In this document: one piece after another, positions 1 to 53,175 of the stretch | Layout of the letters: the number at the start of each line of letters is the position of its first letter | Numbering within the stretch: the first letter of the stretch is position 1 | Source of the DNA: a virus | Strand: one strand, 5' to 3' | Length of the DNA stretch: 53,175 nt | IMG/VR virus record: IMGVR_UViG_3300023103_000006 | Coordinates: 1 to 53,175 of that record | Made by a program: the position numbers and the translations under genes | Notes under the pieces: generated by a model | Databases searched by the model: none | What the model was told of the DNA's origin: nothing | What the model saw: the letters and a program-made list of their open reading frames with translations, nothing else

Positions 1-149
1 GTTTACTAATGAAACCAACAAAAACACCGATTGGAAGGTATGGACAAAGACACGGAAAAGCAAGAGAGAAAAAAGGATTGTCCACTAACAAAGTCAATTT
101 GTCTTACACCGGGCAAATGTGGGATTCATGGGAAGAAGAAAAAGGAGCT
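1..149. repeat. Terminal direct repeat (left copy), contig overlap
   Basis: This stretch matches 53027-53175 over 149 positions. It is identical from position 24 onward and has four mismatches at positions 5, 13, 18 and 23. The reading frame of the neck gene continues through it, so the simplest reading is that the contig is circular or circularly permuted and the assembler left an overlap. The clustered mismatches at the extreme edge look like strain variation or low-coverage consensus rather than two functional repeats. Confidence 0.95.
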
Positions 150-314
150 AATCAAACAGGTGTAGGCTTTAACAATGAAGAAGCGAGATACAAGGCAGAG
201 GGAAACGAACAGATATATGATACGCCAATCTTTGTACCTTCCGAGCAATTGGGTGAACGGGATAGAATAAGACAATTCATAAAAGATAAAGCTAAAGAAG
301 TGTTTAAGATATGA
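3..314 (+). CDS. Neck / tail-completion protein, gp10-like (3' part; gene continues from 52867)
   Basis: This is the C-terminal part of a 157-residue protein whose first 103 codons lie at 52867-53175. The ATG at 9 is internal: it corresponds to 53035, codon 57 of the full gene. The visible part is basic and then acidic, with RYGQRHGKAREKKG followed by a Trp-containing segment (QMWDSWEEEKG). Short basic proteins in this position, just after the terminase and before the tail terminator, are usually HK97 gp10-like or virion morphogenesis proteins that close the neck. The call rests on position and general composition. The four mismatches against the other copy change residues here (MKPTKTP against MTPSNTP). 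Confidence 0.6.
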   Translation, partial: LLMKPTKTPIGRYGQRHGKAREKKGLSTNKVNLSYTGQMWDSWEEEKGANQTGVGFNNEEARYKAEGNEQIYDTPIFVPSEQLGERDRIRQFIKDKAKEVFKI

Positions 315-395
315 GAAAATATATTCGGAGATATTCTATACAAAAACTCAGAGAGTATTTAGCGTTTAAATCTTTGAAGAAAAGACTTTTAAAGT

Positions 396-926
396 ATGTA
401 CATTAAAGACCAAATAGCCCTGATAGATGCGCAGATAGCCAAACAGCTTCCTAAAGAATGCGGTATTACTGATAGGTGGGATGCTAAATATCACGGTCTT
501 TGTAGAGTACAGCTAACACAAAATAATCACGGTGATAAGCCTTTATATTTACTGCATGAAACGGGCGAAGGATTGCCAAAGGTTACGATTGATGACGCTT
601 ACGATTTACAAATAATGCACGTAACGGCAAGTACTTCACCTTTATCTAGCCAGCAGTATGGGAACTATACAGACACCACCTATGATTACAGAATGAAACT
701 TTTGTACATGGGTAAAAAACAAACCGTGTTTGAAAGATTATTAGAAGCAATAAGAAACACACCGGATGTTAAATTCATGGGAAGTATCTTAGACACAGAA
801 ACCGTAATGAGAAATGAAATTAAAATAAGCGTAGACCAGGGTAAAAACTACCCGCCTGAATATTGGGCATTTTGTATTTATTATGGAGTAACAAATATTG
901 AACCTATAATTGAAGATGAACTATGA
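396..926 (+). CDS. Putative tail terminator / tail completion protein
   Basis: The protein has 176 residues, mixed alpha/beta composition and no signal peptide or membrane segment. It lies directly after the gp10-like neck gene and before the tail chaperone and tape measure, the position normally held by the tail terminator in long-tailed phages. The middle (residues 70-120) contains an extended strand-rich stretch followed by a helix (TVFERLLEAIRNTP), compatible with the small alpha/beta fold of terminators, but I see no diagnostic motif. The stop codon overlaps a possible ATG (ATGA at 923). Alternatives are a head-tail joining or minor tail protein. Confidence 0.5.
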   Translation: MYIKDQIALIDAQIAKQLPKECGITDRWDAKYHGLCRVQLTQNNHGDKPLYLLHETGEGLPKVTIDDAYDLQIMHVTASTSPLSSQQYGNYTDTTYDYRMKLLYMGKKQTVFERLLEAIRNTPDVKFMGSILDTETVMRNEIKISVDQGKNYPPEYWAFCIYYGVTNIEPIIEDEL

Positions 927-1078
927 TAGTAGTATGACACAAAATAGCAGAATACTTGGAACAAAAATACAGAAGAAACCTAGACCCGTTTGAAAAGAGT
1001 CTACACAAGACTACTGCTCATTGGAAGAAGACGAAAAAGAAACATGTAGATATATGGTCAGATACTACTAAACCCTAA
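923..1078 (+). pseudogene. Possible small tail gene interrupted by an in-frame TGA
   Basis: An ATG at 923 overlaps the previous stop (ATGA), as in many coupled genes here, but reads M-I-V-V and then TGA at 935-937. The same frame continues open to the TAA at 1076-1078 as a plausible basic peptide (HKIAEYLEQKYRRN then PFEKSLHKTTAHWKKTKKKH). Translation could instead begin at the TTG at 956 (about 40 residues). Deleting one base near 937 would also join the frame to the ATG at 934. The options are a sequence error, a decayed gene, a TTG-started gene or no gene at all. The 155 bases here are otherwise unexplained. Confidence 0.35.
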
Positions 1079-1081
1079 TTT

Positions 1082-1798
1082 ATGAATAGCATTTTCAAAG
1101 AACTTTTAGAATCCGGAAGAATAGACAAAGACCCTGTATTTACTTTTACCAGCGATGGAAAAGAATATAAAGGTTATACTTTTTCAAGTGACGGATGGAA
1201 GATGAACGAAAGCCGTTTTGAGGAGTATAACGAAGTGATGAAAGCCTACGAGGTTTTTAAAGTTGATAGAGAGGATTACGAAATTACAAGCAATATAGTA
1301 AAGGAAAATATCAAGCGTACAATAATGAGTTACGCTTCAGATGCTCATTCTGGATTCACGCTTTTAAATCAGGCATTGAGACAAATGGACGAACTAGAGC
1401 AAAGGATGGAGTTTAGTATTCCTTTGCAAAAGAGTTTTGATGCAATGAGTTTCACGGTATTGGAAGAAGATGAGAATCCATTAGTTTACGATTTTCAATA
1501 TAACAAAGAAAAGGTAAAACGCTGGATGAAAGATTTACCCATTGAAAAAAAAAGACCTTATTTGCAAAGTATGTTACAGGTTTTGCCAGAAGTCTCAATG
1601 CTCTTGCAATCGGATTCCCTGAATTATATTCACAACCAGGTGCTTTTGAACGCATCAACATTACAGATTCTTCTGCACTCGAAAGAATCAAATGGACTAA
1701 GCAAAGAAACGAAGCAATACATAAAATCACGGGTGGAAACCTTACAACAAAACAGCAACTACTTAACGGAACTTTCGAGGAGTATCACTTCTACGTAA
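1082..1798 (+). CDS. Tail assembly chaperone, zero-frame product (gpG-like)
   Basis: The zero-frame ORF has 238 codons and sits immediately before the tape measure gene, the classic position of the tail assembly chaperone. The first about 157 codons are acidic and helical with ordinary codon use for this genome. After the run of nine A residues at 1545-1553 the zero frame shifts to unusual codons (many CTG, CTC and TCG), while the -1 frame opens and looks more protein-like. This is the arrangement of lambda gpG/gpGT-type genes, where a programmed -1 frameshift makes a minor extended product that loads the tape measure. Assignment is by position and frameshift layout, not by motif. A sequencing indel in the A run is the main alternative. 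Confidence 0.6.
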   Translation: MNSIFKELLESGRIDKDPVFTFTSDGKEYKGYTFSSDGWKMNESRFEEYNEVMKAYEVFKVDREDYEITSNIVKENIKRTIMSYASDAHSGFTLLNQALRQMDELEQRMEFSIPLQKSFDAMSFTVLEEDENPLVYDFQYNKEKVKRWMKDLPIEKKRPYLQSMLQVLPEVSMLLQSDSLNYIHNQVLLNASTLQILLHSKESNGLSKETKQYIKSRVETLQQNSNYLTELSRSITST

Positions 1799-1857
1799 GT
1801 GCATGGAAAGCAGAACAGGAAGCAAAGAATAAGAAACCACAGCAAATAGATGAATGA
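1546..1857 (+). CDS. -1 frameshift extension of tail assembly chaperone (gpGT-like)
   Basis: The -1 frame has a TGA at 1543-1545 and then stays open from 1546 to a TGA at 1855-1857, overlapping the tape measure ATG (1850) by eight bases. The slippery heptamer A-AAA-AAA lies at 1546-1552 in register with the zero frame (codons 1547 and 1550). Slippage would give a 258-residue product: 157 zero-frame codons plus 101 new ones. The extension has convincing protein character: LYSQPGAFERI near the middle, LERIKWTKQRNEAIHKI, and TFEEYHFYVSAWKAEQE near the end. The fact that the open -1 frame begins exactly at the slippery run fits programmed frameshifting, but would also fit a one-base homopolymer error joining one continuous gene. 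Confidence 0.6.
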   Translation, partial: KKKTLFAKYVTGFARSLNALAIGFPELYSQPGAFERINITDSSALERIKWTKQRNEAIHKITGGNLTTKQQLLNGTFEEYHFYVSAWKAEQEAKNKKPQQIDE

Positions 1858-4800
1858 AACTGAAATTTTTAATTTTATATTCAAGTTTTCGGAAGAGGGC
1901 GCAACAGCACTAACACAGGAGCTTGCAGAACTATACGTACAGAATGAAAAATTAAAAAATCAGGCATTAGAATATCAATCTACGCAAAGAAAACTCAACG
2001 CTGAAAGAAAGACAGCCGCAGAAGAATCAAAAGCCGCTGCGATAGCTGAAGTTAATTCACGCTTAGGCATTCAAAATGGGGTCAAGACCGAAATAGGATT
2101 AATTCAGAGACTTACTTCTGAAATTAAACTACTAAAATCTGCAAGGGAACAAGCCAATAACGTATCAGACGTAAATAAGTATACAGGCGCCATACAAGCA
2201 GCACAGAAAGAACTTAATGCACTTACTGGGGTAACGGATAAGTTTAGAGGTTCTAATGGGTTCTGGCAGGACTTAAAAGGACAGGTGATGGCTTATTGGG
2301 CGGCTGTACAGGTAGGGGATGTAGGAAAGACCTTAATAAATAATGAGGTCAGATTAGAAGCGCTAAGGCTTGCCCTTAGAAATGTATTATCCACACAAGA
2401 AGAATATACACAAAGCCTTACTTTCCTTGATAACTTATCTAATAAGTACGGGCAGGATATTACAATCTTAACCGGAACTTATAAGAATTTTATTGCAGCT
2501 TCTCAGTCTTCAGGATTGGAATTGAAAGAACGTAATCGTATCTATGAAGCTATTGTAAAAAGTGGTGCAGCTTTAAGTTTGAGCAATGAAGAAATTGAGG
2601 GGTCACTTCGTGCGGTGTCTCAAATGTTTTCCAAAGGGAATGTACAGGCAGAAGAGTTAAGGGGTCAATTAGGCGAAAGATTGCCGGGTGCATTTGGATT
2701 GGCCGCCAAAGCATTGGGAGTGACAGAATCTAAGTTGAATGATATGCTAAAAGCTGGGCAGGTTTTAGCAGTTGACCTATTGCCTAAATTAGCAACCGAA
2801 CTAGAAAAGGCGTTTGGAGATAAAGCGGCAAATAATGTTAACTTAGTAACAGGTGCTTACAATAGACTAACTAACTCTATTAAGGATTATTTCGGAGAAG
2901 CTAATCAGAACTATGGTATTACCGACAAGATAGCCAAAGGGTTTAATTTTCTTGCTGATAACCTAAAAGAAGTTGTAAGTATTGGGGCTTCGGTAATTTC
3001 TACTATTGTAGCTTATACTATTGCATCAAAAGCCGCAGCCGGAGCAAGTGCCGCATGGACTGTAATAGAAAAAGCAGGTTTAATAATAAAAGGAGAGGCT
3101 ATTTTACTAACAAAGCAACAATCAATTGCAAATGCTACATTAACAGATACGCAATTAACAGCAGCAGCAGCAGCGCAAACATTTAATAATACACTTCTTA
3201 AAAATCCTATTGGGTTAATAGTTTTAGCAATAGGCACAGCAATAACGGCTTATCAATTGTACAACGCTTCAGTGGAAGATGCAGCAGAAGAACAAAAAAA
3301 GCTAAACAAACAAATTACAGATGCAATTGCTCCATTAGAATTACAAAAAAGAGAATTTAATAGTCTAGCTAATGAAGTGCTTAAAGGAGTTGTGCCACTT
3401 CAAAAACAATACGATACTTTAGAAGCCCTAAAAAAACAATACCCTGAATTGCTGAAAGGCGTAACTAGTTTGACAGAAGCGGAAAGGATATTGAATGAGA
3501 ATAAAATTAAGGTAAACACCCAAGATGATTATAGGTTAGAAAAGTTAGAAGCATTAAAGGCGCAATATCCTGAGCAATTGAAAGGTATTAACAATTTAAA
3601 AGATGCAGAAGAAAAACTAGGCAAAGTAATTAGAGACGTAAACGCAGATTTCGCTGTAAGAGCTACTTTATTAGAGGCAGAAATTAAATACGACATTAAC
3701 AGAGAAAAGGCAACTAATTTGATTAAGCAACAAATTGATGCAGAAGGAAAATTAGTTAATATCCGTAAACAATTGTCTATTGAAACTAAAAATAGTCTTG
3801 AGGGTAGGGAGGAGTTTATATCATCATTAAGAGAAGAAGAAAAACAATATCAAGGCGTAATTAATGCAGCTAAGGCAGGTGTTGTAAATTTAATAGGAGT
3901 AAACCAAAGCATTACTAAAATTCAAGAAGATGCTAAAAAACGATTAAAATACAGCACAGATGAAGTAGTAAAAATTACCAAAGATGGAGAAGACAAAAAG
4001 ACTAAAATAAAAGCAGATTCAGCAGCTACACAAGCGTTAATAGCAGAAAAAACCCGTATTACTGAATTAGAAAAATCAGAAGTACAGGAACAAAAGCTAT
4101 TGGCTATTGATAAGGACATTGCAATACAAAGAATAAAAGATAGCAAAAAAGCTACACAGGAAAAGGCATCTGAGATTTACAAAATTGAGGAAAAATTTAA
4201 GCAGGATTTGAATAGACTTACTCAGAAGTATGATGATAAGGAGCAAGAGGATGAAATAAAAAATGGTACATTAGTTGCTAAAATTAGAGCAGACTTTAGG
4301 GTAATTAATGAAAAAGATGAAAAGAAAAGCCTAGATGCTCAGATAAAAGCTATTGAAGCAAAATATAAAAATGAAATAGATATAGTAAGTAAATCTTCTA
4401 AATCTTACTCAGATAAGAAAGCTGAAATTACTAAGTTAGTCATTGAAGAGGAAAAGGAACTATTGACTATAAGAAGACAAATTCAATTTTTAGTAGACCT
4501 TGATAAACTACACAAAGAACAGTCCAGAAATATTAAACAGATTACCAAAGATATTCTTGAAAAGTGGAATATACAGGACAAGGTAGATAAAGAAGAGATT
4601 GAGCATCAAAGGGAATTAATAAAGCTATACGACGAAAGGCAAAAAGTTTTTGGCGATATGGTAGCAAGTATAGTTCCTGAGATAAAAGGATTGATGGATT
4701 ATAACGATGCTGTAAATAATGCCGGAAGAGCTTTAACTAACTTTGCAGACCAAAAGATAAAACTTCACGATATTGAAAAGAAATCTGGCATTCAATCAGC

Positions 4801-6883
4801 TGAATTTCTTAAGCAATTAGAGATAACAAACAAAGCACAAGAGGAATCAGTAAAGGCAAATACTGAATCAATGGTTAGTCAGTATCAACTACTATACAAG
4901 GCGGTTGAATTTGTATTTAATGAAATTAAGCAAGCAGCATCAAAAGCATTTAGAGCAATTGGAAGTGCAGCCGCAGAATCAAATAAAATATATCAGGATT
5001 TTGTAAAACAACAAAGGAATGCAGAATTAGCAGCCTATAAAACTGACCTAAACTACCGATTAGGATTGATAGAAGGCAATTATGATGCGCAAATTGATTT
5101 GCTAAAAGAGTACTTAGCCAAAGCTGAAGGTGTAATAAAAAAAGTAAATCTATCTGAAGATATAGCAGCACAATTGCAAATATCGACAGAAAAGATAGTA
5201 GGATTTACTAATTATGTATCTAACGAGATAGAGCAGTTTAGTTTGAACCCCTTTACTATGGCTAAAAACGCCTTTAGGCAATTGGGCGTTGCAATAGCTG
5301 GGTGGAAAAAAGAAAATACAGATGCAGCAGAAAAAGCAATAATTGCATCAACAAATGCAATTGAAAATTTACAATGGCAAAGGGATGAGTCTTTAAAACT
5401 ACTCGATGATATAGCGGACACATACAAAGATAAGTATGACGGTATGCTTGATGCTGTGAAAAAGGGATTAAGTGAACAAGTAGACGCTATTAAAGAGGGA
5501 ATGGGCGCATCAATTGATGCAATAAGAAACAGTTTAGACAAGCAAATAGAAATTTTGTCTTCTTGGTACGATGGGCAAAAGGATATAATTACACAAAGGT
5601 ATGCAGATATACTTGATAATAATGTAAGATACACTGATATTGCATTTGAGGAGCAACTAGCTATTTGGAATGCAGCAAGAACTGACCAGGAGAATATATT
5701 AATAGGGCAAAGAGACACCGAAAAAGATATTCTAAAACAAAAATATAAAGAAGGAAAAATTTCTTTAGAAGAATATACGGCACAGGCTAAAGTAGTTGAT
5801 GAGAAATACTTTAGTGATATTTTAGCGTTAAGAACTAAATTTTATGATGATTTACAAGCAAAAACTACACAATATAATAGTGACGAACTTAATAAGTTAA
5901 AAGATAGTTTATCTGCAAACCTTATTACTCAAGAGGAATATGATGCAAAAGTCGGAACGCTTGAAGACTTAGCAAAGCAGCGAAGCGCAGACATAAAGTC
6001 TTTAGTAAGACAAGATAGAGATAAGGACTTATCATTGCTGAAAAGTGACTATTTGGATTTAAAAGAAATGGCTGAGCAGAAATCTGCTGATGCTATACTG
6101 AAAATACAAACAGATTCAGCTACCGCAATAAAAAAAGCAGAAAAAGATGCAGGGGATGAGATTATACGATTAACAACAGAAAGGAACAATAAACTTGCTG
6201 ATTTAGCACGGCAGAGACTGTTAACAGAATTGACATATAATTCTCAGATATTTGAACAACAAAGAGCATTGGCTAATGCACAAGCACTTGTAGCAATGGC
6301 ACAGGCAAAAGCAGAGGCATGGAAGAATCCATTCACGGCAAAGGCGGTAATAGGGCAGATACAACAGGCTTTTGCTGAAATATTTGCGGCTATTGGTTCG
6401 GCAGTGAACCCATTTGACGCTGAGATAGTAAAGTATGTACCAGTAACTCCAGACACAAACAACCCAGTAGAACCGCCTCCAGGTGGAGGAGAAATAGGAG
6501 ATGGCGGAGCTATAAAGATAGCTAAGGGGATAGACAGGCTTCCAAACACTAATGGGAAGGTTGGGGTAGATACGCAGCCAGCAATGTTGGATGTAGGCGA
6601 AAGAGTTATACCCACCTACCTAAACGATATGCTGAAAAGCAAACTAGGCGTAGATGTAACCAACAAGCAATTAGTGAACATGGCTTTAGGTCAATTCGAC
6701 TTTCAAGGAATTGCCAACACGGGAAAGAATGTTTCAAGCACAGACCCTAGATTAGTAAATGCGATAAATGGACTGTCAAAGGAAATGAAGAATCTTAAAC
6801 AGGTAAATGTAAACGTGAAAAACGGAGTGCCGACAATTGAGGAAAGGAGTTATAATAGGATGATAAAATACACTAAACCATGA
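1850..6883 (+). CDS. Tail tape measure protein
   Basis: This 1677-residue protein sets tail length and is carried inside the tail tube. Residues about 150-330 match the N-terminal domain common to tape measures (LRNVLSTQEEYTQSLTFLDN through QAEELRGQLGERLPGAFGLAA). Hydrophobic stretches follow around residues 375-405 and 450-470, suited to membrane insertion during DNA entry. Most of the rest is coiled-coil rich in Lys, Glu, Ala and Ile. Near the C terminus (about 1560-1600) a Gly/Pro linker leads to the segment GERVIPTYLNDML typical of the tail-tip end. At roughly 0.15 nm per residue the tail would be about 250 nm; that figure is inference. It overlaps the frameshifted chaperone upstream and the lipoprotein gene downstream. 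Confidence 0.95.
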   Translation: MNETEIFNFIFKFSEEGATALTQELAELYVQNEKLKNQALEYQSTQRKLNAERKTAAEESKAAAIAEVNSRLGIQNGVKTEIGLIQRLTSEIKLLKSAREQANNVSDVNKYTGAIQAAQKELNALTGVTDKFRGSNGFWQDLKGQVMAYWAAVQVGDVGKTLINNEVRLEALRLALRNVLSTQEEYTQSLTFLDNLSNKYGQDITILTGTYKNFIAASQSSGLELKERNRIYEAIVKSGAALSLSNEEIEGSLRAVSQMFSKGNVQAEELRGQLGERLPGAFGLAAKALGVTESKLNDMLKAGQVLAVDLLPKLATELEKAFGDKAANNVNLVTGAYNRLTNSIKDYFGEANQNYGITDKIAKGFNFLADNLKEVVSIGASVISTIVAYTIASKAAAGASAAWTVIEKAGLIIKGEAILLTKQQSIANATLTDTQLTAAAAAQTFNNTLLKNPIGLIVLAIGTAITAYQLYNASVEDAAEEQKKLNKQITDAIAPLELQKREFNSLANEVLKGVVPLQKQYDTLEALKKQYPELLKGVTSLTEAERILNENKIKVNTQDDYRLEKLEALKAQYPEQLKGINNLKDAEEKLGKVIRDVNADFAVRATLLEAEIKYDINREKATNLIKQQIDAEGKLVNIRKQLSIETKNSLEGREEFISSLREEEKQYQGVINAAKAGVVNLIGVNQSITKIQEDAKKRLKYSTDEVVKITKDGEDKKTKIKADSAATQALIAEKTRITELEKSEVQEQKLLAIDKDIAIQRIKDSKKATQEKASEIYKIEEKFKQDLNRLTQKYDDKEQEDEIKNGTLVAKIRADFRVINEKDEKKSLDAQIKAIEAKYKNEIDIVSKSSKSYSDKKAEITKLVIEEEKELLTIRRQIQFLVDLDKLHKEQSRNIKQITKDILEKWNIQDKVDKEEIEHQRELIKLYDERQKVFGDMVASIVPEIKGLMDYNDAVNNAGRALTNFADQKIKLHDIEKKSGIQSAEFLKQLEITNKAQEESVKANTESMVSQYQLLYKAVEFVFNEIKQAASKAFRAIGSAAAESNKIYQDFVKQQRNAELAAYKTDLNYRLGLIEGNYDAQIDLLKEYLAKAEGVIKKVNLSEDIAAQLQISTEKIVGFTNYVSNEIEQFSLNPFTMAKNAFRQLGVAIAGWKKENTDAAEKAIIASTNAIENLQWQRDESLKLLDDIADTYKDKYDGMLDAVKKGLSEQVDAIKEGMGASIDAIRNSLDKQIEILSSWYDGQKDIITQRYADILDNNVRYTDIAFEEQLAIWNAARTDQENILIGQRDTEKDILKQKYKEGKISLEEYTAQAKVVDEKYFSDILALRTKFYDDLQAKTTQYNSDELNKLKDSLSANLITQEEYDAKVGTLEDLAKQRSADIKSLVRQDRDKDLSLLKSDYLDLKEMAEQKSADAILKIQTDSATAIKKAEKDAGDEIIRLTTERNNKLADLARQRLLTELTYNSQIFEQQRALANAQALVAMAQAKAEAWKNPFTAKAVIGQIQQAFAEIFAAIGSAVNPFDAEIVKYVPVTPDTNNPVEPPPGGGEIGDGGAIKIAKGIDRLPNTNGKVGVDTQPAMLDVGERVIPTYLNDMLKSKLGVDVTNKQLVNMALGQFDFQGIANTGKNVSSTDPRLVNAINGLSKEMKNLKQVNVNVKNGVPTIEERSYNRMIKYTKP

Positions 6884-7095
6884 AGAGGATATTAATAATT
6901 ATTTTGTTGTTTATACCTATTTCCTGTAAAACACATGAAGTAAAGCCTATTGTTAGTAGGAGGGAACAGATTATGCAAAAGTTTAGAGATGCAGGTATAC
7001 ATATCGTATGCTCTCCTTGTCCATGGGATGAGCAAAGTGCGAGTCATGCGCCTACTAGAATTCGTTTCCCACATTACAAAACAGATTCCTTATAA
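6880..7095 (+). CDS. Small predicted lipoprotein
   Basis: The protein has 71 residues. A short basic start (MKR) is followed by a hydrophobic stretch (ILIIILLFIPIS) and a Cys at position 16, a lipobox-like signal for signal peptidase II. The mature part is hydrophilic with a Cys-Ser-Pro-Cys-Pro-Trp motif near residue 45. The ATG overlaps the tape measure stop by four bases (ATGA), so translation is probably coupled. A membrane lipoprotein is odd inside a virion operon. Superinfection-excluding lipoproteins that act on tape measures are known in other phages (for example Ltp of TP-J34), but any such role here is speculation. An alternative is a Rz1-like outer-membrane protein. Confidence 0.75.
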   Translation: MKRILIIILLFIPISCKTHEVKPIVSRREQIMQKFRDAGIHIVCSPCPWDEQSASHAPTRIRFPHYKTDSL

Positions 7096-7098
7096 TTA

Positions 7099-8922
7099 AT
7101 GTATACGTTCTACCTAGATAGCACCCAAGTAAATGAGCCGGAATCGTTCACCAATATCGTTTTTGAAAAGAAACGAGTGGATAGATATTTTGGGTTTGTT
7201 TATAAAAATGAGGGAAAAGTATTAGGTGCCGGGCAAATTAAATTTACAGAAGAAATAGCCGTGGCGATTTTAAAGGCGGCCAAAGAAAAATATGGATATG
7301 CCGCAGATGTGAGGTGCAAGGTGTTTTTTATGGGAAAATTAGCTTACGAGGGGATGGTGAATCTATGGAATAGCGAAGAATATCCGCAAAGTTTTGTAGT
7401 AACCTTTACAGATGCTTCGCCAACGGTGAAATTCTTAACGAACTCTTCAAAACGCTATCAGATTACGCCAAACGCATTTCAAGCATTAACTTCAATTGGA
7501 ATAGTAGGAAAAACTACCCACCAGATACTAAGTACTTTAACGACTTATAAAAAGAAAACAGTAAATCCGGTTAATTACTCACACCCGGTGCCTTTCCAAG
7601 CGACTGAAGGTAGCTCTAATTCTAATGTCAATCCGATTACTGATTTTAGTCAGGTTTTACCTCTTTATACGAATGATGCAGAAAAGAAAACTATCTCAAT
7701 CAAAGGAGTAATTAATTTCAATGTCAAGACAAGTAATTCAGGCAGTTTTAATCTGAAGCTAAATGATTTAATTGTACAGGAATTTATATCTGATTTAACA
7801 CCGACGGACGAAGTAGGGGTAATTGATAGAACTATTACCTTGCTACCTTATGAAACTATCAGTATAAGCATTGAATCAACAGTTAACAGTTCGGATACAC
7901 AGTTTATTTACGATTTAGAAAGTACAACACTTTCGATTAACGAAATAAAGGATAATTTACAGCCTACTGAGGTTCCGGTATTGTCGAGTTTCGACATAAT
8001 GGGCCAATTAGTTGAAAAGGCTTCTGAGGGTACATTAACATTAGAAAGTAAATTTCTGAAAGAATTTAAGGGAGACTGGACAAACGGACGTAATCTGCGA
8101 GGGGTAAGCGATGTAATTAATTGCTCGTTCAATGATATATTCGACGACCTTAACAAGATGAAGTGTTTATATGTAACCGTTAGTGAGAATAAAGTAAAGA
8201 TTGAAAAACGGGTTAATGTAGTAACAAACGGCGCAAAAAGTTATTTGGATAGAGATAGAATACTGAGCGAGGTTAAAGTGCCTAATCGCGAATATCTTTA
8301 CTCTTCGATAAAAGCTGGGTATAAAAACTGGCAGGGAGAATCAGCACTGTCTAATCAGGAAGTAAATGCAACCTTAGAATTTGAATCAAATCTGTTCGGA
8401 CGTGAAAATGTGTTAGATTTAGAATGTGATTGTATAGCTTCAGGTATCTTGATTGAAGAAATTAGACAAACACAATTCGGAAAAGTAAGCACTGACCAAC
8501 AGAAAAAGTACGATGATAAATTAGTAATCTTAATACCAAACGATGGAGCGGACAACTATATTAATGTAGGATTGAATCAGGACATTAGAAACTTATCTAT
8601 CCGACCTTATCAAATGATGTTGAATCATACCGAAGTGTATGGAGGTTATTTATACTGGCAATTCGTATCCGGATTAGGAAATTATTCGGCTTTAATAAAT
8701 AATGAGAAACAAAGTAAAAAAATCACTACTTTTGGAAATATAATAGGTTCGGCTTTCTGGGACTTAGAATATTTATGTGAGTTGGACGAATACACGAACA
8801 TAGGCGAAGTAATACAATGGACTGATACACTAGGAAAAGGACATGAAGGTATATTATATCAGGCTGAATGGTCAACAAGTAAATCAATGTTTTTACAAGT
8901 AATGGAGAATGAGACTATTTGA
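7099..8922 (+). CDS. Putative distal tail / baseplate protein
   Basis: This 607-residue protein follows the tape measure, where distal tail and tail-associated proteins are normally found. The N-terminal about 110 residues are strand-rich (for example YRYFGFVYKN-like and KVFFMGKLAYEGMVNLW) and resemble the ring-forming domain of distal tail or hub proteins in general character. A Ser/Thr/Asn-rich beta domain lies at about 170-270 and a mixed alpha/beta region with a long helix-strand pattern at 290-430. No catalytic motif is visible. The stop overlaps the next gene by 14 bases. The exact role (Dit, Tal or baseplate hub) cannot be fixed from sequence. Confidence 0.6.
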   Translation: MYTFYLDSTQVNEPESFTNIVFEKKRVDRYFGFVYKNEGKVLGAGQIKFTEEIAVAILKAAKEKYGYAADVRCKVFFMGKLAYEGMVNLWNSEEYPQSFVVTFTDASPTVKFLTNSSKRYQITPNAFQALTSIGIVGKTTHQILSTLTTYKKKTVNPVNYSHPVPFQATEGSSNSNVNPITDFSQVLPLYTNDAEKKTISIKGVINFNVKTSNSGSFNLKLNDLIVQEFISDLTPTDEVGVIDRTITLLPYETISISIESTVNSSDTQFIYDLESTTLSINEIKDNLQPTEVPVLSSFDIMGQLVEKASEGTLTLESKFLKEFKGDWTNGRNLRGVSDVINCSFNDIFDDLNKMKCLYVTVSENKVKIEKRVNVVTNGAKSYLDRDRILSEVKVPNREYLYSSIKAGYKNWQGESALSNQEVNATLEFESNLFGRENVLDLECDCIASGILIEEIRQTQFGKVSTDQQKKYDDKLVILIPNDGADNYINVGLNQDIRNLSIRPYQMMLNHTEVYGGYLYWQFVSGLGNYSALINNEKQSKKITTFGNIIGSAFWDLEYLCELDEYTNIGEVIQWTDTLGKGHEGILYQAEWSTSKSMFLQVMENETI

Positions 8923-11410
8923 CAATCCAATAAGATTTTATAAACTTGACGATTCAGAAGACCGTTACAAAAACTACCATGAGCCTAGAGATATGCGCAG
9001 AGGAGTATTAACGCAAAAACAAGGAGAAACAATTAAATTCTTTGCACCTAAATCTGATTTTGAGGGAATAGATATTAGAACTTTGCAAGTAGGACTATAT
9101 GGTGAAGCGTTTGAAGATTGTGTAAGTTTGGGCTATCAATTATTAGAAGATAATATAGGATTTCTAAGAGAACAACAGTCACGATTCTATTATGAAATGG
9201 TGATTAAGGTCAATAACGCGCCCTCGACTACTTGGAAACAGTTTTCCTTATTACGACCAAACGGACAGCAATTATTCGGAACCTATACAGGACAAGAAAC
9301 AGATTTAGAAACCTACATAAATAATTTAAAAGATTGGCTAGAAGCGTACCCACACACACGGGTTGATGCCTACAAAGAAGGAAACCTAATAAGATTAAGG
9401 GTTTGGGAGTCTGGCAATTTTATAATCAGGAATGAAGAAATAACAGTAGGATTGGGTACGGTATCAGTATTGAACGAGAATAGTCCGACATTGCAAAGAG
9501 GTGCTAAAACTACTTACAACAGACCTGCTTATAATACTTACGACTTAGTAATTGGCAGCGATGTAACCGAAGGCAATATTTTTACTTTAGGTGATGTGAC
9601 TTATACCGCAACCAAGGCAGATACAGCAGCAACGGTAAAAGCTGCCCTACTTGGCAATAATTCAAAGGTAGTTATTAATGTAGGAGATATAATACCAATA
9701 AACGCATCAGTAGGAACTGTAAGAACTGTAAACACGAATAACCCGACTATAAACGACCTTTACAATGATTTGCTGAGCGGAAACGACCGATATATAATAG
9801 AGATAGAGAACGTTCAAAAAGGAAATACATTCCAGGTTCTTAGAAGTGGATTAAGTCCCTTAACTATTAAGGCAAGCGAAACTGACACTAAAGCAACTAT
9901 TGAAGCATTTTTTAATTCAACTGGTGGCTTCTTGGTAGTACCTGCCGGAACAATACTAACAGTAAGCGCAGTTCCTGGCGTTAGAATTGACGACAACACA
10001 AATTCGCCTAGTATCAGTACTGCAAATGCCGTATTAACCCCGGCACAAATGACGGACAGGTGGAGAATATTTGTCGGAACAAGCGTAAGAAAGAATAATA
10101 AGTTCGTATTAGGTGATATTGAAGTAATAGCAGACGAAGACGATACCTATTTAACCATTGCCACAAAGTTAGGTCTAATTGACGGATTGTATTATGAAAT
10201 AGAGGAGGATGGCGTATTTAGTTCTTATGCAGAACGAGGGGAATTGTATGATGATGAAAATATTGCAGATATTCAGATTATATCTTCACCGATTAGACGA
10301 ATATCTCAACAATACCTATGCGAAGTGACTATGCCAGCAGGATACACCGGAAAGGCTCTACAAATAGCAGTTAGCGAGTATTCAAGAAATGACGAAGAAC
10401 AAACTTGGATATTCATTAGAACGGTTGTAGTTTCTAACTACATAAGAATAGAGGTAGACCCAAAAGAAACAGTAATGGTGCGATGTTCTTCATTAGGTGA
10501 AGCGTTTGGATTTGAGTATTTTGAGCAAGGAATTAATCAGCAAATGAGATTCCCTATTTACCTGAGAAATGACGGATACGAAACAACCTTAACTAAATCA
10601 CAAAGCGTAAACGATGCTACAGTAAACGGGAATACGCAACTCAGACCAATTTCTGACTTTCAGGTTTTAGGTTATCCTAGTTGGTTTCACAAATCACTGC
10701 AAACATGGCTTAGAAGCGATGTTGTGATGGTTGATGAAATGAAAATATCATTGATTAATTATGAAGTAAGTGAAGACGTTGGAGCCAAAAAAATACAATC
10801 AGCCAATGGTAGTTTGTATAAAGAAATCGGCATAATGAAGAATTACGGGAAATTATTTCTGGATTATGACAATTTTCAAGAAAAAGTTTCTGTAATAACC
10901 AACTTTAAGAGTAAAATAATTTGTGTTATCCTAAAAAATGACTTATTTTGTCAGGAAGTATTCGAAAGAGGAGAAATATTTATTCCGGTTGGCGAATACA
11001 GATGGAAAGCATGGGTAGGCGGAGCAGTAGGAGATACGGTGGACATGAGAATCTACCAGAATGGAACAAGGATTCATCACGTAACCATGTATTGTGGCAG
11101 AATGAATATGCTAGACTCTTTAATCAGGGTTTACACACACGACGAGTTGTTATTTGAAGAGGTAAGTCAGGAAAACATGACCATTGTAGGTATAGATACG
11201 AAGACCGAAACAACAGTTGCTTATGAAAGTGTAGACTATGCAGACGAAATAGGGGACTACGATAAATTGAATGGATATGTAGCACCATTTGTGCCACCAG
11301 CAGAAACAAATGCCGGACAATGGAGGGATAGAATAGACGAAGACACTAATCTATCGATTGAACAAAATACAGACGAAACGGGTTGGGTACTTAAATCAAT
11401 AATATCATAA
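8909..11410 (+). CDS. Putative tail-tip / receptor-binding protein with three tandem beta domains
   Basis: The protein has 833 residues and belongs to the distal tail module. Three related domains of about 75-90 residues lie in tandem, starting near residues 209, 292 and 381. Each opens with a strand ending in V(T/Q/R)xxNxF, continues with I/V-x-A-x-x-x-D-T-x-x-T(I/V), and the first two end with an Asn-Ser/Asn-Pro turn. The C-terminal half is strand-rich and ends with an A-G-x-W-R-x-R...W-x-x-K-x-x-I-S motif that reappears in the 62-residue protein encoded next. Repeated beta domains suggest a role in surface binding. I do not recognise a named family. Confidence 0.6.
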   Translation: MRLFDNPIRFYKLDDSEDRYKNYHEPRDMRRGVLTQKQGETIKFFAPKSDFEGIDIRTLQVGLYGEAFEDCVSLGYQLLEDNIGFLREQQSRFYYEMVIKVNNAPSTTWKQFSLLRPNGQQLFGTYTGQETDLETYINNLKDWLEAYPHTRVDAYKEGNLIRLRVWESGNFIIRNEEITVGLGTVSVLNENSPTLQRGAKTTYNRPAYNTYDLVIGSDVTEGNIFTLGDVTYTATKADTAATVKAALLGNNSKVVINVGDIIPINASVGTVRTVNTNNPTINDLYNDLLSGNDRYIIEIENVQKGNTFQVLRSGLSPLTIKASETDTKATIEAFFNSTGGFLVVPAGTILTVSAVPGVRIDDNTNSPSISTANAVLTPAQMTDRWRIFVGTSVRKNNKFVLGDIEVIADEDDTYLTIATKLGLIDGLYYEIEEDGVFSSYAERGELYDDENIADIQIISSPIRRISQQYLCEVTMPAGYTGKALQIAVSEYSRNDEEQTWIFIRTVVVSNYIRIEVDPKETVMVRCSSLGEAFGFEYFEQGINQQMRFPIYLRNDGYETTLTKSQSVNDATVNGNTQLRPISDFQVLGYPSWFHKSLQTWLRSDVVMVDEMKISLINYEVSEDVGAKKIQSANGSLYKEIGIMKNYGKLFLDYDNFQEKVSVITNFKSKIICVILKNDLFCQEVFERGEIFIPVGEYRWKAWVGGAVGDTVDMRIYQNGTRIHHVTMYCGRMNMLDSLIRVYTHDELLFEEVSQENMTIVGIDTKTETTVAYESVDYADEIGDYDKLNGYVAPFVPPAETNAGQWRDRIDEDTNLSIEQNTDETGWVLKSIIS

Positions 11411-11598
11411 TGGCTTATTTATATAACGTAGGGTTAAAGGTTATAGGCAATAGAGATAAAAGTATTATTGAGCCTAATCCCACACCACCAGTAGCAGGAA
11501 GCTGGAGACGAAGAGTATCGGGAGAAGGTGAAGCAAGTGTTTTGATTTACGAGAAGTTCGACGGTACGATTTGGGAAACTAAACAGGTAATATCTTAA
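11410..11598 (+). CDS. Small tail-module protein resembling the C terminus of its upstream neighbour
   Basis: This 62-residue protein starts in the stop codon of the preceding gene (TAATG). Its second half (AGSWRRRVSGEGEAS...IWETKQVIS) lines up with the last about 30 residues of the 833-residue tail protein (AGQWRDRIDEDTNLS...GWVLKSIIS), keeping A-G-x-W-R-x-R, the late Trp, Lys and the terminal Ile-Ser. It may be a duplicated attachment module that bridges the tail-tip protein to the next fibre component. Function is otherwise unknown. Confidence 0.7.
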   Translation: MAYLYNVGLKVIGNRDKSIIEPNPTPPVAGSWRRRVSGEGEASVLIYEKFDGTIWETKQVIS

Positions 11599-12608
11599 TG
11601 GCCGTAAATGCAGCGCAAATAGTCGAAGGACATTATCAAGGTTCTGCCGAAGTCATTGTAGAATGTGATGAAGCAGACGGAACCGACATTGTAGTATATA
11701 GGTATGTGAACGGAACCGCTACATTAGTAGGAACAGCAGAACTGGGAAACGATACCGGATTAGGAAGTGGCAAATCAAGAGTACCATTAACTGAGAATAT
11801 TTCAATTGGGAATCAGTTAGTAGCTTATGTTGAGGAAAGATGGAAGCAAGGAGGCGACCCAGTTCCGGTTTACGAGTTATCGGACGGATTAAGAACCGGG
11901 TGGCGTGGCCCTGACGTAATTTATCTGGATGGTGATGTAGAAATTAGCTACGAGGAGTACCAACAATTAGGAGGGCAGGAAATAGCAAGTGTCTATGACC
12001 CACAAGCCACGATAAACAATACAGTAAACAGATGTGGCGATGCGCCCAAACAATTTGCAGATGCTACTTTAATACTAGAAAAAACAACGGCAGATTTAGG
12101 CGCAGGAGTGGTAAACGTAGAATACGCAACAATAGGGAACTTTAATCCGGCTTTAGGTGCAGCACGTGTGCAATGGGATGGCGGAGCGATTACGCAGGAC
12201 TATCAACAGACTTTTGTATTTGCAGATAATGGAGCGCACGTTGTGAAAATATATCCAGAGAACTTGGATTACGAAACAAAAGAATTTCCTTTTACGGTTT
12301 CAGTAGCATCAGGAACGCCAGCCCCGGCAGTAGCAGATATAAGAGCAGTAGCGTACGAAATAAATCCGGCCGCTAACAGACAGGTAACTGTATTAGCGTA
12401 TTCGGATAGACAACTAGAAAGCAGAGTAGTAGGATTAGACGACGGAGTACATGGTTCAGGAGCATGGGTTGCAATGAGCGGTTCAACTGGCGGCAAATGG
12501 CAACAACCTATTCCTTTTCAGAATGTGCCAAACGGCAATTATAGTGTAGATTGCAGGGTACAAGGCACAGTAACGGTAGTAACAGTAGCTTTAAAAGTTG
12601 ATTTCTAA
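11598..12608 (+). CDS. Putative tail fibre / appendage protein with beta-sandwich domains
   Basis: The protein has 336 residues and begins in the stop codon of the preceding gene. Almost all of it is predicted strand and turn. It appears to comprise an N-terminal beta domain (1-95), a central region with a possible PKD or Ig-like fold (about 150-230, ending in DYETKEFPFTVSVASG), then a Pro/Ala linker and a C-terminal Ig-like domain (about 245-336). No enzyme motif is seen. Its place at the end of the tail module suggests an accessory fibre or tail-surface protein. Confidence 0.55.
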   Translation: MAVNAAQIVEGHYQGSAEVIVECDEADGTDIVVYRYVNGTATLVGTAELGNDTGLGSGKSRVPLTENISIGNQLVAYVEERWKQGGDPVPVYELSDGLRTGWRGPDVIYLDGDVEISYEEYQQLGGQEIASVYDPQATINNTVNRCGDAPKQFADATLILEKTTADLGAGVVNVEYATIGNFNPALGAARVQWDGGAITQDYQQTFVFADNGAHVVKIYPENLDYETKEFPFTVSVASGTPAPAVADIRAVAYEINPAANRQVTVLAYSDRQLESRVVGLDDGVHGSGAWVAMSGSTGGKWQQPIPFQNVPNGNYSVDCRVQGTVTVVTVALKVDF

Positions 12609-12620
12609 ATAAAAAATATC

Positions 12621-12875
12621 ATGGCAGATAATAAAGACGAAATAAAAGAAGCTACGCCTTCAAAAGAAGAGGCTAAAGCTCAGAAAAAGAAAATATTAAA
12701 ATGGACGCACGATATTACGGGCGGCAAGGTCTTGTTTGAAACACAAGGGTATGGAGAAAAGGAGAAAATCAAAGTTGAGATTAACGGAAAAGAAGAAGAG
12801 ATTGAAAACTATGGCAATCTGGCTATTTACTCACGAGGTGCAAGTTTCAAGGAGTTTCCGGCAGTAAAATATTAA
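12621..12875 (+). CDS. Small charged virion-operon protein, unknown
   Basis: This 84-residue protein has a Lys/Glu-rich N terminus (residues 1-27, likely disordered or helical) followed by a strand-rich part (KILKWTHDITGGKVLFETQG). It lies directly before the candidate major tail protein. Its acidic/basic low-complexity start and beta second half resemble small head or tail accessory proteins, but no family is recognised. Confidence 0.75.
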   Translation: MADNKDEIKEATPSKEEAKAQKKKILKWTHDITGGKVLFETQGYGEKEKIKVEINGKEEEIENYGNLAIYSRGASFKEFPAVKY

Positions 12876-12901
12876 ATTTACAATATAAACTTAAATAAAA
12901 T

Positions 12902-13873
12902 ATGTCTAGTACGCAAAACCTTATTTATGCTAACCTGCAAGGGGCAGGGGGGCTATCTACAGGACAAAACAGAACACTTAATACTTACGTAGCGATGGCT
13001 ATCATTAACAAGGGTGTTTTGCCTGCGGATGGTGCTGCGTATGCGGGCGACGCTGGCGGCTCATTAGTTCCGGCAGGGTTCGTAAATGGACAGTGGATTG
13101 CAAAGATTTGTCAGGATTTAGCCATTTTTAATAAAGCCCGTTGGCTGCCAAACGGAAGTATTACAGGCTCACAGGCAGAAACAGTCAATGTAACAGAAGG
13201 GCAGATTTACGGACTTGACCCGGCAGACGCTACGACCGGAGAAACGATGGATATGTTTGATATTCTGTTTAAGAATTATTTTCAGAACAGACAAGGATTA
13301 AACGCTATCAGAAGCCGCCCTCGTGATTGGGATATTGTTCTATTCACAAACAACACAGCAGAAATATACAGACGTGACGGTAGTAGTACAGTAATTACAA
13401 AAATTACAGATACCGCTGACGGAACAAATACTACATCAAGAAAAGGAACAATCAGCTTCGCTACGAGAGGTGTAGATGGTCAGGTTGTGCCTTTGGAGGG
13501 TATCAATGCGGCAGACTTAGGAGAGGTAAGTAACGTTTTTTACACACTTGCTTCAGGTGCTGACGTAAACCTAACAGCAGGGACTTGCAACGGAGATTTT
13601 AACAGATGGGTAAGAGATACAACTGTAACCCTTTCTTCTTTACAAATGGTTCCGTCTTTCGCTTCTCCTTGTGCAACTTATAGTTTATACCGTGTATTAG
13701 CTAATGGCACTTTGATTCCTTCTACTGGTAGTACTTATGCAAGTATCAATACAGTGACAGGACTTATCACGTTTCCGGCTGCACACGTTTTAGGGGCAAC
13801 AAAATACATTGCACAATTACAAAACGAAGTAGGGGTTCACGCTGAATACAAACTTGAAGTGCAAATAGCTTAA
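12902..13873 (+). CDS. Major structural protein, candidate major tail (tube) protein
   Basis: The protein has 323 residues, is rich in Gly, Ala, Thr and Asn, and has no signal peptide or membrane segment. The first about 240 residues form a mixed fold; the last about 85 residues look like an Ig-like domain (strands ending in KYIAQLQNEV and AEYKLEVQIA), a common decoration on major tail proteins. It has its own A/T-rich leader and is followed by a strong GC hairpin, both suited to high expression. No other gene is a better tube candidate. A head decoration role is the alternative. Confidence 0.5.
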   Translation: MSSTQNLIYANLQGAGGLSTGQNRTLNTYVAMAIINKGVLPADGAAYAGDAGGSLVPAGFVNGQWIAKICQDLAIFNKARWLPNGSITGSQAETVNVTEGQIYGLDPADATTGETMDMFDILFKNYFQNRQGLNAIRSRPRDWDIVLFTNNTAEIYRRDGSSTVITKITDTADGTNTTSRKGTISFATRGVDGQVVPLEGINAADLGEVSNVFYTLASGADVNLTAGTCNGDFNRWVRDTTVTLSSLQMVPSFASPCATYSLYRVLANGTLIPSTGSTYASINTVTGLITFPAAHVLGATKYIAQLQNEVGVHAEYKLEVQIA

Positions 13874-13887
13874 CAATCTAAAAAACA

Positions 13888-13907
13888 AAGGGGGATAACA
13901 CCCCCTT
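13888..13907. terminator. Strong GC hairpin after candidate major tail gene
   Basis: The stem is AAGGGGG / CCCCCTT (7 bp) with the loop ATAACA. On the + strand the hairpin is followed by TATATATAATG rather than a U run, so it may be a partial terminator or an mRNA 3'-end stabiliser. On the - strand it is followed by TTTGTTTTTTAG, a better terminator tail, although no leftward gene lies nearby. It separates the candidate tail protein from the portal gene and could keep the upstream transcript abundant. Confidence 0.6.
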
Positions 13908-13914
13908 ATATATA

Positions 13915-15834
13915 ATGCTTGATTTTCAAAGAATACTTCCTTATTTAAAAGTAGATGAAAATGGAATCCCGATAGACAAGAAATTGCGACACGCCGGGTA
14001 TGACAGAAGCATTGAAATTGCAAATGATATAAAGGACGTATTCAGCGAAAAGTTCCCTGAGTTTTTAAAAGTAAAGAGACCCAAAGAAAAGGCAGTTCAT
14101 TTGAAATACCGGGAAATGATTTACTTGAATAAGGTAATGAAGTTCCGAACCAAAGCAATGTCTTTGATAACTACGATAAAGCAGAACGATGATTTTAACG
14201 TAACTTTTAAGGATGAGAACATTTTCAAGGACTACACGGAAACTGAAATGTTTGATAATCAAACCTTGCCAGAATGGTTCTTTTCTGAATGGGCAAAGTT
14301 TAGTATTGACGACCCGAACGCAGTTATCGCACCTGTCTTAAAGGATTTTGCAGAGAATGACCAGGAGTTTAACCAACCAACTTTAAAGATATTCTCATCT
14401 GTTGGTGTAATTCAACTAAACAAGGATATTTGCGTTTTAAGAGGTGACGAAAAGACATGGATTAACGTAAACGGTACACAAGAGAAAATAGGACGTAATC
14501 TTTATTTTTACGACAAAGATTCTTTTCTAATTTGTAGACAAACAGGTAAAAATGTAACAACCGAAAACGAAACCAATTATAATTGGCAGATAATTGGACA
14601 AAATTTAGTTGAATTTGAAAATGAAATATTAGAAGTTCAGCCATTTGCAACCAATACTACCAAGATTCCTGCACAGAGAATCGGACGTATATTAGGCGAG
14701 AAGATAGACGGAGAAGTGCAATTGTTTAATAGTGAGATTTCAGACGCACTGCCGTACCTTAAAACAATTGGTTTAAGGATTTCGGATACTGAAATTGAAT
14801 ACTTACAGCACATACATACGGTAGAATGGTTTGTAACAACAAAGCACGAATGTAAAGAACCTGGGTGTGTTAATGGGTACGTAACTAATCCGACATGGAG
14901 ACCAGGCACAGACATACCGCCAAAACACAAATGCCCAAAATGTGACGACAAAGGATTTCCTATTAATGGACTTGAAATTATCGTGCATACGGTTTCAGAT
15001 GATGGCGGCATAGATTCTAACAAGAGTGCCAGTATACCTAATCCACCCGGAGGTTTTATACCGAGAAACATTGAAACGGTTCGGGAACTGAGATTGGAAA
15101 TTGCTAATAACGAAGCCAGCGCATACGGAACAATGGATTTGCTCTATATGTTTGAAACCCCACTAAACACAAGTGGAAAGTCTAAAGCCTATGACAGACA
15201 GGACAATTACATTCGTAGAGCAGATATTAGCGTACACACTAAGAAGCAGATAGATTTCGGATACAATAGTACAGCGTGTTTTATGCTTGGTACAATTGGA
15301 AATGTAGAAAGGTATTTGCCAGTAGTGAATGTGCCGACCGACAGTTTTGATTTAGCGACCCAAGAAGAAGCCTTAAAAGACCTTACAGAAGCGAGTGGAG
15401 TGGTTAGCGGTATTGTACAAAATGCTTTAGAAATACGATACATACAAAAACAATTTGGCAAAGATACAAGTCTATCTAAATTGCTAATTCTTCATAATCG
15501 AATTGACCCATACGACTCTATTAAAGGAGGTAATAGGGCGGAAGTTTTAGACCTGATGATGTTTAACAACATTAAATTGTATGGGATAGATAGTGAAAAT
15601 TTAATGTTTTTGGTAAAGAAAAATACATTAGCGAAGCAAAAAGACAGCATTGTAAAGGATTTGATTAAATTATATCCTGACTTTTTAGATTTTAAAATTG
15701 AAAAGCAGGACGCATTAATTGAGACACAGTTAGAATTTTATCTTCCTGAAAAAATAAGTGAAGACGTTTATAAACCAATTAAGCAAGAGCCAATGGTAGA
15801 CGTAGTAAAAGAAAACCAAGTGGCATTAAATTAA
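13915..15834 (+). CDS. Putative portal protein with inserted Cys4 zinc-ribbon-like loop
   Basis: This 639-residue protein precedes a scaffold-like gene and the major capsid gene, the usual position of the portal, the dodecameric ring through which DNA is packaged. Length and helix-rich C-terminal half fit a portal. Residues about 312-345 hold four cysteines in two pairs, C-x4-C-V-N-G and C-P-K-C-x2-K-G, resembling a DnaJ-type zinc-binding loop; this is not a standard portal feature. The N-terminal region (about 60-90) contains FRTKAMSLITTIKQ, a helix like those of portal wings. No diagnostic portal motif is certain, so the call is mainly from context. Confidence 0.6.
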   Translation: MLDFQRILPYLKVDENGIPIDKKLRHAGYDRSIEIANDIKDVFSEKFPEFLKVKRPKEKAVHLKYREMIYLNKVMKFRTKAMSLITTIKQNDDFNVTFKDENIFKDYTETEMFDNQTLPEWFFSEWAKFSIDDPNAVIAPVLKDFAENDQEFNQPTLKIFSSVGVIQLNKDICVLRGDEKTWINVNGTQEKIGRNLYFYDKDSFLICRQTGKNVTTENETNYNWQIIGQNLVEFENEILEVQPFATNTTKIPAQRIGRILGEKIDGEVQLFNSEISDALPYLKTIGLRISDTEIEYLQHIHTVEWFVTTKHECKEPGCVNGYVTNPTWRPGTDIPPKHKCPKCDDKGFPINGLEIIVHTVSDDGGIDSNKSASIPNPPGGFIPRNIETVRELRLEIANNEASAYGTMDLLYMFETPLNTSGKSKAYDRQDNYIRRADISVHTKKQIDFGYNSTACFMLGTIGNVERYLPVVNVPTDSFDLATQEEALKDLTEASGVVSGIVQNALEIRYIQKQFGKDTSLSKLLILHNRIDPYDSIKGGNRAEVLDLMMFNNIKLYGIDSENLMFLVKKNTLAKQKDSIVKDLIKLYPDFLDFKIEKQDALIETQLEFYLPEKISEDVYKPIKQEPMVDVVKENQVALN

Positions 15835-15839
15835 ATATT

Positions 15840-16142
15840 ATGGCAAAGAATAAAGAAGAAGAAGGCACACCAATTGGGTTATCTGAAAAAGAGTTTTTTG
15901 CAAGAAAAGACCTTTTGGAAAAGAAAGCACGCATCTATGTAGAAGTAGCGGAAGGCAGAGGAGAAGACGAAAAAGGTAAATCTATCGTGATGTACCCGGC
16001 TAAAGAAATCGAAGTACAGCCAGCTTATTGGAGTACTATTTTACGAGACAAAGAGACGGGCGAACCAATGAAAGAACAAAAGTTAGTTGGCTACAAGATT
16101 GAAGAGAACGGAGAAATGAAACATTATAAATTTAAAGAATAA
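15840..16142 (+). CDS. Small protein between portal and scaffold, unknown
   Basis: This 100-residue, highly charged protein (many Lys and Glu) has a central strand region (ARIYVEVAEG, IVMYPAKEIEVQ). It is packed tightly between portal and scaffold genes with A/T-rich spacers and no Shine-Dalgarno. Its place suggests a head-assembly or head-tail role. No family recognised. Confidence 0.7.
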   Translation: MAKNKEEEGTPIGLSEKEFFARKDLLEKKARIYVEVAEGRGEDEKGKSIVMYPAKEIEVQPAYWSTILRDKETGEPMKEQKLVGYKIEENGEMKHYKFKE

Positions 16143-16144
16143 AT

Positions 16145-16987
16145 ATGAAATTAGGCACAGTAATTAACGAGTTCGCAAAAAAGGCAGGACTTGATTTGAC
16201 TAAAATCAAAGACCTAGTAGACGAGCTGAACGCATCTGACAAGCAAATTGACGATGACGTAGCAACACAACTACAACAAAGCCTTTTGACCGAATCGGAA
16301 GCAGAAAGCCGATTCATGAGCAAACACAAAAACGGTCTTTTGACTCAAGGAAAAAAGGAAGCATGGGACGATATAGACAGGAATCATGCGGAAATTATTT
16401 CTCTGTTAGACGCAGAAGACAAAACCAAATTCGATGCACTGAAGACTACAAAGGAAAAAGATAAATTTCTTTTCAACTTCTTTATCGAAAGAAAGATAAC
16501 CGACAAGGATTCTTTAGCAATCAAAAAAGCGCACGACACCTTGTTGTCGAAGATTGACACGGATTACGTGCCTTTATCAAAACACAAAGAGCTAGAAGAC
16601 AAGTATAAACCAAAGGCGGACAAAGCGTTTTTCAGCGAATTTGTAGTTGATGCCGTAACAAATAGTAAAATATCTGAGACTTTTAAATCAAATAAAAGAT
16701 TCAGAACAAATTTAAAAACAGATTTTGATGAACTCCTGACAAAAAGGGGCTGGACTGTAAATACTGAAACCGGAGAGTATTTGGATAAGGAAGGCTTGCC
16801 TGTTTTGAAAGGAAGTGAAAAAATGAATAACAATGATATTCTTGACGAACTTATGGCAAGTGACGAAGAGTATCTCAAAAAGTCTAATGGTAAACCTGCA
16901 AGTGGGGAAATAACAGTTGATGTACCAAAGGTGAACGGAAGTAGCCTTTTGAATAATCCTAACTATAAAAACCTTGTGAGGCAGTAA
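16145..16987 (+). CDS. Putative capsid scaffold protein
   Basis: This 280-residue protein is rich in Lys, Asp and Glu and mostly helical, with a long charged middle (residues 60-170) and a flexible C terminus (SGEITVDVPKVNGSSLLNNP). It lies immediately upstream of the major capsid gene, where scaffolding proteins are encoded in most tailed phages. Such proteins guide procapsid assembly and then leave. Its composition resembles Gp20/Gp14-type scaffolds, but the evidence is position and composition only. Confidence 0.65.
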   Translation: MKLGTVINEFAKKAGLDLTKIKDLVDELNASDKQIDDDVATQLQQSLLTESEAESRFMSKHKNGLLTQGKKEAWDDIDRNHAEIISLLDAEDKTKFDALKTTKEKDKFLFNFFIERKITDKDSLAIKKAHDTLLSKIDTDYVPLSKHKELEDKYKPKADKAFFSEFVVDAVTNSKISETFKSNKRFRTNLKTDFDELLTKRGWTVNTETGEYLDKEGLPVLKGSEKMNNNDILDELMASDEEYLKKSNGKPASGEITVDVPKVNGSSLLNNPNYKNLVRQ

Positions 16988-17031
16988 TGCTAATTGGCGC
17001 AATTTAATCTTTAAAAATTAAACCAACGACA

Positions 17032-18288
17032 ATGGCAAATAATGTAAATTTAGGTGCAGCCCGGGGGCTGTATGCAGCAATTCTGCATGTAACAAATAAC
17101 TATTACCGATTCACTAACGTAGGAACAACAGGCGCATTGCGTGACCCAGCAAGTAAGCAGATTCAGGACGCAACGAATCCTTTTTTGCTTCAGAATACGA
17201 GCGGAACGACGATTGGTTACGCAGCAGGAACAAGTAACGGAAAACTTACTTTAACGTGGACGCCAGCTTATGCAGGTGGTTATCGTACTTCACGTATCGG
17301 AGCAGGTGGGGCAGCAGATTCAAATGGTGTAAAAACTATTCAGGCGGCACAAAGTTTGGTTTTCAACTTCGACAAAGTAATTGAGTTTGAAGTAATTCAA
17401 CCTTTGGCAACGGCAGATTTCTTTTTGGAGCCTTTGACTATCGAGTATTTGGATAAGTTAGAAAATCCAAAATACATGGTTGAGGCTTTGAACGATGGTA
17501 GATACACAGGAACTCGTGCGCAACTTGTAAGAGTGGGTAATGAAATAATGCGTCGTCTGGACAGAGACATGTTGATTCCGATGGATGATGATTTAATTGC
17601 GACTGTGGCAACTGGAGTAGGACGTAATGTAGCCTATCCTTGGGATAGCACCAATGGAACTTTAAATGCGCCAATCACGCAGATATATGCTTTCAAAGCG
17701 GACGGCACACCGGATGCTGATTTCTGGAACTACATTCAGAACAGTTCTCGTGATAACCGCTACGAAGGTAAAGCGATATTTGTTGGCGGTTCTAAAATGG
17801 CTCAGTACATGCAATTAAAAGGCATTGTAGGGCTTGCAGATACCGGGTATAAGTTAGATGCTCAAATTGAAAATCTTCCTGTACACTGGTATTATGATGC
17901 ACGTATTGACACTATCTTGGGACAAGACGAGTTCTTGATGTGGGATTCTGGCGCAGCAGCTTTGCAAACATGGCTTAATCATAGCACTTACGGAACTGTA
18001 AGACAAAAACGCTATGCAAACATGGATTACGGCAATATGAATGTAACGGTAGGACAATATCGTGGTATCGGATTAGATGGGAATCTTGACAAAGACAATA
18101 TCTCTTTAGATATGGACGTTCGTATTTTGGAAGGTAGAGATTCTGCCGATTATCCAACAAGCCGTGTAGTGCCTTCGATTAACTACGGTGTATTTATGCG
18201 CCCGGTTGGTTACTTCACTTCTGACAATACCGACCCTTTGTATTACATGACTGGTATTTTTAGAGGAAAACTTTTAACAAGGGCTTAA
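17032..18288 (+). CDS. Major capsid protein (HK97-fold, inferred)
   Basis: The protein has 418 residues. It follows portal and scaffold-like genes with a 44-base A/T-rich leader of its own. The central part has the features of an HK97-type subunit: a long helix with IEYLDKLENPKYMVEAL and TRAQLVRVGNEIMRRLDRDML (about 135-185), a domain with KAIFVGGSKMAQYMQLKG (about 240-265), and a C-terminal strand region that ends in a peptide containing GVFMRPVGYF. No protease gene is visible nearby and no N-terminal delta domain is obvious, so maturation cleavage may be absent. Confidence comes from gene order plus fold-like features. Confidence 0.75.
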   Translation: MANNVNLGAARGLYAAILHVTNNYYRFTNVGTTGALRDPASKQIQDATNPFLLQNTSGTTIGYAAGTSNGKLTLTWTPAYAGGYRTSRIGAGGAADSNGVKTIQAAQSLVFNFDKVIEFEVIQPLATADFFLEPLTIEYLDKLENPKYMVEALNDGRYTGTRAQLVRVGNEIMRRLDRDMLIPMDDDLIATVATGVGRNVAYPWDSTNGTLNAPITQIYAFKADGTPDADFWNYIQNSSRDNRYEGKAIFVGGSKMAQYMQLKGIVGLADTGYKLDAQIENLPVHWYYDARIDTILGQDEFLMWDSGAAALQTWLNHSTYGTVRQKRYANMDYGNMNVTVGQYRGIGLDGNLDKDNISLDMDVRILEGRDSADYPTSRVVPSINYGVFMRPVGYFTSDNTDPLYYMTGIFRGKLLTRA

Positions 18289-18292
18289 TATT

Positions 18293-19096
18293 ATGGGGTT
18301 ACAGCAAATTCAAATAGACGGAAAGAACGGCGTTTACTTTGTTTTTGAAGAAAAGCAAAGATGGACAATCTACGAGGTACTCGGTCAAATGACTGGCTCT
18401 ATTGATGAGTATACTTCTTTGCAAGATTTACAAGTAAATAATCAAACACGTTTAGTTGGATTTGCTGTAAAACCTAAAATTGGAGACAACCCTTATATTG
18501 GAGGATTTGAAGAAATAAAGCCAGTACAGCCAATAGCACCACAGCCTCCAGATGTGCCGGGCGATTCAGGGTTTATCCTCAATGTGCTGCCATGTGCAAG
18601 CGAAAAAGCAACCGTTTCAATACTTAACGAAGGCTTAACAAGAAAAAAGCCGGGTACGGTTGAATTTCAGCTACTTTTGTTTTCGCTGACCTACGTTAAA
18701 GAGTATTCAGACAAAGGGCTTTTGGCTAAGTGTGATTATGACTTGATAGGAGAAGACGGCAAGATGTATGTAAGTATGCGTCAAAAACAAGGTGCAATAG
18801 CAGGTGGAGACTGCCCAAATAACCACCCACGCTTTGAAGATAATGTGCCAGGATTAGGAAAGTATGATTGTAAGGTATTTTTACCTAAAATAGACTATAC
18901 TCTTAGAATGTGGAATACAGGAGAAACACCTATAAAGCCTTGGTTACACCACCCGGGCAAACAAAGTTCAGATATTTATGTAGGAAGACTGGAAAAATAC
19001 AATGAAGTAGAGGTGTTTATTTCTAAGAACGAATTTACAGGTGCTGACCACGAAAACACCATCAAGATTAACGGTAATTGTGTATATGATATGTAA
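18293..19096 (+). CDS. Virion-operon protein following the capsid gene, unknown
   Basis: The protein has 267 residues with an alpha/beta N-terminal part (1-75), a Pro-rich linker (PVQPIAPQPPDVPGD, about 83-97) and a C-terminal domain with four scattered cysteines. It lies four bases after the major capsid stop and so is likely translated at high level. A head decoration or head-fibre base protein is possible. No signal peptide is present, unlike the next three genes. No family recognised. Confidence 0.65.
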   Translation: MGLQQIQIDGKNGVYFVFEEKQRWTIYEVLGQMTGSIDEYTSLQDLQVNNQTRLVGFAVKPKIGDNPYIGGFEEIKPVQPIAPQPPDVPGDSGFILNVLPCASEKATVSILNEGLTRKKPGTVEFQLLLFSLTYVKEYSDKGLLAKCDYDLIGEDGKMYVSMRQKQGAIAGGDCPNNHPRFEDNVPGLGKYDCKVFLPKIDYTLRMWNTGETPIKPWLHHPGKQSSDIYVGRLEKYNEVEVFISKNEFTGADHENTIKINGNCVYDM

Positions 19097-19165
19097 CTTT
19101 TGAAACTATAAGAGTATCTTTTGCTGTAAAATTTGTCAGATTTTACACATTTTAAAAACAGTTTT

Positions 19166-19846
19166 ATGAAGTTCGTTTTCTTTTTGCTAATTACATTAAA
19201 AACGTATGCGTCTATTGAGATAGATACAACATTTAATCCACCGGGTGATACTACTTCACCAACTGCCAGTATGTACCTGTTAGAATTAGCAGGAAAAGCA
19301 AAGTTTAAAGATTCAGTAAGGTTTCAGTACTTAACAAGATTCTTAGATGTAGCACATTTTACCAACGCATTGATTGAGACATTAAGATTACCAATAGCGG
19401 ACGGGATTTTACAAGTAAGTGAACAGAATGTTTTTTCAGGTGCGATAGCAGCTACGCAAATAGGTAGCGTATCAACCGGAAGGGTCACATTCGGAGATTC
19501 TACTCATAAACTAACAACAAGCGAGCTATTCCGCTACGAAGATTCAACCGGGACATTATTTGTACCTAATATAGTAATAGGTGAAGGAAGTTCTGAAGGG
19601 CTAAGGATAGGAGGAGGATTTGCTAAGATAAAAGGAAACTACACAGCAGATGATAAAATAGAAACAATTTTTGTTGATACAAGTGATGATAAGATAGAGA
19701 TAGACTTGAAACCACCTAAAAGAGAGGGCAAGTCTATTTTTATTAAGAGAGTAAAAGGAAAACACAGTTTTATAGTAAATAAAGAGCATAAAGCAAAAGA
19801 CGACATTAAATTAATATGGGACGGAAACACATGGATAAGACTATGA
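19166..19846 (+). CDS. Secreted fibre-associated protein, unknown
   Basis: A start at the ATG at 19166 gives 226 residues beginning MKFVFFLLITLKTYAS, a clear Sec signal peptide with likely cleavage after YAS; the longer reading from a TTG at 19133 is less likely. The mature part is strand-rich, with LQVSEQNVFSGAIAATQIG in the middle and a C-terminal beta domain (KGKSIFIKRVKG-like, then KDDIKLIWDGNTWIRL). The C-terminal fold resembles collars or tips of fibres in Bacteroidota phages. The stop overlaps the next ATG by four bases. A signal peptide on a presumed virion component is unusual. Confidence 0.65.
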   Translation: MKFVFFLLITLKTYASIEIDTTFNPPGDTTSPTASMYLLELAGKAKFKDSVRFQYLTRFLDVAHFTNALIETLRLPIADGILQVSEQNVFSGAIAATQIGSVSTGRVTFGDSTHKLTTSELFRYEDSTGTLFVPNIVIGEGSSEGLRIGGGFAKIKGNYTADDKIETIFVDTSDDKIEIDLKPPKREGKSIFIKRVKGKHSFIVNKEHKAKDDIKLIWDGNTWIRL

Positions 19847-22800
19847 AATTACTAAAATATATATTATTACTTCTTCCTTTCTGGTCTTTTGCCCAAAGTG
19901 GAACTACCCATACAGGTAAAGTAAATATTAACAATGGCACTACTACTCCTACTGAAAGATTGTACGTGAATGGTACTTCTCGTTTTATTGGGGCTATTCA
20001 AATGAACGCTTACACAAATGGGGTATTAACAGTGAATGGCAGTGGTGTAGTTGGTGTTTCGGCAGGTGGTAGTGTTCCGGCAGCAGGAGCAAGTGGAACC
20101 GTTTTGACTTCAAATGGAAGTACTTATTCATGGAATTTGCTTACTAATACTAACATTGCCGCAGGAGCAGCTATTACGCAATCTAAAATTGCGAACCTAT
20201 CGGACTCTTTAAATGCAAGATTAAGGCTATCTGGCGGAACTATGACAGGGAATCTTACGCTTAGGTATAGCGTTCGGGTAGGTGGTACAAGCCTTTTTGG
20301 GTATAATACATTTTTAGGCAAAAATGCACTTATAGCGTACACCTCCGGTAGTAACAATACAGCAATAGGTGATGCAGCTTTGTCCGTTCTTACGACTGCT
20401 AATTATAACACAGCCGTTGGAGTTAGTGCGCTTAAAAATACTAATGCAACCTCTAACACAGCAGTTGGCGCAAGTGCATTAGAATCTAACACTTCAGGAG
20501 GGTATAATGTTGCAATGGGTATGAATAGCCTAATATCTACAACTACTGGACAAGGTAATGTAGCAACAGGATGGAATGCTTTAGGCAGCAATGTAAGCGG
20601 TTCGGTTAATACGGCTGTCGGGTATGGGGCAGGAAGATATAACTTAGGGAGTAATAATACTTACTTAGGTAGTTTTTCTGGATTAGGCTTTGAAAATCGC
20701 TCAGGAAGGATTTGGATAAGCGATGGACAGTCTAACGTTAGAATCATGTCAGATAGTCTTGGAAACGTAGGAGTGGGAACGAATAGCCCGACTGTTAGAT
20801 TACAAGTGGCTGGTGATTTTACCGTAAGTGGCGCAATCAACACGACACTAAGTAATGGATATGGAAAAATAACTTCTGGAGTATTAGGTTCGGTGTCTTC
20901 TATTCCGGTTTCCGACATAACTGGTACGCTGCCAGTAAATAAAGGTGGTACAGGAGCGGTAACGCTAACTGGATACTTAAGAGGAAATGGAACGGGTGCA
21001 TTTAGTGCAGTAAACTCGATTGATTATTCAGACGTAACATTCCCGGCAACACAAATACCATTCGGAAGTGCTGGGGGGTTTCTTGCTAATAGCGCCGCCT
21101 TCACTTTTGATAGCGGACTAATGAGTGTAGGGGCTGTTAATGCATCATCTTACGTTACTGTTGGAGGAGGGATTAGAACAGGGGCTTTAAGTTATATAAG
21201 AGGACAGGCAAACCTTTATGGTGGAACAATTTATGCTGACAGTACGGGCGCAGGGTATAATCATAGGTATAGAACAAGAATTATAAATGTTGGAGGCGTG
21301 GGTACCTACTCAATTGACTATTCATTAAATGGAGGTATTTTTACTTCTGGAATTTTCAATATAAGAGGTTCTAACGTTGGTATTGGAACGGATAATCCCT
21401 CAACAAAGCTACAAGTAGTTGGTGATGTAAATATATCCACTACCCTAGTTGTGGGTGGGAGGTCTACACTAAACGGCATAGATATTTGGAGAAACGGAGC
21501 GTCTACAAACAATAATAACATTGCCATTGGGGCAAATACATTTACGGCACTTACTACTGGTTTAAGAAATGTTGCTTTGGGCGATTCTTCGTTGAGATTA
21601 AATACCACAGGCGCACAAAACACAGCAATTGGGTACCGGGCAATGGAAAATAATACAACCGGAGGATTTAATGTAGCGATTGGCGGAAATTCCGGGAGAA
21701 GTGCCAATGACGGACTATCTAATAACACCTATATTAATTTTAACGGAGCAGGCGTAACAACGGGGAATAATGTATTCATAGGGGATGGTAGTGCTGTAAG
21801 GATACGAGCCAATTCTACCGGAGACGTAGGTATTAATACAGGTACAAATACGCTTTTAGCTACTGGGGGAGGTCTTGATATTGCAAGTGGATTACTAGCT
21901 GAAGTAGGTGGAGCAAATACAAACTCATCATCAGGACTTAGAACAGATGCAACGAGTAAGGTATTCAGAAAAGGAGCAGTACACTATACAAATGCAGAAG
22001 AGCCAGTGGGAATAGTGATGGTTTCAAGCACAGCAACAAGCGGCATACTAAACTGGGGCGGAGGTTCTACTGCAATGAACGCACCAACACAACAAAGATT
22101 CTATACAGCTGCTAATAATACAACTGTAACAGGAACAGAAAGAATGCGTATTGATAGCTTAGGGCAAGTAGGTTTACCTACAACTGTTATGGGTAGGACT
22201 ATTTCAGTAAACAAGTTAATAACTGGCGCAACAGTATCTTATGGAATTAGCAATGCCGGGGTGACGCAATCAGATGTTACTTCTGCTTCTATTTATTATG
22301 CAACAAACGCAAGCACGGCAGCAGCTTCTTATACCGTACCTAGCTTATATCACTATTACGCTATACAGGGAACAGTAGGGGCAGGAAGTACGGTAACAAA
22401 TCAATACGGTTTTTATGTTGATGCCGGAGCAACAGGAGCGACTAATAACTACGGATTACGCTCAGATTTAGCAGCTTCAACAGGTCGTTGGAACGTTTTC
22501 ACTGGAACTGCTCAGAGTTATTTTGGTGGAAAAATTGGAGTCGGAAGCGGAAAAACAGTTCCAGTATATGATGTTGATGTGAACGGGGTTGTTGGTGCCA
22601 ATAGATTTGTAAGTCAGGGGTCTGCACCTACCATTTCTGCGGGCGCTGGCGCAGGAACAATACCTGCTATTGCACTAGCAGCAGGAAGTACAGACAATTG
22701 GTTTCAAGTGCAATTGGTAACCGGAACATCTCCATCGGTCAGTTCTGTAGTGGCTACTATTACCTTTAGTGGTGGCGCTTATTCTACCGCTTCATTTGGA

Positions 22801-22956
22801 GGATGTAGTCCTGTAAATTCGGCAGCCGCTACGCTGAGTGGCGCAAATCAGGTGTTTTTCACGAATACGACGACAACTTTAGTTATAAATTCAAACACTA
22901 CCGCTTTGGCATCCGGCACAGACTATCGTTGGAATTGCTGGGCAGGGGGTAAATAA
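19843..22956 (+). CDS. Large fibre/adhesin with two YadA-like beta-roll regions and signal peptide
   Basis: The start at 19843 (ATGA overlap) gives 1037 residues with a Sec signal peptide, LLKYILLLLPFWSFAQ. Two blocks of the left-handed beta-roll repeat N-T-A-(I/V)-G-x-x-A-L lie at about residues 171-265 and 558-630, as in trimeric YadA-type adhesins. Each block is linked to a segment of the form (V/I)GT(N/D)xPT/S(V/T)(R/K)LQV(A/V)GD (about 311 and 513). A C-terminal domain rich in Ser/Thr/Ala with two Cys follows. No S74-type chaperone is seen. The protein is probably trimeric and binds surfaces; it could be a tail or head fibre or, given the signal peptide, an adhesin displayed on infected cells. 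Confidence 0.8.
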   Translation: MKLLKYILLLLPFWSFAQSGTTHTGKVNINNGTTTPTERLYVNGTSRFIGAIQMNAYTNGVLTVNGSGVVGVSAGGSVPAAGASGTVLTSNGSTYSWNLLTNTNIAAGAAITQSKIANLSDSLNARLRLSGGTMTGNLTLRYSVRVGGTSLFGYNTFLGKNALIAYTSGSNNTAIGDAALSVLTTANYNTAVGVSALKNTNATSNTAVGASALESNTSGGYNVAMGMNSLISTTTGQGNVATGWNALGSNVSGSVNTAVGYGAGRYNLGSNNTYLGSFSGLGFENRSGRIWISDGQSNVRIMSDSLGNVGVGTNSPTVRLQVAGDFTVSGAINTTLSNGYGKITSGVLGSVSSIPVSDITGTLPVNKGGTGAVTLTGYLRGNGTGAFSAVNSIDYSDVTFPATQIPFGSAGGFLANSAAFTFDSGLMSVGAVNASSYVTVGGGIRTGALSYIRGQANLYGGTIYADSTGAGYNHRYRTRIINVGGVGTYSIDYSLNGGIFTSGIFNIRGSNVGIGTDNPSTKLQVVGDVNISTTLVVGGRSTLNGIDIWRNGASTNNNNIAIGANTFTALTTGLRNVALGDSSLRLNTTGAQNTAIGYRAMENNTTGGFNVAIGGNSGRSANDGLSNNTYINFNGAGVTTGNNVFIGDGSAVRIRANSTGDVGINTGTNTLLATGGGLDIASGLLAEVGGANTNSSSGLRTDATSKVFRKGAVHYTNAEEPVGIVMVSSTATSGILNWGGGSTAMNAPTQQRFYTAANNTTVTGTERMRIDSLGQVGLPTTVMGRTISVNKLITGATVSYGISNAGVTQSDVTSASIYYATNASTAAASYTVPSLYHYYAIQGTVGAGSTVTNQYGFYVDAGATGATNNYGLRSDLAASTGRWNVFTGTAQSYFGGKIGVGSGKTVPVYDVDVNGVVGANRFVSQGSAPTISAGAGAGTIPAIALAAGSTDNWFQVQLVTGTSPSVSSVVATITFSGGAYSTASFGGCSPVNSAAATLSGANQVFFTNTTTTLVINSNTTALASGTDYRWNCWAGGK

Positions 22957-22965
22957 AACAAACAC

Positions 22966-23757
22966 ATGAAAACCATTTTACTTTTGCTCGTGAGTACCTG
23001 TATTTTTGCACAAACACCAATATCAGGTATTGATTACACATTAACCAGAACAGTTGACAATACAGTTAATAACTATTTCAACGTAGGGACTATTAAGACA
23101 ACAGGAATGAGCGTAGAGGTAATAATTTCCTGCAATTCTGCTACCTGGCCTTCGAGTAAAAGATATAACTTCCAATTAGGCGGAAACCCCTATACTGGCT
23201 GGATGAAAGTACCAAGTTCTAATAATTCTATTGTGACTGACTGGGATTTACAGATTTATATGTACGGTGATTCGACCCAGCTAAGAGTAAAGAATGTTGC
23301 ATCTCATGGCGGAACGGTACCTGTTAATATAACGATTTCGGCAAATGGAAATACAGATGCCAAATTCTATCCGAATGCCGGAACTGGTAGTGATGCAAGC
23401 AATTTGTATACTTATATTTCGTTTAATCCTGAGATAATAAGCAGTTCTTTAGGATTTAAGCCGTACTCTAATACAGCGACTACTACAAGTGGGGTAGCTA
23501 CTTTTTATTTGACAAGCGACAAAACGGCGGGTGGAACGGCTTTGTATGGCACAAATGTTTATCCTAATATTGTGGTGAATGATGCGGCGGCAAATTATAC
23601 TTACGGGTGGTCATTAAGCGGAGATAAAAAGACGTTAACAGTGACGACGAAGGTAAGTTCACAAAATGTAGTGGCATTGGTAGGGCTTACACTAATAGGA
23701 GTTCCGGCTAATGTGCCTAATGGAACTACTGTTTATTTAACTTGTTTTGGATTATGA
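22966..23757 (+). CDS. Secreted beta-rich protein, fibre-associated, unknown
   Basis: The protein has 263 residues and starts MKTILLLLVSTCIFAQ, a Sec signal peptide with likely cleavage before Gln or Thr. The rest is strand- and turn-rich, with many Thr, Asn and Val. A domain in the first half contains RYNFQLGGNPYTGWMKVP, and a C-terminal Ig-like part holds NYTYGWSLSGDKKTLTVTT. It lies between the large fibre and the endolysin and likely acts with the fibre. The last codon overlaps the endolysin start. No named family is recognised. Confidence 0.65.
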   Translation: MKTILLLLVSTCIFAQTPISGIDYTLTRTVDNTVNNYFNVGTIKTTGMSVEVIISCNSATWPSSKRYNFQLGGNPYTGWMKVPSSNNSIVTDWDLQIYMYGDSTQLRVKNVASHGGTVPVNITISANGNTDAKFYPNAGTGSDASNLYTYISFNPEIISSSLGFKPYSNTATTTSGVATFYLTSDKTAGGTALYGTNVYPNIVVNDAAANYTYGWSLSGDKKTLTVTTKVSSQNVVALVGLTLIGVPANVPNGTTVYLTCFGL

Positions 23758-24320
23758 TAATCAAGCAAAACTTTTTTGATATTGTACGAAAGGAATTAGG
23801 CAAACTCAATCAAAGTCAGGTTGATGGTTTTGATTTTATATTAGATTCGTTGACTAGTCAGGACGAGATTAAAGACTTAAGGCAGTTTGCTTATATCTTA
23901 GCTACTATCTGGCATGAGACAGCCAGAACTATGCAGCCTATTGAAGAGTGGGGTAAAGGTAAAGGACACGATTACGGCAAACCTGACCCCGTGACTAAAC
24001 AGGTTTATTACGGCCGTGGATATGTACAAATAACTTGGAAAGACAATTACCAGAAGTTTGCTAACATCTTAAATATCAACTTAGTAGGTAAGCCGGAACT
24101 GGCACTACAAAAAGAAGTAGCTATTAAAATATGTTTGATAGGCATGAAAGAAGGACTATTTAGGGCTAGCCATAAACTTGATATTTATTTCAACGAAACT
24201 AACGAGGATTGGATAAATGCCAGACTAATCATAAATGGGAAAAAGAAAGGCGAAACGCTACCCGACAAAGCAAAAGAAATAGCAGAATACGCAAAGATAT
24301 TTTATAAGGCGTTGATATAA
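23754..24320 (+). CDS. Endolysin, glycoside hydrolase family 19 (chitinase/lysozyme-like)
   Basis: The ATG at 23754 overlaps the previous stop and gives 188 residues; the longer TTG start at 23742 is less likely. The GH19 signature is clear: a catalytic Glu in W-H-E-T-A (residues 53-57), a second acidic pair in PIEEWGKGKG (62-71), and YYGRGYVQITWKDNY (85-99), equivalent to the YYGRGxxQLTWxxNY motif of class I chitinases and phage lysozymes. It should cut the peptidoglycan glycan chain at lysis. No signal peptide is present, so release would depend on a holin, probably encoded in the 30-32 kb operon. Confidence 0.9.
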   Translation: MIIKQNFFDIVRKELGKLNQSQVDGFDFILDSLTSQDEIKDLRQFAYILATIWHETARTMQPIEEWGKGKGHDYGKPDPVTKQVYYGRGYVQITWKDNYQKFANILNINLVGKPELALQKEVAIKICLIGMKEGLFRASHKLDIYFNETNEDWINARLIINGKKKGETLPDKAKEIAEYAKIFYKALI

Positions 24321-24329
24321 ACACAAAAT

Positions 24330-24361
24330 CCGCTTAGTAGCGGACTTGTGGGTTAACCCAA
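24330..24361. terminator. Two adjacent hairpins; possible terminator for leftward transcription
   Basis: A 6-bp stem, TCCGCT-TAGT-AGCGGA (24330-24345), is followed by a perfect 12-base palindrome, TGGGTTAACCCA (24350-24361). Read leftward, the first stem is followed by TTTTGTG, giving a weak intrinsic terminator for the leftward cluster ending at 24896. Read rightward there is no U run, so late transcripts could pass into the 24460 gene. Confidence 0.45.
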
Positions 24362-24396
24362 AAACTAAAACTGATATTTCCCTATCGAATCCAAAC

Positions 24397-24434
24397 CACC
24401 TTTAATCCAACTGAGAAGTGGGGTTTAAAAGGTG
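24397..24434 (+). other. Imperfect hairpin in leader of the spanin-like gene
   Basis: CACCTTTAA-T-CC pairs with GG-TTTAAAAGGTG across a 12-base loop, with a one-base bulge. It ends 25 bases before the ATG at 24460 and may influence translation or processing of that mRNA. No promoter of the usual form is evident between here and the endolysin gene. Confidence 0.4.
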
Positions 24435-24459
24435 AAAACAAATATAAACAAAAAATCTT

Positions 24460-24906
24460 ATGCTCAAAATACTTTCGTTCTTTTCTTTGGAAAGAATACT
24501 TTCAATAGTTTCGCTGATTGGTATATTCTATCTAACACGTGATGTAGTAAGCTGCCAGAAGAACAAAGTAATAAGTAAACTCGATAAAGAGATAATCAAA
24601 AAAGATGAAATTATAGTATCAAAAGATTTAGTTATCACTCAACTACAAAAAGACACCTCAGAATACCGTCAGAACTTCGCTATATCAAGTATTCAGATAG
24701 ACTCTTTACAATCTATGGTTCAATACTTTTCAAAGCGTGATAGAGCCTTAAAACGTGATTTATTAGAATCACAAGAATCAATGAAACACGCAATAGATGA
24801 AGGGATAGTAATTTGTGATACTTTATTCGTAAAGCCCGTTAATTTATTCAAAAAAGGAGCTTATAAGCGCATTCCTAAATCAGAGATAAGAGAGATTAGG
24901 GATTAG
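24460..24906 (+). CDS. Membrane-anchored coiled-coil protein, candidate i-spanin
   Basis: The protein has 148 residues. An N-terminal membrane segment lies at about residues 12-28 (ILSIVSLIGIFYLT), followed by a long charged coiled coil (about 35-115, many Lys, Asp, Gln and Ile) and a basic C-terminal tail. This is the architecture of inner-membrane spanins, which connect to the outer membrane and disrupt it at lysis. The gene directly follows the endolysin, which supports the role. No small outer-membrane lipoprotein partner is seen next to it. The last 11 bases overlap the convergent gene on the other strand. Confidence 0.6.
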   Translation: MLKILSFFSLERILSIVSLIGIFYLTRDVVSCQKNKVISKLDKEIIKKDEIIVSKDLVITQLQKDTSEYRQNFAISSIQIDSLQSMVQYFSKRDRALKRDLLESQESMKHAIDEGIVICDTLFVKPVNLFKKGAYKRIPKSEIREIRD

Positions 24907-25111
24907 GCTTTTTGATATAATAATATGTTCCAGCAAATCTTGAATGTGCGTATCCCTTTACTTCGTCTTTTTCGTCTACCATATATTTATAGCTATTATC
25001 TATAACAATATCGCCTTTTACTGTGTTTAAATTATTCTCTGTTTGAAACTTGCAAGCCTCTTGATAAGTTACTTGAACAAATTCTTCTTTGTTTATTTTG
25101 TAATTTTTCAT
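24896..25111 (-). CDS. Small protein, unknown
   Basis: The protein has 71 residues with mixed composition and a Tyr-rich C-terminal part (GTYYYIKKP). It is the last gene of the leftward early cluster and its 3' end overlaps the convergent late gene by 11 bases. No family is recognised. Confidence 0.65.
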   Translation of the reverse strand: MKNYKINKEEFVQVTYQEACKFQTENNLNTVKGDIVIDNSYKYMVDEKDEVKGYAHSRFAGTYYYIKKPNP

Positions 25112-25153
25112 ACTTCAATACTGTTTATTGTTTCATTGATTTCTTTTTCTTGC

Positions 25154-25312
25154 TCATTCTCTATTTAATCGTTTAACGACTATAAATATATTTCCTATTA
25201 ATGCAGCCGTCAATATCATAATAGCTGCCACATCTGAAATAGTAAATTTATCATCCATTAATGACGCTCCAAGTGCTAAACTAACTATAATACAAGCAAT
25301 GAAATTTATCAT
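25154..25312 (-). CDS. Small two-segment membrane protein
   Basis: A 52-residue ORF starts at the ATG complementary to 25310-25312. It contains two hydrophobic segments, FIACIIVSLALGASL (about 4-18) and VAAIMILTAALIGNIFIVV (about 28-46), separated by a charged DDK turn, and ends KRLNRE. It fills an otherwise empty gap between two leftward genes and has ordinary codon use. Role unknown; a small membrane modulator is possible. Confidence 0.65.
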   Translation of the reverse strand: MINFIACIIVSLALGASLMDDKFTISDVAAIMILTAALIGNIFIVVKRLNRE

Positions 25313-25323
25313 CTTTCTATTGT

Positions 25324-25635
25324 TTAAACTGTTATTAATTCTTTTCTAACTTTAGCAACTCTACGCCTGGATACCTTAAACGTTTCACCTGTAAGTGATT
25401 TAACTTTTCCGCTTTTGTCATTACCTTCATAATGCTGAACGAATATAGGATTAACCGCAACGATTTTATCTATTCGGATGAAACTATTTTCTATTAGCTT
25501 TAATATCTTAGTTAGTGTAAATGAGCTTAGAAAATAAGTTCCATCTTCAAAATATATCCGGCAATAGTTTATCTCTGACTTAAGATGTGTTATTTGGCTT
25601 GTGTCTAATAGCCGTCTGGATATTTTTACTGTCAT
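25324..25635 (-). CDS. LytTR-domain DNA-binding protein
   Basis: This 103-residue protein is almost entirely a LytTR domain, the beta-rich DNA-binding fold of response regulators such as AgrA and LytR. Recognisable parts are INYCRIYFEDGTYFL (about 21-35), the LxxIE...F(I/L)RIDK helix and strand region (about 45-58), AVNPIFVQHYEG (59-70) and the closing G-x-x-F-K-V-S-R-R-R segment (83-92). There is no receiver or membrane domain, so it acts as a stand-alone regulator, probably of phage or host promoters. It overlaps no gene and is followed by the 64-residue gene upstream at one-base spacing. Confidence 0.85.
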   Translation of the reverse strand: MTVKISRRLLDTSQITHLKSEINYCRIYFEDGTYFLSSFTLTKILKLIENSFIRIDKIVAVNPIFVQHYEGNDKSGKVKSLTGETFKVSRRRVAKVRKELITV

Positions 25636-25830
25636 TTAATCTTTATATTTTATGTTTCTCATACGCATTGTTATTCTTTTTAGTTCATCTGCGCACAACC
25701 ATAGATAATCAGACCTACTAGGTGTTTTTCTAATTCTGCCAGAGTCTTTAGGCTCTTTATCTTTCAATTCCTCTATTATCTTACTAGCCTGTTCTGTCAG
25801 GTCTTTAGCTTTTTGTAGTTGAGAGTTCAT
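25636..25830 (-). CDS. Small helical protein, unknown
   Basis: The protein has 64 residues: an N-terminal helix rich in Lys, Glu and Ala (residues 1-27), a basic Ser/Arg linker, and a C-terminal helix with Trp and Cys (YLWLCADELKRITMRMRN). The start overlaps the stop of the preceding gene by four bases, so it is translationally coupled. Its position next to the LytTR gene suggests a joint operon role, but function is unknown. Confidence 0.65.
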   Translation of the reverse strand: MNSQLQKAKDLTEQASKIIEELKDKEPKDSGRIRKTPSRSDYLWLCADELKRITMRMRNIKYKD

Positions 25831-26114
25831 AGTTCTGAAAATTCTTTTTGTAGCGTAATAATTTCTTGCTTTATTCGACTAATAACTGAATCAATTAGCA
25901 CGGATATTTCAGGAGTCTGTTTAGTGTATAAACTTTGCAACTTTGTTTCTGAGTGAAAAGGGAATCCACCGTCTGTACTTTCTTCATGAACTTCCTGAGA
26001 GAAAAAGTCAATTCTAGTACAGCCTTTGCAATACATAAAACTATTGATTTCATTTTGCTTTTTCTTAATTTCTGCCTGAATTTCGTTAGCTCGTTTTCTT
26101 ACTTCTTCTGTCAT
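25827..26114 (-). CDS. Coiled-coil protein with a Cys pair, unknown
   Basis: The protein has 95 residues. Long helices flank a central loop with C-K-G-C (about residues 29-32) and an acidic His-containing stretch. It resembles small phage proteins of unknown function that bundle into dimers. It is coupled to genes on both sides by four-base overlaps. Confidence 0.65.
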   Translation of the reverse strand: MTEEVRKRANEIQAEIKKKQNEINSFMYCKGCTRIDFFSQEVHEESTDGGFPFHSETKLQSLYTKQTPEISVLIDSVISRIKQEIITLQKEFSEL

Positions 26115-26239
26115 TGTCTTTTCAGTTTTAATATCCTGCTTGCCTCAGCAGGAGTGAAGTTATTAGTAATTATAAATTTAATTTTCTGTCTTTCAGTATC
26201 AACAGGTATTCGTTCTTTGAGTAGGCGTGATTCTCTCAT
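26111..26239 (-). CDS. Very small basic protein, unknown
   Basis: A 42-residue reading from the ATG at 26239 overlaps the upstream stop (ATGA) and is preferred over a longer ORF starting at 26302 that would cover the neighbour. It is basic, with a C-terminal helix (TPAEASRILKLKRQ) that could be part of a helix-turn-helix, but it is too short for a firm call. Confidence 0.55.
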   Translation of the reverse strand: MRESRLLKERIPVDTERQKIKFIITNNFTPAEASRILKLKRQ

Positions 26240-26508
26240 TTGACTACAGGTATTTCCATGTAGTGGATTATGTTGTGAAATATAAAGGTAGGCAATTCGC
26301 AAAATATACCTCCTCTTATAGATGGTTTTAAAGTTCCAACCATAGCTATTCCTTTAGAATCAAAGGCTATAACTTTTTCATTTGGCAAATTATCCTTATC
26401 CACCGTAATAATAATAGCATTTACTATTTCAGCGGCCAAATCGTCAAACCCCGTATCCGTTCCTAGCATACAGTTGTTTCTTAAAACTTCAATTATTTTC
26501 TGTTTCAT
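26236..26508 (-). CDS. Small protein, unknown
   Basis: The protein has 90 residues with an alpha/beta pattern: an N-terminal helix (KQKIIEVLRNNCM), an acidic turn, a helix (DDLAAEIVNAIIITV) and several strands ending in FIFHNIIHYMEIPVVK. No catalytic motif or family is recognised. It is part of the leftward small-gene operon. Confidence 0.65.
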   Translation of the reverse strand: MKQKIIEVLRNNCMLGTDTGFDDLAAEIVNAIIITVDKDNLPNEKVIAFDSKGIAMVGTLKPSIRGGIFCELPTFIFHNIIHYMEIPVVK

Positions 26509-26520
26509 AGGTAATCAGGT

Positions 26521-26745
26521 TTAAGTATTCATTAGTTTGTCGAACTCGGTTAGCCATTCGATTGTAAAATTCTCTTTTAAACACACTCCATACTCTATAA
26601 ACCCGTATTCGTCAGAAGTATAAGTAAAAAAATCAAAAGTTCCATTTTTATAGAATCTAATAATTGCCGAAAATGTAGAATATTGTTTTACAAAGTTTGG
26701 AGACTCAAACCCCAACTCTTCCAATGCTTTCTTTATCTGTTCCAT
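26521..26745 (-). CDS. Small protein, unknown
   Basis: The protein has 74 residues with an N-terminal helix (QIKKALEELGF), a strand-rich Phe/Tyr-dense middle (IIRFYKNGTFDFFTYTSDEYGF) and a C-terminal acidic helix. It is aromatic-rich and may form a compact alpha/beta fold. Spacing of one base to the next gene indicates co-transcription. Confidence 0.65.
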   Translation of the reverse strand: MEQIKKALEELGFESPNFVKQYSTFSAIIRFYKNGTFDFFTYTSDEYGFIEYGVCLKENFTIEWLTEFDKLMNT

Positions 26746-26746
26746 G

Positions 26747-26956
26747 CTATTTTTCTATTTTACGCCAATGCGAAGGTTTAGAATTTTTAAAGGTAATTTT
26801 ATTGTCTTTTGTCTGAGTTACAGAAAATGAACCTGTTTCATTTATCCACCCGGTGGTTTTCCATTCAGGAACTACGCTTAATGTGCTAATCCTCATAAAC
26901 TCTACTCTGGTTTTAGGAGGTGGTTTTTGCTTTTCTATTTCAATCCAATCTTTCAT
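26747..26956 (-). CDS. DUF551-like small protein
   Basis: This 69-residue protein begins D-W-I-E-I-E-K-Q-x-P-P and ends P-S-H-W-R-K-I, reminiscent of the WI-x-V-x-x-x-x-P ... T-H-W-x-P-L pattern of DUF551 proteins found in many phages. The middle is strand-rich with a conserved-looking Trp-containing turn. DUF551 function is not known. The call is tentative because only the ends match. Confidence 0.45.
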   Translation of the reverse strand: MKDWIEIEKQKPPPKTRVEFMRISTLSVVPEWKTTGWINETGSFSVTQTKDNKITFKNSKPSHWRKIEK

Positions 26957-27417
26957 TTCTCTTTTAGGTTATCGTTAATAATTGGCTTAGCTAGGTTACG
27001 ACCCAAAAGATTTTGGAAATCGAAATGGTGTTTAGCCAGTATTTGAACTTGCCAGTAGTGCAAATCTTTATAGCTCGAGTGTTTCATTGAATCGAGATAC
27101 ATAGTCCAATTTGCGATATTAGTATCAGCGTGCAAGTTCATTAGATGTTTTGCCATTTCTTTATAGGCTTCTGATTCAATAGTAAACTCCGACATTGGGC
27201 GAAGAAGTGGGGTGAAGTCTTTTAGGGGTTGCCAATAGTCTGGTCTAGTAAATTCTGTAATTATAAAGGTTTCACTCCTTTGATAGTTACAATCTTTTAG
27301 CAGACACTTGCCGCCATTTAGTCCCAATAATTCATGCACTTTTTCACTTTCATCTTCAATGCCCTTCAACCCATAAGGGAGATACGGGGACAGCATTTCA
27401 ATACTTAATTTTTCCAT
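26953..27417 (-). CDS. Conserved phage protein, unknown
   Basis: This 154-residue protein has the phrase LSPYLPYGLKG near the start and KDFTPLLRPMSEFT in the middle, followed by a helical C-terminal half rich in His, Trp and Leu (HLMNLHADTNIANW, DLHYWQVQILAKHHFDFQ). I associate such sequences with uncharacterised Bacteroidota phage and prophage proteins, but give no function. It overlaps the next gene by four bases. Confidence 0.65.
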   Translation of the reverse strand: MEKLSIEMLSPYLPYGLKGIEDESEKVHELLGLNGGKCLLKDCNYQRSETFIITEFTRPDYWQPLKDFTPLLRPMSEFTIESEAYKEMAKHLMNLHADTNIANWTMYLDSMKHSSYKDLHYWQVQILAKHHFDFQNLLGRNLAKPIINDNLKEK

Positions 27418-27555
27418 AGTTTAGTTATTTATAAAATTAGCCGCCTTTCGGCATGGTGCTACAACATTTACCACTCTTATTATGTTTGTTGCCACAAGTC
27501 TAGGTGCCCTAGATTGCGAATAAGCATGACTAATTTTAATGAGGGTTAATATTCC
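27418..27555 (-). other. 138-base intergenic stretch with two hairpins
   Basis: Between the 154-residue gene and the DUF3850 gene. Read leftward it contains TCTAGG-GCA-CCTAGA and GCC-GAAA-GGC, the second with a GNRA tetraloop followed by GGCTAATTTT. One frame is open without an ATG and would read YSQSRAPRLVATNIIRVV followed by NVVAPCRKAANF. No promoter of the form seen elsewhere is evident. It could be a structured RNA or a decayed gene. Confidence 0.35.
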
Positions 27556-27831
27556 TTACATACCAATCATATTTGAATCGAAGAGTACAGGGTCGTTAAG
27601 CCCTAAAACACAATATCCCTTTTCGATGCCAAAAGACCCCCCGTTTAGTTTATACGTAATTTCGGCTCGTATGTATCTGCCGGAAAAACTGTCTTTAATG
27701 TGGTCGTATTCTTTCAAGTCTAACATATCGCCCACCTCAAAGTTTCTATCGTCTTCTCTGACTTCAAAGGTTTTATGTCCTTCCCATAGTGCCTTAAAAT
27801 ATTCTTCCCAAGTTTTCAATTCGTGTATCAT
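27556..27831 (-). CDS. DUF3850 / ASCH-like RNA-binding-fold protein
   Basis: The protein has 91 residues. It matches the DUF3850 pattern: L-K-T-W-x-x-Y-F-x-A-L-W-x-G-x-K-T-F-E-V-R-x-x-D-R-x-F-x-V-G-D (about residues 5-35), then a Gly-Arg turn and GGSFGIEKGYCVLGL near the end. The family adopts an ASCH-like beta-barrel (a PUA relative) and is common in phages; its partner, RNA or nucleotide, is not established. Confidence 0.8.
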   Translation of the reverse strand: MIHELKTWEEYFKALWEGHKTFEVREDDRNFEVGDMLDLKEYDHIKDSFSGRYIRAEITYKLNGGSFGIEKGYCVLGLNDPVLFDSNMIGM

Positions 27832-27861
27832 CTTGTTATCTGTTTATAATTGAATGATTGG

Positions 27862-28233
27862 TTAAATTCCTTTTTTAAATATTTGAGTTAATGCTTTGGC
27901 AAGTTCTTTTTTAGCCTTAGCTTCTGATTCAACATTAAAGTGTATACCATGAATAATAAACTCTTTTTTAACTTTCTTTGGTCTATCTACTTTTACGGGT
28001 AAGTTTTCTATATTAGGAACTAGGTCAGAAACGCTTAACCCTAATACACTTGATATTTTCACCAAGTTAGATACTGGTATATCACGGGTTCCCTCTTCAT
28101 AGTTAAATATAGCACCCTTAGATAGCCCTATCTTATCAGCCAACTCTTGCATTGTCATTCTTAATTCAATTCTTTTATTTGAAATAAGAATACCTATTTG
28201 TCTACATACCGGGTCACAATCTTTAGTTTTCAT
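27862..28233 (-). CDS. XRE-family transcription regulator
   Basis: The protein has 123 residues. An N-terminal helix-turn-helix (about residues 10-70) has the XRE pattern: IGILISNKRIELRMTMQELA, D-K-I-G-L-S-K-G-A-I-F-N-Y-E-E-G-T-R-x-I-P, then L-V-K-I-S-x-V-L-G-L-S-V-S-D-L. The C-terminal part is basic (VDRPKKVKKEF) then helical and may mediate dimerisation. It lies in the middle of the leftward early cluster and probably controls an early phage promoter. It lacks a LexA-type protease domain. Confidence 0.85.
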   Translation of the reverse strand: MKTKDCDPVCRQIGILISNKRIELRMTMQELADKIGLSKGAIFNYEEGTRDIPVSNLVKISSVLGLSVSDLVPNIENLPVKVDRPKKVKKEFIIHGIHFNVESEAKAKKELAKALTQIFKKGI

Positions 28234-28263
28234 ATTTAAAAAGGTTTAAAGACGTTTTTATGA

Positions 28264-28626
28264 TTAAATCTTTTCGCAAACATTAATTGCTCTTACTTCT
28301 TCTTCCAAGTACACCTTACAGTCTTTTAGCGTATTCACAAATCCGAAGTGCTTCATAATTTCTTCTACTGCTAATGGAGCAGGATAGTTTTTGGTACACG
28401 AAACCGATAAATGCCTTACGTTTCCTTGTGGGTATTCATCAATAGAAAATACGGCTCTGAAATTCATAGGAATCATTACTATGTGATTTTCATCGTCTCC
28501 TATTGGTAACCTATCCTTTAGGGAAACATCAAGCATGTCATCCATTGATTGAGGGTGTTTTTCTGCCCATGCAACGACTTCTTTTATTCGTTCGATAGTA
28601 TCGTTATCTATTACTAATACACTCAT
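28264..28626 (-). CDS. Small acidic protein, unknown
   Basis: This 120-residue acidic protein has an N-terminal helix (NDTIERIKEVVAWAEKHP), a strand-rich middle (HIVMIPMNFRAVFSIDEYP, HLSVSCTKNYPAPLAVEE) and a C-terminal helix. It is coupled to the 56-residue gene upstream by a four-base overlap. No family recognised. Confidence 0.65.
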   Translation of the reverse strand: MSVLVIDNDTIERIKEVVAWAEKHPQSMDDMLDVSLKDRLPIGDDENHIVMIPMNFRAVFSIDEYPQGNVRHLSVSCTKNYPAPLAVEEIMKHFGFVNTLKDCKVYLEEEVRAINVCEKI

Positions 28627-28793
28627 TGTTTATGTCCGTCTAAAAATGCACCGCCTAATTCTAAAAATGTTAACCTTAATTGACTCCAGTAAATTGAAGA
28701 CCCTTTGTATTTCTCGCACTCAAGTATTGCGTCTAACCATGTCCAACGATAGCCTTTAATATCAAGACCATCTTTTGCTTGCTCCTCTGTCAT
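28623..28793 (-). CDS. Very small Trp-rich protein, unknown
   Basis: A 56-residue ORF, with its ATG complementary to 28791-28793, overlaps genes on both sides by four bases. It contains two Trp-rich helices (KGYRWTWLDAILECEKY and SIYWSQLRLTFLELGG). It closes an otherwise empty gap and has normal codon use, so it is probably real. Role unknown. Confidence 0.65.
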   Translation of the reverse strand: MTEEQAKDGLDIKGYRWTWLDAILECEKYKGSSIYWSQLRLTFLELGGAFLDGHKQ

Positions 28794-29050
28794 TGTGTAT
28801 CTTTGATAATGGTAAATAAATCATTCTTATCTGTACTCAAAAGACTTGGCGTTAAAGGTTTATTGAATGACAATAACGACACCCAAACTTTTCCAGTAAA
28901 TAAGACTCTCAATCTTTCTTTCCATGAAAGACCCCAACAGGTAATTACTTCACCGCTTGGCGTATCTAATCTCAATGCGGGGAGTGGCTGGTATTCGGGT
29001 TGGTCTTTTGCGAATACTACATTTTGCTCTTTAAATTCGATTGGTTTCAT
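28790..29050 (-). CDS. Conserved small phage protein, unknown
   Basis: This 86-residue protein starts MKPIEFKEQNVVFAKDQ and has P-E-Y-x-P-L-P-A-L, then GEVITCWGLSWKERLRVLFTG and WVSLLSFNKPLTPSLLS. The pattern is familiar from uncharacterised Bacteroidota phage and prophage genes, from memory and without a search. A basic amphipathic helix followed by a hydrophobic stretch may contact a membrane. No function is known. Confidence 0.7.
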   Translation of the reverse strand: MKPIEFKEQNVVFAKDQPEYQPLPALRLDTPSGEVITCWGLSWKERLRVLFTGKVWVSLLSFNKPLTPSLLSTDKNDLFTIIKDTQ

Positions 29051-29370
29051 TAGAATGTCGATTTATGAGGGTGAGCAACGGTTGGAAATCCCCTTTCAAG
29101 TTCTGCAATAATATATCTTAGATGTTCAGCAGAGTCTCTGAATTTTTCTTGATGGCACATGTGAATATTCGCTATTAAAGCCTGAGTTAAAACTCCTGTA
29201 ATAACATGCGCACCATCTTTTGTTGGTAAGCCTTCTTTATCTAAGTACTTGTTAACATCGAGATTCTTTGACGGGTCAAGATTGTAGCTTAAACCTACGT
29301 GCTTAGAGGTTTTATCGCCTTTGTTGTGTTCTAATTCAAGAACGGCTCTCACTTCAAATGAAAAGTTCAT
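29050..29370 (-). CDS. Small protein, unknown
   Basis: The protein has 106 residues: a beta N-terminal part (MNFSFEVRAVLELEHN), a charged linker, then a helix pair with His and Cys (LIANIHMCHQEKFRDSAEHL). It lies between overlapping genes in the leftward operon. No family is recognised. Confidence 0.65.
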   Translation of the reverse strand: MNFSFEVRAVLELEHNKGDKTSKHVGLSYNLDPSKNLDVNKYLDKEGLPTKDGAHVITGVLTQALIANIHMCHQEKFRDSAEHLRYIIAELERGFPTVAHPHKSTF

Positions 29371-29570
29371 AGTTTTTTATTTTTAATGTCTTCTAATGCA
29401 CAATCAATAATTACGTGAGTACCCGTGCCTAATAGGGTAAAACCTACGGCAAGCCTTTCTGCTAAAGCATCCTCTGTACTTTCTCTTTCCACTATACCCC
29501 AATGCTTGCCTTTAGCTTTGAAAATGATTCTTACATCTTCTATGTCGTCTATTTCAAAAGGTTGTGTCAT
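29367..29570 (-). CDS. Small protein, unknown
   Basis: The protein has 67 residues with an alternating strand-helix-strand pattern (VRIIFKAKGKHWGIVE, DALAERLAVGFTLLG, HVIIDCALEDI), compatible with a small alpha/beta fold. It is coupled by four-base overlaps at both ends. No motif is diagnostic. Confidence 0.65.
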   Translation of the reverse strand: MTQPFEIDDIEDVRIIFKAKGKHWGIVERESTEDALAERLAVGFTLLGTGTHVIIDCALEDIKNKKL

Positions 29571-30070
29571 GATTTCCTTTCATTTAAGCACTCTTCAACC
29601 ACGCTAGAAACTGCCAATGTCATTTTAGCTTTAAATGAAGCATCTTGTTTTAGCTCATTTACAACTTTGTCGAATAAGCTATCGCTACTTGAAAGCATTG
29701 AACGAGATACTTTGTGAGAAAAGGCATTAATAACAGATTGTTTAAAATCATCGGTATTGATTACCTTCGTAAAGCTGTCAGAAATAATTTGCCTTAACGA
29801 TGTAGTGTTTTCGTCAACTACTGAAATTATTAACTTATTTAGCGGGCTTTGATAGCCAGTAAGTACAGTTTTCATGGCTTCTGCTATGGATTGTTGCGCT
29901 GTAATTAGAATATCTTTTTCGAGATAAACAGGGTTATGCTTTTTTTGAATACCTTCATTCAGTTCTTTTACTGATTTGTCAGTAAACCTTTCTAGGTTTT
30001 GGTTTTTGTCTTGTAGGTCACGAACTGTTTTCTTTAGTTCGTCGAACTCGTGCTGTTCTTGTTTTGTCAT
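29567..30070 (-). CDS. Helical protein headed by structured leader element 1, unknown
   Basis: Starting at the ATG at 30070 gives 167 residues; a longer reading begins at 30136 but would translate through the leader RNA structure and is rejected. The protein is predominantly helical with a coiled-coil start (residues 1-45, EFDELKKTVRDLQDKNQNLE) and Ser-rich helices later (HKVSRSMLSSSDSLFDKVV). It is the first gene of the leftward cluster, just downstream of leader element 1, so it and the following genes would be controlled by that leader. Function unknown. Confidence 0.7.
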   Translation of the reverse strand: MTKQEQHEFDELKKTVRDLQDKNQNLERFTDKSVKELNEGIQKKHNPVYLEKDILITAQQSIAEAMKTVLTGYQSPLNKLIISVVDENTTSLRQIISDSFTKVINTDDFKQSVINAFSHKVSRSMLSSSDSLFDKVVNELKQDASFKAKMTLAVSSVVEECLNERKS

Positions 30071-30081
30071 TGATGTAAAAT

Positions 30082-30198
30082 AAAAAATTCCTTGATTGGG
30101 GCTTGGACTTAGCAGGGGTGGATTAGACCCGTCCAAACTTTCCTATCAAGGAATTTCTCTAATATCTTTAAATCCGTTCGGCTGCTAAACCGTTGAAC
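30082..30198 (-). promoter_or_regulatory. Structured leader RNA, element 1 (pseudoknot type)
   Basis: On the leftward transcript, a hairpin (arms within 30176-30198, inner CGG/CCG) presents the loop TTTAGCAG (30189-30182). Its TTAGCAG is perfectly complementary to CTGCTAA (30115-30109), which lies as a seven-base strand between two stacked stems: TTGGAC/GTCCAA (136-131 with 108-103) and GGGT/ACCC (130-127 with 119-116). All of this is enclosed by a perfect 12-bp stem (30145-30156 with 30085-30096) that runs into TTTTTTATTTT, 12 bases before the ATG. The outer stem plus U run could act as a terminator; the loop pairing would modulate it. Architecture parallels elements 2 and 3. Confidence 0.7.
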
Positions 30199-30228
30199 AA
30201 ATATAGTAGTCATATTTTGAATTTCCAA
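30198..30228 (-). promoter_or_regulatory. Leftward promoter of early cluster
   Basis: Read leftward: TTG (30228-30226), 20 bases, TATATTTG (30205-30198). This fits the Bacteroidota -33/-7 consensus. The same TTG-N20-TATATTT geometry precedes leader elements 2 and 3. It overlaps the rightward promoter of the gene at 30250. Confidence 0.8.
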
Positions 30229-30245
30229 GAATTATTTTAACTTTG
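30216..30245 (+). promoter_or_regulatory. Rightward promoter of membrane-protein operon
   Basis: TTTG (30216-30219), 18 bases, TAACTTTG (30238-30245). The ATG at 30250 lies only four bases further on, so the message would be leaderless or nearly so. The element faces and overlaps the leftward promoter, so the two probably compete. Confidence 0.65.
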
Positions 30246-30249
30246 TATC

Positions 30250-30531
30250 ATGGCACGAAGAGTTGAAATATCAGAACATCTATATGTTTCACCTAGAATT
30301 TACTTTTGGTTGAAAATAGCTTGGGCTATGGCTGGAGGTATGACAGGAGTAACATTTAGTGATATGTTCCCTAAATGGGTAATGGCTGTTATGTTTCTGA
30401 TTAACTTAGGCTTTGCAGAGGTATTCAGACAAAAGGCCAAGAACGATGCACCACCAAACAGCACTTCAATTAAACAGACAGAAGTAAAACCCAATAGTAC
30501 AACAGAAACACAGATTACAACAACACCGTGA
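30250..30531 (+). CDS. Small membrane protein, possible lysis or holin accessory
   Basis: The protein has 93 residues. Two hydrophobic segments (about 16-36 and 43-60) are followed by a hydrophilic tail rich in Thr, Asn and Pro (residues 62-93), likely exposed. It is the first gene of an operon of small membrane proteins that includes a holin-like protein. The operon start appears leaderless. The tail plus two helices would fit a holin or antiholin, but no motif confirms it. Confidence 0.7.
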   Translation: MARRVEISEHLYVSPRIYFWLKIAWAMAGGMTGVTFSDMFPKWVMAVMFLINLGFAEVFRQKAKNDAPPNSTSIKQTEVKPNSTTETQITTTP

Positions 30532-31061
30532 GAAATTCATTTATTAAAGACTTATTTTTGAGTTTAATGGAAGATGTGGCGGCATTCATTGCTGATTTTA
30601 AAATGAATGCTTTATACATTCTATTAGGTTACATAATAGATAAGTACATTATAGGAGTTAAAAAAGCTATTCAATTCTGGTTATTTGATGAATTTACCTT
30701 TGCTACTTTCTTTATAATTATGTTGGTTTGCGATTTTCTTGCATACGTTAACAAATTAAGGACTTCAAATAAAGGAATGAGAATAAGTTTTGCGGTATCC
30801 GGTGTTAATAGATTCTTTGACAATGTAGTAAAATATGGAATAGCACTTATAGCAATTCATGGACTTTCTAAGTATAGCGTAAACGGTGTAACTAATACGT
30901 GGTTTGCAGATGCTCCCAACTGGTTTTTCGCATTTTGTATGCTAAGGGTAGCTACGAATATATTCAGGAACTTAGGGTTTGACGTTTCATTAATAATTGA
31001 CAAGATAAGCGAGAAGTTTAAGGATTTTAAAGTAAAGGATACCGACGATACAAATCAGTAA
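30528..31061 (+). CDS. Putative holin (phage_holin_4-like)
   Basis: The GTG start overlaps the previous stop (GTGA), giving 177 residues. Hydrophobic segments lie at about 25-45, 60-75, 95-112 and 125-145, separated by charged turns. YILLGYIIDKYIIGVKKAI, FFIIMLVCDFLAYVNKL and FFDNVVKYGIALIAIHGLS resemble the Holin_4_1 family. Such proteins pore the inner membrane to release or activate the endolysin. The gene is about 6 kb from the endolysin and under a separate promoter, which is unusual but not unique. Confidence 0.65.
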   Translation: MRNSFIKDLFLSLMEDVAAFIADFKMNALYILLGYIIDKYIIGVKKAIQFWLFDEFTFATFFIIMLVCDFLAYVNKLRTSNKGMRISFAVSGVNRFFDNVVKYGIALIAIHGLSKYSVNGVTNTWFADAPNWFFAFCMLRVATNIFRNLGFDVSLIIDKISEKFKDFKVKDTDDTNQ

Positions 31062-31079
31062 CAATTTAATCGTACATAT

Positions 31080-31280
31080 ATGGCAAACAAAAAGCAAAGA
31101 ATACTTGAAAAGATTGAAAAAATAGAGCACAATAATAGAGAAAATGACCAACTGTTAGAAGAGATTAAATCTTTATTATTGGTTGGAGGTGACTCACAAT
31201 CGCTCGATGACGGAGAAGGTGGCGCACCTCATCCGCCAACGCCTCCGCCGCCACCTCCACCGCCAGGAACAACAACATGA
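31080..31280 (+). CDS. Coiled-coil protein with polyproline tail
   Basis: The protein has 66 residues. The first about 35 are a charged coiled coil (ILEKIEKIEHNNRENDQLLEEI), then a Gly/Asp linker and a Pro-rich end (PHPPTPPPPPPPPGTTT). Polyproline runs favour extended helices that cross spaces or bind partners, and they stall ribosomes without EF-P. In this operon it might bridge membrane proteins, but that is inference. Confidence 0.65.
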   Translation: MANKKQRILEKIEKIEHNNRENDQLLEEIKSLLLVGGDSQSLDDGEGGAPHPPTPPPPPPPPGTTT

Positions 31281-31633
31281 AGTACTACGTAGTTTTGGCG
31301 TTAGCTTTTGTGATATACATGGCTAACGCCTTATTTTTGGCATTCTTTTACTATGATTTTGAATGGTTAAGGTCTTTTACTTGGCTTATAGACCATCTTT
31401 GGCAAGTGATTTTACCTTTGTATATTGGTTTAAGTAGTGGGTATAAAAAAGTAAAGACAATTGCTTACTACTGGACTATATTTGCTTTATTCCGGTTTCT
31501 TTATACTACGCTTACTTACAGTTTAAAATTGCCTCTAATATCTGAAAGGTATTCTTACTTATTTATCCATTGGATTTTTATTTTTACCTTGATTTTTCTG
31601 GTTATTAAGAATCTTAGAGAACCAAAATCATAG
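31277..31633 (+). CDS. Four-segment membrane protein, unknown
   Basis: The protein has 118 residues with about four hydrophobic segments (residues 3-25, 33-55, 64-82, 92-112), rich in Tyr, Phe and Trp. Its start overlaps the previous stop (ATGA). No transporter motif is visible. It belongs to the same small-membrane-protein operon as the holin-like gene and may be an antiholin or membrane-acting accessory. Confidence 0.65.
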   Translation: MKYYVVLALAFVIYMANALFLAFFYYDFEWLRSFTWLIDHLWQVILPLYIGLSSGYKKVKTIAYYWTIFALFRFLYTTLTYSLKLPLISERYSYLFIHWIFIFTLIFLVIKNLREPKS

Positions 31634-31712
31634 GTATTTTTACGTGTTTTATTGTACGTTACTAGGAAATAACAAATTAAGTTAATACTTTCGGTTTTTA
31701 ACTTATGCTGTT

Positions 31713-31979
31713 GTGGGGAGAGTTGCCTTGAATGTAATTTTTTTGAATGTTTTAAAATGGTTAGAGCAAACTCTATTTGTTTTTCTAGTCACTTTTTACG
31801 ACTTCTTACAGGCGCAATTAGCTTTAAGCATATCAGAGAAGAAAGAACTAATATTGTTCGCCTGCGGGCTTGTTTGGGGGCTATTTCGGATAGGTAGAGA
31901 GTGGGTGAAGTTAGACCAACAGAGAATTGAAAGGGATATTAAGAAAGAGGAATTAAAAAAGTTGAAAGAAGAAGTGTAG
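31713..31979 (+). CDS. Membrane protein with charged C-terminal coil, unknown
   Basis: The GTG at 31713 starts an 88-residue reading; no in-frame ATG exists, and later TTG codons are possible starts. One or two hydrophobic segments (about 15-40, 47-60) are followed by a Lys/Glu-rich coil (QQRIERDIKKEELKKLKEEV). The topology resembles small holins or i-spanins. A 79-base gap with no clear promoter separates it from the upstream gene. A strong terminator follows. Confidence 0.55.
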   Translation: MGRVALNVIFLNVLKWLEQTLFVFLVTFYDFLQAQLALSISEKKELILFACGLVWGLFRIGREWVKLDQQRIERDIKKEELKKLKEEV

Positions 31980-32026
31980 ATAGTATTTCATAGTTTTAGA
32001 TTAGGGTTGAAATTAGGTAAGTTTCG

Positions 32027-32058
32027 AAAGCATTAGATGTTATTCTAATGCTTTTTTT
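32027..32058. terminator. Intrinsic terminator between convergent operons
   Basis: An 11-bp stem (AAAGCATTAGA / TCTAATGCTTT) has a six-base loop and is followed by TTTT on the + strand. It ends the rightward membrane operon. The leftward replication cluster ends at 32060 directly next to it, and the symmetrical stem could serve both directions, although the leftward U run is short. Confidence 0.85.
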
Positions 32059-32059
32059 G

Positions 32060-32266
32060 TTATAGCCCGCCATAAGCCCATTGCCCTGATTCTTCATCTT
32101 GTCTAAAGCCTATTTCTTCCAATTCCCATTCTAACTCTTTTGACATTGACCAATCGATGTCACCAATAAGTAGACATTCATATTCAAACTTAATATTTTC
32201 ATCTCCACCTTTGGGTTTTATGGATTCAATAATTTCTAATGCTCTAATTAAATTTTTTGCCTTCAT
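32060..32266 (-). CDS. Small acidic protein, unknown
   Basis: The protein has 68 residues, Glu-rich, with two helices (LIRALEIIESIKP and SKELEWELEEIGF) and a Trp-Ala-Tyr ending (SGQWAYGGL). It is the last gene of the leftward replication cluster before the shared terminator. No family recognised. Confidence 0.65.
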   Translation of the reverse strand: MKAKNLIRALEIIESIKPKGGDENIKFEYECLLIGDIDWSMSKELEWELEEIGFRQDEESGQWAYGGL

Positions 32267-32290
32267 TTTTCTAATTGTTTATTTGTGAAA

Positions 32291-32650
32291 TTATTTATTA
32301 GACTTCATTAGGTTATTTATTCGATGCTTCCACTCTTTGCGCTTAAGTTTATCAGACTTCCAATTACGAAAAGGTAAGATTGTTTCCATAACAACCGGAG
32401 TTAGTTCCACATTTATAATTTTGCTATGCGAAGAAACATACATAGTTAAAAGTGTTGAAAGACTAATTTCCAAACCGCTAAGTCCGTAAGATTGTGTTTC
32501 TTTCCACTTTCTATAAATCTCGACACTTTTATCGACACTTATACCAGCCCGTGCAAACTGCAATGCCTCTTCTTCAGTGCATCCTGTAATATGCATTAAG
32601 TCACAAGCTGGATTTTTTATTTCTGGTGGTAACTGATGAAAGTCTGTCAT
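32291..32650 (-). CDS. Small protein, unknown
   Basis: The protein has 119 residues. The N-terminal half holds CDLMHITGCTEEEALQFARAG, which could be a short UBA-like or helix-turn-helix segment. The C-terminal half is basic (WKSDKLKRKEWKHRINNLMKS). It overlaps the next gene by four bases. No function inferred. Confidence 0.65.
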   Translation of the reverse strand: MTDFHQLPPEIKNPACDLMHITGCTEEEALQFARAGISVDKSVEIYRKWKETQSYGLSGLEISLSTLLTMYVSSHSKIINVELTPVVMETILPFRNWKSDKLKRKEWKHRINNLMKSNK

Positions 32651-32841
32651 TTTTCTAATATTGTTTTGAGTGTTAATAATCTGTTCAGATAAGCCTCCCC
32701 ATTCTTAGGCTTCAAACTCTTTGCAAATGCAATGTGAGATGCAACAAACCGTTTTACATTCAATATATTTTCACTTTTTGAAAGTTGAATTGAATCAGGG
32801 AGGGTTGTTGAGTTGAAGAAGGTTTCGAGTTCATTTATCAC
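32647..32841 (-). CDS. Small helical protein, unknown
   Basis: The 64-residue reading starts at a GTG (complement of 32839-32841), which lies across the stop of the upstream small gene. It is helical with basic stretches (ILNVKRFVASHIAFAKSLKP) and no motif. No internal ATG is available. It is coupled to genes on both sides. Confidence 0.6.
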   Translation of the reverse strand: MINELETFFNSTTLPDSIQLSKSENILNVKRFVASHIAFAKSLKPKNGEAYLNRLLTLKTILEK

Positions 32842-32998
32842 GGTAGCTGAGTAAAATATTGGAACCTATAACCAATGTGGCTGAAATTAGTATTGTGCCT
32901 AATACGTACCAATCAGGGAAAATATAAGACAATAATAAAGTCCATAGTGCAATGGCTGATGCGTAATTTGCTACTCTTGACAAAGGTATATTTTTCAC
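32831..32998 (-). CDS. Small two-segment membrane protein
   Basis: A 55-residue ORF starts at a GTG (complement of 32996-32998). It has hydrophobic segments at about 12-26 (ASAIALWTLLLSYIF) and 31-50 (YVLGTILISATLVIGSNILL) and a short charged C terminus. It fills a gap that would otherwise hold 176 bases without a gene. An upstream in-frame stop rules out a longer form. Confidence 0.6.
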   Translation of the reverse strand: MKNIPLSRVANYASAIALWTLLLSYIFPDWYVLGTILISATLVIGSNILLSYRDK

Positions 32999-33017
32999 CT
33001 GAGTTTATATTTAAGTG

Positions 33018-33290
33018 TTATCTATCTAAAATTTTCAATATTGCGTAAAGGTCTTCTTTCGAATCTACAATCGGGAATTTTATCACAGGCATTTCATCGG
33101 TAGGCAATTGGCTGAAATGTAAAAAGTATACCAGACGCCCGCCAAAACATTCCTCTAGTATAAATATAGCTTCAAAACTTTGTCTTTGATAGTATTCATA
33201 TCCCTCGTAAATACGGCAATCATAATCTGGGTGTCTTTCTTTCATATACTCCCTAACCCATCCTTCGGCTTGCTCTTTTGATGCATACAT
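33018..33290 (-). CDS. Small aromatic-rich protein, unknown
   Basis: The protein has 90 residues. It starts with a helix (KEQAEGWVREYMKERHP), followed by strands (FEAIFILEECFGGRLVYFLHF) and a C-terminal helix. The alternation suggests a small alpha/beta fold of unknown role in the leader-2 controlled operon. Confidence 0.65.
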   Translation of the reverse strand: MYASKEQAEGWVREYMKERHPDYDCRIYEGYEYYQRQSFEAIFILEECFGGRLVYFLHFSQLPTDEMPVIKFPIVDSKEDLYAILKILDR

Positions 33291-33309
33291 GGTTATATTG
33301 CTTTATTTG

Positions 33310-33639
33310 TTAATTGGAGTTTTTAGGGTGAAAATAATGTATGTCGTCCGTCCATTCGTACGGAATTTTTATTTCATTTAAACAATTTTGTCCCCTATTC
33401 AATATTTCTCCCTTTTCCTTATCGCTGTAATCGATAATCTTATTTTTATCAACTCCGCCAAGCGAAGAGTAGCAGTTGTAAAAATAAATCCCTAAACTTT
33501 CACATTTTTTATACGCTTTCCTTAGTTCTTCAAAAGCCATTTTCTGCTTTGGAGTTAAACAAAATAATTCATCTTGTTCTGTCAATTCTTCTTTTTTAAG
33601 ATTGTCAAATTTTTTCTGCGCAAAATATTCTTTCTCCAT
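33310..33639 (-). CDS. First gene after structured leader element 2, unknown
   Basis: This 109-residue charged helical protein (KKFDNLKKEELTEQDELF, TPKQKMAFEELRKAYKKCE) ends in a region with Tyr, Trp and His (IPYEWTDDIHYFHPKN). Its ATG lies 13 bases after the U run of a terminator hairpin, so its expression should depend on leader element 2. No family recognised. Confidence 0.7.
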   Translation of the reverse strand: MEKEYFAQKKFDNLKKEELTEQDELFCLTPKQKMAFEELRKAYKKCESLGIYFYNCYSSLGGVDKNKIIDYSDKEKGEILNRGQNCLNEIKIPYEWTDDIHYFHPKNSN

Positions 33640-33651
33640 ATTAATATAAAA

Positions 33652-33752
33652 TAAAAAAGCCTTTACAAAATAAAGGCGACTACTCCCTTACTCATAAAGG
33701 CTGTGGTATGTTAATACCAAAATCTTTTCTTACAGGTAGTCGTTTCTGTAAG
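33652..33752 (-). promoter_or_regulatory. Structured leader RNA, element 2 (kissing loop with competing terminator)
   Basis: On the leftward transcript: hairpin P1, CTTACAG/CTGTAAG (33752-33746 with 33735-33729), has a loop containing CGACTAC. That loop is perfectly complementary to GTAGTCG (33683-33677), which sits in the loop of P3 (CCTT/AAGG). P3 is enclosed by P2, AGCCTTTA (33702-33695) with TAAAGGCT (33665-33658). A small hairpin, GGTAT/ATACC, lies between (33705-33718). The same downstream TAAAGGC can pair instead with a nearer GCCTTTA to make an intrinsic terminator (33659-33677) followed by TTTTTTATTTT. The two folds exclude each other, as in a transcription attenuator or riboswitch. 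Confidence 0.75.
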
Positions 33753-33761
33753 TATTGAACA

Positions 33762-33792
33762 CAAATATACTAAAAAACTACTTAACTTTCAA
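33762..33792 (-). promoter_or_regulatory. Leftward promoter before leader element 2
   Basis: Read leftward: TTG (33792-33790), 20 bases, TATATTTG (33769-33762). The -33 part overlaps the 3' end of the small gene at 33778-33930. Geometry is identical to the promoters of elements 1 and 3. Confidence 0.8.
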
Positions 33793-33930
33793 TAAATAAT
33801 TTTGAATAGTTAAAATCGGACGATTTAAGCTAAAAGCAATTATCTTAGGTGTGAAGTTCAACTGCTTATAGTATTCTATCATTCGTTTTTCGTCCGTGTT
33901 CAGATGGTGTGCTTTGCTTTCGATTATCAT
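33778..33930 (-). CDS. Very small HTH-like protein
   Basis: A 50-residue ORF starts at the ATG complementary to 33928-33930, overlapping the upstream stop (ATGA). It contains TDEKRMIEYYKQLNFTPKII then AFSLNRPILTIQNYLLK, a pattern like the helix-turn-helix of small Sigma-70 region 4 or homeodomain-like proteins. It ends inside the promoter of leader element 2, and could be a local regulator. Confidence 0.6.
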   Translation of the reverse strand: MIIESKAHHLNTDEKRMIEYYKQLNFTPKIIAFSLNRPILTIQNYLLKVK

Positions 33931-34097
33931 GGGGTTAGGAGGGATTGTAGATCTTTGATGAATTTTTCATGTTTAAAAATTTCCAAATTTAACTTATTCC
34001 TAGTATCGCTACCCATAATATACGTATCCCGTTCATTCACTAGATTGTCCTTCTCTTTTTGATACCTCTCAATCAGTTTTTGTATTTTCTCTTTCAT
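33927..34097 (-). CDS. Small coiled-coil protein, unknown
   Basis: The start at the ATG complementary to 34095-34097 gives 56 residues; a longer form that would overlap the next gene is less likely. The protein is almost all charged helix (MKEKIQKLIERYQKEKDNLV then LEIFKHEKFIKDLQSLL). It probably forms a coiled coil. Role unknown. Confidence 0.6.
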   Translation of the reverse strand: MKEKIQKLIERYQKEKDNLVNERDTYIMGSDTRNKLNLEIFKHEKFIKDLQSLLTP

Positions 34098-34114
34098 CTT
34101 ATTTTTTTGTTTAA

Positions 34115-34381
34115 TTAGGATAGTAGTGCTATCCAGAAGTGTTTTATTGAGTAATCTAATCTTGAAATGTTTACCCATTCATCAAAGTACAGTAGTTGAA
34201 TTACTTTATCTACGACTAGAAAACGTAGTCTGTTTTTCACTCTCTTGTCGGCACTTAATGAAATGTTGACAAAGAAAAAATCAATGCCCCCTTTATTGCT
34301 ATGCTCAATCTCGTAAGAACTAGTTACAAATTCCCCTAACTCTTCATCAAGAAGCTGTTTTAATCTATCATAGTGTTTCAT
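34115..34381 (-). CDS. Small protein, unknown
   Basis: The protein has 88 residues with an N-terminal helix (HYDRLKQLLDEELGEF) and strand-rich C-terminal part (IDFFFVNISLSADKRV, LRFLVVDKVIQLLYF). No motif identified. It precedes the methyltransferase gene's 3' end in the same leftward operon. Confidence 0.65.
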   Translation of the reverse strand: MKHYDRLKQLLDEELGEFVTSSYEIEHSNKGGIDFFFVNISLSADKRVKNRLRFLVVDKVIQLLYFDEWVNISRLDYSIKHFWIALLS

Positions 34382-34433
34382 TGTATTAAATCTTTAAATT
34401 TTGAATAACTTTTCTTGTTTAATAATTGGGTTA

Positions 34434-34946
34434 TTACGGCTTAAATATTGAATCCATGCCCATTTTAATTTTACAATCACCTTTATAGCCTTTTTGAAAA
34501 TGAAAGTTTCCTACACTAAAACCAAATGGAAAATCTATCAACTGACCACTTCCATAGATAATCATACTTTTAATGCCCCCGTATTTATTTATCAGATTCA
34601 TGATAATCTGTCTTTGAAAAATTTTATTGGTTGGTACAAGATAGCTGACATTGTCAGCTATCTCAAAACCTTTTCTAAGGAACTCTTCAAAAATAGAGTA
34701 AGGAGGATTTCCAATAACCCAGTCAATCTTTTTATTGTAATCGAAAAAATCTTTGCCTTCTCTTATTTCACAATAATCAGACCCATCAGGTAGGTAATCG
34801 TAAAAGGCTCCGTCTCCCTTACATGGGTCTAAACAAGTGCCTGTGGGATTTAAAAAACTAATTATGTGTTTACTAACTGCGATTGGAGTAAAAACTATAT
34901 CTGCAGGAAGAACTGGTTTATCAAATGCTTCTAGTTGTACGTTCAT
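34434..34946 (-). CDS. DNA adenine N6-methyltransferase-like protein (orphan)
   Basis: The protein has 170 residues. SAM-binding motif I is CLDPCKGDGAF (about 38-48), and catalytic motif IV is NPPY (80-83), typical of adenine-N6 methyltransferases. It is short and has no obvious target-recognition domain, and no restriction enzyme is encoded nearby, so it is an orphan. Phage methyltransferases of this kind usually protect phage DNA from host restriction or affect regulation. It is coupled to the upstream gene by a four-base overlap. Confidence 0.85.
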   Translation of the reverse strand: MNVQLEAFDKPVLPADIVFTPIAVSKHIISFLNPTGTCLDPCKGDGAFYDYLPDGSDYCEIREGKDFFDYNKKIDWVIGNPPYSIFEEFLRKGFEIADNVSYLVPTNKIFQRQIIMNLINKYGGIKSMIIYGSGQLIDFPFGFSVGNFHFQKGYKGDCKIKMGMDSIFKP

Positions 34947-35209
34947 TTTTGACCTTCTATTAATTCAAATCGTTGATTAAATTCTTCTTCCGTTTTAAAA
35001 GAAGCATGAAAAGGTTCTTGTTGTGTCCTTTTTACTGAACTGTCAGGTTGCGATTCTATTCTTCCTAACTCTGTGAAAATCTGGTACCCGTTGCCAATCG
35101 CAAACTTATGAATTTGGCATTGTAGAATTAACCCAGCCTTCAGATTAAACTTAGGCTCATCTTGCAACAGTCTGACTGTTGCAAACTCATTTGATTGTGT
35201 TGTTTTCAT
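34943..35209 (-). CDS. Small protein, unknown
   Basis: The protein has 88 residues with strand-rich middle (LILQCQIHKFAIGNGYQIF) and Ser/Gln/Glu-rich C-terminal part (RIESQPDSSVKRTQQEP then a helix). No family recognised. It is coupled to the methyltransferase gene and may be co-expressed with it. Confidence 0.65.
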   Translation of the reverse strand: MKTTQSNEFATVRLLQDEPKFNLKAGLILQCQIHKFAIGNGYQIFTELGRIESQPDSSVKRTQQEPFHASFKTEEEFNQRFELIEGQK

Positions 35210-35241
35210 ATTATTTATTTTGTTTTCTGATTCCGGTAAGG

Positions 35242-35478
35242 TTAATTATTTGGCACAAGTAAAACTTCAATTGGTTGTATTAATTCTATGTCTCCATAAT
35301 CAACAATAAAACCAAACTTAGTTCTTCCATTTGATAGCATCCCCCTGTGATGTGCCGCTCCTTTTACTACTTTCCCTTTGTAGTATTGACCATTGCCGTT
35401 TTTATAAACCACCACATCTCCTATTTTTATCGACTTTGGTGTTTGATACTCTTTGGGGTTAATTTTTATCCAAGCCAT
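35242..35478 (-). CDS. Small SH3-like beta protein, unknown
   Basis: The protein has 78 residues. It is beta-rich with KIGDVVVYKNGNGQYYKGKV (about 18-37) followed by IVDYGDIELIQPIEVLLV, a pattern like small SH3-like or KOW-type barrels. No partner is known. Confidence 0.6.
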   Translation of the reverse strand: MAWIKINPKEYQTPKSIKIGDVVVYKNGNGQYYKGKVVKGAAHHRGMLSNGRTKFGFIVDYGDIELIQPIEVLLVPNN

Positions 35479-35483
35479 TTTCT

Positions 35484-35687
35484 TTAATTATTGAAATGAT
35501 TATAAAGAGTTAATATTTTGTTTTGAATGTGCTTTACCGTTTCGGTGGTGAATGGTACGGTTTCTGATTTGATTACCTGGTTGTTTTCGTACAGTTCTAT
35601 TTTTACATCTGTCTTACCTGTCAATGTAGACTTAACGTCATATTTTGAACGGATTAGCCATGTTAGAGCTTTGTTGTAATCATTCAT
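35484..35687 (-). CDS. Small protein, unknown
   Basis: The protein has 67 residues with a short N-terminal helix (NKALTWLIRSKYDV), Thr-rich strands (KTDVKIELYENNQVIKSETV) and a C-terminal helix. It overlaps the nuclease gene by eight bases. No function inferred. Confidence 0.65.
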   Translation of the reverse strand: MNDYNKALTWLIRSKYDVKSTLTGKTDVKIELYENNQVIKSETVPFTTETVKHIQNKILTLYNHFNN

Positions 35688-35916
35688 TTTTAACTAATGT
35701 TTTCATGCCGTGCTTTTCTAATTCGTTGATTCTGAATTTCTGAATTTCTGATAGACAACCTTTTTCAGACTTTACCTCTACAAAAAACGCTTCACCATTT
35801 TTACAAACCAATAAATCCGGAATACCATTTTTGTTTGATTTTATAATTTTCAACACAAAATATCCTTCTGCTTCATACTGCTTGATAATCTTTGACTGTA
35901 TTTTGCTTTCTAACAT
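35680..35916 (-). CDS. VRR-NUC domain nuclease
   Basis: The 78-residue protein is a single VRR-NUC domain of the PD-(D/E)xK superfamily. Visible residues are G-I-P-D (31-34, catalytic D34), the E-V-K motif (E47, K49) and Q59 in the following helix. These nucleases are found as stand-alone phage proteins and in FAN1; they cut branched or structured DNA. Placement directly downstream of the helicase suggests a role in replication or recombination intermediates. Confidence 0.85.
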   Translation of the reverse strand: MLESKIQSKIIKQYEAEGYFVLKIIKSNKNGIPDLLVCKNGEAFFVEVKSEKGCLSEIQKFRINELEKHGMKTLVKNE

Positions 35917-37147
35917 AATTATTGAAATGTGAAAGTGTAAAATCCTGTTTGTTCAATACTTTCTGATAAATCTCATGCTCAATACCATGTTCAGAGAATA
36001 CCCAATAGATTTGATTTCTTAACCTTTCCTTTGTCGTCATTCTATCCCTGGACTGCCAAAACGAAACTGCGCTGAAGTCGATATTTAGGTATACGATATA
36101 TTTAGCGGCACTTAGATTTATCCCCTCTCTCCCAGATACAATTTGCAAGGCAATATTTTTGGTAGTTGAATTAAATTCCTCTAAGGATTCGCAAATATTG
36201 TTGCCAAACACCTGCTTAAGCATTTGTAATTCAGCTTTGAATTTATAGAATATTGCTATCTTTTCATGCTTGAATCGTTCTTTAATTAAATCAGCTTTAG
36301 AGGTATCTATTACCTGGAAATTACCTGATTCAAAAATTACGGTACCGGAGCATAATTGGTGAATTTTGTTCATTAATTTCACTGCCGTATCCGCTAATAT
36401 TGTTTCTTTTTTGCCTTCTATAACACGATGTGTTTTTAGTCTTTCGCATAGGTCAATCGTTAGTTCTGACATTTGACAGGTAAGAACTTCCTGCTCAATA
36501 ACAGACGTAAACCCGGCTTCTTGTTGGGTGAATCTGATAAAATATCTATCGGTGAATTTAATTATTTCTTCTTGCTTTGCTTCTGAATAATCATTAATCG
36601 GAGCATACCCAAAGTTTAATACCTTTACATTCACAAACACTTTAGCCCATTTATAAAAATTTACATAATCACGAAACGGGCTTACATTACTTATCCACAT
36701 TTGGTGATAAATTTGTGAATAACTTTCAGGGGTTGGTGTGCCTGACAAAAGTATCATAGGTAATTTTGAGTACCGTTCTTTGATAAGTTTGGCGGCAAGG
36801 CATGGTTTAGGAAATGCTGAAAGTCTATGCGCTTCATCTATAATCACTAAATCAAACTCCAATGTAATCAGGTGTAATGATTCGTAATTAATTACTGTCA
36901 AATCAAACTGATAATTCATTGCGTCATAGTCTTTCTGAATGCTTGAAATAGCTTTCTTCTTAGTTATGAATAAAACCCTTTTAGCCTTGTAAATATTAGC
37001 GGTTTCTAAAGCCATCAATGTCTTGCCAACACGGACTTCGCACGCCAAATAAACTATTTTAAAGTTTATCAATTTCACAGACGCTTCATTAGCTATTTTT
37101 ATTTGATAGTCTCGTAAAATCATGTTTTTCGTAGTCATATGTTGCAA
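35873..37147 (-). CDS. SNF2-like superfamily 2 helicase
   Basis: The protein has 424 residues. Motif I (Walker A) is VRVGKT (38-43), motif II is DEAH (104-107), motif III is SGTPTP (135-140), and near residue 385 QSRDRMT is a motif VI-like segment. This is the compact phage SNF2/SWI-like helicase found in many replication modules, which remodels DNA-protein complexes or unwinds DNA. The preferred start could be the internal ATG giving MILRDYQ (37123), which reduces overlap with the upstream 80-residue gene. It overlaps the VRR-NUC gene at its end. Confidence 0.9.
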   Translation of the reverse strand: MQHMTTKNMILRDYQIKIANEASVKLINFKIVYLACEVRVGKTLMALETANIYKAKRVLFITKKKAISSIQKDYDAMNYQFDLTVINYESLHLITLEFDLVIIDEAHRLSAFPKPCLAAKLIKERYSKLPMILLSGTPTPESYSQIYHQMWISNVSPFRDYVNFYKWAKVFVNVKVLNFGYAPINDYSEAKQEEIIKFTDRYFIRFTQQEAGFTSVIEQEVLTCQMSELTIDLCERLKTHRVIEGKKETILADTAVKLMNKIHQLCSGTVIFESGNFQVIDTSKADLIKERFKHEKIAIFYKFKAELQMLKQVFGNNICESLEEFNSTTKNIALQIVSGREGINLSAAKYIVYLNIDFSAVSFWQSRDRMTTKERLRNQIYWVFSEHGIEHEIYQKVLNKQDFTLSHFNNYVRKQNTVKDYQAV

Positions 37148-37331
37148 TGATATGCCAAAGATAGTCGTATGGGGTCAATCCGGACTGATTAAAGTCTTCA
37201 CTTTTTAAAACATCTATAATTTTAAAGGAAGAAAATATTAACGGGTCTTCTTTTGCTAGTTTTGTGTCAAAATTATCAATATGCTCGCAAAATGCTTTAT
37301 ATTCTTCTTCTTCAGAAAGGAATTTCTTCAT
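37089..37331 (-). CDS. Small acidic protein between primase and helicase, unknown
   Basis: The protein has 80 residues, acidic and aromatic (EEEEYKAFCEHIDNFDT, YDYLWHIIATYDYEKHDF). Both ends overlap neighbours: 20 bases with the primase-helicase gene and up to 59 with the helicase gene, the latter depending on which helicase start is used. The tight packing suggests coupled translation. No family recognised. Confidence 0.65.
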   Translation of the reverse strand: MKKFLSEEEEYKAFCEHIDNFDTKLAKEDPLIFSSFKIIDVLKSEDFNQSGLTPYDYLWHIIATYDYEKHDFTRLSNKNS

Positions 37332-39684
37332 CGTCTTTTGGTTTTTCGTTATTAATAATTACTTCTGATGTTCTAATCTCAAACCACCTCACACCCTGTG
37401 TATTACCTTGTAATAACTCAAACCCTTTTAATTTGCAATACTTATCCATCCACTCTAAAAACTTCCTTTGACTTAAATTATTTTTCTTAAAATCTGGGTA
37501 TTCAGTAATAAAGTTGTTGAAATATTCTCCTTTACCATTTCTTACATTTCTTGGAAAGTTTGTAGTTTCTTCTATCCACTCAAAAAACTCATCACCGCTA
37601 CCTGCTAAGAACTTCCTAATTTTTATATTCTTTGCCTCTTGCACTATTAACCCTGTATTTAAATAACTTTGAAGGCAAAAAATCATATAATTATCAAAAC
37701 ATAAATAATCTTCTCTACTCCAATCATCAAACAATTGCCTTTTAAAGTCGTCTTCCGGCGTTCTCTTTGCTCCGTAATATTGGGCAAATTCTAATTCAAA
37801 ACGCCTTCTATCATGACTATTACCCTCTCCCTTGATAGCGTAATTGGTGCTTATTACAATCTTTGGACTATCACTAACGCTTTGTTTTATGGCGTCCTTA
37901 TTTTTTCGCTCTAAAGTTATTCCCTCGGTAACCAAGCTAAATTTATTTTCAAAACTAAAATTCTTAACTACATCGTCAAACACTAAAACCTGTGTATCTT
38001 CACTAACAGTTTGATAAGGGAATGATTTCTTGTCATCAAACGTTTTCCCATCTAAAACAGCTACTCTTCTTATCTGCTGTATTCCCTGTATAAATACTCC
38101 TTTGCCTGTTCCACCTTCAGGGTTTTGACTTATCACTTCATCATTCAAAATGATAGCCATGTTATTCATTTTATTTTTATAGGTACTCAAAAGATAGCCT
38201 ATAACGCTTTCCATTGCCTGAGGCTTACCGTCTGACACATTAAAAATAAAGGACTTATAGTCATTATCAATGATAGGATTAATTTTAAAATCTCTGTCAA
38301 TTATCTGTCTTTTCCATATGTAACTATCTATATCTATAAAATCAACTAACTTTACAGATTCCTTTGTGACCTCTAAAATACCATTATTGTAAGCTATAAA
38401 TGAGGACTCTTTTTTATCTTTTAGCATTAATAATTCAATGGTATCAATCATTAGCAAATAACTCTCCGTAAACATAGTAGTCTGCTTTGCGCAATAATTC
38501 CATATATCTATTTCTTTTCTGGTTTCAAGATACATCAAAACAAAATCTTTAATTTTCTCTACACTGGTTTGCGTGACTTTATTTGATTCAATATAAAGAA
38601 AAACTGGCTGCTCTGAATTTTCTGGATAGTACTTTCTGAATCCATGCCTCTCTAAAAATATCTTGTATTTAAACGGATTAATTGTTGTTTTTTTTACGCC
38701 TTTCTTATCGGTTATCGTGTCCCAGAAATCGTCATGGTCTACATCTTCCTTTATCTCATTGTAAATATTTTCGCTTATTTGAAATTTTTGCAAAATCTCT
38801 TCTTTGGGTTTCCTAATATCTCTTTTGATTAGAAGTATTTTTTCATTATCTTCAAAATATCTAGAGTTAAAAACCCTATCCCCGTATGAACTTTTAATTG
38901 TTCTTATAGTTTCTGCCTCTGAGAAATCCCCTATCACTACATTATTGTAAATATATCCTATTGCAGTTTCAATCTCAATCCCATATTCGCAAAACCAATT
39001 AGCTAAAACATAAATATTGTTATTTCTTTTTCCATTAACAAAACCATATTTTCCATCCCACATTTTCATTATTTTGTCAATAATTTTCGCCTCTTCCCTT
39101 AGTGGTAAAACTGGTATTTTTTCAGCGTACATGTGTCCTTGCTCTTCTGCCTTTTCGTCAAAGATAATAGCATTGGCATTATAATAAATATTAGGGTCGT
39201 AACCTTCAAAACATACCCTGTCAACATTACAATTCTTTTCGTCGAAATACTCTATTTTAAATTTTCTATGAAACCCTTTAAAATATAAAGGATGTGTCTC
39301 CTTGTCTGCTAAAGGAATTTTTATAACAGCCTTTATTCCATTACCGGAGGGTGAACGAAAACAAATTATTACATGAGGATTAGAAGTGATTTTTAAAAAC
39401 ATTTCCTCTAATTCGGTTTCTGGTATTTTATCAAAATCAAGCACACATAAGCCAGAATGCTGAACCAAAGAATTTCCATTCCTCTCTTTAAACTCTCCAG
39501 CAAATAAAATACAAGGCAATTCGTTTTTTAACCTAACTCTTTCGGCATCATTTTGGGCAACACGTATTAGTTTTATTAAATCCTTAGAGTTTCCATCTCT
39601 TATCCTTTCTACCACCTTTTCAAGTGGAACATTAAACGAAACATCTTTGGATTTATATAAACTCTTAAATATCGAAACTATCAT
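37312..39684 (-). CDS. Primase-helicase (VirE-N/BT4734-type primase, SF3 helicase)
   Basis: The protein has 790 residues. The N-terminal about 190 residues match the VirE-N/BT4734-like primase domain (GLCVLDFDKIP at about 78-88, CFRSPSGNGIKAVIKIP at 108-124). A PriCT-like helical segment follows (GYIYNNVVIGDFSEAETIRT). The C-terminal half is a superfamily 3 helicase: Walker A GGTGKG (about 522-527), Walker B-like VLVFDDV (about 562-568), then STNYAIKGEGNSHDRRRFELE, which includes an arginine-finger-type pair. It should prime and unwind phage DNA at the origin. The gene follows an HTH gene that begins next to the 392-base divergent origin-like region. Confidence 0.9.
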   Translation of the reverse strand: MIVSIFKSLYKSKDVSFNVPLEKVVERIRDGNSKDLIKLIRVAQNDAERVRLKNELPCILFAGEFKERNGNSLVQHSGLCVLDFDKIPETELEEMFLKITSNPHVIICFRSPSGNGIKAVIKIPLADKETHPLYFKGFHRKFKIEYFDEKNCNVDRVCFEGYDPNIYYNANAIIFDEKAEEQGHMYAEKIPVLPLREEAKIIDKIMKMWDGKYGFVNGKRNNNIYVLANWFCEYGIEIETAIGYIYNNVVIGDFSEAETIRTIKSSYGDRVFNSRYFEDNEKILLIKRDIRKPKEEILQKFQISENIYNEIKEDVDHDDFWDTITDKKGVKKTTINPFKYKIFLERHGFRKYYPENSEQPVFLYIESNKVTQTSVEKIKDFVLMYLETRKEIDIWNYCAKQTTMFTESYLLMIDTIELLMLKDKKESSFIAYNNGILEVTKESVKLVDFIDIDSYIWKRQIIDRDFKINPIIDNDYKSFIFNVSDGKPQAMESVIGYLLSTYKNKMNNMAIILNDEVISQNPEGGTGKGVFIQGIQQIRRVAVLDGKTFDDKKSFPYQTVSEDTQVLVFDDVVKNFSFENKFSLVTEGITLERKNKDAIKQSVSDSPKIVISTNYAIKGEGNSHDRRRFELEFAQYYGAKRTPEDDFKRQLFDDWSREDYLCFDNYMIFCLQSYLNTGLIVQEAKNIKIRKFLAGSGDEFFEWIEETTNFPRNVRNGKGEYFNNFITEYPDFKKNNLSQRKFLEWMDKYCKLKGFELLQGNTQGVRWFEIRTSEVIINNEKPKDDEEIPF

Positions 39685-39720
39685 AACTTCAAACGGTTTG
39701 TAATTTTATAAGAAAAAAAA

Positions 39721-39876
39721 TCATTTTAAGCAAATCAGCTTTTTTTCTAAAATAAGCTCAGAATCTACTTTCTTTTGGTCAATCCAAGTATAGACAGTTT
39801 TTAAAGACCTATTCATGAGAGAGGCATAGTCTTTTGGGGTCATATATGTTTTACCGTTTATATATATTTTATTCAT
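39721..39876 (-). CDS. Small HTH protein (MerR/excisionase-like)
   Basis: A 51-residue ORF, ATG complementary to 39874-39876. It reads KTYMTPKDYASLMNRSLKTV then YTWIDQKKVDSELIL: a winged-helix start typical of AlpA/Xis or helix_turn_helix_17-type proteins (substrate recognition helix near residues 22-32). It is the first gene of the leftward replication operon, 24 bases after the promoter element, and could bind the adjacent repeats to control replication. Confidence 0.7.
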   Translation of the reverse strand: MNKIYINGKTYMTPKDYASLMNRSLKTVYTWIDQKKVDSELILEKKLICLK

Positions 39877-39900
39877 TTGTTAATAACTAAATTTCTACTG

Positions 39901-39932
39901 CAAATATAGTAAAATATAATTCATAACTACAA
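39901..39932 (-). promoter_or_regulatory. Leftward promoter of primase operon
   Basis: Read leftward: TTG (39932-39930), 21 bases, TATATTTG (39908-39901). The leader is only 24 bases before the ATG at 39876 and shows no structure, unlike the three structured leaders. Confidence 0.75.
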
Positions 39933-40182
39933 ACAATTTGAATAATATTTTTTCGCAACACGCAACGCAACACATACCCCTATATACTACTGTGTAGAAA
40001 AAAAAGATTATTTTATTTGTACCCCCATCATTTTTTTAGAAAACAATGTGTTGCTACGTTGCGTATAAGTAAAAAGTAGCTCTAAATCAATGTATATAAA
40101 AGAATTTTCAAAAACACATATACAAATAAAGTGTTGCGCTGCAACAGATTAAAGTGTTGCGTAAATATTTTTATTCAAACCG

Positions 40183-40213
40183 TTTGTAGATGTAGTTTTT
40201 ATTATTATCTTTA
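40183..40213 (+). promoter_or_regulatory. Rightward promoter of SSB-like operon with palindrome
   Basis: TTTG (40183-40186), 19 bases, TATCTTTA (40206-40213). A hairpin or operator palindrome, TACTCA-ATAA-TGAGTA (40216-40231), lies directly downstream near the expected transcription start, and could bind a repressor. Confidence 0.75.
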
Positions 40214-40268
40214 CATACTCAATAATGAGTAATCATGCCAATATACGGCACTTAACAAATTCAATATC

Positions 40269-40916
40269 ATGGCAATAAACGCTAGTGCGGGGAGTTCTAC
40301 CCCTAGAGAATTAATACCTGCGGGTATGTATGTAGCAAGATGTTACAAAATGGTTTACTTAGGAATGATTGAAGAAGAAACCCAATGGGGGCTAAAGAAA
40401 ATGCCTAAGGTAATAATTACCTGGGAGTTGCCCAATGAGAAAAAATCGTTTAAAGAGGGTGAAGAGCCAAAGCCTTTAGTAATTTCAATGGAGTTTACCC
40501 TATCTTTGGCCGACAAAGCTAAATTAAGAAACTATCTAAACTCATGGAGAGGTAAGCCGTTTACTGATGCGGAGGCTAAAAAGTTTGACATTACTAAATT
40601 ATTGGGTCAACCTTGTTTATTGAATATCACGCATAATACCGGAAAAAAAGACCCATCAAAAACTTATGAGTTTATTGCCACGATAACACCCTTGATGAAA
40701 GGTCAAGAGTGTCCGGCACAAATTAACGAAACTTTTGAGTTCAACTTTGAGGAGGCATTTAGTTGGGAGAAGTTTAATTCTTTCCCTGATTTTATTAAAG
40801 ATAAAATTAAAAAATCTGATGAGTACGGTAAATTAGAGGTTCCGGCATCTAACCCCGCCACTGGCGTTGTTTCTACTGAGAACACAGCTACTCCAGACAT
40901 AGCCGTGCCATTCTAA
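40269..40916 (+). CDS. Putative phage single-stranded-DNA-binding protein
   Basis: The protein has 215 residues. An OB-like strand-rich core (about 15-160: YVARCYKMVYLGMI, VIITWELPNEKKSF, PLVISMEFTLSL, QPCLLNITHNTGK) is followed by a Thr/Pro/Ala-rich linker and the C-terminal tip DIAVPF, which resembles the acidic-hydrophobic tip of bacterial SSB (D-x-I-P-F) used to recruit partners. It sits beside the presumed origin and opposite the primase operon. The family is not firmly recognised. Confidence 0.6.
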   Translation: MAINASAGSSTPRELIPAGMYVARCYKMVYLGMIEEETQWGLKKMPKVIITWELPNEKKSFKEGEEPKPLVISMEFTLSLADKAKLRNYLNSWRGKPFTDAEAKKFDITKLLGQPCLLNITHNTGKKDPSKTYEFIATITPLMKGQECPAQINETFEFNFEEAFSWEKFNSFPDFIKDKIKKSDEYGKLEVPASNPATGVVSTENTATPDIAVPF

Positions 40917-40932
40917 CAATTGTCACTAACTC

Positions 40933-40965
40933 AATAGCTGGCATAGTAATGTGTCAGCTATTTTT
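40933..40965 (+). terminator. Intrinsic terminator or attenuator after SSB-like gene
   Basis: AATAGCTG pairs with CAGCTATT (8 bp, extended by GCA/TGT with one wobble) across an eight-base loop and is followed by TTTTT. It lies nine bases before the next ATG, so it should limit read-through from the SSB-like gene into the 150-residue gene, giving lower expression of the latter. Confidence 0.75.
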
Positions 40966-40973
40966 ATATACTT

Positions 40974-41426
40974 ATGGAACAAAATATTGAGAAGATAGAT
41001 TTTAAAAATTTATCTAAAGAATCTCTTTTGTGTTTGGTTGATGCAAACCTTCAATTATGGGCTGATAATGGTCAGGACAAACTAGGTTTTCATGCTATTA
41101 TTTGTAAAGCTGAATTATTTTTTAGCGAGCTGAAGAAAAAATTAGCTAAAACCTTGATTGATGAATTGGCGAAAAATAATAATTCTACGCATAATGGCGT
41201 AGTATTGTCTCTGTCAAATGGTAGTTCTTACGATTACTCAAACAGCCCGGCATGGATTGAAGTGAATGGAAGAATTGAGGTGATTAAAGAAGATTTAAAA
41301 GCTATTGAAGCGATAGCAAAAGTAACTAAAACCAGGAGTGAATGGACAGACAAAGACGGTGAATGTTATGTTATTTATCCGGCAGTATCAAAAAGCGCAG
41401 AAACGGTAAAGGCTACAATTAAGTAG
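40974..41426 (+). CDS. Protein co-encoded with SSB-like protein, unknown
   Basis: The protein has 150 residues, mostly helical (FHAIICKAELFFSELKKKLAK) with a strand-rich, Ser-rich middle (GVVLSLSNGSSYDYS). A KVTKTRSEWTDKDGE segment lies near the end. It follows a terminator-like hairpin and ends eight bases into the convergent gene. A role in recombination or replication is likely from context, but no motif proves it. Confidence 0.6.
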   Translation: MEQNIEKIDFKNLSKESLLCLVDANLQLWADNGQDKLGFHAIICKAELFFSELKKKLAKTLIDELAKNNNSTHNGVVLSLSNGSSYDYSNSPAWIEVNGRIEVIKEDLKAIEAIAKVTKTRSEWTDKDGECYVIYPAVSKSAETVKATIK

Positions 41427-41664
41427 CGTTTAAATCTCTTTTAGTTACTAATTTGTACAAACTTTTAAGTTCTTCTACTGTTTCTATACGGATATTATCA
41501 GAACCATAATACCATGAGCCTGCAACAAATCCATGTTCTGTAACTTTGCAAATACTTATACCTAATTTAACATCGTGTTTAACATAACTTACCCAATCTT
41601 TAGTGCCAGTTCTGCAAGGCGTAAACCCATAAACTGTAATATTATCTTCGGTTAATTTTTCCAT
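41419..41664 (-). CDS. First gene after structured leader element 3, unknown
   Basis: The protein has 81 residues. Strands and turns with Trp and Tyr (YGFTPCRTGTKDWVSYVKH, GFVAGSWYYGSDNIRI) are followed by a C-terminal helix. Its own leader contains structured element 3. The gene ends eight bases inside the convergent rightward gene. No family recognised. Confidence 0.7.
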   Translation of the reverse strand: MEKLTEDNITVYGFTPCRTGTKDWVSYVKHDVKLGISICKVTEHGFVAGSWYYGSDNIRIETVEELKSLYKLVTKRDLNAT

Positions 41665-41679
41665 TTTAGATAGTTTTAA

Positions 41680-41771
41680 AATAATAATGCCCCAAATACC
41701 TGCTTAGCTTCTGACGTCTAAACAAAATAGATGAGGCAAAAATCTTAATGGCAGTATAGTCAGAAGTGCCA
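41680..41771 (-). promoter_or_regulatory. Structured leader RNA, element 3 (kissing loop)
   Basis: On the leftward transcript: P1, TGGCA/TGCCA (41771-41767 with 41753-41749), has a 13-base loop starting CTTCTGAC (41766-41759). This is perfectly complementary over eight bases to GTCAGAAG (41715-41708), which lies in the loop of P3, TTTAG/CTAAG (41722-41718 with 41707-41703). P3 is enclosed by P2, TGCCTC/GGGGCA (41738-41733 with 41693-41688, one G-U). TTATTATTTTA follows. No U-rich terminator competes as clearly as in element 2. Order and pairing match elements 1 and 2 although the sequences differ. Confidence 0.7.
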
Positions 41772-41776
41772 ATGAT

Positions 41777-41807
41777 TAAATATAGTAAGAAATTATGTAA
41801 AAAGCAA
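41777..41807 (-). promoter_or_regulatory. Leftward promoter before leader element 3
   Basis: Read leftward: TTG (41807-41805), 20 bases, TATATTTA (41784-41777). It lies between the methyltransferase gene ending at 41817 and leader element 3, and gives the 81-residue gene its own transcript. Confidence 0.75.
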
Positions 41808-41816
41808 GTTATAGTA

Positions 41817-42287
41817 CTAAGAAATTCCTTTCATAAAAGTTAGCCACATAGTTTTACTTTGTCTGCCTGTCGTATGTCCGAATAAGGGCTTGTAAGGAAT
41901 TAATTCTAAAACCTCACTAACTTTTATTTGCGATTCGTTCCATTTGAAAATTAGAGTACCATTCGGTTTTAAGACACGAATGCACTCATCAAATCCGGCT
42001 TTTAAATCTTCTTTCCAAGACGGTAATAAAACACCGTACTTTTGCGCCATCCATGATGTTTTACCTAATTGATTCATGTGTGGAGGGTCAAATACTACCA
42101 TATAAAACGATTCATCCTCAAATATCATTTGCCTGAAATCGCTGATTACGTCAGGTTTCACTACTAAGGTTCTGCCATCGCATAGGTTTGTGTCAAGCTC
42201 CCGAATATCTGCAAAAACTACATGAGGATTTTCTTTGTCGAACCAAAACATTCTACTGCCACAACAAGCGTCTAATATTGTTTTCAT
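41817..42287 (-). CDS. SAM-dependent methyltransferase, DPPH type (orphan)
   Basis: The protein has 156 residues. SAM-binding motif I is LDACCGSRMFWFDK (5-18), motif IV is FDPPH (66-70), and a C-terminal strand contains GTLIFKWNE. DPPH in place of NPPY/DPPY is seen in small phage methyltransferases of this type. It differs from the 34434 enzyme and is likewise not paired with a restriction enzyme. It probably modifies DNA bases, but substrate (base or RNA) is not certain. Confidence 0.8.
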   Translation of the reverse strand: MKTILDACCGSRMFWFDKENPHVVFADIRELDTNLCDGRTLVVKPDVISDFRQMIFEDESFYMVVFDPPHMNQLGKTSWMAQKYGVLLPSWKEDLKAGFDECIRVLKPNGTLIFKWNESQIKVSEVLELIPYKPLFGHTTGRQSKTMWLTFMKGIS

Positions 42288-42288
42288 A

Positions 42289-42453
42289 TCAATTAGTTAT
42301 AAATATCCTACAAACTTTATTAAAATCAACTCCACACTTCAAACAGATTTCTTTCAATCCGTTACGCTTATCTTTAGGATGCTGTTTAAGAAAGTTTTCA
42401 AATTCAGTTCCTATGCTTTGCAGGTTGTTTGCTCTTTGTTCTCCGATGCTCAT
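42289..42453 (-). CDS. Very small protein with Cys residues, unknown
   Basis: A 54-residue ORF (ATG complement of 42451-42453) overlaps the upstream stop by four bases. It reads MSIGEQRANNLQSIGTEF and later LKEICLKCGVDFNKVCRIF, with three Cys. It closes a gap before the methyltransferase gene. A small zinc-binding protein is possible, but three Cys make that weak. Confidence 0.65.
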   Translation of the reverse strand: MSIGEQRANNLQSIGTEFENFLKQHPKDKRNGLKEICLKCGVDFNKVCRIFITN

Positions 42454-42695
42454 GTTAGATAAACTGTTAGGAATAAAGCCAACAATAAGTTTCTTTCGTT
42501 TAACTCAGCACATTTTTCTTTGCCAAACTGAATATAGGTTTTATTATGAATTTGAAAGAAATTGACAACTACAACCTTCTTAGTAATTGTGCTAGATAAT
42601 TTGTACTTATATCCCTCGCTAGTAGTACTTAGGTATTCAAATTTAAACTCTTGTCCTAGACAGGCTTCAAGCGTTTCTTCTATTTCGTTTTTCAT
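42450..42695 (-). CDS. Small protein, unknown
   Basis: The protein has 81 residues with an acidic N-terminal helix (MKNEIEETLEACLGQEF), several strands (KLSSTITKKVVVVNFFQIH) and a hydrophobic C terminus (LLLALFLTVYLT) that might be a membrane segment. No family recognised. Confidence 0.65.
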   Translation of the reverse strand: MKNEIEETLEACLGQEFKFEYLSTTSEGYKYKLSSTITKKVVVVNFFQIHNKTYIQFGKEKCAELNERNLLLALFLTVYLT

Positions 42696-43276
42696 ATTTT
42701 ACTTACTGTTAGTTTAAGTCCTGATTCTTTTTCTATTTGTTCGATTAATGCCTTATGTTTGTCCGATAAGCCGGAAGACTCCAAAGGCTTAATATAATTA
42801 AATGCCCTGTATGCGCTATCTTCATTTAAAGTATTGATTGAATTAACTATATGTCTATCCCTATTAGGGTGTTTACATACGTAATTCCACTCAGACCATT
42901 CAATTTGATTGTCGCTTGCAAGGACTATTTCGCCGACTTGTGGCACAAATTCGACTTTTTCTTCAATTAGTTTTTCGATTCTTTTAATTAAAGCGCTATC
43001 AGGTTTTGTAGCAAACTCAATTATTGGTTCTGATATGAGTTTGAAAAACTCGCAAAATTCAAGAACAGTACAATTATTAGGCATATCTTCTTTAGCCCAA
43101 CTTTCCCAAACTCCTTGTTCATTAACTCCGGCATACTGATAATCCGGATAGGAAGAGCAGTACTCGTAATGTGCCTGCCAGATTTTAATAAACCTTTCTG
43201 ATTCGCCGTTTACCGCACTTAGAATATCTACACACCAGTTTTTATCTGGCAGATTGTTAAAATTGTATTTTTTCAT
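42692..43276 (-). CDS. Protein of unknown function, 194 residues
   Basis: The protein has 194 residues, with Trp-rich N-terminal region (KNWCVDILSAVNGESERFIKIWQ) and a C-terminal segment AYRAFNYIKPLESSGLSDKH followed by a helix. The middle contains GEIVLASDNQIEWSEWNYVC, a motif-like stretch seen in small phage KTSC/DUF-type proteins. No firm family. Confidence 0.65.
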   Translation of the reverse strand: MKKYNFNNLPDKNWCVDILSAVNGESERFIKIWQAHYEYCSSYPDYQYAGVNEQGVWESWAKEDMPNNCTVLEFCEFFKLISEPIIEFATKPDSALIKRIEKLIEEKVEFVPQVGEIVLASDNQIEWSEWNYVCKHPNRDRHIVNSINTLNEDSAYRAFNYIKPLESSGLSDKHKALIEQIEKESGLKLTVSKI

Positions 43277-43464
43277 TTTAGTATAAGAATTGGATAATAG
43301 TTAATAATACAAAAAGCAATAGCGGTAATGACAAAGGCCCAGCAAGCCGCTATAAATACTTTGACATAGTGCTTGAATACCTTAGCTTCAAGTCTTTGGT
43401 ATAACTCAGTCAATAACGATTGTTTCGGAAGACTGTTTTTGCTTTGTTGTTTGTAGTAGTTCAT
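43273..43464 (-). CDS. Small tail-anchored membrane protein
   Basis: The protein has 63 residues: a basic helix (LLTELYQRLEAKVFKHYVKV) followed by a hydrophobic segment (FIAACWAFVITAIAFCIINYY, about 37-57). A single membrane segment near the C terminus gives a tail-anchor topology. Role unknown. Confidence 0.65.
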   Translation of the reverse strand: MNYYKQQSKNSLPKQSLLTELYQRLEAKVFKHYVKVFIAACWAFVITAIAFCIINYYPILILK

Positions 43465-43700
43465 AGCTCTTTTTTTGGTTTTCCAGTTAAAACTTCAAAT
43501 AAAAAATATGAAAGAGATATGCCACAACTGTATTTATCTTTAACAGCCCAATATTTCATAGGTAGGGGTATTATAGGCATATCAAAAGAATCCCTGCTAG
43601 ATATTTTTACTATTAATTCAAGCGGATATTCTATTTTCAATCTCTTATCCATTTTGTTTCGCTTTCCGAACTTAGAAAGACCGTGTATTTTTATTTTCAT
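43461..43700 (-). CDS. Small protein, unknown
   Basis: The protein has 79 residues, basic at the N terminus (MKIKIHGLSKFGKRNKMDKR) then strand-rich (LEIYPLELIVKIS-like), ending FLFEVLTGKPKKEL. Overlap with both neighbours is four bases. No family recognised. Confidence 0.65.
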   Translation of the reverse strand: MKIKIHGLSKFGKRNKMDKRLKIEYPLELIVKISSRDSFDMPIIPLPMKYWAVKDKYSCGISLSYFLFEVLTGKPKKEL

Positions 43701-43888
43701 TTGATAAAGTTATTAAAATCTGTTTCGTTAAGTTCGATAATGTTGGTGATTGTTATTACATCACCCCTTTCTTTTAATATTTTCATAGAAAACTCTTTTT
43801 GATTTGGATAGTTTTCATCTATTAATGCACTGTGTCCATTTCCTTGCCTAGGTGTATTTATACAGAAAAACACAATAAAATATCTCAT
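43697..43888 (-). CDS. Small protein, unknown
   Basis: The protein has 63 residues, beginning MRYFIVFFCINTPRQGNGHS, with a hydrophobic start too short for a clear membrane segment, then a charged helix and a strand (VITITNIIELNET). No family recognised. Confidence 0.65.
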   Translation of the reverse strand: MRYFIVFFCINTPRQGNGHSALIDENYPNQKEFSMKILKERGDVITITNIIELNETDFNNFIK

Positions 43889-43989
43889 TTCTTAAATAGT
43901 TTTTTGATTAAAATAAAAGGTAAATAAACAGTTATAAGGATTAGTAGAGAGAAAAAGGCTGGAACGAATACTTTAAGAATTGTTTTCAT
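43885..43989 (-). CDS. Very small single-segment membrane protein
   Basis: A 34-residue ORF (ATG complement of 43987-43989) overlaps genes on both sides by four bases. It has a hydrophobic core (VFVPAFFSLLILITVYLPFIL) flanked by Lys residues on both sides (MKTILK..., IKKLFKK). The overlap chain and composition suggest it is real. Confidence 0.6.
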   Translation of the reverse strand: MKTILKVFVPAFFSLLILITVYLPFILIKKLFKK

Positions 43990-44144
43990 GGTTCCACTTG
44001 CTGAAAAATAGTCCAATCTTCACAATTAAATCTAGCAAAATGAGCTGCCCCAATTCTAGTTTCAAAGGTTTTTATATTTCCTTTGTCGTCTCTTACTATT
44101 ATAGGGTTTCTAGTAAGGTAATGTAAAATGATTATGTATTTCAT
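43986..44144 (-). CDS. Small protein, unknown
   Basis: A 52-residue ORF (ATG complement of 44142-44144). It reads KYIIILHYLTRNPIIVRDDKGN then IKTFETRIGAAHFARFN with a Cys-Glu-Asp-Trp end. It is coupled to the membrane peptide below. The pattern is that of a small phage protein; function unknown. Confidence 0.6.
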   Translation of the reverse strand: MKYIIILHYLTRNPIIVRDDKGNIKTFETRIGAAHFARFNCEDWTIFQQVEP

Positions 44145-44150
44145 AGTCTA

Positions 44151-44366
44151 TCAATTTAAAGGTTCACTACTTATGATTCGCCAGTTTCTATACGTCATTA
44201 CTGCAAACCCTAATAACTGAGGTGAGATAATGAAAAGAGCCGCAATTCTTTGCATACCTGTTATGTCTGAAATAAAGGTATAAATAAGCGCAATTATCAA
44301 AGCGATTGTATAAAGCCCGAAGAAACAATAGTTATCTTCAAGTACTCTTTGTTCAGGTGTTTTCAT
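44151..44366 (-). CDS. Two-segment membrane protein
   Basis: The ATG at 44366 gives 71 residues; a longer TTG-started reading from 44399 is less likely. Hydrophobic segments lie at about 14-33 (CFFGLYTIALIIALIYTFI) and 42-58 (IAALFIISPQLLGFAVM). Role unknown. Confidence 0.65.
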   Translation of the reverse strand: MKTPEQRVLEDNYCFFGLYTIALIIALIYTFISDITGMQRIAALFIISPQLLGFAVMTYRNWRIISSEPLN

Positions 44367-44377
44367 TAGATTGTTTT

Positions 44378-44470
44378 TTAGTATCCGAATCTGTTCCAAA
44401 AGCTAATAATTTCTTTTATTGTTTTTCTAAGGCGCTTCTTAGCCAACTTCTTTCTCTGTCTCTTGTTCAT
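44378..44470 (-). CDS. Very small, highly basic protein
   Basis: A 30-residue reading (MNKRQRKKLAKKRLRKTIKE...) starts at the ATG complementary to 44468-44470; a GTG-started form would add 13 residues. It is extremely rich in Lys and Arg and ends in a Trp-containing stretch (ISFWNRFGY). Such peptides may bind nucleic acid. The evidence for translation is modest. Confidence 0.5.
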   Translation of the reverse strand: MNKRQRKKLAKKRLRKTIKEIISFWNRFGY

Positions 44471-44519
44471 CTTAGTATAAACATTTAAGGGTTTTGCACC
44501 TAAGTACACATCATTTTTA

Positions 44520-44828
44520 TCAAAAATCCGAACGACTCCGTATGATCTTTTTTATTAGTCCACATTTAGAGCACTCCTTACAGGTTAATGTTTCATCTGT
44601 AAGATAGTTTTGAGGGTTGTAACATATATCTTCCCAGTACTTTTGTCCCTGACTTGTCAAGTGCCACAAAAAAGCATTCAACAAGGTCTTTTCTAAAGAT
44701 TTACCTTTCTTAGAAAGAAACGTTTTTGGCGTATCTTTTTCGTCATTTCTAAATTCAGTCTTCACATTCTCAAACGCCTGACTACGCCAGGGTTCCTTTA
44801 GTCTGTTGAGTTGGTCTTTATTGGTCAT
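44520..44828 (-). CDS. Small protein with C-terminal Cys cluster, unknown
   Basis: The protein has 102 residues. A central helix with LSKKGKSLEKTLLNAFLWHL and GQKYWEDICYN resembles segments seen in uncharacterised phage proteins. The C terminus holds C-K-E-C-S-K-C-G, likely to bind a metal if a fourth ligand is shared or dimeric. Function unknown. Confidence 0.65.
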   Translation of the reverse strand: MTNKDQLNRLKEPWRSQAFENVKTEFRNDEKDTPKTFLSKKGKSLEKTLLNAFLWHLTSQGQKYWEDICYNPQNYLTDETLTCKECSKCGLIKKIIRSRSDF

Positions 44829-45034
44829 TTTATAGTTTTTATTTGTTCTATTTCTCGTATTTTTAAATCAAAAACTCCGGTAATTTCCGTTCTTTTCAAA
44901 TGAGAAATTTCCTCGTCTTCTTCAAACCATGCCCCTGCACAACCACGATTAGGTGCAATAATCTTTCTAATTATGACTTTTATATTGTTTGTCCCTTTAG
45001 GAATATAAGACAAACAGGCGATAAATTCTTTCAT
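44825..45034 (-). CDS. Small protein, unknown
   Basis: The protein has 69 residues, with strands (NIKVIIRKIIAPNRGC) and acidic middle (WFEEDEEISHL). It is four-base coupled to genes on both sides. No family recognised. Confidence 0.65.
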   Translation of the reverse strand: MKEFIACLSYIPKGTNNIKVIIRKIIAPNRGCAGAWFEEDEEISHLKRTEITGVFDLKIREIEQIKTIK

Positions 45035-45408
45035 GTAAAATCAGGTTTGAATAATAGTTTGATTTCTTCGATAAGGTGATTGTACTCTTCTAAATGTTTT
45101 AATGATTTGTCTGTAAGTGAAACTCCAGGATTAAAGAAAGTCTCACCTTTCATTTTTGTTTCAACATAGACAGGATGATAAAACATAAGCGTCTTAAGTG
45201 CTTCAAATGTTTCTTCTTTTGCGGCGATAGATTTTTTGCTTTCTTTCGGAATAACAAGTTCTTCTAATTCGCAATTCAAATCTACTTCCATATCAAACTC
45301 AACTAATGACTCAGGGGCAGGGATTAAGACAATTTTGTTGTCAATTAACTCCATTCCCAAATCTACGTATCTTGCAGTCATTTGTTGAAAAGCCTCAGTA
45401 TGTGTCAT
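45031..45408 (-). CDS. Small acidic protein, unknown
   Basis: The protein has 125 residues, acidic in the middle (VEFDMEVDLNCELEELVIPK), with a C-terminal helix (LTDKSLKHLEEYNHLIEEI). No motif is diagnostic. Its leader contains a short CTGCC/GGCAG stem (45425-45438). Confidence 0.65.
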   Translation of the reverse strand: MTHTEAFQQMTARYVDLGMELIDNKIVLIPAPESLVEFDMEVDLNCELEELVIPKESKKSIAAKEETFEALKTLMFYHPVYVETKMKGETFFNPGVSLTDKSLKHLEEYNHLIEEIKLLFKPDFT

Positions 45409-45424
45409 AGTTTTATTTATTTAT

Positions 45425-45438
45425 CTGCCTATTGGCAG
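45425..45438. other. Short hairpin in leader of the 45408 gene
   Basis: CTGCC-TATT-GGCAG is a 5-bp stem located between two leftward genes, 17 bases before the downstream ATG. There is no U run after it in either direction. It may protect the message end or pause RNA polymerase. Confidence 0.4.
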
Positions 45439-45443
45439 GGTGG

Positions 45444-45650
45444 TTAAACAACTTTAAAAAATCCGGCAATGGTGCCAGTATAATTATCTGGTTCAATTCG
45501 GTCTATATTTTCTTTGCCAAATCTACCATTAGCAAAGTCAATAGCCTCTTGCTCTGTTCGTTTTCGTCCGTTCAAATCAAAGCTTGTTATTCGAAAATTA
45601 TAATTTTCGATAGATTTATTGAAAAATACACGCCAGAATTTCTTTTCCAT
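45444..45650 (-). CDS. Small beta-rich protein, unknown
   Basis: The protein has 68 residues, with FWRVFFNKSIENYNFRI then FDLNGRKRTEQEAIDFA and an NG-rich turn. A compact alpha/beta fold is plausible. Just upstream (45666-45683) a CCCCT/AGGGG stem lies in its leader. Confidence 0.65.
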   Translation of the reverse strand: MEKKFWRVFFNKSIENYNFRITSFDLNGRKRTEQEAIDFANGRFGKENIDRIEPDNYTGTIAGFFKVV

Positions 45651-45690
45651 AGTTTTATATTTTAACCCCTAACTAAATAGGGGGAGTGAG

Positions 45691-45915
45691 TTATTCTTCT
45701 ATATTAGACAAATGAACATCTAAGAAACTTTTGAGGTGCTTTAGTTCTGAGTATTCAATAAGGCAAGACGCTGCAATTTTCCTATCGCCCCGGCCAATTA
45801 GTTCAATATGCAAACATTGCCTGTCTCCGATAAAATCAAGGTCGTACATTTGACTTTGTGATAACTGTTCGGTAATTATCTTTGTAGCTTCTGATTGAAT
45901 TAATAGTGATGCCAT
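45691..45915 (-). CDS. Small protein, unknown
   Basis: The protein has 74 residues with MASLLIQSEATKIITEQLSQ at the start, strands (CLHIELIGRGDRKIAASC) and a C-terminal helix (LKHLKSFLDVHLSNIEE). No family recognised. Confidence 0.65.
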   Translation of the reverse strand: MASLLIQSEATKIITEQLSQSQMYDLDFIGDRQCLHIELIGRGDRKIAASCLIEYSELKHLKSFLDVHLSNIEE

Positions 45916-45950
45916 GATTTTTAAGTATTAAAGATTAAATGATTTATTTT

Positions 45951-46211
45951 TCAAAGAACAGAAAGTCTATTACCAGAAGTCCAATAGCTTCTATTTTCAA
46001 GTGAAACTTTAGACATATCTTTGTCGGCATTGGTTGAATGATTCATTTTAGACCAGTTTAATTTAAACTTTTCGTCTGCTACTTCATCCTGAACTTGTTT
46101 ATGAGCAGTCTCCTGTCTTTTTCCTGCTTTCTTCCATTGCCATACACGAGCCATGTATTTGCTTCTATCTAATTTGCCAGTTTCGGGGTTGATTAATTTG
46201 TAGTTGCACAT
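45951..46211 (-). CDS. Small basic protein, unknown
   Basis: The protein has 86 residues, starting MCNYKLINPETGKLDRSKYM, with a basic helix (WQWKKAGKRQETAHKQVQDE) and a Ser/Asn-rich end. The basic helix could contact nucleic acid. No family recognised. Confidence 0.65.
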   Translation of the reverse strand: MCNYKLINPETGKLDRSKYMARVWQWKKAGKRQETAHKQVQDEVADEKFKLNWSKMNHSTNADKDMSKVSLENRSYWTSGNRLSVL

Positions 46212-46215
46212 TGTG

Positions 46216-46437
46216 TTAATATTTATAAAGTTCTGTCATTGCTTTTTCTACTGCTACGTTCACCGGATTCCCTGCATTGTTTTTGTAGAATTTACGCTCT
46301 GTAACCATATAGGCATAGTCTTCGTGTTGTTTTCCCCTGAAAGTTCCTTTAATCATTCCACCTTCTGCCCTTGCAGATATACGAGGGTCAATTTGATTGA
46401 TTCTATTTGCGATGTCGATAACTAATTGAGTTGTCAT
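46216..46437 (-). CDS. Small protein, unknown
   Basis: The protein has 73 residues: TTQLVIDIANRINQIDPRIS then RGKQHEDYAYMVTERKFY, with a final Ala-rich helix (NVAVEKAMTELYKY). The pattern is alpha/beta. No function inferred. Confidence 0.65.
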   Translation of the reverse strand: MTTQLVIDIANRINQIDPRISARAEGGMIKGTFRGKQHEDYAYMVTERKFYKNNAGNPVNVAVEKAMTELYKY

Positions 46438-46489
46438 TGTAGTAATTAAGTTTTAGATTTATTGGCACTAACGCAGGACCCGCAGTTTA

Positions 46490-46723
46490 TTAGATATTAT
46501 TGATGTATAAAGACTTGATGTAATAAGGTTTGCCGAAATTATTTTGATTTGAGAGCGCAAACCCGAATTTAAACGGCATATCTCTGTTGAATATGTATAC
46601 TTGCCATGCTGTTTTGCAAACCTTAGTTACCATTACGCCATCTGGGCCAACTAAAGACATTTCAACTATTTCTTTTTCTGGTAATGTAGAGTGCCATTTT
46701 TGAGAGTATTTTGAGTTTGCCAT
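46490..46723 (-). CDS. Small protein, unknown
   Basis: The protein has 77 residues, strand-rich with EKEIVEMSLVGPDGVMVTKV and KTAWQVYIFNRDMPFKFGF. A single compact beta domain is plausible. No family recognised. Confidence 0.65.
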   Translation of the reverse strand: MANSKYSQKWHSTLPEKEIVEMSLVGPDGVMVTKVCKTAWQVYIFNRDMPFKFGFALSNQNNFGKPYYIKSLYINNI

Positions 46724-46759
46724 CTTCTTGTTTTAATTTGATAGTATAAAGGTTATATA

Positions 46760-47107
46760 TTATTCAAAATCCGTTCCGTATTTATTCCACATATCTCCAT
46801 AAAAAAGGTTGTTAACTACTTTCTTTTCGTTTACCAACCATTCGTTATTTTTTACAATTGGCGTAGACATCTTTACTGTTTCTGCAACTTGTGTAACTTC
46901 TTTTTTGGCCAATTCTATTTCGTATTGCTTCGCAACCTCTTTTGATTCTTTAGCAGAAACCCACGCTTCTAATTTAAAGAAAACTCCATCTAAATAGATG
47001 AAAATAACATTATTGTTTTTGTTGTTATTTTGAACATAAACTACACCGTTGAATTTTGCGCCTGATGCGATTTTTTCTTTTGCGATACTTAGAGTTGAAT
47101 TGTCCAT
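46760..47107 (-). CDS. Small protein with own promoter, unknown
   Basis: The ATG at 47107 gives 115 residues; the longer reading from 47164 would translate through the promoter and is rejected. A strand-rich part (GVVYVQNNNKNNNVIFIYLD) is followed by a charged helix (AKESKEVAKQYEIELAKKEV) and a C-terminal segment with Trp (GDMWNKYG). Its own promoter and leader are closely related to those of the 49025 gene, so the two are probably expressed together. Confidence 0.7.
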   Translation of the reverse strand: MDNSTLSIAKEKIASGAKFNGVVYVQNNNKNNNVIFIYLDGVFFKLEAWVSAKESKEVAKQYEIELAKKEVTQVAETVKMSTPIVKNNEWLVNEKKVVNNLFYGDMWNKYGTDFE

Positions 47108-47133
47108 TTTTGTTTCTGTTTTAATTTCTATAT

Positions 47134-47164
47134 CAAAGATACGGTAAATAATAATACAAAACAA
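47134..47164 (-). promoter_or_regulatory. Leftward promoter of the 46760 gene
   Basis: Read leftward: TTG (47164-47162), 20 bases, TATCTTTG (47141-47134). A 25-base stretch covering the -7 element and the leader is shared with the promoter at 49035-49059 with one mismatch. An imperfect palindrome, ACAAG-CATTA-CTTGT, overlaps the -33 end and may bind a regulator. Confidence 0.8.
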
Positions 47165-47181
47165 GCATTACTTGTAATAAG

Positions 47182-47382
47182 TTATCCACAATCTTGTATT
47201 TTTATTGTTAGCCCGAATATCTTAGCAATGTTTTCCACCGTTTCAAAAGAGGGCGTAGTTGCTCCTGATTCTATTTGCTGAATAGCTTGCTGAGATATAG
47301 GAGGGGTTAATAGTTCGCCTAATTGCGCTTGAGTTAACCCCCTGGCTTTTCTGAGTGTCTTTATTTTTTCGTTGATTTTCAT
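47182..47382 (-). CDS. XRE-family transcription regulator (short)
   Basis: The protein has 66 residues and is essentially one XRE helix-turn-helix: KIKTLRKARGLTQAQLGELL, P-P-I-S-Q-Q-A-I-Q-Q-I-E-S-G-A-T-T-P, then F-E-T-V-E-N-I-A-K-I-F-G-L. It ends with a short tail (TIKIQDCG). It lies right upstream of the promoter at 47134 and may repress or activate it. Confidence 0.85.
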   Translation of the reverse strand: MKINEKIKTLRKARGLTQAQLGELLTPPISQQAIQQIESGATTPSFETVENIAKIFGLTIKIQDCG

Positions 47383-47390
47383 GTTTTAGT

Positions 47391-47675
47391 TTATTTTCGT
47401 TTACCTCTCCAGTGTTCCGAATCTTTCGGAAGATATACAGGCTTTTTATATTTGTTGAATAGCTTTTTCATTGGAGAAATTGTTTTGTTATTCATTTTAA
47501 AAACACTCTCCATGTGTTCAGGATGTCCACATTCTAAAGTTCTTTTAAGCTGTCTTAGCCAATAAGGGCCGTTATAATTTCCTGCCCATTCTATTAGGTC
47601 TTTTTGCCTATATTTTGGCAAACTTAGGAACTTATCAGGGTCTCTAATCATTAAATTTAATTTCTTCTTTCTCAT
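47391..47675 (-). CDS. Small basic protein, unknown
   Basis: The protein has 94 residues, Lys-rich at both ends (MRKKKLNLMIRDPDKFLSLP, KKPVYLPKDSEHWRGKRK), with KTLE-C-G-H-P-E-H in the middle (possibly metal-binding). Its high positive charge suggests nucleic-acid contact. No family recognised. Confidence 0.65.
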   Translation of the reverse strand: MRKKKLNLMIRDPDKFLSLPKYRQKDLIEWAGNYNGPYWLRQLKRTLECGHPEHMESVFKMNNKTISPMKKLFNKYKKPVYLPKDSEHWRGKRK

Positions 47676-48190
47676 GTTATTAGTGACGTAAAGAATTTTT
47701 TCATAAATTTATCTTCATATTTATACCACCTATCGCCAGCAGAGTGGTTTAAGAATTTCTTATAGAATTTTTCAGCTAAATGCCCCTTTTGGGGTATATT
47801 AAAAAGTATTTCCAACTCTGAATAACTGCCGTATTGTAATCTTTTAAATTCTAAAGCAGAATCATAAGTACTAATAACTTTGATAAAGCCATAATCTTTG
47901 TTAATCACAACTAATAGTGATTCTCTTTTCTTACTTCTAAAGTTTTCTTCCAGAAAAATCAAAGACTCTTTCACTCTTTTGATTGAGGATTTGTCTCTAA
48001 ATGTTATTACAAAATCAGGAACAGTATCATCTATTTTGCTATCATCAACTTCCGACCTGTACATCATGATAGTGTTATTCTCTCCATGACGGTCTTCGGT
48101 AGAAAATATTTTGAACCTTTCAGAAAAAAGTTCTAAATAATAAGATTCATCAACCTCATTACCCATTTTTATTAACTTTTTCTTTATCAT
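47672..48190 (-). CDS. Protein of unknown function, 172 residues
   Basis: The protein has 172 residues, alpha/beta, with FVITFRDKSSIKRVKESLIF, LLVVINKDYGFIKVISTY and a basic C-terminal region (YKYEDKFMKKFFTSLIT). No catalytic signature is seen. It begins four bases before the upstream gene ends, so it is co-translated with the 55-residue gene. Confidence 0.65.
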   Translation of the reverse strand: MIKKKLIKMGNEVDESYYLELFSERFKIFSTEDRHGENNTIMMYRSEVDDSKIDDTVPDFVITFRDKSSIKRVKESLIFLEENFRSKKRESLLVVINKDYGFIKVISTYDSALEFKRLQYGSYSELEILFNIPQKGHLAEKFYKKFLNHSAGDRWYKYEDKFMKKFFTSLIT

Positions 48191-48354
48191 AATTCTTCTA
48201 CAATTTCATGTTCTAAATTCCACCAAGAGACAGGCAACCATTCGCCACGTTCGTTTTTAATTTCCCCACCTTTCACCTCGTAAAATGAGTTTTGGTAAAG
48301 GCCGATAGATTTTAAATTACTATCTGATTTTTTAAGTTTGATTATTGCATTCAT
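48187..48354 (-). CDS. Small protein controlled by the CTAGG palindrome, unknown
   Basis: The ATG at 48354 gives 55 residues; a longer reading from 48405 would run through the promoter. It is basic then acidic (NAIIKLKKSDSNLKSIGLY, NERGEWLPVSWWNLEHEIVE). It is the first gene of a leftward transcript whose promoter carries the palindrome at 48406-48421. Function unknown. Confidence 0.65.
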   Translation of the reverse strand: MNAIIKLKKSDSNLKSIGLYQNSFYEVKGGEIKNERGEWLPVSWWNLEHEIVEEL

Positions 48355-48389
48355 TGTCCTATTTATTTTATTGTTCCGTTTAACTGATA

Positions 48390-48421
48390 CAAATATACAA
48401 GGCATCTAGGATATATCCTAG
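48390..48421 (-). promoter_or_regulatory. Leftward promoter with CTAGG palindrome (48187 gene)
   Basis: Read leftward: CTAG end of the palindrome CTAGGATATATCCTAG (48406-48421), then 20 bases from its last CTAG to TATATTTG (48397-48390). The palindrome replaces the TTG at the -33 position. The same palindrome variant has the identical distance to the -7 element at 49052. Confidence 0.75.
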
Positions 48422-48432
48422 TAATATATCAT

Positions 48433-48609
48433 TTATTTTTCTAAACTTTCAAAAAAATATTTAGCCGCTATCCCCCTGGATGCCGGAAATGGTTTTTTCT
48501 CTTTCAGATAGTTATACCAGTCGCCTTCATTAATACCTAAAGCCTCAAACATAGCTTTGTTTTTGATGCTATGTTGCTTCATTTTATCTTTTACCTGTTG
48601 TATTGTCAT
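48433..48609 (-). CDS. Small HTH protein, candidate regulator of the palindrome
   Basis: A 58-residue ORF (ATG complement of 48607-48609). It has MTIQQVKDKMKQHSIKNKAM then FEALGINEGDWYNYLKEKKP, resembling a short Cro/C1-type helix-turn-helix with the recognition helix near residues 26-35. It lies between the two promoters that share the CTAGG palindrome, so it is a natural candidate to bind it. Alternatively it is a toxin-antitoxin-like regulator. Confidence 0.65.
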   Translation of the reverse strand: MTIQQVKDKMKQHSIKNKAMFEALGINEGDWYNYLKEKKPFPASRGIAAKYFFESLEK

Positions 48610-48634
48610 AATTTAATTTTTTTTTATTCCTTTG

Positions 48635-48672
48635 TAGCACTCCTACTATTTTATTCGGAAATCTGTGCTACT
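48635..48672. repeat. Inverted repeat GTAGCAC/GTGCTAC upstream of small HTH gene
   Basis: GTAGCAC and GTGCTAC (7 bp arms) enclose about 24 bases between the gene ending at 48687 and the ATG at 48609. It could form a hairpin in the leader of the HTH gene or serve as an operator. No U run follows in the leftward direction, so it is not a clear terminator. Confidence 0.4.
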
Positions 48673-48686
48673 GGTGCGATTAGTGG

Positions 48687-49025
48687 TTATACTGCCTTTA
48701 CAAACAACTCAACTGTTTGATGTTTACTACCTTCTTTGTGATTTACATACATTAACATCTTTTTTCCTGCGAACTTGTTGAAAGTTCTGTTTTTCACGGG
48801 AATATCCACTTCTATTAAGGTGTTGCAATCTGTATTAATTGTAATATTTTTTAATGTAGAAAGATTAATTTCGTGACGCTCGAAACCTTCATTAATTGCA
48901 ATGCGAGATACTTTTTGTTTTATCATACCTACAAATTTAGGCGCGCTAGTTTCTCTTCTTAAGTCTGTAAGAGAGATAACCGTATTTGCTGATTCGATTT
49001 TTAATGTAAATTCTTGAGTTGTCAT
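48687..49025 (-). CDS. Protein controlled by CTAGG palindrome, unknown
   Basis: The protein has 112 residues with strands (EFTLKIESANTVISLT, LIEVDIPVKNRTFNKF) and a few helices, ending QTVELFVKAV. It is the first gene of the leftward cluster that faces the late operon across the region at 49026-49161. Its promoter is closely related in sequence to that of the 46760 gene. No function recognised. Confidence 0.65.
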   Translation of the reverse strand: MTTQEFTLKIESANTVISLTDLRRETSAPKFVGMIKQKVSRIAINEGFERHEINLSTLKNITINTDCNTLIEVDIPVKNRTFNKFAGKKMLMYVNHKEGSKHQTVELFVKAV

Positions 49026-49051
49026 TTTCTTATTTGTTTTAATTTCTATGT

Positions 49052-49083
49052 CAAAGATAGGGGTTATCTAGGACATATCCTAG
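49052..49083 (-). promoter_or_regulatory. Leftward promoter with CTAGG palindrome (49025 gene)
   Basis: Read leftward: CTAG end of CTAGGACATATCCTAG (49068-49083), then 20 bases to TATCTTTG (49059-49052). The palindrome is one base different from that at 48406-48421 but the spacing is the same. The -7 region and the leader form a 25-base match (one mismatch) with 47117-47141. Confidence 0.75.
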
Positions 49084-49109
49084 AACTATTTAATTTATTT
49101 TCAATAATA

Positions 49110-49140
49110 TTTTCATAATGCTTGAATAGTTATATATTTG
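49110..49140 (+). promoter_or_regulatory. Rightward late promoter
   Basis: TATATTTG lies at 49133-49140, with TTT about 20 bases upstream (49110-49112), weaker at the -33 part than the leftward promoters. It is the only promoter-like element before the first gene of the late operon, which would then run through the terminase, neck and tail genes to 24906 unless further promoters lie within. Confidence 0.6.
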
Positions 49141-49161
49141 TAAGAAAAAACATTATAAAAC

Positions 49162-49575
49162 ATGAAGAAGATTATAGGACTCTTGGTTTTACTTTCATTA
49201 TCACTCTGCTCTTTCGCTCAAACCGCCCCTACTCTTGTAGCTTCCGGCACAATAACTAATACAACCTACTCTTATAAGGGTTACACATTAGGTACAGGTG
49301 TAGGTGGTAATGTGTTGTATCAAATCGTGGCAACAAGAACATCAGGCACAACTACCGGGGGTATCCGGTTGGAATATTCAAACGATGGGGTTAATTATGT
49401 TGCGATACCAAGCGCAGATACGCTAGCGATTACAAACGTAGCAACAGCGCAAACAAAAACTATTCCTATCGCTATTCCAGCCGCTAAATTTGTTCGGGTA
49501 CGTGGTCAACTAGCAGGTACAGGGGTTTATACCTATGCTTTATATGCGAATTATAGATATAATAGTAAGCCGTAA
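49162..49575 (+). CDS. Secreted small beta-rich protein, unknown
   Basis: The protein has 137 residues with a clean Sec signal peptide (KKIIGLLVLLSLSLCSFAQ) and a strand-rich mature part (NVLYQIVATRTSGTT, VRVRGQLAGTG, YTYALYANYRYNS). The end is Tyr-rich. It is the first gene of the late block, before the small terminase. The signal suggests export to the periplasm or cell surface rather than virion packaging. No family recognised. Confidence 0.65.
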   Translation: MKKIIGLLVLLSLSLCSFAQTAPTLVASGTITNTTYSYKGYTLGTGVGGNVLYQIVATRTSGTTTGGIRLEYSNDGVNYVAIPSADTLAITNVATAQTKTIPIAIPAAKFVRVRGQLAGTGVYTYALYANYRYNSKP

Positions 49576-49645
49576 TAGGATTATAATTAGTTAAGTCTCG
49601 AAAATATCGAACCTGATAATTAAAAGTATAGGATAATTCTAATAA

Positions 49646-50119
49646 ATGTCTAAAAAAGAAGAAAATAAGGGAGGTAGACCGCCTTTGTTTCAGAATGAAG
49701 AAGAACTTGAAGATAAAATAAAAGAGTATTTTATTCATATCAAAGGTGAATATCATTATGAAACCAAAACTTCTTTGAATAAAAAGACAAACGAAGAAAG
49801 AGAGATTGATGTAATAGTCTGGGATAGGGATGAAGAACCGCCAACAATAACAGGATTAGCTTTATTTCTTGGTTTTTGTAGTAGACAATCGTTTTATGAC
49901 TATGAATCTAACGACGGGTTTTCTTACGCTATAAAAAGAGCGAGAATGAGAATTGAAAATGCTTACGAAAAATGCTTATACAATGATAAGCCAATCGGGG
50001 CTATTTTCGCCTTGAAAAACATGAGTTGGAGGGATAAGCAAGAACTGGAACAAACTGCCAAAGTCTATCATCTATTAGACGGCACAGAGGGCAAAGATTC
50101 AGAAGAAGATGACGATTAG
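49646..50119 (+). CDS. terS: Terminase small subunit
   Basis: The protein has 157 residues. It has a GRPPLF start, then a helix-turn-helix (about 60-90) and FALKNMSWRDKQE near the end, a pattern typical of phage small terminases (LGF-x-SRQSFYDYE-x-x-x-x-F-x-x-x-I-K-R-A). It recognises the packaging site on phage DNA. The acidic C terminus (GTEGKDSEEDDD) probably contacts the large subunit. The stop overlaps the large-subunit start. Confidence 0.85.
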   Translation: MSKKEENKGGRPPLFQNEEELEDKIKEYFIHIKGEYHYETKTSLNKKTNEEREIDVIVWDRDEEPPTITGLALFLGFCSRQSFYDYESNDGFSYAIKRARMRIENAYEKCLYNDKPIGAIFALKNMSWRDKQELEQTAKVYHLLDGTEGKDSEEDDD

Positions 50120-51506
50120 CCACATAACCAAAGATGCAAGCGATTTAGAAAAGCGATTTTTGCCAAATTATCACAAGGTTAAGAAAGCAAAAACCGATTA
50201 CATAATTAACTTTGGGTCTGGAGGTTCCGGTAAATCTTATTCACAAGCACAATTCTTTGTAAAGAAAGTAACCCGAAAGAAACATAAATTAGTGGTTCTT
50301 AGAAAAGTAGGTGCTGATATAGGAGACAGCGTTTATTCGCAGTTCGTAGATGATGCCTTACCCTTTTGGGGGCTAGAAAACAAAGAAGATTATATTCTAA
50401 GAAAGCCAGAAGGCAAATATAGGATAGAATTTCCTCATAATGGTTCAAAGATTTTATTCAGAGGTGTAGAAGACCCTCAACGCTTTAAATCAATTAACGG
50501 TGTAACTCTCCTTTGGATTGAAGAAGCAAGTGAATTTACGGAAGAAGAATTTAATATCATAAGTGACCGGATAAGAGGGGATAATGTAAGAATATATTTA
50601 ACCTTTAATCCTATTAGCGAAGACCACTGGTTAAAGAAAAGATTTATTGATACGCCTATCTTAGATGTAAACGGACAAAGCAGGGTAACGGTAATATTTA
50701 GTACTTATTTAGAGAACCCCTTTGTTGGCAATAAGTTTATAGAGGATATGAACTGGTATAGAGTTAATGACCCTGACCATTACGCAGTATATGGATTAGG
50801 ACAATGGGGGGTAATAGCATCGAAAAGACCGTTTATTCGTGCGGTAGATTACAACAAACAATTTGTTAAATGCTTTGACTGGTATAGACCGGATTTGCCA
50901 GTTTATATTTCACTTGACTTTAACGTAAAATGGTCTGCAACTGTCAGACAGCAAATCCCTGGAAAAGGGCGTGTTTATCTGGAAGCAAGGCGGGATTACC
51001 CTGACGAACTAATAGAATATTTAGCGGTAAGATATGGAGGGTATGAAGTGTTTTTCACGGGCGATGCAAGTGGCAGGGCTCAAACACAATACACAAGCGA
51101 TGAAAGTAAGAAATCAGCTTGGCTACTATTAAGAAGTAATTTCAATGCGATTTGTTGTAAGTTGTATAATAGAAGCGAGCAAATGCAATTAAGAGCCTAT
51201 TTCAATGATTCTTTTGTAATGAAAAGGAATATAGGACACGATTCAAGCCGGATTATATGTAACACGATGTTTCAGATTTGGGGAGAACATAATCAGCTTT
51301 GGTTTGATGAAGAACATTGCAGGCAATTGAAAGATGATTTTAAGCGTGTAGATGCTACACCGAGCGGTGGTTTGAATAAAGTTCAGTTGAATAATGAAGA
51401 CATAGCTCACTTGTTAGATTGCGCTAGGTACGACGTTTGTTACTTTGAATTTGAGAATTTCAAGGCTTTGGATTTATATAAGAAACAAGTAAAACTGGCA
51501 GCATAA
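50109..51506 (+). CDS. terL: Terminase large subunit
   Basis: The protein has 465 residues, with ATPase and nuclease domains. Walker A is GSGGSGKS (36-43), Walker B is LLWIEE (134-139), and a coupling segment LTFNP lies at about 164-168. The nuclease domain has acidic residues in SLDFNV (D270), FTGDASG (D319) and HLLDCARYD (D437). It drives DNA packaging into the procapsid. The type resembles PBSX/Terminase_3 family proteins. Overlaps terS by 11 bases and the next gene by one base. Confidence 0.95.
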   Translation: MTISHITKDASDLEKRFLPNYHKVKKAKTDYIINFGSGGSGKSYSQAQFFVKKVTRKKHKLVVLRKVGADIGDSVYSQFVDDALPFWGLENKEDYILRKPEGKYRIEFPHNGSKILFRGVEDPQRFKSINGVTLLWIEEASEFTEEEFNIISDRIRGDNVRIYLTFNPISEDHWLKKRFIDTPILDVNGQSRVTVIFSTYLENPFVGNKFIEDMNWYRVNDPDHYAVYGLGQWGVIASKRPFIRAVDYNKQFVKCFDWYRPDLPVYISLDFNVKWSATVRQQIPGKGRVYLEARRDYPDELIEYLAVRYGGYEVFFTGDASGRAQTQYTSDESKKSAWLLLRSNFNAICCKLYNRSEQMQLRAYFNDSFVMKRNIGHDSSRIICNTMFQIWGEHNQLWFDEEHCRQLKDDFKRVDATPSGGLNKVQLNNEDIAHLLDCARYDVCYFEFENFKALDLYKKQVKLAA

Positions 51507-51694
51507 TGGAAGAAACATTTGTAATAGTTCAAAATCCTAAATCAAAACACTATCATATTTGTAATGATGAAAAAGGAAACATGAAAGCTTTTAGTAGTGA
51601 AGAAAGTGCAAAGAAGTATGCTGAATATAATTTAGAAAAAGATTGCGTTGTATTTAAGTTAATTACTCCCTTTTCTTGTGTTGAAATCTTATGA
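51506..51694 (+). CDS. Small protein after terminase, unknown
   Basis: The protein has 62 residues, starting in the stop of the large terminase gene. It is mixed alpha/beta with an FxVxQNPKSKHYHICNDEKG segment and a Cys near the C terminus. No family recognised. Overlap with the next gene is four bases. Confidence 0.65.
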   Translation: MEETFVIVQNPKSKHYHICNDEKGNMKAFSSEESAKKYAEYNLEKDCVVFKLITPFSCVEIL

Positions 51695-52758
51695 ACTACC
51701 TTTCAAACATAGTAGGCTTAACAGGAACCACAACACCCCCGGTAACAGGCGCAAAACTTGTGAATGATTTGCCTATTATATCTAGTAGCTTCGTTGTAGG
51801 TAGTGGCAAGCTAACAGAAACTGGGATAGATGAAATATGGAATAGAACGCTAACTAATGCCGCTGATATATTCGAAATGGATTTGTATTCTGAGATAAGC
51901 AAGGAAGATAGATTCAGGCAATTAATGAGTATGACGGCTGACTTTCAGTCTTCTACTAATCCAGACAAGGCGGCAAGCCCAAGGTATGAAGGCGTGAGAT
52001 TGAGGGCGGCAAGGCAAAAGAATACAGTCTTGTATATCAAAAATCTTTATGTTTATGGCACAGGAACTTACACAGTTAAGATTTACGACTTAAATACTGG
52101 CAATGAGGTATATGAATCGCCTGAGCCATTAAATGTTGTTGTAGAGGGGTATTTACAAGTTTATCACAAATTAAGCTTAGATAAACTAAATAACAATTAC
52201 TTTGTGTGCGTAGATGTTACTGATATAGATTTAGGCGCAATAAATGGCAATAATGGGTTCTTCAATGATAGGTGTGGTCAATTTCCGGTTGATGTTACAA
52301 GCGGCTCAATCCTAATAGCAAGCGACAAAAAAGACTTAAATTTTGTATCAAGTAATTGTTATGTTCATGTTGAAGCTGAAATAGCAAGCGATTTGACAAA
52401 CTTTGTGAGCATGAATACGGATTTGTTTGCTTTGGCGGCACAGTATCTTTGTGGTTCGTTATTACTGGCAGATTCACTAAAGAGCGATAAGTTTAATATA
52501 TGGACTAATACCAACGCAATTGTAAGAGAAAAGGAAATGATAGCTCAAAGAGAGTCTTACTACGAATACCTTTGCAAATCAATTCAGCCAGCATTAATGC
52601 GATTAGCTCCGACGGCAATAGTAGAAAAGAAAGACGCAAGCGAGAAACTAGGCATTCATACAAGTAGTTTAATTCCTGACGGCTTTTATTATTATCCAAG
52701 TGAATACGACATTAACAGATTCGGAGTTTTAAATTCACAAGATTATCCAGTTTATTGA
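51691..52758 (+). CDS. Putative virion structural / head-tail connector protein
   Basis: The protein has 355 residues. The first 230 are mostly strands with a PVTGAKLVNDLPIIS start, RLRAARQKNTVLYIKNLYVY and DLNTGNEVYESPEPLN. The last about 110 are helical (DLFALAAQYLCGSLLLADSLK, EMIAQRESYYEYLCKSIQP). The location between the large terminase and the gp10-like neck gene fits a head-tail connector or minor structural protein, but no motif is recognised. Confidence 0.5.
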   Translation: MNYLSNIVGLTGTTTPPVTGAKLVNDLPIISSSFVVGSGKLTETGIDEIWNRTLTNAADIFEMDLYSEISKEDRFRQLMSMTADFQSSTNPDKAASPRYEGVRLRAARQKNTVLYIKNLYVYGTGTYTVKIYDLNTGNEVYESPEPLNVVVEGYLQVYHKLSLDKLNNNYFVCVDVTDIDLGAINGNNGFFNDRCGQFPVDVTSGSILIASDKKDLNFVSSNCYVHVEAEIASDLTNFVSMNTDLFALAAQYLCGSLLLADSLKSDKFNIWTNTNAIVREKEMIAQRESYYEYLCKSIQPALMRLAPTAIVEKKDASEKLGIHTSSLIPDGFYYYPSEYDINRFGVLNSQDYPVY

Positions 52759-52759
52759 C

Positions 52760-52870
52760 ATGGAATTTGAATTTATAATCTATTTGGGCTTTATAATGAT
52801 GGTAATAGGCGTATCATTCTTTATTGGCTATCAGATTAGTAAATGGATAGATAAAGACTTTGAACTATGA
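52760..52870 (+). CDS. Very small membrane protein
   Basis: A 36-residue ORF (MEFEFIIYLGFIMMVIGVSF then FIGYQISKWIDKDFEL) starts two bases after the previous stop and overlaps the next ATG by four bases. It has one hydrophobic segment (about 5-25) and a charged C terminus. It lies in the neck gene cluster. Its role in the virion is unclear; a membrane role during entry or assembly is possible. Confidence 0.6.
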   Translation: MEFEFIIYLGFIMMVIGVSFFIGYQISKWIDKDFEL

Positions 52871-53175
52871 TAACCATAATAACCCCCGACGCTAAATTAG
52901 AGAAAGCAAAACAAAGCATTGAAAGTTTTGTAAATGTGATTCCTGATATTATCTTTGAGGCAGCAGGCAAAGCGGCCGACATGGTACAGGATAGAGTAGA
53001 AGGGCAAGGACTTGCGGCAAATGGAAGTTTTCTAATGACACCATCAAACACACCGATTGGAAGGTATGGACAAAGACACGGAAAAGCAAGAGAGAAAAAA
53101 GGATTGTCCACTAACAAAGTCAATTTGTCTTACACCGGGCAAATGTGGGATTCATGGGAAGAAGAAAAAGGAGCT
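52867..53175 (+). CDS. Neck / tail-completion protein, gp10-like (5' part; gene continues at 1-314)
   Basis: Codons 1-103 of a 157-residue protein; it continues without frame change at position 150 once the 149-base overlap is removed. The start at 52867 overlaps the small membrane gene (ATGA). The N terminus reads ITIITPDAKLEKAKQSIESF then VNVIPDIIFEAAGKAADMVQ, the amphipathic helix pattern of HK97 gp10-like neck proteins. Confidence 0.6.
   Translation, partial: MITIITPDAKLEKAKQSIESFVNVIPDIIFEAAGKAADMVQDRVEGQGLAANGSFLMTPSNTPIGRYGQRHGKAREKKGLSTNKVNLSYTGQMWDSWEEEKGA
53027..53175. repeat. Terminal direct repeat (right copy), contig overlap
   Basis: Second copy of the 149-base overlap with positions 1-149; see the left copy. 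It supports a circular or circularly permuted genome of about 53,026 bp. Which of the two edge variants is correct (positions 1-23 against 53027-53049) cannot be decided here. Confidence 0.95.

What the first reader, a model, noticed from the sequence alone, without database searches (positions are those of the whole stretch)
1545..1857. Apparent -1 programmed frameshift in the tail chaperone, with a 101-codon extension
Seen: nine A residues hold the heptamer A-AAA-AAA in frame; the -1 frame is blocked just before the run and then open to 1857, overlapping the tape measure start. The extension reads more like a protein than the zero-frame tail. Known: tail chaperones in lambda-like phages use a -1 shift in just this position. 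The zero frame also stays open for 82 more codons, which is longer than usual.
Basis: partly seen in the sequence, partly recalled or inferred. Interest (0 to 1): 0.7.

Follow-up and report, generated by a model that had tools for sequence, protein, structure and literature searches.

The report
Phage chaperone gene read two ways
A phage tail-building gene carries a run of nine identical bases at which its reading frame switches, so that one stretch of DNA appears to encode the ends of two different proteins; the same layout, almost always with exactly nine bases, recurs in 24 lineages of related bacterial viruses and proviruses.

Summary
In detail: nine A at 1545-1553 hold an in-frame A_AAA_AAA. 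The -1 frame is closed by a TGA at 1543-1545, then open to 1857 and overlaps the tape-measure start (1850). It has no start codon giving 40 or more residues.

It is not an assembly error. Homologues (111 sequences, 24 lineages below 70% identity) all have the -1 extension. 22 of 24 lineages carry exactly nine T or nine A at the switch point, in two codon phases; two carry T_TTT_TTC. None has 7, 8 or 10.

Its 38-91-codon tail is present in every lineage and is under selection. Inside the overlap, conditional dN/dS is 0.06 for the zero frame (equal to the single-frame part of the gene) and 0.13 for the -1 frame. One stretch thus encodes two alternative C-termini.

Whether the switch is ribosomal -1 frameshifting or RNA-polymerase slippage is unproven. 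I favour polymerase slippage: run length is conserved rather than codon phase, nine A or T is the documented efficient length, and no RNA structure follows. The two T6C lineages argue for ribosomal shifting.

The family has no Pfam or PHROG match and none in 50,697 annotated phages. The chaperone role is inferred from position and layout.

The parts
1082..1798 (+). Zero-frame ORF of the putative tail assembly chaperone: shared N-terminal part up to the run, then zero-frame C-terminal tail; 238 aa
   Evidence: homologues L002 (97%) and L003 (55% in the shared part); profile reaches 24 lineages
1543..1545 (+). TGA that closes the -1 frame immediately before the run
   Evidence: sequence and frame analysis
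1545..1553 (+). Nine-A run, the site of the frame switch (GAA AAA AAA AGA)
   Evidence: A9 also in L002 and L003; 20 further lineages have T9 at or within a few codons of the same point
1546..1552 (+). In-frame slippery heptamer A_AAA_AAA, the site if the shift is ribosomal
   Evidence: sequence
1552..1857 (+). -1-frame C-terminal extension, 101 codons plus TGA (1855-1857)
   Evidence: 32% identity to L003; conserved in all lineages
1554..1798 (+). Dual-coded stretch, both frames open; zero-frame stop TAA at 1796-1798
   Evidence: zero-frame identity W/L003 0.40 against 0.17 expected from the -1 protein alone, P<1/3000; negative control P=0.59; dN/dS in related clade
1799..1857 (+). Part of the extension encoded in the -1 frame only
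   Evidence: 2 differences to L002, both synonymous in the -1 frame
1850..6883 (+). Tape measure protein (1677 aa); its start overlaps the end of the extension by 8 bases
   Evidence: phrog_2335 E 3.7e-54; PF20155 TMP_3 E 2.5e-28

Best explanation
The gene makes two tail assembly chaperone proteins that share about 157 N-terminal residues and differ entirely after that. Most messages are read in the zero frame and give a 238-residue protein with its own C-terminal tail. A minority switch to the -1 frame at the nine-A run and give a protein of about 258 residues with a different, 101-residue C-terminus. Both tails come from the same 245 bases and both are under selection (shown). The -1 route through the homopolymer is strongly implied by comparison. 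The favoured step, inferred, is that RNA polymerase slips on the nine-base run and inserts one extra A (T in related phages), so ordinary translation then reads the -1 frame. By analogy with lambda gpG and gpGT, the abundant form would coat the tape measure and the rare form would bring in tail-tube subunits (inferred). Confidence in two selected C-termini joined by a -1 switch is about 0.93; the figure below also includes polymerase slippage as the main mechanism.
For: Architecture in 24 lineages: 20 T9, 2 A9, 2 T6C, with extension 86-106 codons and zero tail 38-91 codons. Run length is constant while codon phase is not: NNT TTT TTT TTG in 19 T9 lineages, GTT TTT TTT TAC in L278, GAA AAA AAA AGR in the window clade; the encoded residues change from FFL to KKR or FFY. 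In the T9 phages the wobble base before the run is always T. Only 3 other runs of nine or more in about 167 kb. Both frames constrained: conditional dN/dS zero 0.062 (0.046-0.081), -1 0.127 (0.097-0.164), upstream 0.064. Window/L003 zero tail 40% identical against 17% expected, control flat. No downstream RNA structure, z about 0 in 14 sequences. Literature: A runs over 7 and T runs over 8 are implicated in programmed polymerase realignment (PMC3711429); slippage is efficient in vivo at 9 A or T and the polymerase hybrid is 9-10 bp (PMC5009743). All assembled copies outside the two T6C lineages are exactly nine, against replication-level phase variation.
Against: Every run also contains an in-frame ribosomal slippery heptamer, and two lineages (L277 in a tail module, L190) have only T_TTT_TTC, where polymerase slippage should be weak, yet keep both frames. 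Lambda-type shifts also work without a strong RNA structure. The T9 to A9 change is a single observed event. The window clade has only three sequences. No RNA or protein data exist. The chaperone role rests on position: no Pfam or PHROG match, and the folds were low confidence with no structural match.
Confidence: 0.55

Rival explanations
1. Same two selected products, but the switch is classical -1 ribosomal frameshifting on A_AAA_AAA (T_TTT_TTT, T_TTT_TTG or T_TTT_TTC in relatives), as in lambda G/GT.
For: In-frame heptamer in every member. L277 and L190 keep both frames with only a T6C heptamer. Tail chaperones generally use ribosomal -1 shifting (PMC5009743). 57 of 133 other tape-measure loci show candidate -1 pairs, mostly with ordinary heptamers such as AAAAAAC and GGGAAAC.
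Against: A heptamer does not need nine identical bases, yet 22 of 24 lineages have exactly nine in either codon phase and none has 7, 8 or 10. No stimulatory structure downstream.
Confidence: 0.38
2. Only the -1 extension is functional; the zero-frame tail is a by-product left open by chance.
For: Window against L002: 4 of 5 differences in the overlap are synonymous in the -1 frame and 1 in the zero frame. Zero tails vary in length between lineages.
Against: Zero-frame dN/dS in the overlap 0.062 in the related clade; zero-frame identity far above expectation in divergent pairs including window/L003, with a flat control; open in all 24 lineages.
Confidence: 0.04
3. Sequencing or assembly indel, or a decayed gene.
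For: Homopolymers are error-prone.
Against: Same layout in independent metagenome contigs and genomes, with T9 as well as A9 and with two conserved frames.
Confidence: 0.01
4. Replication-level phase variation: the run changes length in DNA and switches the product.
For: Homopolymers of this length can vary in DNA.
Against: Every assembled copy outside the two T6C lineages is exactly nine, with no 8 or 10.
Confidence: 0.02

Closest known systems
Lambda gpG/gpGT tail assembly chaperone and its counterparts in other tailed phages (reviewed in PMC5009743)
   Same: Gene directly before the tape measure; -1 switch late in the first frame; longer product carries a second domain; extension ends at the tape-measure start.
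   Different: Zero frame continues 38-91 codons and is under selection, so the C-terminus is dual-coded; the site is a nine-base homopolymer; no detectable sequence similarity to described chaperone families.
Programmed transcriptional slippage at A or T runs: Thermus dnaX, Shigella mxiE and spa13 (PMC5009743, PMC3711429)
   Same: A or T run of about nine or more within a coding frame; a product in another frame results; no downstream structure needed.
   Different: Not previously reported for a tail chaperone in the papers held; both alternative tails are long and conserved; transcript heterogeneity not yet measured here.
Overlapping (dual-coding) genes in viruses
   Same: Two frames of one stretch both under purifying selection.
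   Different: The two frames share one start and one N-terminal domain and are alternative endings of the same protein.

Membership tests
Frameshifted tail assembly chaperone (lambda G/GT type) | Lies immediately upstream of the tape measure gene | tested here: met
   Window. Across 100 homologous sequences with over 1 kb downstream, 93 are followed by a long ORF and 32 of these score as TMP_3-like
Frameshifted tail assembly chaperone (lambda G/GT type) | Second ORF in the -1 frame, joined through a slippery site, without its own start | tested here: met
Frameshifted tail assembly chaperone (lambda G/GT type) | Unshifted product ends shortly after the slip (usual, perhaps not defining) | tested here: not met
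   zero tail 38-91 codons in all 24 lineages
Frameshifted tail assembly chaperone (lambda G/GT type) | Sequence or fold similarity to a known chaperone family | tested here: inconclusive
   no Pfam or PHROG match; models of pLDDT 59 and 69 with no Foldseek match; low similarity between such chaperones is usual
Frameshifted tail assembly chaperone (lambda G/GT type) | Binds tape measure and tail tube; set ratio of the two products; absent from the virion | not testable with these tools
   needs phage genetics and biochemistry
Programmed transcriptional slippage | A run longer than 7 or T run longer than 8 | tested here: met
   A9 or T9 in 22 of 24 lineages; thresholds from PMC3711429
Programmed transcriptional slippage | Transcripts of more than one length | not testable with these tools
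   no RNA data
Programmed -1 ribosomal frameshifting | In-frame X_XXY_YYZ heptamer | tested here: met
Programmed -1 ribosomal frameshifting | Stimulatory structure downstream (common, not obligatory) | tested here: not met
   80 nt downstream of 14 members, z between -0.73 and 2.15
Dual-coding overlap | Purifying selection in both frames over the same bases | tested here: met
   divergent pairs; negative control

The most novel reading that the evidence does not exclude
A large family of Bacteroidota phages sets the ratio of its two tail-length chaperones at transcription, by polymerase slippage on a run of exactly nine bases, and uses the same DNA to encode two different, selected C-terminal domains. 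Runs of 9-11 A at candidate sites of unrelated Bacteroidota chaperones (Pedobacter, Larkinella and viral contigs) hint that this could be wider.
Probability: 0.5. Interest if true: 0.75.

Novelty: new variant of a known kind. Interest (0 to 1): 0.62.

Why it matters
Frameshifted tail chaperones are textbook examples of ribosomal recoding. Here the site looks built for the polymerase instead, and the unshifted protein is not a mere truncation but has its own conserved ending. If confirmed, it shows a second way to fix the product ratio in phage tail assembly, gives a long and clean case of two selected reading frames sharing one start, and tells annotators that both the zero-frame tail and the hidden -1 extension are real in a family that public databases do not name.

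Tried and rejected
Pfam and PHROGs on the shared part, both tails and 23 homologues: nothing significant. tblastn of the fusion and of two distant homologues in 50,697 phages: nothing credible. AlphaFold of both products: low confidence (pLDDT 58.9 and 69.4), and Foldseek with the extension model found nothing. RNA structure downstream: none. Flavobacterial phages with the nearest annotated tape measures (L015, L016) carry an apparently unrelated protein of about 210 aa there, so they were not used as homologues. TMP scans with narrow patterns gave the two near relatives, L009 and L010, or nothing. Close pairs in the identity test (L276/L277, L142/L231) were set aside because the negative control shows shared ancestry inflates them. 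Phase variation and assembly error were rejected by exact nine-base runs in all other relatives.

Full report
OBSERVATION. The window is a phage record whose ends overlap by 149 bases with 145 matches. The run A9 lies at 1545-1553 and is read GAA AAA AAA AGA in an ORF from 1082 to 1798. The -1 frame carries a TGA at 1543-1545 and is then open to the TGA at 1855-1857, so that its last eight bases overlap the tape measure, which starts at 1850. The tape measure is certain (PF20155 E 2.5e-28, phrog_2335 E 3.7e-54). No ORF of 40 or more codons starts within the -1 frame, so the extension can hardly be made without a frame switch.

NEAR RELATIVES. Two viral contigs carry close homologues: L002 (97% in the shared part) and L003 (55%). 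Both have exactly A9 at the same codon, both have the extension, and both keep a zero-frame tail of exactly the same length. L003 is 32% identical to the window in the extension and 40% in the zero-frame tail. Window and L002 differ at 9% of bases upstream of the run but at only 2% inside the overlap; local mosaicism means this pair alone proves little.

DISTANT RELATIVES. Fetching loci through the conserved part of the tape measure, then profile search, found homologues in which the run is T9 instead of A9. A scan with those and whole-genome searches raised the set to 111 sequences in 24 lineages below 70% identity. Hits lie in 9 of 396 genomes of one order that includes a Chitinophagaceae MAG and 0 of 395 drawn across the phylum with the first profile. 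None is found in 50,697 annotated phages. At the switch point 20 lineages have T9, two (the window clade) A9, and two (L190, L277) T6C. No lineage has 7, 8 or 10. Nineteen T9 lineages read NNT TTT TTT TTG; L278 reads GTT TTT TTT TAC; the window clade reads GAA AAA AAA AGR. In the alignment of the extensions the A9 of the window lies about three codons upstream of the T9 of the others, so the site appears to have been replaced rather than mutated base by base; this is one inferred event. Across about 167 kb of these loci only three other A or T runs of nine or more exist.

BOTH FRAMES ARE SELECTED. In the T9 clade, substitutions in the overlap were sorted by their effect in each frame and divided by opportunity. 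Over 31 independent close pairs the zero-frame dN/dS is 0.062 (95% CI 0.046-0.081) and the -1-frame dN/dS 0.127 (0.097-0.164), against 0.064 in the single-frame upstream part; these are the values conditional on the change being synonymous in the other frame. Conditional on a nonsynonymous change in the other frame they are 0.21 and 0.44. For divergent pairs, redrawing the synonymous codons of the -1 proteins predicts zero-frame identity of 0.17 for window/L003 against 0.40 observed (P<1/3000), with similar results in other pairs. The same test on the single-frame upstream part shows no excess for window/L003 (0.22 against 0.22, P=0.59) or most divergent pairs, but does for very close pairs, which are therefore discounted. 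Position-specific rates agree.

MECHANISM. The -1 product needs either a ribosomal shift or an extra base in the message. Evidence for polymerase slippage: run length is kept while codon phase, base and encoded residues change; the lengths match those reported for slippage (A over 7, T over 8: PMC3711429; nine A or T slip efficiently in vivo and the hybrid is 9-10 bp: PMC5009743; the E. coli polymerase is more slippage-prone on T runs: PMC6260861); and there is no downstream structure. Evidence for the ribosome: a proper heptamer is always present, and L277, which sits in a tail gene module, and L190, on a contig without recognisable tail genes nearby, have only T_TTT_TTC. Both mechanisms may act together. 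My weights are 0.55 to 0.38.

ROLE. The label tail assembly chaperone is inference from position before the tape measure and from the lambda-like frame switch. Neither protein matches a known family, and structure prediction was too weak to help. By analogy with lambda (PMC5009743) the abundant product would coat the tape measure and the rare one recruit tail-tube protein. What the extra zero-frame tail adds is not known; the best guess from its conservation and predicted helices is a binding surface used by the abundant form.

COMPARISON. Among 133 other tape-measure loci, 57 show a candidate -1 pair. Most sites there are short heptamers such as AAAAAAC and GGGAAAC, often with short zero tails. 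A few loci have A9-A11 (Pedobacter L031 and the matching viral contig L124, Larkinella L025, L104/L105/L107, L135, L167). So long runs at this place are not confined to this family, but fixed nine-base runs with a selected dual-coded tail are, so far, its mark.

NOVELTY. The papers found in the searches made contain no report of transcriptional slippage in tail chaperones or of a dual-coded chaperone C-terminus; the primary survey of tail chaperone frameshifts (Xu 2004) was not available to read. I rate it a new variant of a known kind.

Noticed in passing
L025:3900, L031:3370, L124:3370, L104:3032, L135:3939, L167:3730: Candidate switch sites of other, apparently unrelated chaperones before tape measures (hosts where named: Larkinella, Pedobacter) also carry A runs of 9-11, unlike the A6C and GGGAAAC sites common in proteobacterial loci.
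   Followed up: partly
L034:3729, L161:2867, L144:2829, L046:3476, L067:3888, L056:3248: Other chaperone-like loci with T6 heptamers and zero-frame tails of 27-64 codons; possible further dual-coded families.
   Followed up: no
L047:1307, L054:4038, L075:3559, L139:4064: A group sharing the heptamer AAACCCT with a zero tail of 31-33 codons and an extension of about 60 codons before the tape measure.
   Followed up: no
window 1-149 and 53027-53175: Ends overlap by 149 bases with 4 mismatches near the start, so the record is probably a complete circular or terminally redundant genome.
   Followed up: partly
window 926-1081: Stretch between two conserved genes where window and L002 differ strongly, up to about half of the bases, while both flanks are similar; likely a mosaic or rapidly changing segment.
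   Followed up: no
window 48617-48625: The only other nine-base A or T run in the window (T9), in an apparent gap between genes.
   Followed up: no
L190 (L271:588-1232, minus strand): Distant homologue with both frames intact and a T6C site on a 15 kb contig without recognisable tail genes nearby; a prophage remnant or a recruited gene.
   Followed up: partly
window 11598-18285: Five of the structural-looking genes tested here, including the putative capsid region, have no significant PHROG match or only a weak one, so the phage is far from described groups.
   Followed up: no

Follow-up and report, generated by a model that had tools for sequence, protein, structure and literature searches.

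According to the textbook view, tailed phages build their tail fibres in the cytoplasm. Phage proteins that use the Sec route are known from other settings: coat proteins of filamentous phages do so, as do exported endolysins of the SP/SAR kind, but they serve membrane-assembled filamentous virions or are lysis enzymes, unlike tailed-phage fibres, while lambda Lom, a signal-peptide protein encoded among tail genes, is an outer-membrane protein of the cell and not a fibre. Ordinary fibres and spikes (PHROG 4636; SPO1, cyanophage, Pelagibacter and immuto proteins) combine beta-roll repeats with modular, variable bodies. On the host side, the Q-rule substrates of signal peptidase I (SPI) in Bacteroidetes have a signal peptide followed by Q at position +1 (excerpts of PMC5837995 and PMC10653852), at an average frequency of 71% across Bacteroidetes according to PMC5837995; these are host envelope proteins, and the word ‘phage’ occurs 0 times in that paper. 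One passing mention was found as the earlier print record of such phage export signals: the excerpted text of Bartlau 2021 (PMC8776804) has one sentence on the signal peptides of lyase-bearing Nekkels and Ingeline proteins, given there without a virion or assembly reading.

The window analysed here, a stretch of 53,175 nucleotides of viral DNA, carries at 19166–23757 three adjacent plus-strand genes whose products, together with that of a fourth gene at 49162, had been credited with Sec signal peptides by a sequence-only reading, and rightly so: all four ORFs are in place and open with N-terminal Sec/SPI leaders. The leaders were evaluated with a simple rule (a hydrophobic 9-mer, K/R before it, small residues at −1 and −3), which on phage lambda picks Lom, Rz, Rz1 and a lipoprotein encoded at 46459–46752, together with some spurious unannotated ORFs, while no annotated head or tail gene is called. 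In the window, three of the 78 genes tested pass as SPI substrates, namely 19843, 22966 and 49162, and all three have Q at +1; when the N-termini were shuffled 2000 times, a mean of 0.038 SPI-plus-Q matches was obtained against the 3 observed, and no shuffle reached 3. The n-h-c organization with an SPI site is thus found by rule in three of the four proteins and, for 19166, through its ortholog; three of the four also conform to the Bacteroidetes Q-rule, 19166 having S and its ortholog H at +1. All four signals are retained in a related phage contig (G001/L037). Sec export of the four proteins, as predicted from their leaders, is therefore strongly supported.

The first gene (19166–19846, plus strand) encodes a 226-aa protein with a leader of residues 1–15, MKFVFFLLITLKTYA before S, which has a K in the c-region and is not called by the rule; the leader of the L037 ortholog (12129–12872; 42% identity overall), MKYLLFLLITFQANA before H, is. 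Pfam and PHROG profile searches gave no meaningful family match for 19166, and no phage relative was found in INPHARED. The second and largest gene (19843–22956, plus strand) encodes a tail-fibre/spike-like protein of 1037 aa with leader residues 1–17, MKLLKYILLLLPFWSFA before Q (SFA/Q), a conserved anchor at about 18–75, a variable body and a moderately conserved tip at about 960–1037; among the cassette proteins it is the one similar to known tail fibres, matching PHROG 4636 (tail spike, 2e-25) and, through its repeats, phage tail-fibre and structural proteins in tblastn searches. Beta-roll repeats lie at 172–256 and 559–610. The description of this protein as YadA-like holds for eight N-x-A-[IVM]-G repeats, but not for the domains, since no YadA head or anchor domain and no Pfam family at E<=1 was found in it; the repeats have their matches among phage tail fibres. 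The third gene (22966–23757, plus strand) encodes a fibre-like beta protein of 263 aa with leader residues 1–15, MKTILLLLVSTCIFA before Q (IFA/Q). No phage relative of it was found in INPHARED, and none appeared in the IMG/VR or genome-contig scans; its L037 ortholog (15798–16574) is 46% identical overall, with the N-terminal half conserved, the C-terminal half replaced (about 21%) and a tip matching phrog_17509 (1e-13). Its structure model is all beta and of low confidence (pLDDT 49), and its one match to a phage tailspike (6c72, E 5e-3, TMq 0.28) was set aside. The end of 22966 is overlapped by a plus-strand endolysin gene (23754–24320; GH19-like, PHROG 181 at 1.2e-33, Pfam GH19 at 1.5e-4, below the cut-off), which marks the boundary between cassette and lysis genes.

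The position of the cassette is preserved in L037, where the endolysin is 80% and the major capsid protein (MCP) 91% identical. Between the two phages, signal and anchor of 19843 are 83% identical over 60 columns, the body then falling mostly to 15–40%; a conserved anchor with a divergent body or tip in 19843 and 22966, as judged from this single ortholog pair, is the pattern of receptor-binding fibres. IMG/VR scans with the MCP and with the 19843 anchor alone each returned only the L037 contig; the terminase returned one contig, and the product of 8909 none. With the 19843 fibre, seven contigs of 47–61% GC were found, and a genome-contig scan gave one match, a Yonathbacteria MAG. None of the five contigs for which a complete matching fibre ORF is listed (L007–L009, L011 and L012, thus leaving aside L010 and L013) has a signal on it, and the related fibres of immuto, phi40:1 and phi17:2 likewise start without a signal peptide, unlike 19843. 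Sequence searches against the PDB yielded no useful match. As for the host, the promoter motif TAnnTTTG occurs 92 times in the window against 78 expected, and 7 shuffles reach 92, so that it is no evidence; the assignment to a Bacteroidota-like host therefore rests on the Q-rule, a GC content of 35.5% and a tape measure resembling those of flavobacterial phages, which also matches many other phages.

The closest parallels are found in phages of Cellulophaga. Like the window, phi10:1, phi19:1 and Nekkels (Assiduviridae), phi18:3, phi19:3 and phi46:3 (Pachyviridae), Ingeline (Duneviridae) and phiSM/phi3ST:2 carry several Sec-exported proteins in a row that follow the Q-rule and occupy the tail-fibre position, but their proteins show no convincing homology to those of the window: similarity is negligible, with one 39-aa match at E 0.007, and the parallel therefore rests on architecture. 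In a survey of 14 Bacteroidota phages whose choice did not depend on the phi10:1 query (Arctus_1, P12002L, phi10:1, phi14:2, phi3ST:2, phi18:3, 11b, 6H, RAP44 and B124-14, with parts of immuto, phiST, phi40:1 and phiSM), the cassette was found in four, namely phi10:1, phi18:3, phi3ST:2 and phiSM. By contrast, phi19:1, phi19:3, phi46:3 (whose first 30 kb lie outside the survey scan), Nekkels_1, Ingeline_1 and phi17:2 are not independent, having been chosen as matches of phi10:1 gp093; the matching stretch of phi17:2 has no cassette. phi3ST:2 and phiSM are alike in gene order and coordinates. The signal-plus-anchor module is common to different phage families: phi10:1 gp093 and phi18:3 gp086 are 83% identical over only the 118 aa that hold signal and anchor, their C-termini having been exchanged, and related modules without a signal occur in the signal-less fibres listed above.

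Within four Cellulophaga phages, 11 of 71 proteins whose GenBank entries carry notes of MS/MS virion proteomics (annotation only, with rows noted ‘part of structural virion’ taken in, and with the cut genes phi19:1 gp096, phi14:2 gp077 and phiSM gp32, and genes outside the examined parts of phi10:1, phi19:1, phiSM and phi40:1, left out of the count) have Q-rule signals. These are phi10:1 gp091–094, phi18:3 gp085–087, phi19:1 gp101–103 and phiSM gp08, that is, terminal tail-fibre/lyase genes; phi19:1 gp101, a lipoprotein by the rule, was read by eye as YINA/Q, and phi19:1 gp104 (FSFG/K), which fails the rule, stands outside the 11. Because the notes are taken as annotation only, the proteins concerned might also be co-purifying membrane or secreted protein.

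The signals, their conservation, the anchor/tip pattern, the tail-spike PHROG match, the location beside the lysis gene and the Cellulophaga MS/MS notes together lead us to read 19166–23757 as a cassette of tail-fibre genes whose products are exported by Sec and join the virions thereafter, probably at lysis, a reading to which we give about an even chance. The cassette would hold the receptor-binding (tail fibre/spike) genes of a tailed phage with a Bacteroidota-like host. Sec would carry the preproteins over the inner membrane, where signal peptidase I would cut them; in 19843 and 22966 the cut would expose a Q, to be capped by the host as pyroglutamate. Folding of the fibres would then take place in the periplasm, while heads and tails are assembled separately in the cytoplasm, until holin and endolysin mix the compartments and fibres attach to virions. 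Processing by the peptidase and attachment at lysis are inferred steps of this scheme, and presence in the virions of this phage is extrapolated from the Cellulophaga notes. Recruitment to virions after export is, indeed, the best supported of the three options put forward in the sequence-only reading, as Cellulophaga proteins with like signals are noted in virions by MS/MS. Against it stand the many Bacteroidota phages without such a cassette and the departure of 19166 from the Q-rule.

That the exported proteins are instead retained by the infected cell, whether in its periplasm or at its surface, to block superinfection, mask receptors or mediate adhesion, is unlikely, if the most serious of the rival explanations. 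The export signals are real, and the rule used for them also picks lambda lom, situated with J on one side and the side-tail-fibre genes on the other (excerpt of PMC12309495); the MS/MS virion notes on Cellulophaga proteins of like architecture, the conserved-anchor/variable-tip pattern with its tail-spike PHROG, and the lack of any match to a T9SS C-terminal secretion domain in the four exported proteins (Pfam, E<=1; NCBIfam, E<=0.1) nevertheless weigh against it. The sole hint of the surface display or superinfection exclusion proposed for these proteins was a weak Cor match of 49162, which was rejected because the residues it covers, 1–39, are mostly leader. Free release, as soluble adhesins or depolymerases clearing capsule or debris, or as decoys, with the virion signal being due to adsorption, would suit the lyase and GDSL domains of some Cellulophaga cassette proteins and a cassette adjoining a lysis gene; it appears improbable in view of several consecutive such proteins being noted in the virions of several phages, and of conserved N-terminal anchors with exchanged C-termini, which suggest a fixed docking partner.

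Two further explanations do away with export or with the virion. Were the hydrophobic N-terminus left uncut, serving within the tail as an anchor or docking helix, the proteins would never leave the cytoplasm, and no special route would be needed to account for the Cellulophaga proteins noted in virions by MS/MS. We hold this to be very improbable: an [AGS]Q site is found in 34 of the 40 leaders listed, the leaders have K/R, a hydrophobic core and small residues, and Q behind a small residue would be without explanation in a docking helix. Moreover, the 49162 leader drifts while its Q is kept (8 of 19 leader positions differ from the ortholog, against 3 of 118 in the mature part; p=4e-6), which is how signal peptides behave. 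Capture of a host secreted adhesin with its host signal and no virion role has in its favour the beta-roll repeats of 19843, which together with SFA/Q leaders presumably resemble Bacteroidota surface proteins. The idea of a captured host adhesin system found no support, and we consider it highly improbable, since the repeats match phage fibres, the cassette position is kept in the related phage, and no Bacteroidota relative of the 19843 fibre or of 22966 was found in two genome scans by a method that finds close relatives only.

The occurrence of like signals on proteins recorded from the particles of several marine phages suggests that some tailed phages may complete their particles outside the cytoplasm. 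In its wider form, the proposal is that some tailed Bacteroidota phages finish their virions there, with fibres and perhaps capsid-surface proteins being exported by Sec, capped as pyroglutamate, folded in the periplasm and docked at lysis, and with cassettes of signal, anchor and exchangeable tip moving between families that share hosts; this we advance tentatively, as rather less than an even bet. If fibres are exported first, an assembly step at or after lysis and folding in the periplasm would follow, and sugar-cutting or sugar-binding tips could be kept out of the cytoplasm; it would also bear on why the same signal-plus-anchor module is met in different phage families. SPI plus Q near tail and lysis genes would provide a simple sequence rule for the hard-to-annotate receptor-binding proteins of Bacteroidota phages.

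The fourth exported protein, of 137 aa (49162–49575, plus strand; leader residues 1–19, MKKIIGLLVLLSLSLCSFA before Q, SFA/Q), had been grouped with the fibre-like products of virion genes; it sits just upstream of the terminase genes and is not fibre-like. No relative was found in INPHARED, and the IMG/VR scan gave one contig, or two when an alignment was used as query; the orthologs are 92% and 64% identical, with Q kept in both. The mature part is modelled (pLDDT 68.8) as a jelly-roll weakly resembling phage capsid cement proteins (BPP-1 Bbp16, KHP30/KHP40, Carin1), aligning with 3j4u_H at Z 9.4 (rmsd 3.0, 110 aligned), although unrelated jelly-rolls such as BclA, C1q and 4-1BBL score equally, at 8–9.5. 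The Bbp16 profile matches 3/3 orthologs weakly (best E 4.4e-4), scoring 13.2 bits on the window protein, under the curated cut-off of 27.1. Unlike the cement proteins, 49162 has a Sec signal and a terminase-side position; it may, as a weaker proposal, be a capsid-surface protein using the same export route.

Directly after the tape measure gene, at 6880–7095 on the plus strand, lies a gene for a probable lipoprotein of 71 aa (LFIPIS/C). Because no counterpart turned up when the equivalent part of the relative was scanned, it was kept out of the fibre cassette, to which it probably does not belong; it is probably exported as well, and makes a fifth likely exported protein, absent from the sequence-only reading.

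PHROG profiles identify a tape-measure gene (1850-6883), an endolysin (23754-24320) and a terminase (50109-51506) in the 53,175-bp virus record (GC 35.5%), and gene order points to 17032-18288 as the gene of the major capsid protein (MCP); in INPHARED, no near relative of positions 16000-25000 was found at the DNA level. The sequence-only reading had placed Sec signal peptides on four virion-region proteins, the ORFs of which are indeed present at 19166, 19843, 22966 and 49162, and these signals were confirmed, three by rule and that of 19166 via its ortholog. The rule requires K/R, followed by a 9-mer with mean Kyte-Doolittle value >= 2.0 and devoid of D, E, K, R, H, N and Q, and after it a signal peptidase I (SPI) site whose -3 and -1 positions hold small residues. 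Among 78 window genes, it flags 19843, 22966 and 49162, all with A|Q (the bar marks the cleavage site), and no others, proteins with further membrane segments being set aside. In 2000 shuffles of N-terminal residues, the mean was 0.51 SPI hits in all and 0.038 with Q, and no shuffle reached three with Q; the rule favours Q sites, equally in real and shuffled sets. The 19166 protein, with a lysine ahead of the cleavage site, is rule-negative, and its ortholog is positive. Applied to phage lambda, the rule returned Lom, Rz, Rz1, one lipoprotein ORF and a few spurious ORFs, with none of the annotated head or tail genes; in Pelagibacter phage Kolga one small gene was flagged.

The Q-rule is a trait of Bacteroidetes: Q is reported at +1 in, on average, 71% of SPI substrates (PMC5837995), and this residue is described as being capped by QC (PMC5837995; PMC10653852). 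The leaders recur in contig 3300022911_000005, which has the same gene run and an MCP 91% identical to that of the window: its cassette carries ...FQANA|HLLE, ...FVSLA|QSGT and ...FGIFA|QVPL, followed by the endolysin, and its 49162 ortholog ...SICSFA|QNPV. The 49162 ortholog of a third contig begins with ...VFSFG|QTAP, so that Q is conserved in all three sequences. Between the window and this third contig, 8 of 19 leader positions are changed as against 3 of 118 in the mature part (p=4e-6), a pattern typical of signal-peptide drift.

The cassette proteins diverge in a fibre-like manner. When aligned with its ortholog, 19843 is 83% identical in the initial 60 columns, mostly 15-40% beyond them and 30-45% at the end (36% overall). 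For 22966, identity is 55-61% over the first 120 columns and about 21% in the C-half; for comparison, the same contig pair gives 91% for MCP, 80% for lysin and 66% for 8909. Since the beta-roll repeats, matched eight times in the window protein, are absent from the ortholog, the middle of 19843 has been exchanged. In PHROG searches this protein hits a tail spike profile at 2e-25, as well as two families of virion structural proteins, and parts of it are matched by 67 phage records, many of which are labelled as structural proteins or as tail fibres or spikes. No signal stands at the start of the relatives of its module in other contigs, nor at that of proteins of immuto, phi40:1 and phi17:2 that have fibre or lyase modules in common with window or Cellulophaga proteins. 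In contig L009, which is not Bacteroidota-like, a glycine-rich protein (6864-9299) with an alanine-rich, signal-like start adjoins a tail-fibre-like gene.

The 49162 protein, which had been grouped with the fibre-like proteins, is not a fibre. An AlphaFold model built from three sequences (pLDDT 68.8) predicts a jelly roll. Its high-scoring structural matches include phage cement proteins (3j4u_H, Z 9.4; KHP40, 9.1; Carin1, 8.6; KHP30, 8.4), but unrelated jelly-rolls score equally well; the 3j4u_H alignment begins at model residue 21, which pairs with chain residue 1. All three orthologs match Pfam Bbp16, the window protein below cut-off. Bbp16 is the BPP-1 cement protein; 'chainmail secured by jellyrolls', as the PDB title puts it, is consistent with this. 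In BFVD, a phage protein of 139 aa matches best (29% identity over 136 columns). The 49162 protein may possibly be an exported capsid-surface protein.

GenBank records of Cellulophaga phages label structural proteins as 'based on experimental MS/MS proteomics'; the proteomics paper reportedly appeared in PNAS in 2013. The rule was applied to 71 such proteins of six phages, limited to those complete in the fetched stretches, and flagged 11, all with [AGS]Q: phi10:1 gp091-094, phi18:3 gp085-087, phi19:1 gp101-103 and phiSM gp08. By the same rule, the other 60 have no signal; they include portals as well as proteins of the major capsid and tape measure kinds, and all those tested from phi14:2 (n=18) and phi40:1 (n=5). 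In addition, phi19:1 gp104 has an apparent non-Q signal that the rule missed. The exported genes form contiguous runs in phi10:1, phi18:3 and phi19:1. Signal and anchor are common to phi10:1 gp093 and phi18:3 gp086 (83% over residues 1-118, with no detectable similarity beyond), the two phages belonging to different families according to the taxonomy lines of their records, and the same start is found in phi19:1, phi19:3, phi13:2, Nekkels and phi46:3. The proteins phi10:1 gp092, phi18:3 gp085 and phiSM/phi3ST:2 gp8 are likewise related to one another. Across 40 genes from the Cellulophaga cassettes, the window and 3300022911_000005, 36 have a hydrophobic core and 34 an [AGS]Q site too.

Recruitment to virions after export is the best supported of the options originally proposed. 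In the simplest reading uniting export signals and virion presence, the exported proteins would mature in the periplasm and dock on virions once compartments mix at lysis; the position of the cassette (19166-23757) next to the endolysin gene is consistent with late expression. The main rival is display of the exported proteins on the cell surface; the MS/MS notes are compatible with co-purified envelope protein, which is possible. Pfam and NCBIfam profile searches found no T9SS domain, and therefore no outer-membrane crossing is predicted. Export followed by recruitment, taken as a full mechanism, has about an even chance of being correct. Searches of the open PMC library revealed no description of tailed-phage structural proteins that are exported by Sec; one sentence of Bartlau 2021 (PMC8776804) mentions 'signaling peptides' on lyase-bearing proteins of Ingeline and Nekkels, and two Bacteroides phages are described as having signal peptides in a rumen-phage paper (PMC5723332), fibres being unnamed in the passages concerned.

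Four Cellulophaga phages also encode small, predicted exported proteins away from their fibre cassettes (stretches L015 23531-23845, L020 31090-31383, L021 19945-20238, L016 9-266); Q lies close to the end of the leader, and three of the four have a similar, TYxVxGDKxxKVE-like start. Two other stretches (L017 and L023, 7154-10438 in each) encode a protein of 1094 aa, predicted to be exported, that combines GDSL esterase and carbohydrate-binding domains with a region resembling phi10:1 gp095; it is recorded as pectate lyase without an MS/MS mark. In the window, a probable lipoprotein (6880-7095; LFIPIS|CKTHE) lies between the tape-measure gene and the next structural gene, no counterpart being found in the corresponding stretch of the related contig, and a primase-like protein (37312-39684) matches the CRISPR-associated primase-polymerase type B model at 8e-20, below the cut-off of that model.

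Follow-up and report, generated by a model that had tools for sequence, protein, structure and literature searches.

A structured RNA appears to separate a promoter from the first gene of a leftward operon in a virus, which raises the question of whether this locus encodes a functional leader and, if so, what such a leader would do for the gene behind it. The locus lies in a stretch of 53,175 nucleotides (IMG/VR record IMGVR_UViG_3300023103_000006), hereafter called the window. The original prediction described it as a functional RNA leader (element 1) that shares its pairing architecture with a second site in the window (element 2), and held that this pairing is conserved in the absence of sequence conservation. 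To our knowledge, little has been established about how Bacteroidetes phages time their early genes.

Architecture of element 1

Element 1 is read 5' to 3' on the minus strand of the window, and it is there that the promoter, the TTAGCAG loop, its CTGCTAA complement, the stacked stems, the 12-bp outer stem, the U run and the ATG of the original prediction were all located (Table 1). Elements 2 and 3, as well as relatives from other phages, have the same promoter arrangement. The leader proper consists of a weak 5' hairpin (H1) and a long second hairpin (H2), and the strand complementary to the H1 loop sits inside H2 between the GGGT/ACCC stem and the 3' strand of the TTGGAC/GTCCAA stem. If the U run pairs, the outer stem of H2 extends from 12 to 15 bp. 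The 167-aa protein encoded downstream has no relatives in IMG/VR or among GenBank phages, and its weak matches to Csm3 and HAD proteins are below the cut-off or low scoring.

Table 1. Positions of the three leaders of the window and of their parts.
Element	Feature	Position	Strand	Sequence, detail and basis
1	Promoter, Bacteroidetes-type	30198-30228	-	TTGGAAATTCAAAATATGACTACTATATTTG at 30228-30198, beginning TTGG; -33 TTG at 30228-30226, -7 TATATTTG at 30205-30198; pattern scan
1	5' hairpin H1, weak	30179-30192	-	CGG TTTAGCAG CCG; minimum free energy (MFE) fold, sequence
1	Kissing/pseudoknot 5' strand	30182-30188	-	TTAGCAG; exact complement of 30109-30115
1	Linker motif	30161-30168	-	AAGATATT, one mismatch to family consensus AAAATATT; 8-mer search
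1	H2 outer stem, 5' strand	30145-30159	-	Perfect 12 bp at 30145-30156, up to 15 bp; AAATTCCTTGAT at 30156-30145
1	H2 outer stem, 3' strand	30082-30096	-	ATCAAGGAATTT at 30096-30085, pairing with AAATTCCTTGAT; MFE fold
1	Inner H2 stem	30136-30131 / 30108-30103	-	TTGGAC/GTCCAA; sequence
1	Hairpin stem within H2	30130-30127 / 30119-30116	-	GGGT/ACCC; sequence
1	Kissing/pseudoknot 3' strand, inside H2	30109-30115	-	CTGCTAA; complementarity
1	U run	30077-30087	-	TTTTTTATTTT, base of H2, just 5' of the start codon; sequence
1	Downstream CDS	29567-30070	-	167 aa, ATG at 30070; first gene of leftward operon
2	Whole element	33658-33792	-	
2	Promoter	33792-33762	-	
2	H1	33752-33729	-	
2	Kissing strands	33742-33736 / 33683-33677	-	
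2	Outer stem	33702-33691 / 33669-33658	-	
2	Downstream CDS	33310-33639		
3	Whole element	41688-41784	-	
3	-7 box	41784-41777	-	
3	H1	41771-41749	-	
3	Kissing strands	41766-41759 / 41715-41708	-	CTTCTGAC / GTCAGAAG, 8-bp clamp
3	Outer stem	41738-41732 / 41694-41688	-	
3	Downstream CDS	41419-41664		

Folding and chance controls

The whole of element 1 folds with an MFE of -40.4 kcal/mol, compared with a mean of -24.3 kcal/mol for dinucleotide shuffles (z = -4.27, 0 of 200 as stable). Its core reaches z = -4.87 on the minus strand versus -2.17 on the plus strand, and a function on the plus strand was rejected because of this less pronounced score and because the plus-strand gene near element 1 has its own promoter (30217-30245) and almost no leader. 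The outer stem and the complementarity to the 5' strand jointly scored as high in none of 1000 whole-leader shuffles, whereas the 7-nt complementarity by itself recurred in 38 of 1000 shuffles of the 5' part. Thus, element 1 stands beyond chance as a combination and not through its 7-mer alone. Two refuting outcomes had been set beforehand, and neither occurred: shuffled controls did not reproduce the fold together with the complementarity, and related leaders do exist in other phages. These results support a functional RNA leader whose pairing architecture is common to element 2. The observed architecture of element 1 is confirmed as real.

In the pseudoknot-free MFE structure, H1 pairs part of TTAGCAG, so that two weak H1 pairs must open for the kissing helix to form; the isolated helix amounts to -9.2 kcal/mol with loop penalties left out. 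Judged by sequence as an intrinsic terminator, element 1 offers a stem followed by TTTTTTATTTT, but the base of the stem is A-U rich and a simple terminator scan omits the element.

Other leaders and sites in the window

Scanning the window for ATG starts of open frames with non-coding DNA upstream yielded three clear leaders (30070-30197, 33640-33761 and 41665-41776), all on the minus strand and with TATATTTG/A promoters. The original prediction is corrected here on two further points, the assignment of the RNA to the minus strand and the presence of the third of these leaders (element 3, approximately 41688-41784). The fold scores are z = -4.85 for element 2 and z = -2.14 for element 3 relative to shuffles. 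In a pattern scan of the window, other minus-strand promoters with short leaders (e.g., at 39936 and 47164) lacked the structure.

Within element 2, minus-strand positions 33677-33659 hold a second terminator-like hairpin, which is compact (GCCTTTA-TTTTG-TAAAGGC-TTTTTT) and mutually exclusive with the long H2 of the element, and the two could possibly form a switch pair. No mutually exclusive antiterminator fold is evident across the leader family, an obvious alternative hairpin being present only in element 2. For element 3, a comparison is available with the closest relative of the window (L084; terminase 91% identical), which has a short direct junction where the window carries the promoter, leader and 81-aa gene of element 3 (41419-41816). 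This difference fits a putative inserted cassette of promoter, leader and gene.

Two further sites were observed in the window. The minus strand at 24326-24438 has a TATATTTG promoter and, downstream of it, first a hairpin with the stem CACCTTT/AAAGGTG and then a second, terminator-like one (CCGCTACTAAGCGG). Beyond these lies nothing but the end of a plus-strand gene, and this region is a candidate stand-alone small RNA. A 392-base intergenic stretch (39877-40268) adjoining the primase operon contains many GCAACAC/GTGTTGC repeats in both orientations, and is possibly a replication origin or an operator array.

A family of leaders in other phages

A promoter-to-ATG scan of 2.9 Mb of phage DNA covered 190 distinct intergenic promoter-leaders, 14 of which scored at least 30, compared with 0.73 expected from shuffles (maximum 2). 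Approximately 18 leaders with distinct sequences, a set selected in part by complementarity, are found mostly in uncultured Bacteroidetes-type phages and also in Cellulophaga phage phi19:1, and they precede primases, HNH endonucleases and orphan genes. New members from the scan include L026 (with a 10-bp clamp), L060, L067, L087 and, from a phage in culture, Cellulophaga phage phi19:1 (L085:10361). In phi19:1 the leader spans approximately 10361-10452 and belongs to gene gp030. The leader of L067 precedes a NUMOD4/HNH_3 endonuclease according to Pfam; the protein behind the L060 leader has no Pfam match, and from its sequence we read it as a probable HNH endonuclease. Most relatives are uncultured contigs that carry no host label, and we infer Bacteroidetes as the host group from the promoter type and from the Cellulophaga and Flavobacterium isolates among the primase and protein matches.

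As a check on selection bias, leaders were chosen anew on the basis of a promoter, an AAAATATT-like linker and an H2, ignoring complementarity. Among these 82 leaders, which include overlapping promoter choices and near-duplicates, 21 have a complement of at least 7 nt between the 5' part and the interior of H2, versus 2.06 expected (maximum 7). Element 1 has all the family features: the promoter, a 5' complement of at least 7 nt to the H2 loop, an H2 near the ATG, and the linker.

Across the family, the clamp helix is 7-10 nt long; its 5' strand falls in the first 4-19 nt behind the -7 box, and its 3' strand occupies an apical or internal loop of H2. The distance from the end of H2 to the ATG is 9-23 nt in most leaders; those of phi19:1 and L087 lie 43-59 nt from the ATG. 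U runs of at least 5 at the base of H2 are present in 11 of the 18 leaders versus approximately 14% of other leaders, and the remaining 7 would consequently be poor terminators. The view that pairing is kept without sequence conservation holds for the architecture, which persists while the paired sequences change, but has to be qualified for the AAAATATT(A) linker, which lies between the two complementary strands and recurs with at most one mismatch in 15 of the 18 leaders (the best 8-mer in shuffled sets averages 7.5, maximum 10). Its recurrence argues for common descent or for a shared need in binding or packing.

HNH genes with non-coding upstream regions have a leader in 12 of 43 distinct regions, compared with 1.1 expected from shuffles, and those directly behind another reading frame have one in 3 of 58. 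Between sister HNH leaders, the two strands of the clamp have changed in a compensatory manner, for example GTCGGAG/CTCCGAC versus GTCGGAC/GTCCGAC and GTGAGACG/CGTCTCAC versus GTGAGACA/TGTCTCAC. No such leader was found at HNH relatives in bacterial genome contigs. At L200 (approximately 1350-1478) and L206 (upstream of 1501), HNH genes lie behind a larger RNA in which CCGCTAGTAACGG is accompanied by a clamp (GCATGAT/ATCATGC) and a terminator-like stem rich in G and C; this RNA may be a relative of the present leaders from phages that infect other hosts.

Covariation in the primase leaders

With the primase of the window as query, 180 IMG/VR relatives and MW202828 were retrieved. In one primase clade, the promoter is followed by ATGGCGC at the extreme 5' end and then by a hairpin with GCGCCAT in its loop; in the sister clade, the clamp positions are instead occupied by GATGCAGT and ACTGCATC. 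The outer stem of these orthologous leaders has standard pairs in 98.7% of cells and double changes in 6 of 12 pairs, which provides the compensatory changes in related phages that the original prediction had called for. Its covariation score is 0.41, compared with 0.16 for shuffles and at most 0.18 for slid controls; it should be noted that these figures describe the primase leaders, as the gene downstream of element 1 offers no orthologue with which covariation in its own clamp could be tested.

The primase leaders also contain an invariant CCGAGTA...GAAAGG, which looks like a putative AGUA/GAA bulged-G internal loop. An AGTA...GAA loop resembling the bulged-G (loop E) motif is common to primase and HNH leaders (L004:4283, L075:3838, L195 and L226). 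A search with a covariance model built on the AGTA/GAA subfamily (R1) returned, in the loci that it covered, nothing beyond the primase leaders.

Proposed mechanism and alternatives

Translation initiation in Bacteroidetes proceeds without Shine-Dalgarno pairing. In Flavobacterium, initiation is favoured by low structure from -20 to +20 and by A-rich positions -12/-13 (PMC6847099), so that a U run before the AUG is unusual and terminator-like. Based on the sequence features, we propose that transcription would start a few bases upstream of the 5' hairpin and that the 5' end of the emerging RNA would clamp onto the H2 loop. H2 would be placed to act as an intrinsic terminator through its U run, to block ribosomes from the AUG, or both, given an AUG that in these hosts would depend on an unstructured start region and not on Shine-Dalgarno pairing. 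The clamp would set the amount of transcription or translation that enters the gene, and the leader could serve as a self-contained expression-control cassette for orphan, replication and free-standing HNH endonuclease genes. The reading that we favour would thus make the leader part attenuator and part start-site gate; within it, the transcription start, the kissing in vivo, termination, and the direction and trigger of regulation are what we infer.

Promoter-like boxes, fold, complementarity, covariation, recurrence and placement are what the sequences of the family show. We put at about even the chance that element 1 is a cis-acting structured mRNA leader and a member of the family, in which the 5' clamp on the H2 loop controls read-through or start-codon access. 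For the family as a whole, we consider it rather probable that these are widespread, undescribed phage leaders in which a terminator-like hairpin at the start codon is engaged through its loop by the 5' end of the transcript, in a kissing interaction, and that such promoter-leader cassettes travel with orphan, replication and homing-endonuclease genes in non-Shine-Dalgarno hosts.

A close rival arises from the several members that lack a good U run: the leader might be a module that protects the 5' end and stabilises the mRNA, or promotes translation, with no role in termination. The clamp would bury the 5' end and block 5'-end-dependent decay while leaving the AU-rich start open, which is consistent with a paired strand only 4-19 nt behind the -7 box, with an architecture that survives complete change of the paired sequences, and with an H2 that usually stops 9-23 nt before the AUG and leaves the immediate start region open. 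This reading does not explain why U runs are so enriched at the base of H2, where Flavobacterium starts favour A, and we regard the protective role as possible but tentative. A further alternative is a stable small RNA acting in trans, with its 3' end formed by the terminator-like hairpin and its 5' end guarded by the clamp; transcription would get to the gene by read-through. In its favour, promoter, compact fold and U run make up a complete small-RNA gene in approximately 11 of the 18 leaders. We think this unlikely: it does not account for the constant placement immediately before an ATG, and no conserved unpaired seed was found in the leaders besides the AU-rich linker.

A riboswitch-like element or a protein-binding autogenous operator might use the kissing fold to sense a molecule of the host or the phage. 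This reading could draw on the one subfamily with an invariant AGUA/GAA internal loop like the bulged-G motif, which could be a binding site. However, most members, element 1 included, lack this loop, and the downstream genes are unrelated to each other; as for the conserved aptamer nucleotides of a small-molecule riboswitch, the members share only the AU-rich linker, with AGTA/GAA confined to a subset. An operator of this kind is therefore quite improbable. Least credible of all is an ordinary terminator with chance complementarity in AT-rich intergenic DNA, which we hold to be very improbable: although the 7-nt match of element 1 alone turns up in approximately 4% of shuffles of the 5' part, the family-level null distributions, the covariation and the common linker speak against it.

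Comparison with known systems

Searches of Rfam 15 at the gathering threshold found no family in the window and only tRNAs in two relatives, and the sub-threshold matches at relaxed thresholds are chance-like. No description of such leaders was found in the open-access literature. Pistol and HDV-like ribozymes resemble the present leaders in that one of their loops, or their 5' strand, forms pairs inside a segment that a different stem closes off. Their strand order and conserved cores differ from those of the leader, and pistol, HDV-like and hammerhead ribozymes were rejected by inspection for strand order and missing cores. Type III toxin-antitoxin (ToxIN-like) RNAs likewise place a pseudoknotted RNA and a terminator-like hairpin between promoter and gene; this assignment was also rejected, as there are no tandem repeats and no ToxN/CptN/TenpN-type toxin family downstream, and the downstream genes are unrelated.

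In the leader of the IncI-alpha/IncB plasmid rep gene, a pseudoknot is formed by long-range pairing between a loop near the 5' end and a strand just upstream of the regulated gene. The leaders described here differ in their genes, hosts and sequences, and neither an antisense RNA nor a leader peptide was seen in them. Comparable in placement are the T4-type homing endonuclease genes (I-TevI, segB and mobE), in which regulatory hairpins cover the ribosome-binding site or lie immediately 5' of it, and seg43(25) of Aeromonas phage 25, with a hairpin just upstream of that site (PMC2988022). In both groups, a stable hairpin sits immediately before the start of a phage endonuclease gene, and both have a connection to expression control of mobile phage genes. 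The T4 hairpins, however, arise on longer early transcripts by pairing with the Shine-Dalgarno site, and a 5' clamp is not described for them in the review (PMC2988022), whereas the present H2 contains no Shine-Dalgarno site, precedes a start that has none, and in most leaders ends 9-23 nt before the ATG. Unlike the T4-type hairpins, the present leaders have their own promoter and a 5' kissing helix of 7-10 bp, and they also precede primases and orphan genes.

The leader family is probably a gene-control switch that has not been described before. With exchangeable clamp sequences in a fixed architecture, it offers a regulatory device that can be tested directly, and Cellulophaga phi19:1, a phage in culture, has one. 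The device may be mobile together with cassettes and homing endonucleases, and the leader may be of use in locating promoters and true gene starts when uncultured phages are annotated.

Follow-up and report, generated by a model that had tools for sequence, protein, structure and literature searches.

On the minus strand of the DNA analysed here (the window, all 53,175 nucleotides of the IMG/VR virus record IMGVR_UViG_3300023103_000006) we found a leader, E2, that opens a phage operon and in which the loop of a 5' hairpin (K) is complementary to a sequence (K') in the apical loop of a predicted intrinsic terminator. With moderate confidence we interpret E2 as a transcription attenuator that works in cis through kissing loops. 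We established directly the structure, the compensatory changes by which it is conserved, its location in front of phage operons and the lack of such elements in the host DNA sampled, and the finding that the pairing letters vary from phage to phage yet remain complementary points to a widespread RNA switch that is absent from Rfam.

The E2 leader begins with a promoter of the Bacteroidota type (33762..33792, minus strand, as for all E2 features), composed of TTG (33792-33790), 20 nucleotides and TATATTTG (33769-33762), and continues with the 5' hairpin H1 (CTTACAG-AAACGACTAC-CTGTAAG, 33729..33752) that carries K (CGACTAC, 33742-33736), a linker containing a middle hairpin (TGGTAT-TAAC-ATACCA, 33704..33719) that is no conserved trait of the leader class, and the terminator hairpin (33659..33701). 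The latter consists of a basal stem (GCCTTTA/TAAAGGC), an apical stem and an apical loop with K' (GTAGTCG, 33683-33677), the exact complement of K. There are two copies of GCCTTTA (33701-33695 and 33677-33671), which share TAAAGGC (33665-33659) as 3' arm, and a tract of six U residues follows (33653..33658). Past the middle hairpin the order is GCCTTTATGAGTAAGGGAGTAGTCGCCTTTATTTTGTAAAGGC-TTTTTT, and 13 nucleotides on lies the ATG (33639) of the first gene (33310..33639, encoding a protein of 109 amino acids with no function assigned and with a weak tblastn match to gp037 of Cellulophaga phage phi19:1). The promoter, the loop complementarity, GCCTTTA/TAAAGGC with its U-tract and the spacing to the ATG are all present in the stretch originally pointed out.

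The fold of the E2 leader was better than that of 200 out of 200 shuffled sequences (z = -3.85), and none of 10,000 dinucleotide shuffles attained the whole architecture (promoter, 5' hairpin and K' inside the terminator), as judged by a score that was devised after E2 had been seen. In the minimum-energy fold the upstream GCCTTTA pairs with TAAAGGC in one long hairpin that has K' in its apical loop. This hairpin is more stable than the short alternative (-16.8 versus -7.4 kcal/mol for the terminator hairpin and -30.5 versus -24.3 kcal/mol for the whole leader); a stable hairpin followed directly by six U residues looks like a strong terminator. The original prediction had given K' a second hairpin of its own and had regarded the pairing of the upstream GCCTTTA as an antiterminator. 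The complementarity of the K' loop to K holds, but the loop belongs to the terminator itself in the minimum-energy fold and there is no separate second hairpin. The antiterminator reading fails because both GCCTTTA folds use TAAAGGC directly before the U-tract, so that both are terminators. In line with this, an alignment of homologous leaders contained no conserved competing helix that would make antiterminator and terminator strands mutually exclusive. The long terminator hairpin is the conserved fold in these leaders, with K' between its arms and no overlap, and the best alternative helix (the A-rich linker against the U-tract) is weak.

Two other leaders in the window, E1 (30.2 kb) and E3 (41.8 kb), have the same order of parts as E2 in unrelated sequences, and each lies directly before an open reading frame. 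E1 (30082..30228, minus strand) consists of a TTG-N20-TATATTTG promoter, an H1 (CGG-TTTAGCAG-CCG) with K (TTAGCAG, 30188-30182), a terminator (arms at 30156-30145 and 30096-30085) containing K' (CTGCTAA, 30115-30109) and a U-tract (30087-30082). In the list of open reading frames the E1 gene begins at a TTG within the terminator hairpin region (30070-30136, minus strand); the ATG at 30070, 3' of the terminator, is the likelier start of this gene, which would encode 167 amino acids. E3 (41678..41807, minus strand) has a TTG-N20-TATATTTA promoter, an H1 (TGGCA/TGCCA) with K (CTTCTGAC, 41766-41759), a K' (GTCAGAAG, 41715-41708) that directly adjoins the terminator's apical stem (TTTAG/CTAAG), a terminator stem TGCCTCA/TTGGGGCA and a gene starting at the ATG at 41664; taken alone it is weaker, as 21 of 10,000 shuffles reach its score. 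A fourth candidate at 24467 (24320-24467, minus strand), with a TTG-N18-TATATTTG promoter, a hairpin and a GTCCGC/GCGGAT terminator, was rejected, since it failed the kissing scan and has no convincing kissing pair. A leader-peptide attenuator was rejected as well: as read from the sequence, the E2 leader contains one ATG with 10 codons, and no ATG is found inside the E1 and E3 leaders. Elsewhere in the window (39980-40160), GCAAC/GTTGC words are clustered around divergent promoters upstream of the primase gene, and this cluster is possibly an origin or an operator array.

The pairing between K and K' is maintained by compensatory change. In 11 syntenic leaders, all eight K:K' pairs show two-sided changes and all cells pair. 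Because these leaders came from a scan that requires K:K', a blind test was made in IMG/VR with the pattern GTTGCNNNNNNNCANNATAGCAAC, whose fixed letters, apart from the final one of K, lie only in the stem of the 5' hairpin and in the linker. The search gave 41 promoter-linked matches (some records being counted twice), 38 of which have a perfect 8-nucleotide complement of K 34-38 nucleotides downstream, and the remaining three have seven of the eight letters plus a G-U pair; a complement of K was found for none of the 50 matches without a promoter. The 29 distinct full-length leaders from this search (four of them also in the syntenic set) have pairing in 232 out of 232 K:K' cells (100%), compensatory change on both sides in six of the eight K:K' pairs and covariation in both terminator stems, and for the whole structure 169 double-change cells were counted against 47.5 +/- 6.0 after shuffling, although these counts of changes are not independent events because related leaders share ancestry. 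The covariation in homologous leaders on which the original prediction had been made to depend is therefore strong. Among 31 leaders we counted 18 variants of K. A hypervariable K was rejected and no claim of diversifying selection is made, as the mean change rate of K is no higher than that of its flanks (0.376 versus 0.397); in one pair of loci, L186 and L191, 4 of the 16 K/K' letters differ against some 2% elsewhere.

Leaders of this type are found in many phages, as seen in a scan anchored on promoters. It covered 194 loci with a total of 2.83 Mb, mainly from Bacteroidota phages or relatives (three loci came from bacterial contigs, and phyla beyond Bacteroidota were barely represented). 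On a home-made score, 33 cases reached 52 or more where dinucleotide shuffles gave 1.25, and 23 cases reached 56 or more where shuffles gave 0.25-0.5. The same scan of host DNA (60 Flavobacteriales genome stretches, 1.10 Mb, 1448 promoter sites) gave no case at 52 or more against 1.75 expected, and a covariance model of the primase-operon family (R1), which is family-specific and was run with a fast filter that may miss weak matches, had no match in 396 Flavobacteriales genomes. These phages independently bear out the predicted combination, at the start of phage operons, of a structured leader, paired loops and an intrinsic terminator.

Elements were found, among others, in phage phi19:1, which infects Cellulophaga baltica, and in the Flavobacterium phage elemoE. 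Kissing leaders frequently head replication operons. For instance, in phi19:1-like phages the element occupies a syntenic position some 0.8-1.7 kb ahead of the primase gene, about 23 loci have the gene order small open reading frame, protein of about 220 amino acids (whose single, weak match in PHROGs is a primosomal protein) and primase/helicase, and at four loci (L045, L051, L061 and L067) the element directly precedes the primase gene. The open reading frame typically starts about 9-60 nucleotides 3' of the terminator. One phage contig of 15.7 kb (L137) has at least three kissing leaders with distinct barcodes (CGGGCAGG, GTCGTCG and AATGGTACT). As for E2 itself, an exact 15-mer of its 5' hairpin had 35 matches in IMG/VR, none with K' downstream, which we ascribe to chance because the repeated contexts look like coding sequence. 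The exact 30-mer of the E2 terminator, the E2 gene and the primase, each queried alone, identified no relatives, and blastn with the E2 leader returned only promoter-like matches, in Riemerella phages.

The geometry of the loops suggests how such a leader may work. In the alignment of the family, K' directly abuts the 3' strand of the covarying apical stem and two nucleotides 5' of K' are unpaired; E2 and E3 fit this geometry by inspection. K and K' are nearly free already in the minimum-energy folds of E1-E3, and leaving them free costs 0.3 to 2 kcal/mol, so that the terminator fold can accommodate the kissing pair; the kissing helix, which ViennaRNA cannot score as such, amounts to -7 to -13 kcal/mol when treated as an ordinary duplex. 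A kissing-stabilised attenuator is preferred mainly because the geometry suits two closed hairpins that kiss, so that the fold would include the terminator. Transcription would start a few nucleotides before the 5' hairpin displaying K, and K' in the apical loop of the emerging terminator would dock onto K to give one compact kissing fold. Since this fold and the U-tract behind it precede the first codon (by 13 nucleotides in E2), most transcripts would stop as leader RNAs some 100 nucleotides long and the operon would be expressed through read-through only. The balance would be reset by competitors for K or K', for instance the leader RNA of other genome copies or a factor of phage or host origin. 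Termination in vivo is inferred, as is a role of kissing in favouring rather than hindering it. The proposed attenuator resembles that of pT181 (PMC4878617) in its 5' hairpin, kissing loops, intrinsic terminator and specificity set by the loops; however, the partner in pT181 is a separate antisense RNA and its antiterminator strand competes with the terminator, whereas here the partner loop lies on the same RNA and there is no conservation of a competing strand.

In some lineages a third copy of K was found at the start of the downstream gene. At 7/7 loci of Riemerella phages, the 15 nucleotides of K are the exact reverse complement of K', and the first 12 of them recur at the gene start (from the T of the ATG on), again in 7/7 loci. 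There are five distinct variants of K and start region among these seven loci, i.e. K, K' and the gene start show three-way covariation (L392-L396 and L038), and in the annotated cases an antirepressor gene comes directly after the gene behind the leader. A third copy of K beside the ATG is also present in L186 and L191 (GGTACAG), L207 (GTGCAG) and L351 (CCTCTTAC), L186/L191 and L207 differ by a similar three-way change, and another is seen in L351. As a general rule the start-codon copy was rejected, as it is confined to some lineages and none was found behind E1, E2 and E3. Translation may be the regulated step in the lineages that have it, because K' there also matches the translation start, and the copy would be another possible competitor for K or K'. 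Rfam searches of the Riemerella loci gave only sub-threshold matches on the opposite strand; a DUF3800-VIII match was observed at 275-340 of L392 and 475-540 of L396 (minus strand, 34.8 bits against a cut-off of 40.2).

The third copies argue for a C4- or P4-like antisense control in trans, in which the terminated leader would act on other copies of its own transcript (copy control or superinfection immunity) and K would define specificity groups, a possibility that we consider real but rather unlikely. The divergence of K and K' between L186 and L191 would fit such groups, and the order of K, K' and start copy resembles that of phage P1, which is a1, C4, a2. There is also a precedent in the CI RNA of P4, which stops the P4 replication genes via premature termination (PMC4825925). 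However, E1-E3 and most other leaders lack a third copy near the ATG, K and K' are already paired in one RNA and should therefore be silent in trans, and K evolves on average no faster than its flanks.

The leaders would act in the manner of attenuators and possibly in that of C4 or P4 CI RNA. Membership of C4 or P4 CI RNA is not supported, because there was no match to the Rfam model of C4 antisense RNA (RF01695) and the elements of the window lack the target at the start codon. At the gathering cut-off, Rfam 15 had no match in the window or in eight element-bearing phage loci, so that the check proposed with the original prediction revealed no existing family; at relaxed thresholds the matches were at chance level, and a full-text search of a partial literature collection found no description of the architecture. 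The loops of C4 RNA in P1 bind target mRNAs at ribosome-binding sites (PMC5320573), and a c4-a1b1 element is listed separately from C4 (PMC2864571). Similar to the C4 RNA of P1 and P7 (RF01695; PMC2864571, PMC5320573), the elements described here are phage leader RNAs with short loops complementary to the same transcript and with few-letter changes altering specificity, and the Riemerella layout (upstream copy, antisense, translation-start copy, and an antirepressor gene near downstream) resembles, by analogy, the C4 antisense immunity of P1. In contrast, C4 RNA is about 77 nucleotides long, is excised by RNase P and has three stem-loops with two antisense loops, whereas our leaders have a single loop pair with the antisense strand within an intrinsic terminator. 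A loop complementary to the translation start, as in C4, was found in the Riemerella phages, L186, L191, L207 and L351 and in none of E1-E3. To P4 CI RNA (PMC4825925) there is a resemblance, at the sequence level, as a leader RNA with short complementary sequences within the same leader; P4 CI is however released from its transcript by processing and has two pairing sites (seqA and seqC), whereas each of our elements has one complementary site, in the terminator loop.

The effect of kissing may also have the opposite sign, because K:K' might form just before the 3' arm of the terminator. In this improbable case K would capture K' as it leaves RNA polymerase and delay the apical stem, read-through would be the default and loss of kissing would switch the operon off. 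K' indeed emerges ahead of the 3' arm, the duplex energy given above would allow capture, and an alternative fold of E2 has K' free between two short hairpins; however, the tight placement of K' in the apical loop, against a covarying stem, suits both hairpins being closed together. It is very unlikely that the leader binds a ligand, as a riboswitch, or a protein, with an aptamer that includes the kissing loops. In the cobalamin riboswitch (L5-L13; PMC10907184) an upstream loop likewise kisses the hairpin loop of the expression platform in cis, and the linker (AAAGRAATTWT) is alike, by eye, in several families. The cobalamin kissing is, however, ligand-controlled and hides the ribosome-binding site, and in our leaders no aptamer is visible; the small-molecule riboswitch originally proposed is not indicated, as no conserved aptamer-like sequence or core was seen across families, Rfam gave chance-level matches only and three different elements precede unrelated genes in one phage. 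Also very unlikely is a reading in which the short transcript released at the terminator is the end product, a stable small RNA with a closing hairpin at either end, since the promoter, 5'-end hairpin and 3'-end terminator that would fit such an RNA are mostly followed at short distance by an ATG with conserved operons behind, in a gap without another obvious promoter for the downstream genes.

We tentatively suggest, with low confidence, that these leaders are the Bacteroidota-phage counterpart of P1 C4 and P4 CI: a large phage-specific family of self-complementary leaders providing sequence-barcoded RNA immunity or copy control, in which each leader would recognise its own transcripts only, would gate replication and antirepressor operons and might occur with several independent barcodes per genome. 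The leaders described here would amount to a widespread type of RNA-based control, apparently not yet catalogued, over the early and the replication operons of Bacteroidota phages. Their K/K' barcodes, which can be mutated, compensated and swapped, would offer a direct genetic handle on operon timing versus copy control versus superinfection immunity, and the exchangeable kissing barcodes of 7-8 nucleotides may be a natural candidate set of orthogonal attenuators.
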